DNA of 64,000 nucleotides from Dioscorea cayenensis subsp. rotundata (lineage: Eukaryota > Streptophyta > Magnoliopsida > Dioscoreales > Dioscoreaceae). Made by a program: the position numbers and the translations under genes. Below the pieces are notes generated by a model. It made no database searches. It saw only the letters and a program-made list of their open reading frames with translations, and had not been told where the DNA came from. Of this stretch, positions 1 to 64,000 are shown piece after piece. The stretch is from NCBI RefSeq assembly GCF_009730915.1, contig NC_052489.1, forward strand, positions 4,739,622 through 4,803,621. Direction: 5' to 3'. The number at the start of each line of letters is the position of its first letter. The first letter of the stretch is position 1.

Positions 1-2810
1 AAGGGATCTTTTAAAAAAATGTTGTGTTATAACCTGGGGACCGTTGGGTAATTTGAAAGGACCTTTTGAGAATACTATTTCATAATTCAGGGATCATTGG
101 TGAGTTTTTCAGGGACTGTTTTGTAAGAAAATATATTTGGAGGGATTGAAAGTGAATTTCGGCTGAAAATGTAATTTAGAGGAAAAAAAATCTAGGGTTT
201 GAGAAATTGTTCATCTTCTTCTCCATCTTTGTGCTTCTGATAGCCGAGAAGAAAAAAATAAAATAAAAAAATGAAGAAATGAGGAGAAAAAAATGGGAGA
301 TTTGAGGGTGGGGGATGGGAGATCGTGGGAGGGAGCTCATGGGAGGATGGTTTTAGTTGGTAGAGAACTTTTCTTGGTGTATTTTTTTGATGAATGAGTG
401 TATGTATGCATGTATATATGTGTATTTGATGGATTTGATGAAGATAATGATGGATTTGAGTAGGAAAAAAACATGTTTAATGGTTATAGATGATTGTTGC
501 TTGATTTGTGTTGAAAAAAATCATTGTATTTGTGATGAATCTAAGCTTGAATGAAGGATGAGATTTTTCGGTTTCTTGTAGCAATTCTTGTAGCACCGAG
601 ATTAGGGTTTAGTTTTAGTTAATTAAGTTGATGATTATGATGATTAAGATGTTAATGATGATGGTTAGATTGGAATTGGTTGAGTTAGCCAAGTTGATTT
701 GGTTGGATCAAACCAAGTTATAATTGATTTGGTTGAGTTGAATTGAATTGAATTGATTGAGTTGAGTTTGATTTGGTTTAACCAAGTTCATTTAATTGAA
801 TTGGAATTGGGTTTTGGATGAGAATTGAATTGGTTGGGTTTGATTGAATTGATCCGAGTCGGGGGTTTGATTAAATCGAGTTGAGTGTGGTTGGACTTGA
901 ATGGTTTGGTTGAATTGAATTAGTTGAAGTTGATTTGGGTTTTGGTTTTGGATGTTGGGCTAAGGGTTTTGGGGCTGAACCAAGTTGGTTCAATATATTT
1001 TTGTATAAGAATTGAGTTGGTTCAAGGCTGATTGGTTTAATTAAACCTGGTTCAGTGAAATTGAGTTTGGTTCAGTGAATTTGAGCTTGGTTCGAGTGGA
1101 ATTGAGGATGGTTCGAGGTTGGTCGAGAATGGTCTAGTCCAAATTGAGTTGGGCTTAAGTGCGATTGGAGACCAATTTGATTATCTGAGTCGGGGTTTGA
1201 ACCGATTGGAGTGAGTGGGCCCGATAGAGGTTGATTATTATTTTTTTGTATTTTTCTTTTTGAGTTTAAATATGTTATTTATTTTTTTATTATATTATTC
1301 TATTAGGTGTTGTTCGGTCTTGGGAGGGAGTTCAGGGTCTAGTGAGGAACCCAAGGACACGGAGTGAGTTGGTAGTGGCTATTATTTTTAAATAATTGAT
1401 TAATTATTATTATTTTTGAAATAATTGTTTAATGGCTAGTATTTTTGGAAATAAATGTTTAAGTATTTCATTTTATCATGTTTAATTGCGTATAAAGGTC
1501 GAAATATACTTATATTTATTTTTCCTACGATGTGCCATGATAACAGTATTGATACATCGGTTTTGTATAATTATATGTATTTGTGAATAGTAAAAAAATA
1601 CATGTATATGTGATTTAATTATTCAATTCTTGTATTTATTTTTTTGATGGGTATATATGCTTTTGATTTGGAGTGATTTGCGAAACCATGTGAGCATATT
1701 AAAGATGTTTTATCGGCGTTGTTAGTAGAATTGGTTTTCATTCTGGTATAGGAATGGTATCATGGATCTTTCTTGGTATTATGCATGGTTATACTTTTTG
1801 GCGTTGGCTTTGTGGAAAATAATGTTTATTTCAGTGATGTGAATACTTGTCTCGGAAAAGGATCACGTGATATGATTTATATCGATGGTATTATTCTTTG
1901 TATTTACTTGATGGTTTTGATGGTGACGGGCTAAGGGCCCGACTCTCTGCGATAGTGGGTCCCCACGGGCCGACCTTTAGAGGTGGCGTGGTGGACCCGG
2001 GTGTTGATTACTACGAGGGCGGTTCGGGTGGGAGTGTAGAGCCACGGTCGGATATTCATCGGAGTGGCCGGGGTCAGCGGCCGGTGAGCCAGATGGGTCA
2101 GCGTTAGGGGCGTGAGTTCCTTGGCGGCTCCGAACCTAGCGCTGCCACGGCGAGGGTTTAGAGAGTTTTCTGAGACCATGTTATCTTTGGGTGAGTGTTG
2201 GGTATTGCTTTTATTTTTGAATTTGAGATTTATGTTATATTTTTTTGAATTGTGATGAGACCCGGGACTCTCACAAAATTTGTGTTTTCGAGAAAATCAA
2301 ATTGATGTTGATTTATGTTGAATTTATGTTTCAAGAGTTCTTTAAAGATTGTATTTTTGCTAAAATTACGGTATTTTTGAAAAAAAGTTGGAAAAATTAT
2401 TTGAGAAGTTGGTATTTATATACTATATATATCATGTATTTAAGTATTTGAAATTATTAAGCCACTCTGACCAAAGCCCGAGATGTCTTTGTAGTTGCGG
2501 GAGGCGGGGACCCTAGTAGATCACCGATTCGACTATAGAGCTAGTCGAGGTTGAGTCCGGGATTGCGGTGGGTCCTTCTTCCTTTCTTTTTTTATTTATT
2601 GTTGTTGTGATCTTGTAGCGGTTGTACCCATAAATTTGAGTTATTGTATTCATGATATTTATGTATTTGAACACTGTAGTTGGTGTAAAGTTGTAAATTG
2701 TGATTTGTAGGTCTGATTTTGTTTAAAACAGGGTGTCAGTTTCCAGTTAAAAGGGAATTTTAACTGATGGGTGCCACATTTACCTCAGTAGAAGGGGTGG
2801 GTGTGACAAA
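1..2810 (+). mobile_element. LTR (3' part) of a Ty3/gypsy-like retrotransposon, probably a solo LTR
   Basis: This long non-coding block ends in GGGTGTGACA at 2801-2810, a typical LTR terminus, and is followed at once by the interior of a transposase reading frame. Its middle (about 1930-2170 and 2460-2570) is GC-rich, while the rest is AT- and GT-rich with degenerate TTGGTT/TTGAGT runs at 660-1150. No gag or pol sequence is visible. The left end lies outside the window, so it could be a solo LTR or the 3' LTR of a full element. The short open frames at 1898-2179 overlap on both strands and look like chance frames in GC-rich LTR sequence. The Ty3/gypsy assignment is inferred from size and terminus style only. 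Confidence 0.6.
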
Positions 2811-3569
2811 CACATGTAGCCGTTCTTGTCCCGACTGATAGTCAGGTTCCATTTATGAATAGGAACGGGTACACGTCAACAAATATCTTAGCCGCATGTG
2901 ACTTCAATATGCGTTTCACATTAACACTTATTGGTTGGGAGGGATCTGCACATGACACAAGTGTATTAATGGAGGCTTTGAGGAATCCATCTTTGCAATT
3001 TCCTTAACCGCCCAAAAGTTCACATTTACTTGAAGTTTATTTTATAATCTATGTTTTATTTTTCATTTCTTATGGTATTATACTTTTGTAGGGAAATACT
3101 ACCTTGTTCATTCTAGGTATCCTACAATGAAAGGATTTTTGGGACCATGCAAGAGTGCAAGATATCACATTCCACAATTTAGGATGTCTCATGCCTTTAC
3201 GTCTCCGAATGAAGTATTCAACTATCATCACTCGAGTTTGAGAAGTGTTATAGAAAGAACACTTGGAGTTTGCAAAGCAATGTGAAGGATTCTATAAATA
3301 TGACCAAGTATAAATTGAAGGTGTAGTTCCAAATTATATGGTCATGTTTTGCGCTCCATAATTTTATTCGTAGAATGGGTGCTAATGATTTAGATGTTTT
3401 TGAGAGTATTGAAGATATCAACCAAATTCAAGAAGGTGAATGTGGCTTTGAGGGTGATGACTGTGAAAGTTCATTTGTATGGCAACAACCTACCAATGAG
3501 GACACTCAACAAATGATCACACTTAGGAACAATATTCAGGACCAACTCTCCAATCGATGTTTGCCTTAA
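2811..3569 (+). pseudogene. PIF/Harbinger transposase, 3' remnant
   Basis: The frame opens with THVAVLVP directly after the LTR end and continues through [16 protein letters not shown], a conserved Harbinger transposase segment of the DDE domain. An apparent intron (about 3010-3090, ending TTTTGTAG) is followed by [11 protein letters not shown], then a segment with [18 protein letters not shown], and finally a C-terminal part from 3375 to a stop at 3569. The frame is broken after CKAM near 3283, and the donor site of the old intron reads GT-TCAC, so the copy is dead. The 5' half must lie left of the LTR, outside the window. The enzyme would have catalysed cut-and-paste transposition. Family recognition is from motifs; exact intron borders are uncertain. 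Confidence 0.8.
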
Positions 3570-5560
3570 TGGTGTAGTATTTATAACTTATTGTAATGGT
3601 TATGGTGTACCCTATCTTTTGTGTATGTTGTATTCTTATGTTGTAGGCATGACAATGTAGTAGTATTTATAAGACACATGGGAATCCACTCTTTGAAGCA
3701 TTGGAGAAAATGAAAGAAGGTGTGTTTATGTTGAAGAAATCCTTTTGCTCAAATTATTGTGTTCTTGATTGTAACAGCTTCACTGTTTTATATTTGTTAT
3801 GGCAAAAACCCATGCTTATTGTGGTTTATTTGATCTATGCAAGCTTATTCATACCTGAATGTGATTTCACTGATGTTATAATTTTGCATGTTCAGGCTGA
3901 AGTTTTCATATTGTTTTTGTATCTCTTTCATTGGAAATCTGTTTGTTGTTTGAAGATGATGGTTTATAAAATTGGAAACTCTTGCATGTCCGTTTTTGTG
4001 CAGGAAATATTTTTGTGATTTAGTCCATGTGTTTGTTTCCATTTTGATGGTGTTTGGGCAAAAGATTTTGGAATTTATGTTTGTTGGTGTCCTAAAGTTG
4101 GCACCTTTATGAATTTGCAAATCGGAAGAGTAAATTTTGATGATGGTTTATGAATTTGTATTGTTTGAGAAACTCTTTTATTTCTCTTTTTGTGCAGGCA
4201 ATCTCTTTGCTTTTGTGTTGTTTGTATCACCTTTATGAATTTGTATGGTTTATGAATTTTACATTATTTGAAATTTAGTTTTGTTATTGTAGGTTTTGAA
4301 ATTTGTTAGTTTATAACAGCTATTTAGTAAAGCATATACCAAGCTTATCATCATTTAGGCAAGTTCCTATAATATCAGCCAAGGACAGCAAAAGGGGTTC
4401 CTTGAGATTAGGCGAACTGGTAAATCTAAAAATAACAATGGTAATCGGAGTAAAGGTCTGATTCTAGCTTGAATGTCCTGATATATTCCAATTCATGTAT
4501 TTAAATTAAATCTGGAATATGTTGGCTCTTTGTAGGCCAAAGGAAGCAAAATCAACGAAGCCGTTGATGTAATTCTGTGCGGCGGTGATACATTATTGGA
4601 GGATATTAGCAAAACACCTTGAAAAAGACATGTACTCCAGTTGCACATCTCAAAAATTTTTCTTTATCACGTCTCAAAAATTTTTCTTTATCACAAAGCT
4701 CTTAGGAAGCAAAGTTTGTGTAGCAAGAGTATTGAGGCAACATGAAACCAACTGTTATGAAATAATAGAGGTGACAAACAACATGTTTTGAGTTAGTCTT
4801 GCAACTTCCACTGCCTACTCCACCAAGTATCAGTTATTTTTAAGCTGTATATTTGCATGTTTTCTAAGCATTGGTATTTATTAAGAGAATCCTGAGTTGA
4901 TATGTGCAAGAGAAATAATGCTGGAATTGATGACATTGATTTTCATAATGGGAGTTTTCACATCCGTCTAGATGTAGTATAGACATGAGAACTTTAGGAA
5001 TGTTTTATAAAGATAAATATTAAAAAAGGTAGAAAAGTTTTTTTTAAAAAAAAATCAAACAAGTTATGTATTTCTCAAGAGAATATTAGATTGAATGTAC
5101 AAGTAAAATTAAATTAAAATTGACTAGATTTTCGATAAAAATAAGTAATAAGAGAGAACTGAAAATTTTTTGTTGTGAGAAATGTAAGAAGAAATTTGAT
5201 CGGTTCATCTTTCATTTTATAAAAATTATAAAATGTTTATGTAGGATGGATTGTATATTTCACATTAAAGAATGTTCATTTTGGTAATTTGTATCTCCAA
5301 AAGTGCTTTTACAATTTTACATCCAAACCCCTTCACACATATAAAAGTGATTCTGAATTAATTTATTTAAATATAAAATACAAAAAAACACTTAACTTAC
5401 TCGATTTTTTTTTTTTAAAGTCTTTCTGCCAACACTTTTCCTTCAGCTAATCTAAACAAGGCGTATATCCTCTTAAACCATACCTTCTGTATAACCAGGG
5501 ATCCAAAACCCTTACCATACAAAACCTCATCCAAGCGAAGGGTCTCACTTGAAGAACAGA
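3570..5560. other. Intergenic region, no gene recognised
   Basis: AT-rich spacer between the transposase remnant and the PPR gene. Two similar segments near 3955-4015 and 4140-4205 share TGATGATGGTTTAT, AAACTCTT and TTTTTGTGCAGG, which suggests an internal duplication. A 24-bp unit is tandemly repeated at about 4648-4697. A short open frame (4585-4791) spans that repeat and resembles nothing I know. The last 150 bases before 5561 would hold the PPR promoter, but no clear TATA box stands out. Confidence 0.5.
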
Positions 5561-6754
5561 ATGCGTCTCCTTGCTCGTCTCCGCCGCCACCATCTCTCAC
5601 TCCCGTTCTCCTCCTCCCCAAACCTTAACCTTAACCCTAAACCTAACCCTAAACCACCATCCGAGAGTATCCGGGCGATCATCAAAGCCCTCAACGACGA
5701 GAGCGACCTCGACAAGCTCGTCACCTCCTTCAAGAGTGCTGCCGCCATCCCGCGCTTTCGTGCCATCCACAATGTCTACGAGATCACTGTCCGACGCCTT
5801 GCCATCGCCGGCCGCCTCGCCTCCATCGAGGACATCCTCGAGTCGCAGAAGACCTACTCCGACATCAGCCGCGAGGGCTTTGGCATCCGCCTCATCTCCC
5901 TCTACGCGCGTGCCGGCATGCTTTCCCACGCCGCAACTACCTTTGATCAGCTCCCGTCTCTCGGTTGCCCGCGCACCGTCGCCTCCTTCAATGCCCTTCT
6001 CACCGCCTGCACCCACGTCAAGGACATCGATCGCTTGGCCGAGGTCTTCCGTGACGTCCCGGCATCAGACCCTTCCATCGTCCCCAATGCCATCTCTTAT
6101 AATATTTTGATTCTGGCTTTATGCGAGAAGGGTGATCCTCATGCTGCTCTTGATGCTCTGAAGCTGATGGAAAAGAACGAAATGGAACCCAATTTGATCA
6201 CTTTTAACACTCTTCTCAATGGGTTTTACAGCAAGAGTTTCTTTCTTGATGGCGAGAAGGTTTGGGAGAAGATGAAGGATAAGAACATAGACCCTGATAT
6301 AAGGAGCTACAACGCCAAGCTTAGAGGGCTGGTTCTGCAGGGAAGGACAATGGAGGCTGTGGAGCTTATTGGGAAGCTGAATGACCTTGGATCAAAGCCT
6401 GACATATTCTCTTTCAATGCGGTAATCAAAGGGTATCTTAAAGATGGGAAATTGGAGGAGGCTAAGAAGGTTTATTCAGAATTGATGAAGAATGATTGTG
6501 CTCCGAATCGATGGACTTTTGAGATGTTGATCCCTGAGCTCTATGAGGCTGGAGAACTTGATATGGCTCTTAAATTATCCTATGAAAGCCTTAGTCGTCG
6601 GTGTTTTGTTGAAGTTGGGGTGTTGCAGAAAGTAGTAGATGGGTTGGCTAAGGCATCGAGGGTAGGCGAGGCTAAGAAGCTTGTCGAGCGTGGCAAGTTC
6701 AAAAGTTTTGCTAGGAAGGGCTTGAAGTTGCCATTGTCATCGTTAGTTGGGTAA
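5561..6754 (+). CDS. Pentatricopeptide repeat protein, mitochondrial type
   Basis: Single-exon protein of 397 aa. The first ATG is at 5561 (MRLLARLRRHH); an upstream in-frame TTG at 5549 is not a plant start. The N-terminus is rich in Arg, Ser and Leu and lacks acidic residues, as in a mitochondrial presequence, followed by an NLNLNPKPNPKP linker. From about residue 135 to 370 there are P-type PPR repeats, with helices beginning VASFNALL, AISYNILI, LITFNTLL, IRSYNAKL, IFSFNAVI and WTFEMLI and ending in MEPN, IDPD, SKPD or CAPN. There is no E or DYW domain, so an editing role is unlikely. The closest family known to me is the short mitochondrial group around Arabidopsis At1g55890/At3g13160, reported as mitoribosome-associated; that assignment is from memory. 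GC content drops sharply near 6090. Confidence 0.88.
   Translation: MRLLARLRRHHLSLPFSSSPNLNLNPKPNPKPPSESIRAIIKALNDESDLDKLVTSFKSAAAIPRFRAIHNVYEITVRRLAIAGRLASIEDILESQKTYSDISREGFGIRLISLYARAGMLSHAATTFDQLPSLGCPRTVASFNALLTACTHVKDIDRLAEVFRDVPASDPSIVPNAISYNILILALCEKGDPHAALDALKLMEKNEMEPNLITFNTLLNGFYSKSFFLDGEKVWEKMKDKNIDPDIRSYNAKLRGLVLQGRTMEAVELIGKLNDLGSKPDIFSFNAVIKGYLKDGKLEEAKKVYSELMKNDCAPNRWTFEMLIPELYEAGELDMALKLSYESLSRRCFVEVGVLQKVVDGLAKASRVGEAKKLVERGKFKSFARKGLKLPLSSLVG
5622..5660 (+). repeat. Telomere-like CCTAA repeats inside coding sequence
   Basis: Degenerate copies of CCTTAA/CCCTAAA, the plant telomere unit (complement of TTTAGGG), run in tandem in the PPR reading frame and encode Asn-Leu and Asn-Pro-Lys-Pro. 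They lie between the presumed presequence and the PPR array. They include telobox-like AACCCTAA motifs, which are common near starts of translation-related plant genes. Confidence 0.7.
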
Positions 6755-7212
6755 GTTAGTTTATCCAATTCCATTGTTCCATGGATCAAGCTAACTTATT
6801 TTATTTTTCTCAACTGTATTTTGATGTCAAATCAAACTATGTTTCATCTTATCGGAAGGAATATCATATTCTCGGAGTTTATGTTCAGTTTTGGACTTAA
6901 ATATCATTTTTTTATTTTATTTGCATTGGCATGCATATACAAAGCTTTTATTTTATCTAAAACCTGATGATGCTTTCAACTCTTTTGCTTGAGATACTAG
7001 TCATATTAATGCTTGTCATTGACTGAAAAAATTCTTTCAGCGTGACTAAGTAATTTACAGGTTAAGAATTACGAATTTCGTCAATTGAGAATAATATTAA
7101 TTTACAATACTTCGTGTTGTTATGATGTACATCTCACATGTTAGCTTCGAAAACAATTTTGTATGTACTTGTGTGTGCGTAAACATAAAATAAATTAGGG
7201 TATTAGTCACAA
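6755..7212. other. Spacer between convergent PPR and beta-glucosidase genes
   Basis: AT-rich sequence holding the 3' ends of two convergent genes. No coding region, RNA gene or repeat is recognisable. Confidence 0.5.
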
Positions 7213-10703
<3,491 letters not shown>

Positions 10704-10928
10704 TGCGCATGGTTGGAGAAGATTATGCAAGTGACTTTAATATATATGTTCTTGAAATGTGTAGCTGAAGAAAATAAGGTGTGGTTTCACTTATCCTTGA
10801 AAACTTCTGATCCTTTGCTTTGTGTCAAAGTTAACATCCCCACGGAGCAGAGTATGTATTTGCTGATGATGGGACTTACAAGGGTTGGCAGTTTGATCAA
10901 GGAAAGCAAGCTTTTCAAATTATTATTA

Positions 10929-10963
<35 letters not shown>

Positions 10964-12169
10964 AGTGGTTTTCAGTTGTTGAACAGGAAATTAAATTCCA
11001 TTTCTGTTTTTCGTTTTAATTGTCATTTGATTGGACTCAGGCCTGTACATGCAAGAACTGGAGTGTTTCAGACCTGCACTTAACTCCAAGATTAAGTTTG
11101 GATGGTGCTTGTACGTTTGGATTTTGGGTACATGATTAACTTGTTCTTGTTCTTTTTCTGTTTATTTTTGTATTGTACCTCTGTTTTAAGTTATGCGTGT
11201 GGGATATCTTGGTATTTGAATCTGACATGAAGCTTAACATTCACATCTTATTGTAGCAAGTATTTATCCTTGATGAAATTTGTATAAAAAAAGAAAATGA
11301 CACTTGAATTATACGGAACTAGATTAAGCCAATCAACTAAAATAAATCGGCTAAAACATTTGCCAGCCGTGCAGAAGGTTTAGAGTTCAATTCTAATTCC
11401 TGGTTGAGGTTTAAAAAATAAAAAGGTGTGAAAATGGTTTATTCACGTTGTTAAAAAAAAAACATAATGATAATAAATAAATAAATAATAAACTCTGATT
11501 AAATTATTAATTAATTTTTGTGATTGTTTTATAATTGTCCAAATGTTCCTAATTATAATTAAGTTTATAAGACTTTTAACAAAGGAAAAATAAAAAAATT
11601 CCTAACAAAAGATGTAAAGCAGAGTTCCATTATAGGATTAAAAAAAAAAAAACAAATTTGTGTTAAGTTAAAAGGAATATTCTTTACCTCCATGTGGTTT
11701 TGCAAACTAGAGAGATATATGAATAAATACTCTAAATTTCTATTATTCAAAACATTCATTTGTACTAAAATTATTAAACATTGAGTAAAGATAACAAGAG
11801 CTTTCTTAAAGAATGAAGCATGAGCTAAGGAAAGCTTTGAGGTTGATGGCTTCCAGTGACCATAACTTTTGTTTCACAAACCTCTAGTACAAGATTACTT
11901 TTGTTTTGATCTACAAGATTCTATACTTGAAGAGCTGAAAATAAATTGCGAAGCCGATAACTTATTCACACCGGAACTTCGACAAAGTGATTTGTTTGGC
12001 ACAATCAAAGTTTAGATTTATGAACAATTCAATAAAAATTCAAACCGTCTATCTTTGGGTTTATTTGAAAATTCAGCAGAGGCAGGATCTCCAATATGAC
12101 CAACAAGGACTGTTTGAATCTGTCAAAAATAGTCTAACCAAATACATGACTATCATTAAGTTCCATTCT
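10704..12169. other. Intergenic region between two minus-strand genes
   Basis: Holds the promoter of the beta-glucosidase gene (right of 10703) and the 3' flank of QCR6. An (ATT)n microsatellite occupies about 10921-10960. The rest is AT-rich with A- and T-runs; no further gene is recognised. Confidence 0.5.
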
Positions 12170-14388
12170 TCATTTCAGTTTATCGAACAGCTTGGGTGCA
12201 ACCTGCGGATTAATAATAAACCAATTTCAGTTATTGTGAAGACAATTTCATTGATTTTATGAATGACAAATGGTGAACAGAAAAAAAAAATTTAAGAAAA
12301 AACACTAGAAATTACTTACACATGCATCGACGCATGACCAATAATCAAAGTATTGACCGGTGCAATGCTTGTGACCGGTTTCATCACCCTTCACCCTCTC
12401 GACACAAGCCTGCAGAAATTTAGACATTAACATAATGCATTCACCAAACTCCCATGATCACAATTTGGTTTTTTTTTAAAGAACGCGAAAGTCCCAAAAA
12501 ATGCAGTACAGCGTAGAAACCATAAAAGAATAACTAATACCTCCAAAATTGATAATAACCAGAATACTACATAAATATCCTTATTTATACATCGAGTGAA
12601 GATATTAGAAAGTATGTATTGTTGCATTATTGAAAGTATTGAAGAAAAAGAGAACCATATGAAGAGTCTAGCAAGCCTATAGGTACAAGAATGATGGAGA
12701 TGTAAAAGACTTGAAACAACTGCACAACAAGGAGGCAGTTCACCAGTCAAATAAAAGAATTAATCCATGTTACAGCTACAATGCTAGAGTTATGCTTGTT
12801 TTGATAGTTTTGTGGAAAGAGCATATAAATGAGAGGCAGTGATGGATATCCCATCCATCGTCATCTGGTTTAACACGGGTGTAATCCTGTCATAACCCCC
12901 TCGTTTTTATATGCCGTGTACAAAACAAGACCTTAAACTGTAAATACATTTCAACTATTGCAGTAAAATTTAACATAAGACCATTCACACATTGACATGC
13001 ACATGGGTTCAGGAGATTGCCATTCGCTTGAGAAGCTCAAAATTGTATTTTTCTCCTCTAATTTTTTCTTTTTTAAGAAAAAAAAAGACCGACAAGCCAG
13101 ACTGTAGTGCAACACAATGGAGAAAATGAAAATCAGATGCTTAAGGATGCGACTGGGGGCACTTTTACAAATGGGACAAGGCAGTAACGAGTGCAAAGAC
13201 CACATTTCACTAATTACCTGATATGCGCGTAGTGGCCTTACACACTTTGGCTTGCAAGTGTCTTCATAATATTTCTTTGGATCAACAACCTCCTCGTCTG
13301 CCCTATAATAAAGCAAAGAAATATCAAAGTTTAAACTCTTTTTTTTTTTTATTTAGAAAAATTATAGAGACAAATTAGAAAAACAGAAGCACAAGACCAT
13401 TGGCTATGTAAAATCAAGACCGTAAGAAGGTGAATAAATGTTGATGAATCCCTGTCCATATAATCAATCAGAGCTCAGTGCTATCGACAGAATAAAGCAC
13501 GAACTCTAGGGCCAAGTGATACGAAAGTAGGGTTCCTAAATACTAGAGAGGAGGAACATCAACAACATATTACATGTGAAGATTTTGGTGAAGTTTCTTA
13601 GAACAGGTGGCATGCCAGAAAAGGCAGTAAGAGCACAAAGATCAAGGGTTTGTTTGGCCCTGCATTAGAAATTAAAGTATTCCTGAAAGCCTACAAACTG
13701 AAGCTTTCTCAAGAAAACTCTTCATGGCTTATTTTGACCTTTCATTGACCTAAAAGCTATTTCAAACACATGCAAAGACAAGGCCAAAAAGGCCCTAAAT
13801 AGAACACGGCTTCCATTAATTTTTCTTCTTGGTAGAGTACTTGTAAAATTCTCTCCAAGACACATCTCCATATGCACAGAGACAACATCAACACATGAAG
13901 TCATATCAGCTCCAAAAGCTAACAAAATTTCAACTTTCACATCCAAAATAACTAACGGAAAGAGAACAGGAAACCAGTTTGCACTCACATCTCAATTCCA
14001 AAGCAAATGTATCACTTGCCGTAAAAGAAACTGTGAATGTAATGACTTGGCTTTATTGAGAAGAATTGCCTTCTATATAGAGATAGGCTACAAGTCATAA
14101 TAGAAATTACATGATATGGAAACAAATCACAATAAAATAAAATAAAATAAAATAGGAGAAAATTACAAAATATGGAAGAAACTAAAAAGGAGACAAGTAT
14201 ATAAAGAAGTTTTAACAATTGAAAAAGATAAATAAGGACACTCTAATAAGGAACATTCTAACATTAACATCTCAAAATAAACTCAAATACTCCAACAAAT
14301 GACAAAATTTCAACTTTTAGATCTCAAATTGCCACAGAATTTAAAGCAATCAATGGAAAGAACACAAGATGACATTTTGCACTCACAT
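12170..14388 (-). CDS. QCR6: Cytochrome b-c1 complex hinge subunit (complex III subunit 6)
   Basis: Small acidic mitochondrial protein that links cytochrome c1 and cytochrome c in respiratory complex III. Coding exons on the minus strand: 13302-13218, 12409-12320 and 12202-12170, giving 69 aa, the family's usual size. The product begins M-ADEEVVDPKKYYEDTCKPKC, continues ACVERVKGDETGHKHCTGQYFDYWSCV and ends VAPKLFDKLK. The paired cysteines (CKPKC, ACVER, HKHC, YWSC, DAC) are the twin disulfide hinge pattern. The first coding exon starts with only the G of the ATG; the AT must come from an upstream exon ending in AT before GTGAGT, at 14388-14387, or from a duplicated version at 13990-13989. A further 5' untranslated exon seems to end at 14827 (TTTTCAG before GTAATC). 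Confidence 0.9.
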
Positions 14389-14415
14389 TGCAACTCCAAA
14401 CAAGATATCACTTGT
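13915..14415 (-). repeat. Duplicated 5' exon block of QCR6
   Basis: Two related segments, about 13918-14030 and 14300-14415, share ACAAAATTTCAACTTT, a GGAAAGA(G)AACA stretch, TTTGCACTCACAT and a following CAANTCCAAA...TATCACTTG. On the minus strand each holds an exon end in AT followed by the donor GTGAGTGCAAA. Either could supply the first two bases of the QCR6 start codon. Between them lies AT-rich filler with a (TAAAA)n run near 14130-14152. Confidence 0.65.
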
Positions 14416-14827
14416 CAGAAGATAACTACGTCGCCAATTACAGCTGTAAATAGATAACTATCAGATTAGTGAAAGCTCAAAAAACCACAAATAACAGAAA
14501 GCAATTAAGAACTCCAAAAAATTGAAGAAAGATCACTCATTTATAATATCCGAACAAAACCCTAACAAACATATCAAGAATTAAACAAATTAATAATAAA
14601 AAAAGAGCTCCTCAAAATAAAAAAAAATAAAAACAAAGATTTCCAACACAGGAAAGGATTAAAAGCATTCTTATTGATAGAAAAATAACCACAGATCTGA
14701 ATTTCATAAAATTACCACCAAAAACACACGAAAAAATGAATCTTGAAACCAAAATCAGGGTTAAATCAATGATATCAAAGGTGAAATCAAAGGAAACAAA
14801 GATCCGAAAAAGAGAAGAAGGATTACC

Positions 14828-14893
14828 TGAAAATTTGAAGATCAACCTCGTCTTTGAGCTTGAGGGAGAGATTTTCTCTTTTGGGACATGAAA
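14828..14893 (-). promoter_or_regulatory. Putative QCR6 5' untranslated exon
   Basis: On the minus strand this segment is CT-rich, carries a short upstream frame starting ATGTCCCAAAAGAG and ends in TTTTCAG before GTAATC. It precedes the duplicated AT-ending exons and is a plausible first exon; the transcription start is not visible. Confidence 0.45.
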
Positions 14894-17160
14894 ATCAAAA
14901 GGATGTTAACATTTGCATCCCTGTCAAACTAATTATTTCATATGCAGCCCTGAGATAGGAGTTTTACTGTTTTAGAAGTGATTAAAATTTTTATAAGGGT
15001 ATTGAAGAAAATTTCCAGTTTGATTAAATTTTTAATTGAACTTTATATCTAAATGATTTTAATTATGATCAACCAAACAACACAAACTTGTCATATGAAC
15101 CAATTTTTCTAATATTGAATTTAATCATTTTAACAAATATATTTATTAATTGATTTTAAAAAAATACTGGTATAAATAAATGTATATTACTAATTATTAA
15201 AATACTATTTTACTTTTAAAGTATTAATTTAATTAGTTTTACCATCTCATATAAAAGTTTTTTCACTAACCAACTTTCCAAAAAAAAAAAATTTAACACT
15301 TATTTTTATTTTTATTTTTTTCATAAGTTATTTGCCAGGTCATGCGCATGAAGTGGGAATTGATCGTGTACCCTCACCCAGTAACATAGGCTTGAGTAGC
15401 AAATCTAAATCTACACTCAGAACCCATTACTATCATTTTAAAGTTCCACACCAAATATTTTATAATGGAGCTAATGTGGTTGGACACGGACCCTTGAACA
15501 AATATACTTTTTATGACTAGCTAAATCACTTAATGCACTCTAGGGGGTATATTATATATATATAATTAAAATATTATTCATTATAATTGATACAAAAAAT
15601 GCTATTTTTATTTTTATTTTTTTTAAAATTCTATCTCATATTATTTAAAATGAATTAAATAACATTAATATATTAAATAAATTTGATGTTGAGTGATAAT
15701 AAATAATATGGCTAGTCAAACATAAATCCTCAAATATTTTTGTTTTTAAACTTTATATATAGATTTTTTTTATTGAACTTATCAGTACATAATTATCAAT
15801 ATTTAGGATATAAAAATAAAAATAAAAATAAAAATAAAATTCTAAAAAATGCAATTGCTATAGCAAAATCTCTATCAATTATCTCCAAGTTTATGTTTTA
15901 TTTTCATTATAGGGATTTATCGTTTTTTTCCTTTTTTTTATATCTAATTTAATTTTTTTAAATTTTTGTGTGATTATTTATTGTGTAAAAGTATTTATAT
16001 TTGTTGAATGATTGTTAGATATTTGTTAAATGTTTATTTCATTATGAAAATTATTGTGAAAAAATGTTATATATTTGTGATTAATTGTTATGAAAATTTG
16101 AATTATTCATTAGATTATTTGTTGAATAATTGTTGTATTTAATAATTAACTTATATATGAATTTGTTTAAAGTCATTTTTTAATTGCAGTATTTGATAAT
16201 TTAGTGTTTAACCAGTTAAGTTAATCACTAATATGTAGATATGATAGCGGTTTTACACATAAACCAATTTTTTTTTAAATAAATATATATTTTATATTTT
16301 TAAAATATTGATTATTATAATCTCAAGTTTGAATTAATAGAATTATTTAATATTTAAAAAGATTTTAAAATTTAAATTTAGCACTCTTTATTTTTAGTTC
16401 TACTTCCGCCATTGCTCTAGTACTTTTTTCACTTGTAAATAAATAATTATAATTTATTTTTTATATTATTTTAAAAACAACTATATTTTACAAAACATGT
16501 GAAAAATATTGATGTGAAGTACTTATTTTAAGATATTACAAGGCTAAAGAAAAATTAAGCAGTAAAATAAATACTTTGTCATTAATCAATGAAAAGTTTA
16601 AATTAGTTACTGTATCCCTTACTAATTCCTAATAATCTTATATATATATATATATATAAGATTTTTGATCTATTTTATTTAATAATTAACATGTCTAATT
16701 TAATGATAAAAATTTTAAAACTATATTTTATTTTTATTGATTTTTAAATTTTTAAAATTTTACTACAGCACAACTTATTTTAGAGGAGTAGAATTTGAGA
16801 CAACTATTATATTTGCCTTTAAATTTAATTTTTAAGAAACAAATATAACATATATGTCTATATCTAAAAATATTTGCTTCTAATGGACATATATTTTTTA
16901 ATTATAATAATTGAAAGGTAGATAGTGTAGAGAAGTATATTAATAAATAGCATCTTTTATAAGTTATACATGCAATTAACCATATACGCAGAGGCACATT
17001 TATATTTTTTTTTTCTCTATTTTTATCTTATGTTTCATGAAACAAGTACATAAAACTAACACATTGTTTTACCTCTTAATTTTATATTTATTCCAATCAT
17101 CAACAACAATGATACAAAAAAACATTCAATATTATTTAAAATTTTTTGTTTTAATAAAAT
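14894..17160. other. AT-rich intergenic region
   Basis: Over 2 kb of very AT-rich DNA with (AAATA)n at about 15812-15838 and (TA)n at about 16640-16658. Short open frames occur but none resembles a protein family. The last stretch may include the 5' leader of the LINE that follows. Confidence 0.5.
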
Positions 17161-18300
17161 ATGGACAAATTGGACAATGAAGTAGGAAACTTAGGCTTTT
17201 TCTTTCTTGACGCGCACACTAAGATCGCTTCCATGGTGACAGGAAGAGGTCGAGGTCGAAAGCTCGTGATCCAAGGAGACTTTGCAGTAGCTAGAGGTGT
17301 GGGAATGTCGACGAACAAATTGAAGCATAATCATGATGTTGTGATTGAATTGGAGGAGGTGGAAGACCAAGCTATTGATGGAGATCCAACCCTAGCTCCG
17401 GAGATTACTATTGGTAATGACAATTTCAATTTGAATGAATCTGCAGTCATTGATGGATTTAGATCAATTAATGTGAACGGATCTATGAGAATGAATCAGA
17501 AAAGTGTGGCTAGACCTTGGAATGCTCTATTTGCTGATAATCTGATCAGGGAGAAGAGTAATGAGCTGAAATTCATTTCTCCATCAGTGTTTAATGGTCA
17601 AAGAGTTGTTCGATTTTATTCAAGCGAGGTAGTTCAGGAGGAATATCAATGGAGGAATGTGTTAGTAGGCTGTGTCTATGGCATGCAACCAAGGTTGGAA
17701 AGATTTAATGCTTTCATACAAGCTCGATGGAAGACATATGGAGTAGTCACAGTCTCTAAAGTAAATGCAGAGCTATTTTTCATTAAATTTGATGATGCCG
17801 AGGGGTGTGAACAAGCACTGAGGAATGGACAAATGGAATACACTTTTGCTAATCACCCCATTATACTGCGAAAATGGCAACCAAGGATGAGTATGGAAAG
17901 TTCAGTGTGTGTTCTCCCCATTTGAATTCAACTCCCAGGTTTACCTTGGGAATTTTGGTATGTAAGTATGTTAAGCAAGATTGGCAATGTTTGTGGGAAA
18001 CCTCTTTATTGTGATAAATGCACTATCTCAAAGGTGAAGTTGGGTTTTGCTAGAATTCTTGTTGAAATTGATGCATCTGGGGATTTCCCTGAAATGATTG
18101 AGTTGATTGATGAAAAAGGTATGTTTTTTTAGCAAAAAGTAATATATGAATGGAGGCCTGCTGTCTGTTCAAATTGCAGGAAATTTGGACACATATTGAA
18201 GGATTGCAAGGCTGCTCAACCAGGGAAGGTAGTGTGGAAAGTAAAGAATAAAGCTGATGGGGATAACCATGTGATTCCAATACACAGATTCAGGAAGAAG
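17161..18300 (+). pseudogene. LINE ORF1 (DUF4283 and CCHC zinc knuckle), broken
   Basis: RNA-binding nucleocapsid-like protein of a plant LINE. The first 254 codons are open and include a Gly-Arg-rich patch (GRGRGRK) and the DUF4283 core. TGA then stands where the domain continues as IQLPGLPWEFW, and TAG interrupts before the zinc knuckle near 18160-18210. No function is retained as read. Confidence 0.75.
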
Positions 18301-18717
18301 TACATGAACATAATAAAATAGAAATGAGGATTGGTAATACTAAAAATCTGCATGTTAAAGACCCTATTGGAGAAAAATGGAAGGAAATTGTTAAAGGTAA
18401 GGCAGTAAGCTGCAAAAATAACATAAATAATGGTGTTGTTCACAGGTCATGTCAAGTTCAGATTGATAGAAATGGAGGGGAGGATATGGATGGTAGAAAG
18501 CAGAATATACCAGACTTGGATCCAATAGGTAGTCAGTTGTTATTTTCTCAAGCCATACTCCAAAGAGAAGATAATGTTTGTAGGCCAAGTTGCAGTAATA
18601 GCTTTGGCATTCTGGAACAAATTGCAATGAGAACAGAACATCCTATACATATTGAGAAAAAACATGCCAATGATGGTAGGAGGGGCAGGAATGTCAGCCT
18701 ACTAAAATAGTTGAAGG

Positions 18718-21230
18718 ATGTTTTATCGTGGAATATTAGAGGACTATATAGTCCTCTAAAGCAATCGAAGGTGAGAACTATGATTGCTAGATATAGGGTT
18801 ATTGTTATGGGAATCCTTGAAACAAGAGTAAGAGAGGTAAATATGAATGAAATATGGAAAAACCTTCGTTTGAATTAGTGGATGATGGAGCACAATTATT
18901 CACTAAATGAACTAGGAAGGATATGGATACTATATGATACTAATCGTATTAGTTTGCAAGTCATTGAAATGAAATCACAATTCATTCACTGTCAAATTAC
19001 TTGGGAAAATAAAATTTTCCTATGGACTTGTGTGTAAGAGTCTTATAACCCAGAGATAAGAAGGGAGATGTGGAGTGAGATGTCAAGGATTGGAAACAAT
19101 CTAACACTTCCATGGCTTATACAGGGGGACTTTAATGCAATGAGCTGCAATGAAGATAGAATTGGGGGTACTTCTGTTAATGAAGCAACAGCTTGTGAGT
19201 TCCAAGATTGGATTTTGGGATTACAATTAATAGAAGTTCATAGTAGTGGCCCAAAATTTACTTGGACCAATTTTCAAGAGGGTGATAACAGGATATATAG
19301 AAAATAAGATTGGTGCTTTGCAAACCAGTCTTTCTATTCCAAGAAGACATAACCGGCATGTAATGTTCTAAATTGCAGTACATCTGATCATTGTGGTTTG
19401 TTGGTTGCTCTAAAGAAACCAATGGAAAAAGTGAAAACATCCTTCATATTCTTTAATATATATGTGGTGTGAGCACCCACTTTTCTACATTATTGTTGAG
19501 AAGATTTGGAATATGCCAATCAAAGGCAGTAACATGTATAAAGTTTATCAGAGATTGAAAATATTAAAGGCTGAGCTGAGGTACCTAAACAGGAAAGATT
19601 TTGATAATGTTTCAGAGAAAGTATCTAAATGCAGGCATGAGTTGGAGGGAATTAAAAGCAAGCTACTATATGACCCTTTTAATATGGATTTACAGAATGA
19701 GGAAACAAATATGATCTCCCATTTGTAGAAATTATTAAAATGGGAAGAAAGCCTTCTAAAACAAAAGACAAGGTGCCAATGGGTCCAAGCAGGTGACAAA
19801 AACTCTAAATTCTTTTTCAGAATGATGCAGCAATGGAAGGCAAAAAATAAAATTGGGCAAAGGAAACAAATATCTAGGCCTCCCTCTAATTTCCACAAAG
19901 TTGACTAAGGAACATTGCCAAGGTAATCGCCAAAATTACTGCCCAAATTTCATCTTGGATTGCAAAGATATTGTCATATGCAGGAAGACTACAGTTGATT
20001 AATTTAGTGTTATCAAGTTTGAATATCTATCAGTGCTTTGTATTTATACTGCCAAAAGTGGTTATTTCTGAAGTAGAAAGGATATGCAGGAATTTTTCGC
20101 AGCATGGATCTGAGGACTCTAACATAAGGGGCTTAGTAGCATGGGATCTGGTTTGTCAGCAGAAAATAGTTGGAGGCTTAGGTGTGAAACCTTTGAAACT
20201 CTGGAATTATACAACATAAATCAAACACATATGGGAGATAATTCAGGTAAAACCAACACATTGGGCTATCTGGGTGAACACCATCAAATTGAAGAAACTG
20301 AGCTTTTGGGGGATTATTAAAACAACTGATAGTAGCTGGAACTGGATGAATCTGCTCAAACTGAGAAAGATTGTAAAACCATTAATTAGTTATAATTAAG
20401 CTTGGGGATGAGAAAAAAATTCTCCCTTTGGTTTGATCCATGCATGGTGTAATGGGTCCTCTATAACTGATCTATTACCTGATGTTAGTTTTCTTGAGCC
20501 TTACATGGACAAACAGGCAATTGTTTGTAAATACTAGAATAATGATGCTTGGTAACTACCTGCTAGATGGAATCCTACAATAGCGAGAATCAATGATTTT
20601 CTTAATGAATATCATGAAGTCAATGGAAATAAGTTGGATTGTATAACATGGAAAGTGGAAAAGAATGGGAAGTATAACACTAAAAGCATGTTGAATTGTT
20701 AAATTCAACCTTACATGAATGTAAGTTGGACAAAATTGTTGTGGTCATCAACAAATTTACCCAGACACTCATTTGTTCTATGGCTTGCACTGCAAAAAAG
20801 ACTTCTCACAAAAGACAAACTGATGAAGTGGAAGGTGATTGACTCAGATGTATGTGTGTTGTGTAATTTAGCTAGTGAACATGTTGAACATTTATTCTTT
20901 GATTGCCCATTCTCAAGTTCAGTTTGGAAGAAAGTATTATATGTTGTCAATGTATCAAGGAGACAATTTTCATGGGAACCAGAATTCAATTGGTTTACTC
21001 AGAAAGCTATGGGGAAATCTTTATTAGCAAGGGTAAGAAGGACTGCAATGGTGGCCAGTGTGTATACAATTTGAAAATCTAGAAATTGCTTGGTCTTTCA
21101 GGAGAAATGTGTTAATGCTGAGGAAGTGTTTGGGCAGATTAGGAAAATTGTGGTGCTCAAATACCTAAATCAATTTTCCAATGAGAAAGAGGGTAGTGAA
21201 AGAGTCCTGCAAAAATGGTTTATGGGGTAG
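18718..21230 (+). pseudogene. LINE ORF2 remnant (endonuclease, deleted RT, zf-RVT)
   Basis: Would have encoded endonuclease plus reverse transcriptase. The endonuclease part has several stops (for example near 18878, 19035 and 19305). The RT palm is absent through an internal deletion. The post-RT and zf-RVT parts are in fragments, the longest open pieces being 19971-20219 and 20715-21074. Confidence 0.75.
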
Positions 21231-21679
21231 ATAACAAACACAGAACATATGACTTGATATTGAATAAGTTTCTTGGAGTTGATAATGAAGTAATAGAGTG
21301 GAGGCTGTTTTTTAATAGTCATGGAAAGCTATTGGCTGATTTGGAAAGGTGGTGATTGGCGGATGAACAACCTGGGAGTATTAAATGATGGTCTGATGAT
21401 GGTGTGTTTTTTTGCTGTAATTTCGCTTATGATGATGGGTGGTGGGCATAGGGAATGGCTGTCACAATACCCTTGGGAATTGGGTTAACCCATGTTTTTT
21501 GTATGTTGAGCTTAATAAATATAACTGGTTGATTTGACCAAAAAAAAATATAGACAAATCACACATGTGCTCTCATAACATGTGAGTTGAGGTTTAAACT
21601 AACTTACTCAGTAGAATATGAATAGCTTACGCAAGGAATCCGGTAGCAATAGACCAAGAGGTTATTGACTAAAATCCTA

Positions 21680-21712
<33 letters not shown>

Positions 21713-22309
21713 CAAATATCAAGGTTTAGATTCTATCACTAATGTTTGTGTGCTAAGAGACATCCAAACAAGCCTTGAACACCCAACTCAAGGCCAAAGA
21801 AAGAATTTTAGTAGCATCAAAGACATGAATCCTATAAATGTTGGAGTTTTAGATTGTTTCATTTGTTCTTATGTGTTATGAAATAAAGAAAAATTGTCCT
21901 CCTATTTCTTATTTATATGCATAACTGGTAAAAAATTAAGGATGTTAATAGTGTGAGTGTGAAGCTTGTTAAACTCGCTCATTGCAGCTGAAAAACAAAA
22001 AACAAAAGATCACATCCAAATAGTAGTGGCATATACTCAATTAGCATTAATTAAAATAGCTGCAAGAAAGATAAGAAATAAGGCCATGTCCAAAGTATAT
22101 ATATATATATCTATATATATGTACATGTAAAATTGGAAATATGAGAATTGACTACACATTTACAAGAACAGAAGTTTGGTAGGTGAATTTGATGGAACTT
22201 AATGAATTTCACAATTGGAATAATCCCTATGAAAAGCCAATATTATCTTGATTGAAAATTATCTGGGAATAATATAAATTAATGGAAGCGTACCTGCATT
22301 TAAATATAT

Positions 22310-22355
<46 letters not shown>
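22310..22355. repeat. (ATG)n microsatellite
   Basis: Uninterrupted GAT/ATG trinucleotide run of about 45 bases. Confidence 0.9.
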
Positions 22356-22356
<1 letters not shown>

Positions 22357-22763
22357 GGATCTTGTGGTTCTTCTAACTGATCACACGTAAAGAGGGGAGA
22401 TAAAAACCCTAATTCTGGGCCCATTCAAAATTAAATATGATAACATATACACAATTATAAACATTAGTTGTGTACGCCTGCATAACTTTTGCACATAAAT
22501 CCTTATATCTCTACATAATGTGTGGTCCACAGCTCAACAGAATTATCAAACTTCCGTGTGATGGACAAACATCTAGACAAAAGTCTTATATAATAAAAAA
22601 TTAAAGTATTAAATTTGATTAGGTAAATAACTAATTAGAATGCTTTGCCATTAATGTCTTGGTGGAGGCATTTATTAGAGGGTTATACAGCTATATATAA
22701 ATAAATAACTGGAAGGATAGAAAATTCAAATAACTATTACAAATTATGCAACATAATTGATGG

Positions 22764-22830
22764 GGTGTTTGTTTCAAGGGATTTGGAGTTACAAGTAAAT
22801 CCAAATCCCTTGTGTTTTTGAAATCATGTG
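22764..22830. repeat. MITE-like terminus with internal hairpin
   Basis: GGGGTGTTTGTTTC is followed by AAGGGATTTGGA and, 12 bases later, its exact reverse complement TCCAAATCCCTT. Such GGTGTTTG-type termini with a hairpin are usual in small plant DNA transposons. The matching far terminus was not found, so the extent is unknown. Confidence 0.4.
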
Positions 22831-23183
22831 CTTGTTTTTAAGGATTTGCTTTTCTATAGGAATTCAAAATACCATGGTGGAGGGATTTTGGTTTACTGTC
22901 ATTTTTGACCGTAAAACCAAATCCAAGGCAGCCAAAATCCCTCACGTGATAACATGTGAGGGATTCATCAATTCACATGTGAAGGTGAGAATAGCTTCAG
23001 ATCTGGTGGCTGGTTGCTTGAGTTGAAGGTCATCAGCACCAACGCCGGCGCACCAACTGTGATCGCGCTGAAGAAGAAGGAAGCCGGTTCGTACTAGAGG
23101 TGGATTTGTATAGGGCAAACCTAAATGGTGCACAACCACCTCACTCTCTTCCTTCACCATTATTCCTTCTCTTACTTGGAAAC

Positions 23184-23186
<3 letters not shown>

Positions 23187-23236
<50 letters not shown>
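23187..23236. repeat. (CT)n microsatellite
   Basis: Uninterrupted CT run of about 50 bases. Confidence 0.9.
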
Positions 23237-23238
<2 letters not shown>

Positions 23239-23589
23239 TAATTTTTTGAAGACTCACATCTCCAATGGCATGTTTTATAGAGTTAGAAGTGTTCAATTCA
23301 TTTCCAAAAGGTTTTATGGCATTCCTTATTTTCTAATTTAAAAGATGAAATAACTAGCAGCAGAAAATGATAAAAGAGGGAAGACGATTGATGTTGATGT
23401 TCTGGTGTGAGTAGGATGAGAGGAGAAGCCATTGTTCCACATGCTGTTTTAATGAGTTGTGGATGGAGTGGATGAGGCTGAGAAAGGGTAGAGAAATAAT
23501 TATAATTTCTTTTTTTTCTAATTTATTTTGAGATATTGTCGGATTTATTAGTGATGATTTGAATCATGCTTCATATGAATCTGAAAGGA

Positions 23590-23800
23590 AAAATGGCATT
23601 TAGTAATAATAAATTAAATTAATTATTAATTAAATAATTGGATTAATTAATTTAAATAATAACCATTAATGGAATCTTATCAACCAATTAATTCACAGGA
23701 AATTGGTTGATAAGATTTCATTAATGGTTATTAATTAAATTAATTAATTATTTAATTAATAATTAATTTAATTTATTATTACTAATTATAAAATGCAATA
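23590..23800. repeat. Long AT-rich inverted repeat (foldback)
   Basis: Two arms of about 90-100 bases flank a loop of roughly 11 bases (23690-23700). The inner arms read ATCTTATCAACCAATT and AATTGGTTGATAAGAT, and the outer arms end in TTTAGTAATAATAAATT and AATTTATTATTACTAA. Only a couple of substitutions and one short gap separate them. It could be a foldback MITE and would form a strong RNA hairpin if transcribed. Confidence 0.75.
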
Positions 23801-23932
23801 TTTTTAAATATAATAATAAATAATATAAATAAATTAAATGCTGAAGTTAATAATTAATAAATATTTAATAATTAATATATCATAACAAATTAATATATAT
23901 TAAAGTAAGGAGGTAATCAAACAAATTAACAC

Positions 23933-24752
23933 ATGTTTGCAAGATCTTCTTCGGACATAAAGGCTTATATTGAAAAGGATGGGGATTTTATTGACTAGGG
24001 AGAGTTTCAGATAGATGGAAGATCTTCAAGGAATGGTCCTGTAAATCTGGTTGAGGTTTACGCAGAGGCATTAAATGCTGGTTCTGCTGAAGAATCTTTA
24101 CAAGTTATGAGAGAGAAGGATCCAAAGTCTTTCTTTCTTCAATACCATAACATGAGGGCTAATGCAGACCGTTTATTCGCACCACCAATTTGTGTTTTCA
24201 AATCTAAATGGGATTGTTCTTCTTTCATTGTTAATATAGGTATTTCACAGTGGTTACTTGATAATTTTATTGTTAATGACGCTGCACGGCCGGAGAGTTT
24301 AATATTGGAAGATCCAAGTAGGGTAGGTAAAATAGCTTGGGCTAGATTATTAGGACCACATAACTGTATATATCTGTGGACACATGGACTTTAATGCAAA
24401 TGTCTTTAGGAATGATGTCATGTACAATGTGATCAATGATGTGGCACCTCAATATCTTCGGTTGAAGTATTGGAAAGAATTGATTGGTGCATTGAGAAAC
24501 TGGCAGTCAAACTGCAAGTACTGGAAGCTTGTCTAAGTTACTGGTGGTGTTCTTGCGATTATATTATGCAATCCTAGATTTGATTCCAGCTATTCTGAAT
24601 TTCTTGAGAGACCTGAACATATTTCATTCCGACAATGGACACATCAAAATGCGGTTTCGAGTTCGTTTTCTCTCCAATGTTCAGGCAGTTGGGTGATATA
24701 TCCGGTTCTACATCGGTGTCTATTTAATTTACAGATTGCTATTATCGGGTAA
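23933..24752 (+). pseudogene. Geminivirus Rep-like pseudogene, 5'-truncated
   Basis: Replication-initiator relative that in viruses nicks the origin and acts as an SF3 helicase. The remnant begins near the third rolling-circle motif, seen as AYIEKDG with the nicking tyrosine kept. An oligomerisation-region-like stretch follows, then a Walker A-like segment (EDPSRVGKIAW, Lys kept, neighbouring residues changed), GPHN, a Walker B-like YNVINDV and an ILCNP motif-C segment with Asn kept. Breaks: in-frame TAG at 23996-23998, a frameshift near 24370, and TAA at 24534-24536; the frame closes at 24750-24752. The first two rolling-circle motifs and any AC4 frame are absent. As read it cannot give a working protein. 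Confidence 0.85.
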
Positions 24753-24776
24753 ATCTCTCTGTCATCCGGACAATAG

Positions 24777-25181
24777 ATGGATTCCCGAACCGGCATCCTC
24801 AATACTATGGCAAAAGCTGAGAGTGGAGTGTATGTTTGGGACCTGGTTAATCCTCTTTATTTCCGGTTGCTTGAACATCACCAACGACTGTTTGGTAGAC
24901 CGTATGATATTGTAGTTGTTTAAATATAATTCAACTATAATCTGAGAAGAGCTCTTCAGATCCATAAGTGCCGGTTAACTTTCCCTTTTTTTACTACACT
25001 TTGGCCCAGTGGATGTGGTTTTGTCCATGTAATTCGCAATCATGTATTGTCGTTTCTAAATAGTCTTGGTGTAATTTCAGTCAATAATGTAATACGCGTT
25101 GTGTCTAGCTTTGTTAGCAGATTAAACCAATATGTACTCGACGTGGAGACGGATTTTAATGTTCAATTCAATGTTTATTAA
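24777..25181 (+). pseudogene. Geminivirus REn (AC3)-like pseudogene
   Basis: Begins with an ATG (MDSRTG), 25 bases past the end of the Rep frame, and spans 134 codons plus stop, the usual REn length. Recognisable segments are NPLYFRLL, FNYNLRRAL and NSLGVISVNNVIR. Two stops (TAA at 24921-24923 and 24927-24929) interrupt it after 48 codons. In viruses REn boosts replication through contacts with Rep and host PCNA. No TrAP (AC2) frame could be recognised in the overlapping region. Confidence 0.82.
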
Positions 25182-25962
25182 TATATTTCTTTCAAGTATC
25201 TTGTATTGTATTTATCTTCATATGTATTGTCCATATGAATACTTATCTTTATATATAAATGGATGCTTTCTTTTATAGTTCTCTTACTGGTATTTATTCA
25301 ATGTCTTGTAATTTATAGTTTTTTACAACATCAATTGTATTTTACATACATATATATTTATTTGTACTAAATTTGTATTTTTTTCCTACATGTTTTCATG
25401 GTTGTTTTTTATTATTTATATTGTTTGTGCTTTCTTTCTAATCTTTTTCTTATTCAACACAAGATATATCATGGTTTATGTATACAGGGCTTACTTGTTA
25501 TTCTTCTAACCTACTTCTTTAGGTCATGGTTTCCATTATCACATCAATAATACGTACTTTTATAATTATATAATATGTACCAACTTTTTATTCTTTTAAT
25601 ATACATTATAGCCTTTATAGGTTGTATTTGTTTTTATAGGTTGTTTTTCTTGTTTCCAACCGTTGGTTTTTCCTTTCTTTATGTTAGGGATCTTTACTGC
25701 TCACCGATCTGGGAGACACACACTGAGGTTGGGATTTCGCCATGTGGACGTAGATGCGATGAGGGCTTCGGGTTCTCATGGATCAAGGTGGGAGACAGCG
25801 GTAGGACAGAAGGACGGATGCGGGGACGGGGGACCCATGAGCACCACTCCATCTCATGCACTCCGCAGATGGCACCAACTTTTATTTAAATGCCGGCTGC
25901 TTATTGGTCCACGTGGCAGTGGGCCTGGGGGGCGGCCATGAGTAACCCTATTCTCAAAATAC
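25182..25962. other. AT-rich spacer and GC-rich island
   Basis: The first 500 bases are very AT-rich with nothing recognisable. From about 25690 to 25945 composition switches to GC-rich and includes CCACGTGG-like and GGGGGGCGGCCAT motifs plus a TTTATTTAAATG box. Two overlapping short frames cross it without family resemblance. The last 8 bases (25955-25962, CAAAATAC) are the left target duplication of the hAT element. Confidence 0.5.
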
Positions 25963-28900
25963 CAATGTTTTTAGAACCTGACCGGCATAACAGGAAACCA
26001 GCCGGCAGTCAGGTCCAGTTCTCTAGAACTGGTTGACCGGGAGTCAACCCGGTCAAACTCGGCGAACCGCCCGGTTTGACCAGAACCGGGTTGACCCCAG
26101 TTCTAAAGCTTTGCTTTAACTTTAGAAAAAAGCCAAACAGAGCAGCTATTCTCTTTTCTCTAGCTCAAGCTTCGACTATGAGTCTGTGAGGGTTTCGCTT
26201 GGATCTAGACCATCTAGTGAGGGTTTCGCTGTGAGCCTGTGATTCATCATCCATCTCTTTTGCTTTTGTTGTTTTCCCTTTTTTTAGTTGATTTCTTGTT
26301 TGGAGTACTCTTGTGGGATTTTGTGCTAAAGAACAAGAGGATGAAAGTTGAATGTTCAGGTTTTTAACCTGTTTTCCAAGGTATTTGATTGGGTTTCTTC
26401 TTGAGGATTAATCTGTGTTAAAGGCTGGGTGTTGGGCTTGTTGGTTGTGTTGTATGGTGTTTTGATGATTGTTAGTGAATTGATTGAGAAAATAAGATTT
26501 TTAGTTAATGTCATTCTATTTCTCAAAGTTCAAAGATGCTGATTTGTTTCATATTTGCCCATAGAAATTGTTATTTGAAATTTTTATAGATCTCAGTGCT
26601 ATTATTTTGATGATTTACTCTTTTGTTCACATTTTTCTTTTCAGTTTGCAGAAGCAGTTGGGTATGGAGATCTTTTTATAAGTTTTGTCATTGTTTAGCT
26701 GCCTGCCTTGGTATCAATTTTACTTGGTCTTGATCTTTTTGTCCAGATCTAAAGGTATGATGGTTATTAGATTGTTGTGAGTTTAATTTATTTAGGAACT
26801 TCATTGGAATGAGGATTGCTATTAGTTCTCTACTATCTTATGCAGTCTTTGTTGCCGGCACTGTCACTTTTATTTGCAGGTATGTTAAAATGGTAGTTGA
26901 TATTAGGACTTGACAATGATGATGATGACTAGGTTTTGCTAGCAATCAATTTTCATAGACTAAAAGTTGCTTTGATGGTCTATGTATATCTTATGCTTTG
27001 ATGGTTTGGGCGTGCTAACTAGTACACCATCAATTATCATTAGTTTTTAGTGGTCTTCCATGATTATTTTAATCTTAATAATCAAGTGAAACTAATGTAC
27101 CTAAAACGTATTGTTATCAAAATTCAGTAATGCAAGCATATAACACTTCATACTCAATTTGTTTATTTTTTAATATTTAATCATTTCAAACTATTATCTC
27201 AATTTTTGGGATTGTATTATTATTTTAAAAAAGAAATTAACTGAAGTCTTAGATTTCTGGTCCAATGTTATGTGATGGTTTGGTGGTGAATTTTGAGTTA
27301 ATTTCTCATGATGATGATGATGATTATTATAAAAACAAATGTTGTCTTGTGATGGTGATTATGGGGATTGGGTGAGTATATAGATTGTGATCATTTCTTA
27401 ATTAAGCTCATTTTTAATTTTTTATGGTAATTGTACCAAAATTGCTATTTTTAGTGGTGTGTTTAAATTGTGATTAGGTTATGAGTCATGATCAATTTTG
27501 TAGTTCATTTATTAATTATTATGATAATTGTACCAAAATTTTTGGAGAGTGTTTAGATGTTGATTCTTTTTCCATTTGTGTTGTGGATTGCAAATAGATG
27601 GAAACTATTAGGTCTCAATCAACATCGTCAAATGAAGTTGAATCTAATGAACAAACTTCTTCTGGTGTACATATTCGACAAAAAAAAAAGATATTGCATG
27701 GAGATATGTAACTGAGGGGCAAAATTCTCAAGGGAGAAGGATCTTCATTTGTAATTTTTTGCCTAAAGCAAAATGCGGGTGGGGGAATCAACCGAATGAA
27801 ACAACATCTTGCTAGATCAAAAGGCAATGTTGATTCATGCAAAAAAGTCCCTTCTGATGTTCATTTTTTTATTCAAGGATTATTACAAGAAAATGTTCAA
27901 AAATCCAAAGAAAAAAAAGGAGTTTATGATGATACCAATCTTTATGGAGAGTCTATGCATGAATGTCAAGGTGATGATGTTTTGGTTGGTAAAAGTAGTA
28001 CATGTGTGGAGATATCCTCTAAAGGGAAACGAAAATCTAGTTGTGGCATTGGGTCTTATTTTAAACATGGAGTTGGCGATCCTACCCAACCAACTATAAA
28101 AGCTTCTATGCAAAGTAAAGAGAGGTGGCATGATACGGATATGGCAATTGCTATGTGGCTTTATGATGCATGTATACCATTAAATGTTGTCAATTCTCCA
28201 TTCTATCAAACTGCAATTAGCAAGATAGCAAGTATGGGCCATGGGTACACAGGTCCTACATATCATGCATTGAGGGTCAATTTGTTGAGAGATTGTAAGC
28301 AACAAGTGAAATTAATTATTGATGATTTTCGAAAGACTTGGGTTGAAACATGATGCACTATTATGGGTGATGGATGGATAGATAATAGGCAGAGGTCATT
28401 GATCAATTTTTTGGTATATTCTCCTAAAGGAATATCATTCATTAAATCAGTTGATGCTTCAAGTTTTATTACGGATGCTCAGACATTATGTAATCTTTTT
28501 TCTTAAATCATTGAGATGGTTGGTCCTCAAAATGTAGTACATGTGGTGACAGATAATAGAGCTAATTATAAGGTTGTTGGAAAGAAGATTGCAAAGAAAT
28601 ATTCTGATATATATTGGTCTCCATGTGCTGCTCATTGCATAAACTTAATTATTAAAGACATTGCTGAAATGACAACTGTTGAGAGTTTGGTAGTTCTTGC
28701 TTCAAAGATTACAGTGTTCATTTATAATTATAAGTGGATTTTGAATTGGTTGCGAAAACAACCAAAGTAGACAGAAGTTGTTCATCCTGGAGCTACTCGT
28801 TTTGCCACAACTTTTATTGCATTGAAGAGTTTATATGACCACAAAGATTACTTACAATCATTGGTTGTTTGTTCAGATTAAAAAAATTCCTCAAAGTGCA

Positions 28901-30667
28901 AAAAGGAAAAGAAGTTAAGCAAATTGTTTTGGATGAAAATTTTTGGAAGAATTGCTTGATAGTTGTGAAGATTATGGGTCCATTGATACGTTTGTTGAGA
29001 ATTTGTGATTCCGATGAGAAGCCGACAATGGGATATATATATATATATATGATGGGATGTATAGGGCTTGCAAGGGAATTAAAGACTTATTCAAAAATAA
29101 GAAGCACTTGTATAAGCCTTATACTTCCATTATCAAAGATCGATAGAATAGGACCTTGTGCACGGGGATACATGTTTTAGCATATTGGTTGAATCCGGCA
29201 TTTCAATTTAGTGAGCAAAACTTGTGCCAAAAGTTGGAGGTTCAACGTGGTATACTTGATGTGATTGAGCGGCAAACTTTGTTTAAATCAAGTGATTTAA
29301 TAGAAGAGATGAGAATATTTAGAGAAAGGCAAAAGACTTTTAGTCGGGCACTTGCTTTAACTACTTGCAAAACTACTACTGCTGGTAGGAATAAATCTGA
29401 TTTTTTTTTAAATTTAGTTATATGATTGTTTACTAATATAGTTTTGTAATTTTTTCATAGATGAGTGGTGGAAATTCTTTGGTTGTGATGTGCCTTATTT
29501 GCAAAAATTAGCTATTAGAGTTCTTAGTCAAACTGCTTCTTCTTCTGGTTGTGAACGTAATTGGAGTGTGTTTGAACATATACATACCAAAAAAAGGAAT
29601 AGATTGGAGCATCAAAGACTTAATGACTTGGTGTATGTTCACTATAATCTACGTTTGCAACATATGTATGACATTTATGGTTTTAAACTTTTAATTTGTC
29701 AAATACTCTTTACATGCAAATTATTTTTATTCAATATTTTGCTTTTTTTTTTAAAGGTCATCTTCTAAAAATAGATCTTACGATCCAGTGGATTATGAAT
29801 CAATTGACAAAATTGAATTTTGGGTCGTGGAAGAAGAACCAGAAGGAGAACTTAACTATAATGAATTAGAGAACATGTTGGAGGAGCAACCTAGAGGTAG
29901 TGAGCAATCAACTAAGCTATCTAAAGGTTAAGTTTCTAACTCTTTTTTAACTATTAATTATATTTAATGTCAATGCTTCATATTCATATTCATAACTATT
30001 AATTCATGAAATGAATTTTTAGGTGATGATGAACAAGATGATGTGATAATCACCGAAGATAGTGACCATGAAATAGTCGGTTTTCAAGGAATGACTAGCA
30101 ATAATTTAGATGAAGAAGATTGGCTACCATCCCCTCCAAGAAATTAGATGAAGATGTTATGTTTTTTATTTGCTAAACCTTTTATCTTTCATGTATGCTT
30201 GTTGTCGTGAGTCTTGTGACCTTGTTAGATTTTCTTTCATGTTGCCACAAGTCTTGTGACAATGTTAAATTTTCTTTTCATGTTGTTGTGATGTTGTTGT
30301 GACTTTGTTAAAATATTTTCATGTTTTTGATACCATGTTAAATTTTCATTTATATTGTGACCTTGTTAAATTTTCTTTCTTTGTAATATTGTTAGATTTT
30401 CGTACTATTATTTAGATGTTCTTCTTTAACATTGTTTTTGTCATTTGACATTATGTGATGAATAAGGTGTAGTTTTTTGTCATTAGATTAAATTGGACAT
30501 GGAATATATATGTGAGTTTAGAATTTTGAAGAATATATAAATATATATATATATATATAATTATTACATCATCCGGTTCGACCAAATCGGGTCATCCGGT
30601 CCAACCGATTGACCCATGATCCGGTTGTTTGGCCGGTTCACTTCCCGGTCCGGTTTTGAAAACATTG
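25963..30667 (+). mobile_element. hAT DNA transposon, 4.7 kb, with 8-bp target duplication
   Basis: The left terminus CAATGTTTTTAGAACC and right terminus GGTTTTGAAAACATTG are imperfect terminal inverted repeats that continue into CCGG-rich subterminal sequence. The flanks are identical, CAAAATAC at 25955-25962 and 30668-30675: the 8-bp duplication of the hAT superfamily. Subterminal AACCGG/GGTTGACC repeats occupy 25980-26100 and 30570-30650. The interior carries a broken transposase gene. The element is structurally complete but probably non-autonomous. Confidence 0.92.
27598..30147 (+). pseudogene. hAT transposase (BED finger, DUF659, hATC), broken
   Basis: Would catalyse excision and reinsertion of hAT elements. 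An N-terminal frame from 27598 shifts in a ten-A run near 27680. A BED-finger-like C...H part (NRMKQHLARSKGNVDSC) and a DUF659-type region (28130-28520, TDMAIAMWLYDACIPLNVVNSPFY) follow. VVHVVTDNRANY with WSPCAAHCINLI is the catalytic-core section. The C-terminal dimerisation segment at 29490-29660 reads LSQTASSSGCERNWSVFEHIHTKKRN in parts. Two C-terminal exons end at 30147 (WLPSPPRN). In-frame stops occur at about 28351, 28504 and 28768, with a further frame break near 28880. Introns around 29404-29460 and 29935-30022 look genuine. Confidence 0.85.
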
Positions 30668-30675
30668 CAAAATAC

Positions 30676-32378
30676 ATCCAACCAAACATGTGTTTTCTAA
30701 TTCCAGATTTACAAATCTTTCCAAATAAACATAAAATATTATGAATTATAATACAATAATTCCAGTTACATCCAACCAAACATAAGATTTTATTGCACTG
30801 TATTTTATAATCTAAGTATTTTCAGTTACATTGTAACTGAAAATTCACTGCATTTAGAATTACATCCTACCAAACGCCACCTAAGAGAATATACAAATAC
30901 GTAGATAATTGATGTGTCACTATAGTCATATAACAAACAAATTAAGTTTTTTCATTTTGCACTCTACCTCAATATCCACCACCTGCTTCTTGCACAAATA
31001 GTGGATGTTATGTTACACATCATCTGTAAATACACATTACTGATGATGAATATTCAATCTTTTTGCTCATTAAAGATGATATATTTTTATATTTATAGTG
31101 TTAACTAAAGTAGGACTGTGATTTTAGCCAGAAATTGAAGTCTAGATTAATGACTGAACATCTTAAAAGAAACTTTCTCAATTGGTGGGTTAAAAAAAGT
31201 TTTTTTTCCCAAATTAACCCTCTTTTTAATAATATTGTCCAAATGGCTTTAAGGCCATTTTATTTGTCAAAATGACCCTAGGGTCATCACATCAATACCC
31301 AATAAGCACCCATGTGCTGATTGGGCAATTTAAAAAAAAAATTATTTTTTTTACATTTTAACCCCTTATCTCTTTTATAATTATTTAAATATTTTATTTG
31401 TGACTTTTTTAACCTTATTTTTTTAATAAAAATTGTTATTAAAATAGAAATATTATTTGAAATTAGAATTATTATTATTAACATGAGATTTATTAAAATA
31501 AAAATTATTTTAAATTTTTTATTAATATTTTGATTATTATTAGAGTGGCAATTAATGAAGTATTAATTATTAAAAAAATATTATTATTATTATTAGTAAA
31601 ATATTTGAATTAAAAAAAATAGCTTTAAATTATTTTATCGGTAAAATCACGTTTGCATTACTAGTATTAAAACAAATTAGTTTGATGTATATAAAAATGG
31701 TAATTATTATGGAAAAAAAAATGCTATAGGGTGACTTGTTGCAAAAAGTCAAAGAAATCATGGATAGGAGCCTATCTAAGTGATAAAACATCAGTGATTT
31801 ATCCACTTTTATAAAAAAAAAAAAAATGATAAAGGCATAGGTCTTTTAAACAAAAGATCACAAATTTAAATTTTTATGTATATAAAATTAAAAAAAAAAA
31901 CAGGTTAAAAAAACTCTTTTTATAAAATTGTAATATCTCACTCACATTAATTTAGAATCTAGAATTCATTATTAAAAAAAACCCAATGAATCAAAGACTA
32001 AAAAACGTAAATGGAGTTTCTTATTTATTGCTTTCATTTTTTTGGTAGAACTTATTAAAAAACTTTAGTTATTTTTAAAATATTTTTTCTTTTATAATTT
32101 AAAATTTCTAGGAAGTTTGGTGTTCCTCGAATTGTGTCATCAAGCTCCAGCATCCCATTGGTGCTCTGCTGACACGTGTTTTGTTTATGTTGTTTAGCTA
32201 ATTTGATGAATATTTGCAATCATATGTATACATTAGTTTGAACTTTGAAGCATGCACATTAATCAAAGAGATTTTTTTTTTAACAATATGAACAAATCAT
32301 TCTGGACATAAATAATATATTGATAAATAATCAATTTTTTAATCTTTTACATAGGAGTTAAGCCATAAATAAAAGGTG
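30676..32378. other. Intergenic region, repeat-like
   Basis: From 30676 to about 30885 the sequence has three similar units (ACATCCAACCAAACA, ACATCCAACCAAACAT, ACATCCTACCAAACG), ending CCAAACGCCACC like a DNA-transposon terminus; this was contiguous with 25955 before the hAT inserted. The rest is AT-rich with (ATT)n-like runs and no gene. Confidence 0.5.
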
Positions 32379-32383
32379 TTTTA

Positions 32384-32572
32384 TGATATTCAAGAAGGAG
32401 CCTCAAAACTATCAATCTTTATTACTCACGAAGTTTTTAATCTATACAAATGATAAAATAAATATAATTGTTGTAACAGGATAACAGATCGTAACAACTA
32501 AACAATATTATTAAAACATAAAAGATACGATAGATACTAATCAAATCTAACTAATTATTAAATTTGCTAACA
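32384..32572 (-). repeat. Copia 3' LTR (minus-strand sense)
   Basis: 189 bp, TGATATTCAAG to TTTGCTAACA in plus-strand reading; almost identical to 36679-36867. Confidence 0.95.
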
Positions 32573-32615
32573 TTCCCTCCCTTAAACTGAACTTGTTCAG
32601 TTTAAAGAAGCTTTG

Positions 32616-35600
32616 CTAAACACCGTCCTTGTCTTGAAGATCACTTTCACTCATGATACCAATTTTACTCCTTAGATACATGAATGTTGCTGTTTTCAGG
32701 GGTTTTGTGAATATATCTGCTGATTGTTCTTCTGTTTTACAATGCTGCAACTTTACATCACCTTTTTCAACCAGCTCTCTCAAGAAATGAAACCTTACAT
32801 GAATATGTTTGGATCTTCCATGAAACACTGGATTCTTGGAAAGTTTTATGGCTGAGCTATTATCACAATATAGAATAGTCGCTTCCTTTTGTTCTGCTTT
32901 CATATGCGCTAGAATCCTTTGCAACCAAACAGCTTGGCAGGCACCTGATGTTGCTGCAACATACTCTGCTTCTGTTGAAGACAATGTCACGATCGGCTGC
33001 TTCTTTGAACTCCAAGCTATTGCTCCTGTGCCAAACATGAAAATATAACCAGTAGTACTTTTTCTGTCATCAGGATTCCCCGCAAAATCATTGTCTACAT
33101 AATCTGTTAATTGACCTTGAACACCTTTTCTGTAAAATATGCCGAAATCTTGTGTACCCTTCAAATACCTTAAGATCTTTTTGGCTGCTATCAAGTGTTG
33201 TTCTTGCGGATTTTCCAAGAAACGACTAACCAAACTTACACTGTGCATAATATCTGGTCTCGTAGCTGTGACGTACATCAAACTTCCAATTATTTGCTTG
33301 AACATAATGTTGTTTACCTCTTGACCACCAGGATTTTTCATCAACTTGGTTTCTTTATCCATTGGAGTAATTGTTGAATTACATGCTGTCATTTTGAACC
33401 TATCAAGTATCTCAGCAACATATTTTTTTTGACAAACAAAAATGCCATCACCAGTTTGTGTAACCTCGAGGCCTAGGAAATGATGTAACATACCAAGATC
33501 TGTCATATCAAATTCCAACTTCATGGATAATTTAAATTGTTTCAACAAATCAATATCATCACTAGTATAGAGAAGATCGTCCACGTATAAGCATACTATC
33601 AATATCTTCCCATCAACTTGCTTAACATAGAGAGTGTGTTCATATGGACATCTAATAAAGCCTTCCTTCAAAAAATATGTATCAATCCGACAATACCAAG
33701 CTCTAGGAGCTTGTTTCAATCCATAAAGGGCTTTCTTAAGCTTATAGACCTTATGCTCCTGTCCAGCTTCAATAAAACCAAGTGGTTGCTCAACAAATAC
33801 CCGTTCATTTAGTTCACCATGCAGGAAAGCTGATTTTACATCAAGTTGATACACTGGCCAATCATTTTTTGCTGCTACTGCCAAAGCTGTTCTTACTGTA
33901 TCTAGCCGCACTACAAGTGCAAACACCTCTGTATAATCAATTCCAGGTTCCTGTATGTATCCTTTAACCACTAGTCGAGCCTTATGTTTGTCTACTTCTC
34001 CATTTGCCTTTCTCTTAGTTTTGTAAACCCATTTGACACCTATAGCTTTTTCACCATCTGGTAAATCCACTAGCTCCCACGTGTTATTCTTCTCTATGGC
34101 CTATATCTCTTCTTCCATTGCTATTTGCCATTTTTCCTCTTTTACAGCACTTTCATAATTAACTGGATCATAATCTGCAAAAAGGGCCAACTGTGAGACA
34201 GTTTCAGTAATCCTCCATCCATACTGGTGTACGCCTTTGCCGTTAAGGTCTTGAACTTGTTTCACCTCCAGATTGATCTTGTGTTGAATGTTGTGATGTG
34301 TTGGACGTTACTGGTGTCTCAAAAACAGTTTCCTCTGAACCATCATCATCATCAATGACTGCAATTGATTCTCTGTGCTGTTCTTGTGGAGAATTCCAAG
34401 GCCAAAACTCAATTTCTTTGAAAAACACATCCCTGCTGATAATGATTTTCTTTGAAATAGGATTATATAATTTATAAGCTTTAGATTCTTCACTCACTCC
34501 TAACAGAACACACTTCAATGCCTTGTCATCAAGCTTGGTTCTTCTTTGTTCAGGGATTAGTGAATAAGCAATACAACCAAATACACGGAAATAATGAATT
34601 GCAGGTACCTTTCCATTCCATAGTTCTTCAGGTGTTCTTTCTACAGCACTGGTTGGACTTCTGTTCATCACATGAATGCACCAAGCCGCAGCTTCAGGCC
34701 AGAATGTTCTTGGCATGCCACTCATCTTCAAAACACTTCTAACCAAACCAAGAACTGTTCGATTCTTTCGTTCACAAACTCCATTTTGCTGTGGAGAATA
34801 TGGAACTGTTAGCTGCCTTTTGATCCCATGATCCTCACAAAAATTGCTGAACTGCTGGGAAGTAAATTCTCCACCTCTATCAGACCTAATCATCTGAATA
34901 GTTCTGCCAGTTTCTTTCTCGACCTCTAGCTTGAATTTTTTTAACACATCTAATGCGTCTAACTTGGTCTGTAAAAAATAAATCCATGTCTTTCTGCTGT
35001 AATCATCAACAAACAAGATGAAATACCTCTTTCCCCCATTAGATGTTGGAGTGATAGGTCCACAAATATCTGTGTGGATCAATTCCAGAATATGTTGTGC
35101 TCTCTAGTGACTAGTTTTAGGAAAAGATTCTCTGTGTTGTTTACTGAGAATGCAGTCCTCACAGGCTTCTGTTGGCAAATCAATTGATGGTAACCCTTTT
35201 ACCAAATGTTTATGTTGCAATTTCTGTAGGCCTCCAAAGTGCAGATGACATTATCTATAATGCCACAACCAAGCCAACTCTTGTTGCTTAGCAGTCAAAC
35301 AAGTGAGCTTTATATTCTGCAAATGCAAAGGAAACATCCTGTTCCTAGTCATTGGAGCACTTGCTATCAAATCAAGACTTGAATTTTTGATTTGACAAAC
35401 ACCATCCTTTATCACAACTTCAAAACCTTTTTCTTGCAGCTGCCCCACACTAAGCAGATTTGTCTTCAAATCTGGGACAAAGAGCACATCAGAAATATAC
35501 TGATTTTGACCAACCTTGGTCTGAATTTTTCACTTTTTCCTTTTTCCTTTGATCGCTACAAGTGAATTGTCACCAAATTTAACTGATGATCGAAAAAAAG

Positions 35601-36625
35601 CGTCATCTAGCTCGGAAAAATGCCTCACGATCACCACACATATGATTACTGCATCCCGTATCAAGATACCATAAATCCTTGGCATTTGCTTCCTTGTTAT
35701 GACACACCATTAGTAAAGAAACTTCTGCTTCCTCCTTTTCTCTTTGCTCAGCAAAATTGGACTTCACTTGCCTATAAAATCGTGCCTTGCATTCAGATTT
35801 GTAGTGTCCATATCGATGACACTTGAAACACTGGATATGAGCCTTTGATTTTCCTTTAATACTTTCTCCTTTCTGCTTGTCTTGAAATTGCAGCTTCTTT
35901 TGTCCTTCGTTCACCTTCTCGGCTCTTTTCCCCTTCCAAGTTTGAAAGCTTCTTGCACTAGGCTTTGTTGTAACTTGTAAAGCCTGCATCTATGCCTGCA
36001 ACAACTGCTCCTCCTTCTCCTGTTTCTTAACTTTTTGCTCATGTATTTGCAGTGAATTTTGAAGTTCATCTAAGGTCATTTCATCAAGATCATGAGATTC
36101 TTCAATGGCAGTGACAATATAGTTATACCTTGTTGTCATAGACCTTAGAACTTTTTCAATTATAGTGACATTCTTCATTTTTTCACCATGAATTCGGAGC
36201 TTATTTGCTATAACCATTGTCCTGGAGAAGTATTCTGAAACAGATTCCTCTAGTTTCATTTGTAAAGTCTCGAATTCAGCTCTGAGACTTTGCAGTTGTT
36301 GCCGTCGAGCCCTCGCATTCCCTTGATACTTCTTCTTCAGTGAATCCCAAATTTGCTTTGATGTATCTGTACATAGGATAGTCTCCAAAACAGCCCGATC
36401 AATCGCTTGGAAAAGATAGTTCTTTGCTTTTAAATCTTTCAACCGCAAGCAATCATGCTCAGCTTTCTGTGCATCAGTTGCACCTTCTGGTAGCATTAAA
36501 ACTCCAGACTCCACCACTGTCCAATATTCTTTGGACCGAAGAAAATTCTCCATGAGCATACTCCAATGGTCGTAATGACCATCAAATCGTGGGATTGAAG
36601 GTTGAACAAAATTATCATTGGCCAT
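32616..36625 (-). pseudogene. Copia gag-pol polyprotein, interrupted
   Basis: Gag starts with MANDNFVQPSIPRFDG at 36625 and carries the zinc knuckle CFKCHRYGHYKSEC near 35830. Protease shows DTGCSNHM near 35640. A GAG-pre-integrase segment lies at 35251-35487. Integrase (35082-34243) has IHTDICGPI, SDRGGEF and PYSPQQNGVCERKN. RT (34070 onward) has YVDDLLYT, and RNase H ends in SSTEAEY and DNSSAIKLSKNPVFHGRSKHIH. Breaks on the minus strand: TAG near 35990, a frameshift near 35610, TGA near 35534, TAA near 35249, TAG near 35105 and TAG near 34102. RT and RNase H (484 codons) are uninterrupted. Confidence 0.9.
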
Positions 36626-36678
36626 TGATGATTGTTTTGATGTTTGGAAAACTAGATCGTAGACTCTCTGATACCAAA

Positions 36679-36867
36679 TGATATTCAAGAAGAAGCCTCA
36701 AAACTATCAATCTTTATTACTCACGAAGTTTTTAATCTATACAAATGATAAAATAAATCTAATTGTTGTAACAGATAACAGATCGTAACAACTAAAACAA
36801 TATTATTAAAACATAAAAGATACGATAGATACTAATCAAATCTAACTAATTATTAAATTTGCTAACA
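36679..36867 (-). repeat. Copia 5' LTR (minus-strand sense)
   Basis: 189 bp partner of 32384-32572, adjoining the initiator-tRNA primer-binding site (about 36664-36677). Confidence 0.95.
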
Positions 36868-36872
36868 TTTTA

Positions 36873-37985
36873 GTGTGGCAATGGCCAATCAAAAACCCAT
36901 TTGATTCAAATGTATATGAGCATATTTTATTTATATGTTTTTTAAAATACAAAAAAAGAAATGTAATCATCATGACATTAAAAAAAACTCAACCAAAAGC
37001 AAATGGGAAAATTAGGTGCACTTGAAGGATCATGTAATTGAAAATAAAACTTGTGTATAAAATAAGCATAGAAAATTTGACAGTTTTGACCAAATTGAAG
37101 TTGATCGAAGAAGACTCATTAATTTAGTAAAAGAGTTGCAAGATAAACAAATGGCATGACCAAGGTTCATAAACAGCTTAAATTAAAATAATTCACTCAC
37201 AACTGAGCCTCAAGAGTTGGATTCCATCATCACTCTATCCTTTCACTAAAAAAAAAAAAAAACAATAACTCTGGTTAATAATCCAACAATAAGTGACAAC
37301 ATATGAATATTTTTTATAGTGTGATATTACAATAAATTGGATATTTGTATTATTTTGATGAGCATTTTTTAATAAAACTGATTTTAAGAGTTAAATCTTG
37401 TGACAAAACTACCGTTAAATATTTTAATATAAAAATATCTATTCAAACATGTCTACACGATTTAAAAATATTTATCTAATAAATCAAACAACACTACTCC
37501 CCATTAAAAAAAAAATATAATCCAAAATATACTCTTATTATAAGAAGGATCTCATCATTTATTGACATTAATCCCTTCATAAGATATGTCCTTGCTAAAG
37601 AACAACTTTAAACCTCAGCTCATGTATGGTGAGGTACTGAGGATATATACAGGTTAAGGTATTAAATTCTCATATATACATATCTCTGATTTATTTTTAT
37701 TCACTTTGTAAAAAAAAAACTTGTTTATCAACAAAACATTCTGCGAGGCATAACTATCAATTCATATTATATAACAATAGTGAAAGCCCTGCACAGGAAA
37801 GAAATGATTATACGATTATAAGATCATAAAATTTATGAATTAATATATTAACTCCTCGTATGTACACTTGTTTAACATACATTATATAATGTTTATCTTA
37901 TTTGTAAAAAAATAATTAAAAAAAAAACTAATTATTGACAAGGCGGCCGGCAGGGGCATAACTGTCAATTCATAATATATCACCA
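36873..37985. other. Intergenic region leading into a duplicated promoter block
   Basis: AT-rich spacer. From about 37740 on it matches the block near 57695-57980 (GCATAACTATCAATTCATATTATA, GTGAAAGCCCT, CTAATTATTGACAAGG, GGCCGGCAGGGGCATAACTGTCAATTCAT as separate shared stretches). Confidence 0.5.
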
Positions 37986-37988
37986 TTT

Positions 37989-37998
37989 CTATATAAAA
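37989..37998 (+). promoter_or_regulatory. TATA box (CTATATAAAA) before the 38044 frame
   Basis: Consensus plant TATA box 45-55 bases upstream of the ATG at 38044. The same box in the same context recurs at 57931-57940. Confidence 0.6.
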
Positions 37999-38043
37999 AT
38001 TCAAAAATAGCGAAACACTACTGAAAGCACAGAGAGAGAGAGG

Positions 38044-38409
38044 ATGAAGAAGCTTGTGGAGCTGGTGCAGTGCCGCCGGCCATGTGCTTGCGGGGACGCA
38101 GTGCTCGTACACGACCCTTTGAAGCCTCAGAGACTCGTCTCCGATGATTGGAACTCAGCGCCGTCGATCCCCTCGCGCTCCGGCCACACCATGCGTTCCA
38201 GACCCAGGGTTCGCACAGCGAGGTGGAGGCCCTCTCTTGCCGCCGTCTATGAGGATGGCGTCGCCGTCGCCAAGGCCGCCGTGAGTGGCCGGGATCGCAC
38301 CGGCTCTGGATCTAGGGCTGGATCGGCGCGTACGCCTCTTCGCGTAGATAGGGACGATGGATTCCGGTGCGGCGGCGCTCTCCCTTCCAATTTCTTTCCT
38401 TTTTCTTAA
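38044..38409 (+). CDS. GC-rich orphan open reading frame, 121 aa
   Basis: The frame starts MKKLVELVQCRRPCAC after a (GA)n leader and a well-placed TATA box, and ends at TAA 38407-38409. It is strongly GC-rich in an AT-rich setting. The predicted protein is basic, rich in Arg, Ser and Ala, and has CRRPCAC near the start; no domain, signal peptide or membrane segment is evident. I do not recognise it. The opposite strand is also open over most of it, as often happens in GC-rich DNA, so it could be an untranslated first exon or a captured gene fragment rather than a protein gene. Confidence 0.35.
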   Translation: MKKLVELVQCRRPCACGDAVLVHDPLKPQRLVSDDWNSAPSIPSRSGHTMRSRPRVRTARWRPSLAAVYEDGVAVAKAAVSGRDRTGSGSRAGSARTPLRVDRDDGFRCGGALPSNFFPFS

Positions 38410-41400
38410 ATAAATAATTAATTGAAATTTCAATATTGTTTTAGCTTTTAATTTTTATTAGTTCAAGGGCTTGCATGCATTTTTCGTCAAATAGCCACCT
38501 ATTTTGTTTTTTTTTTTAAATATTTTTATTGATTGATTTTCTTATATTCTCTCTCAATTAAAACTAAATAGGTTGTAAAAGCACTAGTGGTTTTCCTTGC
38601 TCCACGGAGGCTTTTGCACATCCCTACCTTTCTTAGATGCTGTTTGAAACTTATTCATGTAATATATTCATTACTATTGTTCAGTATTATTTACTGATTT
38701 TTTATGTAAACCCCCTATAAAGAAAGATAGTATTTTCTTCTTTTGAAAATTGTATGGTAGGGGATTTATCTCAACGGATTATTAAACTACTGTAACTAAT
38801 AAATTTATGTACCTACCTATTCTTTGAGGGAGGTGTCATGGAGCTTGTCATTTTTATATATATAAAAAACTTTTATAAACAATGAGGGCATAAATAAAAT
38901 ATTATTGATCCTTGAAAACTTTTTAGTCAATTTGATTTCTGAATTTCCAATTAGTACTTGTATTAAAAGGTATGTTTAAGAATAATTATGGAACTAATAA
39001 TGATTATTTTGGTGTTATTTTATTTTATTTTTAGATTTGTGGATTAGATAAACGCATTTTTTGAGTTCATGGTCTGATATTACACTTACAGCAAACAATG
39101 GTAATGAGTTTGAAGTTTGTGATCCCTGTATGCATAGTTTTGTTTTCCGAATTTTATATTCTTCAATGCATTATTTATAAGTATGTTTACTAGTGCATTA
39201 TTTTTTTCATAAATTTATAGCAAGCTAATTTTTTTTTATTAGTGTATTTATGATGAATGTTGTACGATTTAAGGATAAAAGTATGCAGTAAGAATGTAAG
39301 AGAATTAAAAAAGAGAGAGAGAGAGAGAAAAAAAAGGACTCCCCTCCAATTTTTTTAATTGTATAAATAATCTCCAAATCTTTTATAACTTAAAAAGTCT
39401 ATGTTTTTTAAATGATTTATTTTTAAATTCAAATTTATATAAAATTATCAAAACTGAGGGGTTGAGCGCTACCCAACGGTCCCAACCAAGCTCAAAAAAA
39501 GTTTATTAAATAATAAAAATAAAAACGAGGGACAGAAAAATATAAAAAAAATTGAAAAAAACTGATCGAGAAAGCCGTAAACTTTTAGGGACTGATGGGT
39601 AATTTTATCTAAAAATTATTATTATTTTAATTAATATTAATCAAAATTAAAATAATTTAAAAAATTTAATTATTAAATTTATTCATTAAAATAATTAAAT
39701 ATTATATTTAAAAAAAAAAGTTTGCTTGAGTGATAAAACCTTAAACCTCTCAGCATATTTTGAGTGAGTACTTTCCTTGAAACATCAATTTTTGTTATTG
39801 GTTCCAAAAATTGCAATTTTTTTTTAAAAAATAATAACTACATGCGTTCCCTTTCTCTGTCCAGGGAATATGAATTTCCGAGTGTTGTCCCAGCCTTTGC
39901 ACCGGCAACTTATTTCTTTTGAACCCGGTGTTTTTTTTTTACTCATGTACTCATGTATTGTTACTCATAATAAAAACATGTTACTTATATATATATATTG
40001 TTTATTGTAAAATTATTGTGCAATGTAAGTCTATTAGTCATGTTGGTGATAGTCAAGCAGTTAAAACATTCAGACTCTCATATGGGAAATGGAAGGTTTG
40101 ATTCTTTCCAATACATTGATTATTTTTTAATGCATGGTAGTTCAGTGGAGATGTAATAATAAAAAATATGTGCATGTTTAAAGTGATTTGTCCACATTGC
40201 TAAAAAAAATAATAATATAAAATAAAAACTCCCTAGATTTTATAGGCAAGTGTTCAACATTTAAAAGCTCTATAAATTAATTTTACAAATAACATGTTTT
40301 GTGTGTAATTTTATAGGAGTATTTTTTATAAGAGTATGAATTATCTATGTACGTTCATAGTTTTCAAATCTATGAGTGTTGATGCAAGCCGTTGAATGGA
40401 ACTCCAATTAACTCTCTCTGTACACCCTAATTGATACTGTGCTCAACTGCGGACATTCTATAAACATTCGCAGTTGATGTTTTCTCTTTTTATAATGTTT
40501 ACAAAACAAGTAGCATAAGGTTTTTAAAGTTTATTTATTTTATAGGCTTTGTTTGAAATTTTTAATTAATGTGATCTCACCATTTTAACCGAAAATATTA
40601 TTTTAATTAATTTTTTTTTCTGTGCCAAAAAAAAGTTAATTATTATAATAAAACTTATTCTTGTTTGTCTCATTTTTCCAAAAAAAAAAAAGAAATTAAA
40701 AAACCATTAATTTTGGTGATATGTTAATTGTTTATTTATTTATTATTAAAATTAAATTTTATCGATCATAATAAAAGAACTAGGTATTTTCTCTTGCTTC
40801 ACATCGGAGATTTTAAAATTTTGTAAAGAGTTTTGAGGCAATATCATATATAAAATAATATAATTAAACAGAAACTATTTTATACCTTAGATTTCAAAAT
40901 TTTATGGACATTTATTACTTAAATAATTAGGTGTAATTAATGTTTTTCAATTATTAATATTTATAAATAATATAAATAAAAACTTAAATATTATTAAAAA
41001 AATTAAAATTTTTTCTTGAAACGCTCCCGGAGTAGATTATACATCTACTTTAATAATATGTATAGATTAATATTTCATTTTTTTAAAATAAAAAATATCA
41101 GTATGTATGTTATTTGAAAAAAAAAAAAAAAATAGCCATGCTGTTCCTTAACTTCCTTATTATAAATTTTAGAAAACAAATAAAAAGTAAAACTTAGTTA
41201 ATAGACACAGCTTAGGAAAAATCTAATCATTATTTATTCTAATAAAGTTTTAAAGGGCGTTCTTGCAAATGAGTCTGGTTAGTGTTGTCGAGGATTATAA
41301 ACGTAATTACGAACTTTTTAAGGGTATGATTGCAAAAACAAAAAATAAAAATAAAAAAGTGAGGTAGTTTTTTCATTAGAGATTCGATCCCAATATTCAG

Positions 41401-41449
41401 AGTTCCTGAACAAATCTCGTTCTGTGCCCTAGTTTTTGGAATTCATTCG
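38410..41449. other. AT-rich intergenic region
   Basis: No gene recognised over 3 kb. A (GA)n run lies near 39314-39327. At 39455-39605 a stretch with GCTACCCAACGGTCCC and AGGGACTGATGGGTAATTTTATC resembles LTR-type sequence, such as the phrase GACCGTTGGGTAATTT near position 50. Long A/T homopolymers are frequent. Confidence 0.5.
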
Positions 41450-41777
41450 ATGGAGTTGGCGGACAAGGTGGTGGGATTCTTGCTCTCCGCCATTAGCCTC
41501 ACCATCTTCATCTACTACACCTTCTGGGTCATCATCCTGGTACGATTCTTCTTCTTTTTCTCTTTGATTCGACGTTTTTGGCGTGTGATTTCATGGTGAA
41601 TGTCTGTGATTCTTGTAGCCATTTGTGGAGACCGATCACTTCATTCATGGGTATTTCTTGCCGCAAGAGTTTGCCATCTTGATCCCTGTTTTTGCTGGAG
41701 TTGCGCTTCTTTGCTTTTTGTGCGTTTTTGTTGGGTATGTCATGCTGAAATCCAAGGCGAAAAAGAAACAAACTTGA
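41450..41777 (+). CDS. DPM2: Dolichol-phosphate mannose synthase subunit 2
   Basis: Small ER membrane protein that stabilises the catalytic DPM1 subunit making dolichol-phosphate-mannose for N-glycans, GPI anchors and C-/O-mannosylation. Exon 1 is 41450-41539 (MELADKVVGFLLSAISL to FWVIIL); the intron runs from GTACGA to TTGTAG; exon 2 is 41619-41777 (PFVETDHFIHGYFLPQEFAI to KSKAKKKQT). The total is 82 aa, the usual DPM2 size. Two hydrophobic membrane helices (about residues 8-30 and 50-73) flank the conserved PFV...DHFIH..FLP loop, and a lysine-rich tail ends the protein like an ER-retention signal. The gene is complete, with no break seen. Confidence 0.93.
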
Positions 41778-44521
41778 TGAAAATTTCTGTTGATTTTTGA
41801 CACTTTAATTGCACTGTGAAATGTAGATTGTCACAATTGAAGAAATTTTAATGTGAATTACTATCTTATTGTGCTTATATTTTCATTTTTGTTATACTAA
41901 TTTTTGACAAGTTTGAATGGGTGTTATGATTTATGACTCAGTATTAGTGCTCTCACTTAGTATTTGACTTGTTTCTGAATGTTTGAGAGTAAAACTGAGC
42001 CAATAGATATGATCATATATCAAGTTATCAACTTGCCAACCTGTGCAACATGCTACTTTCAACTGTTATTTGGCCTGATTTTAGTTGGTAGTTGCCTACT
42101 TTCAACATTTTTCATGCTTTGATAGTTCTTTATATCTGGTTAATGGCTAGGAGACTGTTAATCAAGGAGGAACCTATATAGTAAAAAAAATATTCATTTT
42201 AGCCTCTGAACTACATGAATTTATTCATTGTGACACCTCCTTCCAACATGGCAATTCATGTGGCTTAATCTATCTAATTTATTTCTACAAGGTTTATGCA
42301 CCATAAAAGATATAGAGCTTTCCTGATGGATAAATGATTGACTAATCTTAGGTATTGATCATTGTACATTGCATGAATGTGTTGATGATATTAAATTTGT
42401 GTACGATCATCCATAAGTGAAAATTCTTGAGTGATTTTTTTTTAATTAGTGAATAATCACTGAGAAGATGAGGATGTCACCTAGTTTAATCTGATATTTT
42501 TAGAAGCAATTTGTTTGTTTGATGAGAGGGTAAATCTACAATAAGTTGGAAACTGGATTAGGGCATCATGCGTAAATTGTAATTATAGCAAACAGAGGAG
42601 GGGTTATTAAATATTTTCTTTGAAATAGCAGGCTTTTTGTTTATTAAAAACTAGAGTTTGGTGTTTTGAATGTTTTCTTTATATAGTCTGAGCATCATAT
42701 TCAGTAATGGTAGGAAAGTCATCTCCCTTGAACATTTCAAAGATACTTGTTGGAACTAGTGACTGAAGGACAGTTCTCTCATGGCATTCATTCAGATTTT
42801 TCCATTGTTTATTTTTACGCACATTTTGTTGTTTAATAAAATTGTATTAATGCTTCCCTTTTTGAATGAACTTTTTTGATGTTTCTTGAATGAGACCAAA
42901 TATTTGTTAGGACAGGATAAAGCTTTGGGACTGACCTTTCCCGAGTATTTGATTAATTTTCTGTTATCTCTGCAAGAAATTATGAATGCAATTTCTTTCC
43001 TGGTCTCATGATCTAAAATTAAATTAAGACATGGCAATGAACTGGAAATTATATTTTCTTCACAAGTTCTATTGATTGACAAATGTGCAATTCATACAAC
43101 AATTTGAAGCACATGAATCAAGAAAACTTTTGTTTGCTTGACCTTTACCACATGATTCACATACACATAGATGTGCCTGCTGTGCATTACTTTCTTTTCT
43201 CACCATGAGGGAGATTTTTTGGTTGTGGTGTTTGCTTGTAAGTTTCCACCCATATTAGTCTCATATTAGTCTCTTGATGGATAATTTCTTATCTGATTTT
43301 TTGGTCAAACTCCACCACTCATGTTGAAATTTTCCGATAACAATCACCATGTCACACAACTCACCATATTGTGATCCTTTACGTGAATTTGTCATGTATC
43401 GAAACATATTGCTGTTATTGTTACCTATCATGTTTGGAGAACAATGTAAACCTCGTCACGTATTTCTTTTGATTTCTAGGAGTTTAAATTGTATAGGTTG
43501 GCATGCATAATTGTATGCTGTCCTTATCTTTTTTGAAACTTGAAACACTTTCATGTATCATGGCACTGTACTCATAATCTTGAACCAAAATGAAGAGTGA
43601 GATCAAAAGAATGAATATTGCAAGGAAGATGTTCCAATCTTTGAGGACGTTGATTATGTCGTGTTTTAATCATACTACTTATTCTATAAATGAAGTTCTT
43701 CTACCGATGTGTTTTAGGAACCAGGTATCCTCTCAGCATAAACAGCTTTTGGAATTTGTGAGGTCTCATCTTAATTACATTTGCCAAAGATGGTATGAGC
43801 AACTATGTCAAAGAGAAATATTTGGTTCTAAATGTGCTCTCTTCATTGTGTTTTATTCATTTATTGATATTTATTTGTATACTTCTTGAAAGAAAAGAAT
43901 GAAACTACTGCATGTAGCTTCTATTTGATAGTCATATTTTGGTTAGCTTGTTTATTTTTCTCTATAAATTTACCTCCATTTTTAATATTGAGAACCAAGC
44001 TGTTATAAAAGGAGTGCCTGTATTCCCAATTAGCACAAGTGTTTATCCAATTTTTTTAAAAATAATATTATATATATATATATATATAATATGTAAATAT
44101 ACCACTTAGAAGTAGTAACAACCTTTAATTTGTCAAATAATTAGAATTTATTTGTAACTTTATGGATACAGGAGCCAAAACAAAATTGTGCACAAAATTT
44201 TCAAATTTTATAACAAAAAAGGTCTATTTTGGGGAGACGAAAAGAACTAAAATTTATAATTATTTGCTGCTTAAAACTGAGTTCCTAATTTGGAATACTT
44301 TGAAATAAGATATATATATATATATCTTTTTTTAACAAAATTAAATACATAAATTAATATTAATAAAAATCAATAACTAATTAGAAAATTATAACTTCAA
44401 CGTATTCTAATTATATCTTACATATTTCTTAAAAATAAATAAATTCAAACTTCAAAAATTCAAAACTCCCACATTCCAGTCAACCAAATAATGCCTATAG
44501 TCATTTGGTTATAACAATAAC

Positions 44522-44567
<46 letters not shown>

Positions 44568-44596
44568 GAGTTAGTTTTCATAAACAACCCTGTAAA

Positions 44597-44636
<40 letters not shown>

Positions 44637-44720
44637 GAAATTATGAAGTATTACAGGGTTATATGTGCATAAATACCCTCCTTCATTCAATCTGCTGCTT
44701 CGTATTATTCAAAACAAACC
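41778..44720. other. Intergenic region with microsatellites
   Basis: AT-rich spacer after DPM2. A 99-codon frame at 43590-43889 has no recognisable domain and ordinary composition, so I do not call it a gene. Microsatellites: (TA)n near 44070-44088 and 44311-44325, (AAT)n at 44519-44568, (CA)n at 44597-44619 and (TA)n at 44620-44637. The stretch from about 44640 would be the promoter and leader of the bL24c pseudogene before the LINE inserted. Confidence 0.5.
44519..44568. repeat. (AAT)n microsatellite
   Basis: About 50 bases of AAT units, followed 30 bases later by (CA)n and (TA)n runs. Confidence 0.9.
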
Positions 44721-44837
44721 AACGAGAAACCTCTGTCTCCCTGTCTGTCTCAAATTGGTTGCATTTTTAACATCAAAAACCGTTTTGCTTTCTTGTGTGT
44801 TGCTCTCTGTCTCCCTGTTTTCGTCTCCCCTCTTGCC

Positions 44838-46598
44838 ATGGCAAGCGGGGGCCAATCACCACCCCACCCCGTCCACCCTCCCGCCGGTCCTTCCTCTCCT
44901 CCTCCTCCCAAGAAATCTTGGGCTCAAATGGCCGCTGCTGCCACTCCTTACCTTAACAGCTCTCCTCTTCATAATGCTCTTCTTCTCCAAAAGCTTAAAG
45001 AGACCACAAACAACTTCGTTAAAATCAACAACGATATCCTTTCTAAAGCTCAGGGTCGGTTCCAGTTTGCTCTGTACGGGAAGCTCTTCGGCAAATCGCC
45101 TCCTTTCGAGAAAGTTCGCGAGTCTCTCCTTGAGAAATGGGCCAACGTTGGCGAGGTCTTCATCTCCGATCTTCCTAATGGCTTCCTTCTTATTCGCTGT
45201 TCTTCTCAGCATGTTATGCAATACCTTATCACTGAGGGACCCTGGTCCGTTAATGGTTCTATTCTGCAACTGTCTCCCTGGCGGCCTTTCTTTGAACCCT
45301 CTTTCTCCAAATTGCAGTCTGCCTCTATTTGGGTACAATTTCATAACCTTCCGGTAGAATTCTGGGATTTTGATGCTTTGAAACTTATTGCCGGTCAGCT
45401 TGGTACTCTCATTAAAGTTGATGATTTTACATCCACACTTGCTAGATCGAAGTTTGCCCGGGTTTGCATTGACATCGATTTATCTAAACCCCTTTGCCGT
45501 GGCTTTTGGTTGGGCGACGACTTCCATCGTGTTTTCGTGGTCGTCATGTATGAAAAATTACCCACTTTCTGTTACTCGTGCGGCCTTATCGGTCATGGTT
45601 CGAATAACTGTCCGGCTTCGCTCTCCACTGTGAAAGGTTCACCTCAGCCACCCTCTCTGGTTACCAGAGAGCAGGCGGTAGGGGGCGGCCCTGTTCAGGT
45701 GGACGAAGCAGGCAATCACGACTCTTCGACGTCCATCCCTCCTGCTCCGGTCACTGTTGAGGCTCCGAACTCCGTAGTTCCCGACTCTGATTTCGGACCT
45801 TGGCTCCTTGTCACTCGTCGGCGAGGCAGTGCTCGCGGTCGAGGAGGAGGCGTCCGCGTCAATCCCGAGACTAGCAGCACTGCTGCCGTGGTGAGTCCCG
45901 AGGATCGTGCGCCTCGGTCTTCAGTTTTTGGTGGGACACGTGGTGGCCGGTCTGGCCTCGGTCAGACTCATTCGCGTAATCCCAATATCACTTACTGTTC
46001 CCCCATTAACTCTGATGCGACTGCTCTGGAAACCATCCCCTCATCTCCCATTTCGACCGTTGATCCTTCTTCGGTTTCTCCGCCAACCGTTGATTTGCTT
46101 GGCAATACTCGTCCTCGAGATCTTTTGCCAACCCCACTTTCTCTTCCCAATTCCAATTCTGCCCTTTTGTCCGTTCCTCCTAGGCCTGACAAGCGGTGTC
46201 TTGTTCCTTCCGTTCAGAATCTTGGAAAATCCATCCCTTCCATTCGTTCAAACTCTCCTCCTCCCATCTTGCACTCATCCCTTCATACTCCCCCACACCG
46301 ACCCTCTCAGCCTGAGAGATCTCCGCATCTCCTCATTGTCGATCAGGTGTCCGCTGCTCTCAACGAAGAAATCATGGATGAGGACAGTGATGGTGACCCT
46401 GATGATGATATTGACTCTGACGATGATGGTGAATCCGACGATGATGGCATGTCTCAAGATGATGAACCAGAAGACGATATGACTCTTATTCAGTATCAGG
46501 CTGAAGTCCGGCGTGATGCCCTCATCAGGAAAAGCTCTCATTCTTCCTGCTCTTCTCCGAAGAAGGGAAGGATGGAGATGGACGTCGCTGGTCCTTGA
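44838..46598 (+). CDS. LINE ORF1 protein (DUF4283, CCHC zinc knuckle), intact
   Basis: 586-aa RNA-binding protein of the LINE. The first ATG is at 44838 (MASGGQSPPHPVHPP). The N-terminus is proline-rich. A DUF4283 domain covers about residues 60-215, including LITEGPWSVNGSILQLSPW and IWVQFHNLPVEFW, followed by the knuckle CYSCGLIGHGSNNC. The C-terminal half is low-complexity, rich in Ser, Pro and Arg-Gly, with a long Asp/Glu stretch near residues 515-555 and a basic end. It should coat LINE RNA in a ribonucleoprotein with ORF2p. No internal stop. Confidence 0.85.
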   Translation: MASGGQSPPHPVHPPAGPSSPPPPKKSWAQMAAAATPYLNSSPLHNALLLQKLKETTNNFVKINNDILSKAQGRFQFALYGKLFGKSPPFEKVRESLLEKWANVGEVFISDLPNGFLLIRCSSQHVMQYLITEGPWSVNGSILQLSPWRPFFEPSFSKLQSASIWVQFHNLPVEFWDFDALKLIAGQLGTLIKVDDFTSTLARSKFARVCIDIDLSKPLCRGFWLGDDFHRVFVVVMYEKLPTFCYSCGLIGHGSNNCPASLSTVKGSPQPPSLVTREQAVGGGPVQVDEAGNHDSSTSIPPAPVTVEAPNSVVPDSDFGPWLLVTRRRGSARGRGGGVRVNPETSSTAAVVSPEDRAPRSSVFGGTRGGRSGLGQTHSRNPNITYCSPINSDATALETIPSSPISTVDPSSVSPPTVDLLGNTRPRDLLPTPLSLPNSNSALLSVPPRPDKRCLVPSVQNLGKSIPSIRSNSPPPILHSSLHTPPHRPSQPERSPHLLIVDQVSAALNEEIMDEDSDGDPDDDIDSDDDGESDDDGMSQDDEPEDDMTLIQYQAEVRRDALIRKSSHSSCSSPKKGRMEMDVAGP

Positions 46599-46682
46599 CC
46601 CGGTTGTAGTTTCTCTGACTGTCCCTGTTCTTCTTTTTTTCCTTCCCGAAGTCTTGTCCTAATTCTCCATTATTGTTTTTTT

Positions 46683-49600
46683 ATGATTACTTTTAAAATC
46701 TTACGTTGGGCCGTAGGGGCTTCTCCGCGCCTCACACCCTTTGCAGCACATCTTCAAAAGCCATCCGTACTTACAAGCCTTCCCTGGTTTGCCTCGTGGA
46801 GACCAGAGCTAACTTTGAGCGCCTCGATCGCTTCCGTATCAAACTTTCCCCTTCGTGGGACTGGGCTGCTATTGAATCTCTGGGGTTTTTCAGCGGCATT
46901 TTTTTATTTTTTTGGAATAAGAGCATTGGTCATGTTTCCCTCTCATTGTTTCTCGTCAGTGCGTTGCATATCGTTGTTTCTTCCCCAAATCATACTAATT
47001 GTATCGTTTCCGTCGTTTACAACTCTAATTTTTCCCGTTATCAACGTTTTCTCTGGCACGAGCTTTCTAAAATTTCTCAACTCCATCTTCCTTGGCTTAT
47101 TATCGGTGATTTTAACGCTGTTCTTTCGAGGCAGGAGTTTAAGGGTGGTAACTTTTCTTATTATGACCGTAAAGCCCGCTTCTTCAAAGACTTCGTTGAT
47201 TTAAATAATCTCATTGATTTTAATTTCTCGGGTCCTCAGTTTACTTGGTGCAACAATCAACTTGGCCCTGCTCGTCGCTGGGCCAGGCTGGATTGTTACC
47301 TCGTTAATTTGGAATGGATCAATGTTTTTCGGTTTTATAAACTCCAACATCTTTGCCGTGCTTTCTCCGATCATTCTCCTATCCTTCTTAACATTAGCAT
47401 CCATTCTTATAGCAGACGGAAAATTTTTCATTTTAACAACTTTTGGCTTGATTTCTTAGGCTGTCGCGATGCTGTGGGTTCCGCTTGGAATTTTACACCT
47501 CAGGGGAATTCTATGCATGCCTTCTCTCATCTTCTCTCCCGCTCTCGTTTTTTCATTCGCAGATGGTGCCGGTCGGGTGTTAATAATATTGAATCCAATA
47601 TTCTTCAGGCGGAATCCGCTATCCAAGACTGTGAAAGCAACATCCATAACCCCATCTCTTGCTCTCAGCTCTCTGATTTGTATTCCAAACTAGAAGCCCT
47701 TCATAGACAAAGTAACACCAGATGGGCTCAACGGGCTCATATGTCTTGGCTTGCGGACGGAGATAAGAATTCTAAGTTCTTCCATTATATTAATCATTCC
47801 CGTACTCACTTTAATCTGATTCATCAGGTCTCGAATCAGGACGGTGTTGTCGTCTCTAATCAGTCGGACATCCTCCTTGCATTCAAAGATTTCTATGCTA
47901 AACTTTGGTCAGCTCCGTCGGATCATGATCACAACCTCACTGGCCTCATTCCTGATGATATTCCTACCCTCTCAAACGTTGACAACTCGCTTCTTATCCG
48001 TGAAGTTTCGAAGGAAGAGGTTTATCTCACCATTCTTGATTTGCCCTCCGGTAAGGCTTCTGGTCCCGACGGGTTTAATGTTGAGTTTTATCGAGCTTTT
48101 TGGCATATTATTGGCGATTCTCTCTTCTCTGCCGTCAAACATTTTTTCGATTTCTCTTCTCTCCCTCCTTCTTGGGGTAGAACTTCTATCGTTCTTATTC
48201 CCAAAATTGATTGTCCTAAAAAAGTCTCTGATTTCAGACCTATTTCTCTTGGCAATGTTTGTTTTAAAATCATCACTAAGCTCCTTGCCAATCGCTTAAA
48301 ACTTGTTATTTCTAAGCTTATTGGCTGTGAGCAAGTTGGCTTTATTCCTGGGCGTTGCTCCTTCGATAATATTATTGCCATTCAAGAGGTTGTTCACACT
48401 TTAGAGCATGATGTCAATGGCCCCTCTAGGATGATTGTTAAACTCAATATTGAAAAAGCTTACGACACTATCTCTTGGAATGCAATTCTTACCATTTTGA
48501 AAAAAATGAATTTTCATAACAATTGGATCTCTTGGATTTCCACATGTCTTAAGGCTTGTTCCTTCTCTATCATTGTCAATGGTGTTGCTTCTTCTTGGTT
48601 CTCTTCCTCTAGAGGTGTGCGCCAGGGTGATCCACTTTCTTCTTACCTCTTCATTCTGGTTTCTCAAGTCCTCACCAATCTTCTTAATTCTGATCTCAGA
48701 CGAGGCCTGATCCCTGGATTTAGCTCCAATCTTAGACACAACTTTAATCACCTTATGTACGCTGACGATCTTATTTTAATCACACATGCTTCTCGTTCAG
48801 CTGCTAGGAATATTGTGCGGTGTCTTAGGTTATATTCTCACATATCTGGTCAGCGGCCTAATTTTGAGAAGTCTCAGGTATATTTCCCTACTTGGTTTAA
48901 CTCCAGAGTGAGACGTAGCATTTGCTCTATCCTTAACTTGCACCTCGCATCGCTTTCCTATCGATATCTTGGGATCTTGATCTCTCCGAAAAAAAACTTA
49001 GAGTCTGCTACCTTCCATTCCTTGGTGGACAAGATTACTCGCTCCTGCAACCGATGGACTAATCTCTCCTTATCTTTAGCTGCCAAGGCTATCCTTATTA
49101 ACTCTTCTTTGCTCTTAATCCCTATCTATACCCCTTTCTGCTTTATCCTTTTGCCCCTGATCCCATTACCTCTGAGATCACTAAAATTGTTAGAAGATTT
49201 TTTTGGAGTAAAAATGGTAATCGAAATGGCATTCCTTATGTTGCTTGGTGTAATATCACTAAAGGTAAGTTTGAGGGGGGCCTTGGCATCCACGATCTCT
49301 CTATTGTTAGACATTCCCTCATGGCCAAACACATTTTCAAATATCTTAATGATGATAATGTTTTCTGGGTCGACATTCTTCGTTTCAAATATGGGCCTTT
49401 TAATTTCTGGCGTGATTCTGTCCCTCCCAAATGTTCGTGGTTCTTTAGAGGTCTTTGTCAGTCTGCTAATCAACTTAAACCTCATTGCAAAATCATCTCC
49501 GTGAACCCTTGGAATGCATCCTTCTTATGGGACCCTTGGTACTCTTGCACTCCTATCGCTTTAATGCCTACTTTTATTGATATGTCGAACAATTTAGATC

Positions 49601-50782
49601 ATATGACCATGGCGAGTGTTATCCTTAATGATTGCTGGGATTTTAGTAGTCTTAATGCTCTCTTTGGCAATTCTAGCAGTTCTGATTCCTGCAAGCCCGG
49701 TATTATTGACTCATCTTCTCGTAATCACTGGGCTTGGTTCCCTTCTCCCAGCAATCTTAATCTCTCTGCAAATGTTTATAATAAGCTTAATACTCAAGAT
49801 CCTTGCAGTGAGGTTTGGTCTGGTTGGAAGAAATTGTGGACCATTAAATCTGCCCCCCGGGTTAAGTTCTTTATTTGGTTACTCTTTATGGGTAGGCTCC
49901 CTACTACAGACTTTTTTTTCAGAATGAATCTTGGGCTCTGATAATCCTTTGTGCTCTTTTGTGGGTTTTCAGTGGAAACACTTCATCATTTGTTTGTATC
50001 TTGTCCTTTCATCCAGGAAGTCTGGAGCTTGGTTAGCGGGAGGGTTAATAAATCTATCTCCTTTCCCGATAGCTTTGCTTCGGAGCTTGGCTCACGAGTT
50101 ATAATTACTCTCATTTTGTGGTTTCTCTCATTGCAACTTGTGCATGGTTTCACTGGAAAAATAGATGTGATGTTATCTTCAGCAACAATTTTCGAATGGT
50201 TACGAGATTGTGAGCAAAGCTCCGGCTCACGCTCAAAGATTTCTTTTACTTGTAACCATAACCTTCTTGGTCGGAAGCTTATTTGCCATAACTTCTCTTG
50301 GGCTGAGGGTCCATTTTTATTTGTTTACAGTCACTTCCACCCGGACAGGTATGTCTCCTCATCGGTTTCTTCATTGCTAATTCGATTACCATGTTTCATT
50401 TGCAGGGTGTTTCTCCTGTTCTGCAAATGATGCATTCTCTGGAGATCTGATCAACTTTGAAGCAGCTATTCAGTCCACCTGGGATATTCATACTCCGATC
50501 AAGCACATATTCACCAACAGCAGCTTCATTCCACATGCTTTATCTGACATGAATCCTTCGATTTCCTGGCGATTCTCCGGCAATATATCTAACATCCGCT
50601 TCATATCGAACATGCTGGGAAACCCTGCACTTCATATCACTCCTTCCCATTGGATGAATCCTGCTTCCTGTCTTTCCAATATCAATCCCAATTGTCATGT
50701 TCTTAATCTATTTCTATCAGGCCGTGAGCTCCCGTTCTGGGTCATGAAGAGCTTCCTTACTGCCGGCTTCCACTTCTCCTAA
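46683..50782 (+). pseudogene. LINE ORF2 (endonuclease, reverse transcriptase, zf-RVT), frameshifted
   Basis: The likely start is the ATG at 46683; the frame shifts near 46705 and then runs open to about 49130. Endonuclease motifs are VCLVETRA, IIGDFNAVL and FSDHSPILL. RT motifs are GPDGFNVEF, SLGNVCFKIITKLLANRL, KLNIEKAYD (motif A, with Asn at the usual Asp), RGVRQGDPLSSYLF and MYADDLILI. A second frameshift near 49135 moves the post-RT region into another frame, open at 49321-49941. Further breaks precede the zf-RVT part (VETLHHLFVSCPF) and a C-terminal section ending at 50782. The protein would have driven target-primed reverse transcription; as read it is inactive. Confidence 0.88.
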
Positions 50783-50955
50783 TCTTTCTTCTATATTTAC
50801 TTTTTCTTGTTATTTTTAGGTTCAGATTTGTTTTCTTCAGTCTTGTTATCAGCTTTAGCTTTGTATTCTTCAGCCTTTAATATATCAGCCTTTCGAGGTT
50901 CTTTTTAAAAAAAAAAACGAGAAACCTCAGCGCGAGTGAAAGCAAGGCCGGAGCA

Positions 50956-52622
50956 ATGGCGGCAATTGCAAGCCTTCAGAGCGCCATGGTCTCCTTCTCC
51001 CTCAACTCCACCTCCTTCTTCGGCCAACGCCTGTCCTTCCCTCTCTCCAACTCTCCGGTTCGCTCTCTTTCTCTCCATGTCTTCGTTCCTTGATGTTTAT
51101 GATTCTTGCTGAACTATTTGACTGATTGAACATGGTATTCTAGGTTCTTTTTTATGAAGCTTAGATCATTGGGAACTCTTTAACCAAATTTAATCTCAAA
51201 CTTTGGAAAACTTATGATTCGGAAATTGAAACATGAATTGCATCATCTTAGGGCTTAAAAAAAATTGTAGGAGCTCTAAGTGGAAATTGGAGTAATCGAG
51301 TTAAAAGGGATTGAATGAAGTGAACTGAAAATGAAATGAGGGAAAGAGATGATTGCGCATTGTGCAACTCATATAGACTAGCGGATTTGTTCAGAGTCCT
51401 ATAAAGTTCTGATTTTTTTTATTAAAAAATGCTTCCTAAATTAGAGTAAATGTTATACTATCTATCTAAATATTTACTTGTATATACTTGTATGCTATAT
51501 AACTATTTACCAATGTTTTTTTTTTTTGCACTTAGCTAGTTCCAACTTACAACTGCATGTGTAATAGTACTGTGTCTAGTTGTGCATAAGTGTATATAAC
51601 TTTTTTGACTTACTATGTGATCCAGAAGTCAATATAAATATACGCAAATGAGTAATAGATGCATCATCCTCTTAACTACTGAACAATAGTTGGGCATTTG
51701 CTGCTGGAGATTATTATGATGAAATTATGTCTCTGTGGTTTAGTTAAGAACAAGACTTTTGCATGCATGTGAACATTAAGCAACAAAATATGCCAGGGAT
51801 TAACTATGATGTTGGTGAGTACTTGATGAAAGTTGAGCTTATAATGGGGTGATTCTATATCAGGATAGATTATTTAAGATGCTCCAATTCAACATTATAC
51901 TGTATAAATGGAACTTGAAGAAATTTTCATTTCATTTCCTTCAGCATCTAGTTTCCTATGGTTTATGGGCTCACTCAAAAGATTTTATGTTGCTGACCTT
52001 AATGAACGAAGCAAATAGTTATTTGACTTATTTCTCGATTCTATATCCCAAAAGTTAAGTAGACCATTCGAATGAAAGCAAATTAACTGCGTGATATTTA
52101 AATTACTGATCATAGACTTATCACTTACATTGGATGAGGTAAGAGATTTTGGACCTTTTATTGAGTGAGGTGATCTGTGACATTTCTGTCCTTTCTGAAT
52201 ATGCTGGAATTAATTTTGTTTTCTTATGGTGTTTCCTCCAAATCTTCTTAGTGAGCTTCCATCTCATAGCATGGCATTTATTTACACATTTTTCTTTTAT
52301 CTATTTTAATGATTTAGGAATTTAACATATTATTCTTCACATCTCTATTCCTTTTTTCCCTTGGCGTGTTTGCAATATGTAAATGTAGACTTTTTGATCT
52401 TTTCTGATACAGATTGAGGCTGTTATTCACAGCTCAAATGTTATGCTCTATTCAAAAGAACAAAATGTAGCAAGCAGAGTGGGGCACAAAAATCCTAGAT
52501 GATGGAAGCGAGTCCATTACCTTGTCAAAACTGGTGAAATAATAGACAACTCAGAGAAATGGAAGAGAGTGGTCAAAAGAAAAAGCAGGAGAAAGAAGAG
52601 AAATCCAATTGATTTTACATGA
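50956..52622 (+). pseudogene. RPL24: Plastid ribosomal protein bL24c, decayed gene
   Basis: Exon 1 (50956 to about 51057) encodes MAAIASLQSAMVSFSLNSTS and a Ser-rich stretch with SFFGQRLSF, a plastid transit peptide start like that of bL24c. The last exon, 52413-52622, carries IHSSNVMLYSKEQNVASRVGHK and YLVKTGEIIDNSEKWKRVV, matching the end of plant bL24c. The KOW-domain exons that should lie between are not visible in the 1.35-kb gap. The last exon has an in-frame TGA (about 52500) after a one-base gain in an A-run, with a compensating loss a few codons later. Upstream, a LINE separates the gene from its promoter. All signs point to a dead copy, with a functional gene expected elsewhere. Confidence 0.75.
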
Positions 52623-53769
52623 CCCAAGTCATTTTCTTGTATGCACGGATCAATTACCTTGCTAATAATCTTAGAATTTCATCTTTTTTGTCTACTTGAA
52701 TGTAATTGTATCCCAGCTTTAGATTGCTATTTTCTTGTCTATTCTAGTTTTCTTCTAAGGTTCACGGTGCTACTATCTTTTTGTGAAGTAGTATAAATAT
52801 ATAATCATTCACCTTTTATCAAGATAGCCATAATTCTTGCATGGATTCGCCAGGTACATTGCAACCCTTTCCTTATTGGAAATGATTGATTGTATATCTT
52901 ATTATGGTCAGTCTTTTGCCAAGCAAGGTGAGCTCAAATCTCCGCAGGCCAATTTGATAGCACTGTTGCTTAGTTTGGGTTTTGGTCTTACAAAAATGTT
53001 TCTCATGCAGATAACAGTAGTGCCATGATGTGGACCAAGCTTACAATTAGATCCACAATTTCTTATTTTGTTAATAGTATTTTTCTAAAAATTGTTTCCA
53101 TCTATTTCTTTTGCATAACTTTTTGCCATGATATGCGGTCATTTGTCTTGGATTTTGTTATCTTTTCTGCTTGCATACACCACTATGATGTTTTGAGGCC
53201 AGGTGCTTCCTTTATTGTGCTTCTAATTTAAAATTTTGTTTTGAGCTTCTCTTCCAAGTTTAGTCTGAAAGGAATATAAGAATTGTTTTATGTTTAATTG
53301 ACAAAGATTGTGAACTCCTAGATGGATGCTATATTCATCATGGTCATTATCATAATTCCCCCTGACCAACAGTACTCATCTGCTAGATTTTCTGTGGGTT
53401 ACATAGTTCAAGTGCATCCCCTTGCTTTCTTTTTCCTCTGGCTGACTGAGTGTTTTAATTTAGAGGAACAAAATAGCATCTTTAGCTGTCTCATAATTTG
53501 TCAGATTTGGTGAATATTCTGTTTACAAGATGTGTTTCTCACTTGTAAGCATGATTTCAACCATTATTTCATTCACCTTCTTTTTCATGCTGTCAGTCCT
53601 TTAAATACTTTATTCTATACTTTTTGCCATCTAGAAGCATGGCCTGAAACTGAAAGATTGGGTAAATATTCCGGTTGAAATTATTCCTTTTATTGTCTTA
53701 TTGAGTACTGAATTGTAGAATTATTCATGTCCTTCAGTTGAAATTAAATTCCACATTGATGGTGGAGTC
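52623..53769. other. Spacer between bL24c pseudogene and reductase gene
   Basis: AT-rich, T-rich plus strand. No gene, RNA or clear repeat recognised; open frames of 60-70 codons look random. Confidence 0.5.
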
Positions 53770-53880
53770 CTAGTTTGACAGAAGGCTTTTGCACTTGTCA
53801 TTCTCGAGTGTCGTTGGTGGAGTCCTTTTTGACAGAAAACCTTTGCTCTTGCCATACTCAAATATTGAATCAATTATTTC
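53770..53880 (-). repeat. 54-bp tandem duplication at the 3' end of the reductase gene
   Basis: On the minus strand the unit starting GAGTATGGCAAGAGC is followed 54 bases later by GAGAATGACAAGTGC, and both continue into TTCTGTCAAA and GGACTCCACCA. Only the second copy has the TAG stop; the first reads through by a small indel. Confidence 0.8.
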
Positions 53881-55581
53881 CTCCAAGCTCTTGTACTTGA
53901 ATTCAAAGCCTGCCTGGATAAGCTTCTCTGATGAAAGGCTCAATTTGGTCGGCCCAGGTAAGTCAACAACACTGTATGGTTCCATAAGAATCAAAGTAAG
54001 TGTTAACTTAAACCTGAAGGTATGATCTCATTTCTTTTTCTGTATATTAAGACAAAATGCTTCAAATTATTATGCAGGCAGCCAGGCATATGACCTTTTT
54101 TTTGTTCTTCTGCTACATCTATTATTTTGTCATTGTTGTCACTACCATCCCTATTGTTTTACAGGCAATGTCTGTATGTAGCAATAGCGATTATCATATT
54201 AAATATCATTTCTGAGGGATGGGTATTCAATAATTATTGTTGTAATAATAGTATGATTGTGCAGTAAATTAATCATCTTGAAGGTAAATTGGTGAAGAAC
54301 TGATAGATTGAGATGGTGCTTTAGTGTTAGGCTTCAGACTTTTAGAGAGCATGCTGTTGATAGTTGGGCTGCAAACTTTTCAGAATTATCATGTGAGAGT
54401 GGAGAATAGGGTGCCTACTCATTGAAAACTTTGTACTGTGGATATTGTTTGTTGAGGAATGATGCTAACTCTGGTCCACTTGTGTTCACTGCATTACAGA
54501 TGTAACGACCAGAGGCTTTGTCATTCTCAGCCAAGAATACGTGAGCTCTGGCTGTATCCTCTAGGTGTGTGACAGAGACTGAGCCAGAGATCATCTGCAT
54601 CATCTTTAAGATATCCATCCGCATCTTATCGCCTGCAGAATCAAAAGACAAGTGAGGGAGAGATCAAGTACCAGATTCTATGAGTGTTTTAGTCTTACCT
54701 GAAAACAAGCATAAAACCAGTTTTACCGGTGAAGGAACTTCTCCATTCAGTGGAGTGCCAATAATGAGTGTGGGATTTATGGTTATGAGATCAATCTTGT
54801 TCTCCTTTGCAAATTTAAATGCTTCCTTCTCTGCAAGTGTTTTGGCAACAATGTACCCCTACAAATTCAACCACTCAACAGTTACTCCCGGTGCTGTGAA
54901 TTCATGGCTGAAGGTAAAGAGATTTATTTGATGTTTTAGCTTTACCCAAGTTGGTGGTTTCTCCTTGAGCATGTAGTCGATGTCAGACCAGGCTTCTTCA
55001 TCTAGTACATAACCTATGCCTTTCTGCTGATTAACTGATACAGTGCACGCGGATGATGTGTGGACTACTCGTTTAACAGTCTTTGCCTTCAAGCATGACC
55101 TCAAGATGTTCAATGTGCCTTGAATTGCCGGTTTGATCAGATCATTCTGCAAATGAAGGACACAAATTTCAGATACTACAGGTAAATCTTTTATCAAAAA
55201 CATAGAATCCCAGCATTACCTCTGGATCTTCACTCATTAAATTTGTCGGAGCAGCAACTTGGAAGACATAGTCACAACCAATCACTGCATCATCAAAACT
55301 CCCCTCCACCATCATATCTGCCCGAAAGAGCTTCAAGGTACCAATCTCTCCTATCTTCTTCAAGTAAGCAACCTTGGCAGAATCATCTGATCATAAAATA
55401 ACACCATGTATTCTGTGTTCATTTATTCGATTTCAGCTTATTTAAAAAACAAAACGAATAAACTGGAATACAAACCAGGATTGCGAACTGTGGCATTGAC
55501 ATGATAACCCTTTTCAAGCAGCTGTTTGATGATTGCCAATGCAAGGTAACCATTTCCTCCTATAACACAGGCCTTCTTCAT
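53770..55581 (-). CDS. ANR: Anthocyanidin reductase-like NAD(P)H-dependent reductase (6 exons)
   Basis: Extended short-chain dehydrogenase of the DFR/ANR family; ANR makes epi-flavan-3-ols for proanthocyanidins. Exons on the minus strand: 55581-55476, 55386-55220, 55146-54946, 54858-54699, 54632-54419 and 53971-53770; 1050 nt, 349 aa, all frames joining at GT-AG. The N-terminus MKKACVIGGNGYLALAIIKQ is the Rossmann dinucleotide site (GGNGYLA where GGTGYLA is usual). HTSSAC carries the catalytic Ser, and GYIVAKTLAEKEA holds the YxxxK pair. SVSVTHLEDTARAH, ASGRYICNA and KLSLSSEKL are typical of ANR. The C-terminus is extended by a 54-bp tandem duplication. Substrate preference (ANR versus a related reductase) is not proven. 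A (TA)n tract at about 55652-55675 may serve as TATA region. Confidence 0.88.
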
Positions 55582-57689
55582 CTTCCTTTATCTTTATATA
55601 TGTATATATTTGTCTTCAACTTCAGACTTGGATTGAACTGTGTGCTAGTGATTTATATATATATATATATATATAGTTTGTTGTTTTGCTGAACTAGAGT
55701 TAGACACACCTAAATTTCAGCTTGGACTGTTAGCTTTGACTGTGTAACACCATCAACCTCTCCAAAACTTTTCTGAAAGTTGGACAAAAGATGTTGTTGT
55801 TCCAATGAGCTTAATTGATGTTTAATTAAGAGTTGTTATTTTAGCATGCTAGCATGTCTTTAAAAAAATTATTGAAGTTAGTTTTGCAGAGATTTATGCA
55901 AAACTATTGGTTTTGCTTTGGCTATAATAGTGATATTAACAGTACATATACATTGATTGATCTAATTTTTACAGTGGGATGGTTTGGTGTTGATGGATGT
56001 GGTGTTTATAATGCTAGTTGTTGTGGTCATTTCCTCTCATAAATTCTTCATGGGCACACCATTTATATATATTTATATATATATATATATATTTATTTAT
56101 TGTAACAAGTCATTGCCTCAACTGCCTTTTTAGTGTACCATATTAAGTTGTTGGGGTTTTTGCATTTATATACTTAAAAAAAAAACCTCATGATTACATT
56201 AAATCTCCATAAAAAGAAAGTGTTTATGATGCTCAAAACACTAATATTCATAGTTAATCATTTACTACACTGTAGAAAATATCCAAAATATCCTGCAAAG
56301 TAGTTGAATTAAAATTTTAGAAGCATGCATATAAACTTATAATTGCTTTTTTTTTTTTCACCATTTATATATGTTTAATGTTGTAGCAGTATATTTACAC
56401 AAATGAATGGTTGTGGGAGAACGCTCATAAATATGTTTCTTTTGAGGGTATACATAGGGTCGGACCTAAGCATAGGGAACCAACATGACAAAGATTAATT
56501 CAAATACATGTAATAGAAACCCAATATCTTAAAAACTTTGTTCCATGATTGAAAAGATATTCATATTTATTGACAGGCAAACCATAGCATAAACAATTTT
56601 TAATATATATATATATAGATGTAGGTTATGTGTTAGAATATGCACAGATGTGAAATTAATTTTTTAACACATATGTGTCCTCATCTGATATGAGTTAAAA
56701 TTTGAATCTATGCAAGAGATTCAATTTTAATAGATTAAAAAGTCGTTCATAGCATAATATAGTTAAAATTTGAATCTGTTTTTTTTAAAGAATGTAAATA
56801 TTTTATGCAAGATATTCAATTTTAATAGATTCAATTTTAAAATAATATCCTTTTTCATGTCCTGCGTGAGATCAAATCAATCACAATTTCCATATTTTTT
56901 TAAGTCATTGATTAAAATAAAAATGTATTTTAGGTGTCGTTTGTCATTGTTTTTGTTTTTCTGTTTTTTTGGTTTTGTTTCAATTTTGTTTTGTTTTTGT
57001 TTTGTTACTGATTTTTTTAAAACAAAAACATGTTTGGATACCAAAGTTTTATGTTTGGAAAAGCAAAAAGCACAAAAGCAAAAATAATAATATTGTAAAA
57101 TTTAGCATTATTTTCTTAATTTATATTAATATAATTTTTATAATTTTTTATATTAGTACATAAAATTAAGTCGCATTAGTAAACAATGGTTGTTTTTATA
57201 TATTTTTATAAAAAAAATATAAAATATAGAGATGTCATGTTTTTATAAATTTGTATTAGTGACAAAAAAAGGGACAGACAAACGTGTTTTTTTTATTTTG
57301 TTTCTAAATTTAGAATTGGTAACAAAAATAAAGATTTGGCAACAATGCCAAAAGAGCCCTAAATAACTTTGTTCATTTTAGTCCATTCATTCATCATCCT
57401 TAATAATATCATACGATACTAAGTCTGTTTATATATATTTATGACATCAGTTATGGTCTGCTGAATTAATGATCAATATATATATATATATATTAAATTA
57501 AGAACTAACAATGGGCTTGGGACTTTATATTTGATAAGGAAACCTTAACTCAACTTTGCCCATTTATTAATCCAATGACAATGAAGAATATATTGATGGA
57601 ACTTAATGAGAATATTGCTGATAAAAGCCTGGATTTTTTTTTTTTTTATTGAAAATTGTTTGGGAATAAGAAGTGGCATGTATGGTGAG
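55582..57689. other. AT-rich intergenic region
   Basis: Holds the reductase promoter (right of 55581) and AT-rich DNA with (TA)n at about 56076-56091, 56605-56618 and 57476-57493. Around 57000-57100 a TTTTGTTTTTG/CAAAAACA pair makes a loose inverted repeat, MITE-like. From 57593 a segment resembles 22190-22275. No gene recognised. Confidence 0.5.
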
Positions 57690-57985
57690 GAAAAGCATAA
57701 CTATCAATTCATATTATATCACTAGTTTTACATAAAATTAGTGAAAGCCCTCTGTGCAAGAAAGAAAGGATCTTAAAGTTTAAGGAGCTTCTGGATTAAT
57801 GTATTAACTCATGTGTACACGTCATGCTTTATATAATGTTTCTCTTGTTTTTTTTTAAAAAAAACAAAACTAATTATTGACAAGGTGGCCGGCAGGGGCA
57901 TAACTGTCAATTCATGATATATCACCATTTCTATATAAAAATTCAAAAACAGCGAAACAATACTGAAAATATAAAGCGAAGCAAC
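57690..57985 (+). repeat. Promoter-like block duplicated from or to 37.7-38.0 kb
   Basis: Shares long stretches with 37740-38015: GCATAACTATCAATTCATAT, GTGAAAGCCCT, TTATATAATGTTT, CTAATTATTGACAAGG, GCCGGCAGGGGCATAACTGT, ATATCACCATTTCTATATAA and CAAAAA-AGCGAAAC. It ends just after the TATA box, and the two copies then diverge. Confidence 0.7.
57931..57940 (+). promoter_or_regulatory. TATA box (CTATATAAAA), putative FAR1-like gene promoter
   Basis: Same box and context as 37989-37998. A CT-rich leader follows (two CCTCCCCCGCTCCCGG units at about 58070-58120), then a splice-donor-like AAAG-GTATGA at 58137. This could start the FAR1-like transcript through a 5' untranslated intron. Confidence 0.45.
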
Positions 57986-58537
57986 CACACGAACCAGCCA
58001 CACGACTGATGTGACTGGTGACAGTGGCAAATGATTTTAATTTAAAGTAAAAGAGTCTTTTGTCGCTTCCCTCCCCCGCTCCCGGCCTCGTTCTGGCAGC
58101 CGTTTCCTCCCCCGCTCCCGGTCGCCGCTACATCAAAGGTATGATATATTTCATGTTTTATAATGATTTTTTGGAGTTATTTAAGATTTTTGTTTGTTTT
58201 ATGGTGATGGAGGATAATTTCTTGGCAATGTATCTGGATTATAAACCAAAGATTTGTTTCATGTTTTCTTATTTTTTGGAGTAATTTAGGATTTTTGTTT
58301 TTTTATGGTGGATAATTTAGGATTATAAACCAAAGATTTCATGGAGTTATTTAGACATTATCTGCATTATTTTTGTTTGTTGGCAATGTATTTGAATTAT
58401 TTTTGGAGTTATTTAGGCATTATCTGGATTTTTGTGTTTTTTATGCTTTTTTGGAGTTATTTAGGATTATAAACCATTGCTTTGTTTCATGTTTTCTAAA
58501 GATTTATCTAATTTGTGTTTAGACATATACCTAAAGC

Positions 58538-59341
58538 CAATGTTTTAATAACCGGACCGGTTGTCCAACCAGTTAGGCAACTGGTTCCAGTCCAACCGAT
58601 TGAACCGGTTGCACCGGTCGGTTCAACTGGATTTATTTATTTTTCAAATAAATAAATATTTAAAAATTAAAAAACATTAAAAATTATTAAAAAATAATTT
58701 CAAAAATAACAAAAAATAATAAAAAAGATACAAAATTACATATTGCAAAGTTGAATTACCTTTATAAGGTCACAAAGTCTCAACTTTACATAAAATTAAA
58801 ATTTTCAAAATACAAATATACAAAGATACAACTATACAACAAATATTGAAATATAAAGAATTGAGTAAAATATGAGTATACAAGTATACAACAACAATAA
58901 TAATGATTAAAAAATAAAAATCAAACCGTTCAAATGTTTAATTTAACATTTTAACTTTAATGATTTAATTATTGATTAGTGTAAAATTATAAGTTAATCA
59001 TGATAAATTAATGATAATAAATTCTAATATATTAATATTTTTATGCACCTTGCTTTTTATTTATTTATTTATTTATTTTGACTTTTTTGCCTTTTAAAAT
59101 TTGGATTGAGTTAATGAGTTTATTAACTTTATTTAAGTTTTTATAAAATAAATAAACTAATTAAATAATTTAAATTAATAAATTAAGCCACCTGTCCGGT
59201 TCAACCGGTTCACCCATTAAATCGGTTGAACTGGCCGGTCCGGTTTTTTAGTGGTTTATATCACTAATCGGACCGGTTTACCGGCCGGTTCCCGGTTGAA
59301 CTGGTTGAACCGGCCGGTCCAGTCCTGGTTTTAAATCATTG
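58538..59341. mobile_element. Non-autonomous hAT element, 804 bp, with 8-bp target duplication
   Basis: The left terminus CAATGTTTTAATAACCGGACC and right terminus GGTTTTAAATCATTG form imperfect inverted repeats related to those of the hAT element at 25963-30667. The target duplication CCTAAAGC is exact at 58530-58537 and 59342-59349. CCGGTT-rich subterminal repeats flank an AT-rich core without coding capacity. It sits six bases before the FAR1-like ATG. Confidence 0.92.
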
Positions 59342-59355
59342 CCTAAAGCAAGAAC

Positions 59356-61771
59356 ATGGAAGAACTGGTACTTGGGTGTTATAAGCAAAGAAAAGATAAT
59401 ATAGAAGTTGGATGTTCAAGTTATGAAATACATGCCAAAGAAAAACTTGTAGATTTGGAATTAGTTGAAAATATTGTGCCTGAGGCCGATATGATGATTG
59501 ATTCTGAAGAAAAAGTTTATAAATTGTATGTCCAATATGCGCCGCATGAAGGGTTTGGCATCACCCAAAAAAGCACGAGATTAGGTGATGATGGAAAATT
59601 GAAATATTACACGCTAGCATGTGCAAGAGGTGGCAAACGAATATCTACTTCAAAAAACTCCTTCAACCCAAGACTATCCATCAAAGTAAATTGTCCGGCA
59701 AAGATTAATGTCATTTTTGGCAATGATGGGCGATTTACCATTTCTAATATTAATTTGGAGCATAATTATGCACTTAGCCCACAAAAAGCTCGTTTGCAAA
59801 AGTGCAATAAAAAATTGATGCATATATCAAAAGAAGGCTTGAATTAAATGACCAAGCAGGGATAAGCCTAAGCAAAAATTTTCATTCCCTAGCGGTTGAA
59901 AGTGGGGGTTATGAAAATTTAACATACACTGGGAAAGATTGTAGGAATTATATTGCGAAAGCGCTTGGCGTTGGAGATGCTATGGCACTTGGAAAATATT
60001 TTTCTCGTATGCAACAAAAAAACACAAAATTTTTCCATTTGATTGACATGGATGAGGAAGGTCGTTTGAGAAATGTCTTTTGGGCGGATGCAAGGTCTAT
60101 AGCGGCTTATGAAGCTTTTGGTGATGTAATTTCCTTTAATACAACATACTTGGTTGCTCTGTTTGTCAGTGTAAATCATCATGGGCAGATGGTATTGTTT
60201 ACGTGTGTCTTATTGTCGAAAAAAGATATAGAAACATATGTTTGGCTCTTCAAAACTTGGCTGGAGTGTATGTCAGGTAAAGCTCCTAAAGCAATTATTA
60301 CAGACCAGTGTATGGCTATTCAGGGTGCAGTTAGATTGGTTTTTCCAAATTCCCATCACCACCTTTGCCTTTGGCATATCATGAAGAAGGTTCCCGAGAA
60401 GCTTGGAGGTTTAAACGAATACAAAGCAATCAAGAAGATTTTGAAACACATCACGTATGAAGCAGTGGATACTCAAGAGTTTGAAGACACATATTTGAAG
60501 ATGGCGGACTATAACATTGAGAAAAATAAGTGGCTGAATTATCTATTCAAAATTTGTGATCATTGGACTCTTGTATATGTTAAAGGCATATTTTGGGCTG
60601 GAATGTCTACCACTCAAAGAAGTGAAAGCGTAAATGTATTTTTGATGGTTATGTTGGTTCGACGACTTCACTGAAGATTGAGAAGGAGAACAAAGTTGAT
60701 TTTGCTTCATTTAATTTGTGTTTTCCATTGATCACTGATTGCTATTTTGAGAAGCAACTACAAGAAGTATACACAAATGAAAATTTTAAATTGTTTCAAG
60801 ATGAGTTGCGAGGAATGATATATTGCAATCTTACTCTCACTGGTTCACATGGGGCAGTCTACTCATTTTAGGTGTCCGACGTTGTCAAAGGAAAAGAAGG
60901 TGCATTTAGAAAGCAAGTGGTATACAATGTTTACACTAACGAGGAAGAATTTGACATTAAATGCTCTTATCGGTTGTTTGCGTTCAAGGGGATTATTTGT
61001 AGGCACATTTGCAAGGTGCTTATTGAGAAGAATGTGAAAGACATTTTTTCTAGATATATTTTACCACGATGGAGGAAAGACATCAAACGCATGCATACAT
61101 ATGCACAAAACTGTTACGATGACCCACAAACCAGTGAGGAGAAACTACGGTATAATAAATTATGCTCTCATTTTACTAAAGCCGCAGAACTTGGAGCAGA
61201 GTCAAATGACAAATACATCTTCTTGATGAAATATGTGAATGAGGCAATTGAGAAGTTAATGAACAACACAACTTGTAAGGAAAAGTTTACACCTATGTTG
61301 TTGGAGGCGACTAATGTGCCACACCAAAAATTTCTCACTCCTTCGAAGGTGCGGAGTAAGGGCCGTCCACAATCAAAAAGGAAGAAGTCAAAAGTTGAAG
61401 AAATAATGATCAGAAACAAGAAAAAGGTATGTTTATGTAGTATCATATTAATTACTTCTTTAGATTTTTTTTTCGATGAACTTTTTTTTTTTTAGTGTAT
61501 AACATCCATGTTATTATTGGCAGAAGCCACAAACAAAGGGAGATGCATCAGCTCAAAAATTTACACAACATGATCATTGCACACAAGAGAGCGTGGTAAT
61601 TCTCTTGTAATTGTCATTAATGTCCAAATTACATATTTCAATCATTTAATTTCAAATAATGATTTATTGGACTATAATCTCTTTTCTTAGGTGAATTCAA
61701 ATTCTATATCGATCAATCTGGACATGCATCATAGTTCTTTAGGTTTTACAAGCCAATGCAATGATCTCTGA
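59356..61771 (+). pseudogene. FAR1-related (FRS5-like) / MULE-derived gene, frameshifted
   Basis: The ATG at 59356 opens a FAR1 DNA-binding domain (DSEEKVYKLYVQYAPHEGFG, CPAKINVIF). A frameshift near 59830 is followed by a long open part (59982-60674) with the MULE transposase domain: GDVISFNTTYL, VSVNHHGQMVL, TYVWLFKTWLE, IITDQ and HHHLCLWHIMKKVPEKL. A second frameshift lies near 60645, and an in-frame TAG at about 60870 follows. The C-terminal SWIM-like finger reads CSYRLFAFKGIICRHICKVL, with Tyr where the second Cys is expected. Two short 3' exons seem to end at 61771 (QCNDL). Relative to the family a few residues are missing after NTTYL. A decayed transcription-factor gene or an old MULE are both possible; I favour the former, moderately. 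Confidence 0.8.
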
Positions 61772-62316
61772 TTAAGGTGAGTTGGAATACATATGTATTT
61801 TTTTTATTCAATACTTAGTGATTAAAATTGTTGGTGATATGAAGTTGTGATGTATTATTCATTTTAATTTTTTAGGGAATCGTATTGTGATGCAAGTTGC
61901 TTATATAGCGCGAGGTTTAATTTTTGTGTTCATATTTGTGTTCGTGTTCGTGGAGGAAAAACAGAAATTTTATGTTCATGTTTGTGTTATAAGTAAAGAT
62001 TTTTGTGTTTGTGTTGCTTATGTTTGATGAAGAGATGAACCAGGACATATATGTTGTTTGATTTTGTAATAAGGGAAGGTGTCCATGATGCTATCTTTGT
62101 TTGGAAATGGTTTCCTATTCTTTTTTATTTTTTTGTTTAATTTATTTTGCTCACAGTTGGATTCTCACGCTAAATTGTTAGTAAGTATGCATCTCTGTGG
62201 ATAGTTTTAGATATTGAAAACTTAAACAAAAATAAAAAAGAATGCTTGATTAACTTATTCTACAGAAACTTGCTCCTTCTTGGTTGGTATGATTGTGCTC
62301 CTGGATTCCAGGACAG
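61772..62316. other. Spacer, nothing recognised
   Basis: T-rich 3' flank of the FAR1-like gene and 3' flank of the convergent minus-strand gene. No coding or RNA feature seen. Confidence 0.5.
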
Positions 62317-63011
62317 TCATGACTCCACCTCCTGTTTCTAAACTGAGCGAAATTAAGTAATTCAATATAATAAAAAAGAACTTGATCCAATTTATGCGTG
62401 GTCAGCTCACAAACACTTGTGCATACAAAAGTTTTTAAATTTGACATCTACATAACAATCACGGTCACTGAAAAGGCAACAGAACAGAATTCTAGCAAGA
62501 ATTCCAGATTGCAGTGCTCAAACTACCTTTCTCAGCTCTGTCCATCTGTTAGATAAATCTGATATGTGCAACTGTTTACAAAAATTCCATCTAATCCTCA
62601 ATCTGATTTAAGGTTGAGTGCTTTTGCCACTTGCACCATGTTAATTTGAATCAACTAAAATCTTTGGATTTCCAACTGTGTAAATAATAATGCAGTGATT
62701 GTAGAAATCAATCAAACATAAAAATTAAAATACATAAATAAAGAAATATAACAAATACGAGAAGACCTATAATCAATTAGCTTCTGATTATAATGTAATT
62801 GGTCTTACACATACGGCAAGCATTTTAGTAAAAGAAAAAGACGTCGTACCTTGTGGAAAATTTCACGGCTTCCACTTGCATCAACCTTCTCATAAGAGGT
62901 TAAACAACCCTGAACATAGATCAGGTCATTAGGTTTCAAGTGTTTCAGTGATATTTCTGCCAACTTCTCTTTGAACTCCAGTAAAATCCTATCAAAGCAC
63001 ATCAAATCCAT
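62317..63011 (-). CDS. OB-fold single-strand-binding-like protein, 3' exons (partial gene)
   Basis: Minus-strand exon of about 63011-62850 encodes DLMCFD...[33 protein letters not shown] and ends HK before GTACGA. The pattern [18 protein letters not shown] resembles the second half of the OB fold in plant organellar single-strand-binding proteins (mtSSB/OSB). Downstream exons that keep frame are 62571-62527 ([15 protein letters not shown]) and a 15-base terminal exon 62331-62317 ending in TGA. The 5' exons would lie right of 63011 and perhaps beyond the window; the frame at about 63450-63230 (EKEGLEISQPALDSSKSQVHH) could be one. The 5' edge of the main exon is uncertain. Organelle targeting cannot be judged without the N-terminus. 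Confidence 0.45.
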
Positions 63012-64000
63012 GGAATCACTTCATGCAAAGTTAGCTAGTACATTATACCAAATATCAAATAATAGTAAAATAAATCCTCCTCAACCCTGTTATGCCATGT
63101 ATTAGATTATAGCATCAGACAAACTTCAGCATAAAACCCTAAGACATAATCAATGAAATCCCTTGCAATGAATGCTTATTCTAATTTAAAAAAAAAACCC
63201 CACCTTTACATCTAGAACCAATTCTTCATAGTGAATCAATGATTGTAGATAATCAATATCCAATTCCAAATACCATATTTTTGCATATTCAAAGCACAAA
63301 ACACTAGGGAGAAATGCAATTCTAAATGGTGAACATATTCTATCCTCATGATGATCCATAATTCGATGATGAACTTGAGATTTGGATGAGTCTAATGCAG
63401 GCTGTGATATTTCTAATCCTTCCTTTTCAATGATGGATAAATAACTGCAAGAGTTAAAAGTTGCCTTTAGAGTTATGTTAATAAGATATAGATCATGATA
63501 AAAATAAATATATATACAAAATAGCAATTTTTCCATATAACCATGTGTTCATAACTTCTACAGAAACTTCAACAACAAAAATAATATTTCCAACATTTAG
63601 TTTGCCACTAAACCCAAAAATTCTAACAACTCTTAATTCTAGCCCTTGAATCAATTGCCCAAAATCCAACAGAGAAACACATTTTATATCTTCTGCACAA
63701 ATAATTTCATGAATTAAAATGAAATGACAAAGCACATCAAATTAAGGGGGAAACCTGAAACCCTAGAAAACTGCTTTATTTCCTCCAATGCACAAACCTG
63801 AATTAAGGGCTACAACCAAATAAGGCCATATGTATAATTCACATTTCAGATTAAATTCAGAGAACGAATTCATGTTTCATCAAAGGCTCAGATCTTGCCC
63901 CTCTATTCTTTTGCATGGATAAACATGAATCAAGGGCTGCAACTAAAGTTGTCACGCTACCCAATCTCTATATGCTTTTATAGGGCAAATCATCATGGCC
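63012..64000. other. Probable introns and upstream exons of the minus-strand gene
   Basis: AT-rich with scattered minus-strand open segments (63186-63735) that may include an exon near 63230-63450. No domain is identifiable in them. Nothing else recognised up to the window end. Confidence 0.4.

What the first reader, a model, noticed from the sequence alone, without database searches (positions are those of the whole stretch)
23933..25181. Endogenous geminivirus Rep-REn block in a plant chromosome
Directly seen: a Rep-like frame (AYIEKDG, GPHN, ILCNP) followed 25 bases later by a 134-codon REn-like frame starting MDSRTG, same strand, natural viral order and near-natural spacing, both broken by stops and one frameshift. 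Known: geminivirus-derived sequences exist in some plant genomes, notably yams and tobacco. Inference: an old single integration of the complementary-sense half of a begomovirus-like genome. The N-terminal rolling-circle motifs, AC4, coat protein and origin are missing here. The small number of breaks suggests moderate age or past constraint.
Basis: partly seen in the sequence, partly recalled or inferred. Interest (0 to 1): 0.88.

Follow-up and report, generated by a model that had tools for sequence, protein, structure and literature searches.

The report
Broken geminivirus fossil in yam chromosome
A two-kilobase piece of an ancient plant virus sits, broken, in a yam chromosome; such fossils are already known in yams, but the places where this one and three others end hint at how the virus DNA got in.

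Summary
Separate pieces match geminivirus Rep (Gemini_AL1_M, E 3e-16) and REn (Gemini_AL3, E 2.5e-7 and 6e-15) in viral order on one strand. The host is inferred to be white Guinea yam, Dioscorea cayenensis subsp. rotundata. The insert is longer than reported: 23938-25939, bounded by homology to a tandem array on contig C10, about 88% identical. Rep motif III is kept; the part of Rep before it is missing. The right part is viral non-coding DNA that stops in the origin stem, 5 nt short of Rep's nick site. The Rep piece has 160 matches in this genome, itself included; such yam elements were published in 2015 and 2020. This copy is dead: four premature stops, at least one frameshift, a 45-nt gap. 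Differences from C10 spread evenly over codon positions (33, 38, 37), so no constraint is visible. Less expected: of 17 loci taken as independent, three end at the nick (within 0-2 nt) and the window ends 5 nt short, all on the side of the nicked strand's Rep-bound 5' end. This was noticed after the fact in a small sample; it suggests entry as Rep-nicked strands.

The parts
23938..25939 (+). Endogenous geminivirus insert: Rep remnant, REn remnant, non-coding stretch to the origin stem
   Evidence: DNA homology to C10 tandem units (L009) stops at both of these positions
23939..24752 (+). Rep remnant from motif III on; two premature in-frame stops, a frameshift, a 45-nt gap; the stop at 24750-24752 is shared with the C10 unit and may be Rep's natural end
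   Evidence: Pfam, tblastn of yam EGV proteins, alignment to C10
24777..25181 (+). REn remnant, 134 codons and stop, ATG kept, two premature stops
   Evidence: Gemini_AL3 in two pieces; 49.6% to an exogenous begomovirus REn
25182..25939 (+). Viral non-coding DNA right of REn
   Evidence: 89% identical to C10 units; 25913-25939 encodes the leader of yam EGV protein P0004, 0 of 500 shuffles as good
25932..25939 (+). Arm of the origin stem; right edge of the insert, 5 nt short of the Rep nick
   Evidence: Comparison with the intact origin in C10

Best explanation
A dead endogenous geminivirus element of the kind known from yams (EGV), in the genome of Dioscorea cayenensis subsp. rotundata. Shown: the insert holds Rep from motif III on, REn, and the non-coding stretch up to the origin stem; both genes are broken; its nearest found copies are tandem units on C10 about 10-12% different, with no shared flank found. 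Inferred: in an ancient infection (or from an episome released from an integrated copy) a virion strand nicked by Rep at the origin was joined to host DNA at or near its Rep-bound 5' end (right edge 25939), while the other end was lost within Rep (left edge 23938). Inferred: the copy has since decayed without constraint for some millions of years and makes no working Rep or REn. If it does anything now, it would be as a source or target of small RNAs; not tested here.
For: Rep and REn domain matches in viral order. Edges 23938 and 25939 set by homology to C10. Host from contig lengths and protein identity. None of the window's 4 premature stops is shared with C10; even differences over codon positions (33/400, 38/397, 37/398) and a similar level in non-coding DNA (K2P Rep 0.090, REn 0.129, non-coding 0.117). 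For the route of entry: L011, L015/L020 and L017 end at the nick within 0-2 nt and the window 5 nt short, all on the REn side; flanks of window, L011, L017 and the L015 group unrelated; P 1.7e-5 for 34 edges, 4.9e-5 for 44; no other 11-nt target gathers more than two loci.
Against: The edge pattern was noticed after the fact, rests on four loci, and the window itself misses the nick by 5 nt. Most loci do not end there: intact origin loops are present in fetched stretches L009, L010, L012, L013, L019, L022, L024, L029, L030 and L031. Only the REn-side edge fits; Rep-side edges are scattered, and one (L014) lies 7 nt past the nick on the other side. Many edges in diverged loci may be limits of alignment rather than real ends. 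The early Rep part alone shows a slight, non-significant third-position excess (7, 9, 14), so some divergence as live virus is not excluded. Expression and selection are published for other yam copies (PMC5014472).
Confidence: 0.85

Rival explanations
1. Copy made inside the plant genome: the block was duplicated from an already integrated array (such as C10) by ectopic recombination or repair, without any new viral integration.
For: Even divergence over codon positions suggests most differences arose after integration. Segmental duplication of EGV loci does occur here: L015, L016 and L020 share flanks. Recent tandem duplication in C10: two units identical over 808 Rep and 402 REn sites.
Against: No homology to C10 beyond 23938 and 25939 and no shared premature stop; the right edge lies 5 nt from the nick, which duplication alone does not predict.
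Confidence: 0.3
2. Edge clustering at the origin is an artefact: alignments stop at the conserved stem because the region beyond it is too diverged between EGV lineages, or a fragile origin hairpin breaks later.
For: The region between the origin and Rep is poorly alignable in several loci. Stem-loops are prone to later breakage (general knowledge).
Against: In L011, L015, L020 and L017 the conserved loop itself is cut: the sequence leaves the virus at the nick, inside the loop, while loops in other copies, of other lineages too, are intact. No comparable cluster elsewhere in the unit.
Confidence: 0.3
3. Contamination or misassembly: DNA of an infecting virus wrongly joined to plant contigs.
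For: No reads could be mapped here.
Against: Both genes are decayed; plant elements lie on both sides; many diverged copies occur on many contigs; integration of yam EGV1 was shown by FISH in D. alata (PMC5014472).
Confidence: 0.02
4. Domesticated gene: the plant keeps this Rep or REn for a function, for example defence against geminiviruses.
For: Purifying selection and possible protein are published for other yam EGV Reps (PMC5014472).
Against: Four premature stops, a frameshift, a missing first part of Rep and no codon-position bias.
Confidence: 0.03

Closest known systems
Yam EGV1 and EGV2 (Filloux et al. 2015, PMC5014472; results section read)
   Same: Dioscorea host; Rep and REn without detectable coat protein or TrAP; non-coding stretch and origin stem; tandem arrays; broken and open copies side by side
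   Different: This copy lacks the first part of Rep and the origin loop. The C10 unit is 2,438 bp against 2,642 bp reported for D. alata EGV1. REn is full length as in EGV1, not shortened as in EGV2.
Endogenous geminiviral sequences of other plants (Sharma et al. 2020, PMC7758297, results parts 1-2 of 4 and section 3.7 read; macadamia EGE, PMC8626973, results section read; Nicotiana GRD, PMC3095596, passages)
   Same: Multi-copy, mostly truncated or broken Rep-bearing inserts, often clustered; D. alata with 148 rep copies in three clusters
   Different: Other hosts and virus lineages; where the inserts end relative to the nick was not discussed in what I saw

Membership tests
Endogenous geminivirus (EGV) | Protein homology to geminivirus Rep and/or REn beyond chance | tested here: met
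   (Pfam)
Endogenous geminivirus (EGV) | Embedded in plant chromosomal DNA | tested here: met
   Plant gene and transposons on both sides in the assembly; chromosome-size contig. Joins not checked with reads
Endogenous geminivirus (EGV) | Decay or truncation relative to a live virus | tested here: met
   Stops, frameshift, gap, missing first part of Rep
Yam EGV1 | Unit with Rep, full-length REn and an origin stem-loop, no coat protein or TrAP | tested here: inconclusive
   Gene content and REn length fit; the loop is present in the C10 relatives but cut off here
Yam EGV1 | Groups with deposited EGV1 sequences in a tree | not testable with these tools
   The deposited records are not in the collections at hand
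Genus Begomovirus (ancestor) | Rep and REn nearest to begomoviruses in a tree with the other geminivirus genera | tested here: inconclusive
   One named exogenous relative found, a begomovirus REn at 49-50%; no tree built

The most novel reading that the evidence does not exclude
Geminivirus DNA repeatedly entered yam chromosomes as Rep-nicked virion strands whose Rep-bound 5' end became the junction with host DNA, so that EGV inserts record the replication step at which they integrated: several independent inserts end at the nick, on the same side.
Probability: 0.5. Interest if true: 0.6.

Novelty: new member of a known kind. Interest (0 to 1): 0.38.

Why it matters
As one locus it adds a decayed copy to a known yam family. 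It matters more as a lead: if a full survey confirms that independent yam EGV inserts end at the Rep nick on the 5' side, that would be sequence evidence for the proposed idea that Rep's nicking step sets how such DNA enters chromosomes. Practically, annotated yam genes such as P0004-P0006 are viral relics, and an association study for tuber yield and mosaic virus tolerance in white Guinea yam lists geminivirus-domain genes near its markers (PMC8607609, passages); such hits should be read with care.

Tried and rejected
Collections that gave nothing: viral contigs with the Rep piece, with two alignments and with an exogenous begomovirus REn; since the last also found nothing, these negatives carry no weight. 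Plasmids: no match to the Rep piece; whether that collection holds phytoplasma plasmids was not checked. PDB: one chance-level match. PHROGs: none. Rfam and tRNA: none in the window. No other EGV piece in the window better than chance (other hits had E 0.3 or worse).

Edge survey, what was dropped or merged: of the 25 best rows I fetched stretches for all but three (C21, C5:10.05 Mb, C2:5.27 Mb), plus two stretches beside the C10 array. L015, L016 and L020 were merged because they share flanks. L022 and L026 were merged on position and edge pattern, not tested by flanks; L018 and L019 were merged with the C10 array by position. That leaves 17 loci with the window. L014 was first listed as ending 4 nt from the nick; reading the sequence showed no origin there, so it was not counted; another piece of it begins 7 nt past the nick on the Rep side and was not counted either. 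L022 ends 7 nt past the nick by alignment, but its loop is intact. L020 also has an inverted piece running through the origin. L018 had no hit.

Dating: 4 premature stops in 399 codons give 0.07 substitutions per site (95% 0.02-0.18); half the distance to C10 (K2P 0.107) is 0.054. With neutral rates of 6.5e-9 to 1.3e-8 per site per year (recalled, no call) the split from C10 is about 4-8 million years old; published bounds for yam EGVs are 1.4-27 million years.

Not done: mapping of reads or small RNAs, a tree, DNA searches of the flanks in the whole genome (tool not answering), structure prediction.

Full report
What was checked. The pieces of the reported block were searched apart. Pfam finds the end of the geminivirus Rep catalytic domain (below its cutoff), the Rep central domain (E 3.4e-16) and both parts of REn (E 2.5e-7 and 6.4e-15), all on the + strand in viral order.

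Host. The three proteins found for the Rep piece are uncharacterised proteins of Dioscorea cayenensis subsp. rotundata. A PPR gene in the window is identical to a protein on a 31,611,005-base contig; the next hit is Dioscorea zingiberensis at 81%. The window lies at C19:4739622-4803621 of a 584-Mb genome, whose contigs C14, C17 and C19 have the lengths of the contigs that carry P0004, P0005 and P0007. The host is therefore inferred to be white Guinea yam; the genome itself is unnamed.

Extent. Homology to a tandem array on C10 (L009) covers the window from 23938 to 25939 and stops at both ends. Independent support: 25913-25939 encodes the leader of the yam EGV protein P0004; 0 of 500 dinucleotide shuffles of the flank, and 0 of 500 shuffles done in two blocks, scored as well (best 39 against 45), and the best score in 1-23900 and in 30669-64000 was 32. 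The left edge lies in Rep just before motif III; the part of Rep before it was not found in the window.

State of the genes. Rep has two premature in-frame stops, a frameshift near 24369, a 45-nt gap relative to the C10 unit and a one-base length difference at 24654; the stop at 24750-24752 is shared with C10 and may be its natural end. REn keeps its ATG and end but has two premature stops. No coat-protein or TrAP family matched in the 7 pieces or the 10 frames. The C10 unit has its own length changes and stops elsewhere; none of the window's 4 premature stops is shared with it.

Copies. The Rep piece has 160 matches at E <= 0.001 in the genome, itself included; the tool scored 150 of 204 candidates, and several matches can belong to one locus. 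The C10 units, 2,438 bp apart, are the nearest found: about 88% by BLAST, 90.1% over 1,992 ungapped sites, K2P 0.107. Two C10 units are identical at 808 Rep and 402 REn sites but 9% different in the non-coding part, first differing at the equivalent of window 25315: a recent tandem duplication.

Constraint and age. Differences between window and C10 fall on codon positions 1, 2 and 3 as 33/400, 38/397 and 37/398 (chi-square p 0.82), and non-coding DNA differs to a similar degree. REn alone gives 16, 14, 13; early Rep alone 7, 9, 14 (p 0.27). The reading frame after 24654 is uncertain; leaving out 24537-24752 gives 28, 29, 34. This is what unconstrained decay gives; with about 108 changes the power is modest, and it does not contradict the selection published for other yam copies (PMC5014472). 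C-to-T differences relative to C10 are more frequent at CG (16/78) than at CHH sites (41/534; p 0.001), with CHG between (16/125; p 0.08), as expected of methylated DNA; direction was not polarised.

How it got in. In C10 the origin reads through a stem and the loop TAATATTAC; the window stops inside the stem, 5 nt before the nick (position of the nick in the loop recalled). I mapped the edges of 20 fetched stretches of the same genome against L009. Three further loci, on C16 (L011), C10 (L017) and C17 (L015 with duplicate L020), end at the nick within 0-2 nt, the extra bases being A's that the host may supply, all on the REn side, which is the 5' end of the nicked virion strand. The flanks of the window, L011, L017 and the L015 group are unrelated; L015, L016 and L020 share flanks and count once. 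Intact loops occur in L009, L010, L012, L013, L019, L022, L024, L029, L030 and L031. Taking 17 independent loci and 34 edges, four or more within 5 nt of the nick has probability 1.7e-5; with the 44 edges it is 4.9e-5. No other 11-nt target in the unit gathers more than two loci. The pattern was noticed after the fact, the window itself misses the nick by 5 nt, and most loci do not end there, so I hold it as a likely reading, not shown. That Rep mediates integration of such viruses is an existing proposal (PMC7493932, passages, citing Krupovic and Forterre 2015, which I did not see).

What is known. Yam EGV1 and EGV2 with Rep and REn but no detectable coat protein or TrAP, tandem arrays and transcripts were described in 2015 (PMC5014472, results section); 148 rep copies and three clusters in D. 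alata in 2020 (PMC7758297). The window holds a further copy of a known kind. In the paper searches made and the text I saw, I met no report that yam inserts end at the nick; 'nick' has zero occurrences in PMC5014472, PMC7758297 and PMC8626973 and in PMC3095596 and PMC3198968. Most subscription papers, among them the original tobacco work, are not in the library.

Neighbourhood. A hAT transposon with inverted ends and a perfect 8-bp duplication lies 23 bp right of the viral edge. The DNA right of the hAT shows no convincing similarity to the non-coding viral stretch.

Noticed in passing
window 25963-30667 (+): hAT transposon: 23-nt inverted ends (87% complementary), perfect 8-bp target duplication CAAAATAC, hAT dimerisation domain (52 bits), 23 bp right of the viral edge.
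   Followed up: yes
window 23590-23810: Long near-perfect hairpin just left of the viral insert, folding z-score -17.5, arms mapped; looks like a fold-back MITE.
   Followed up: partly
window 32619-36697 (-), 17158-21071 (+), 44673-50427 (+), 59347-61492 (+): Copia-type retrotransposon, two LINE-like elements and a MULE-type element around the insert.
   Followed up: no
L019 (C10:19552501-19557500), minus strand 1093, 1716, 2347, 2986: Four exact origin loops only about 630 bp apart beside the C10 array: a tandem run of short origin-bearing units.
   Followed up: no
L015, L016, L020 (C17 at 14.34, 14.29 and 10.51 Mb): One EGV insertion with its flanks copied to three places on the same contig.
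   Followed up: partly
P0004-P0006, D. c. rotundata annotation: EGV Rep fragments are annotated as uncharacterised yam genes; an association study lists geminivirus-domain genes near its markers (PMC8607609, passages).
   Followed up: partly
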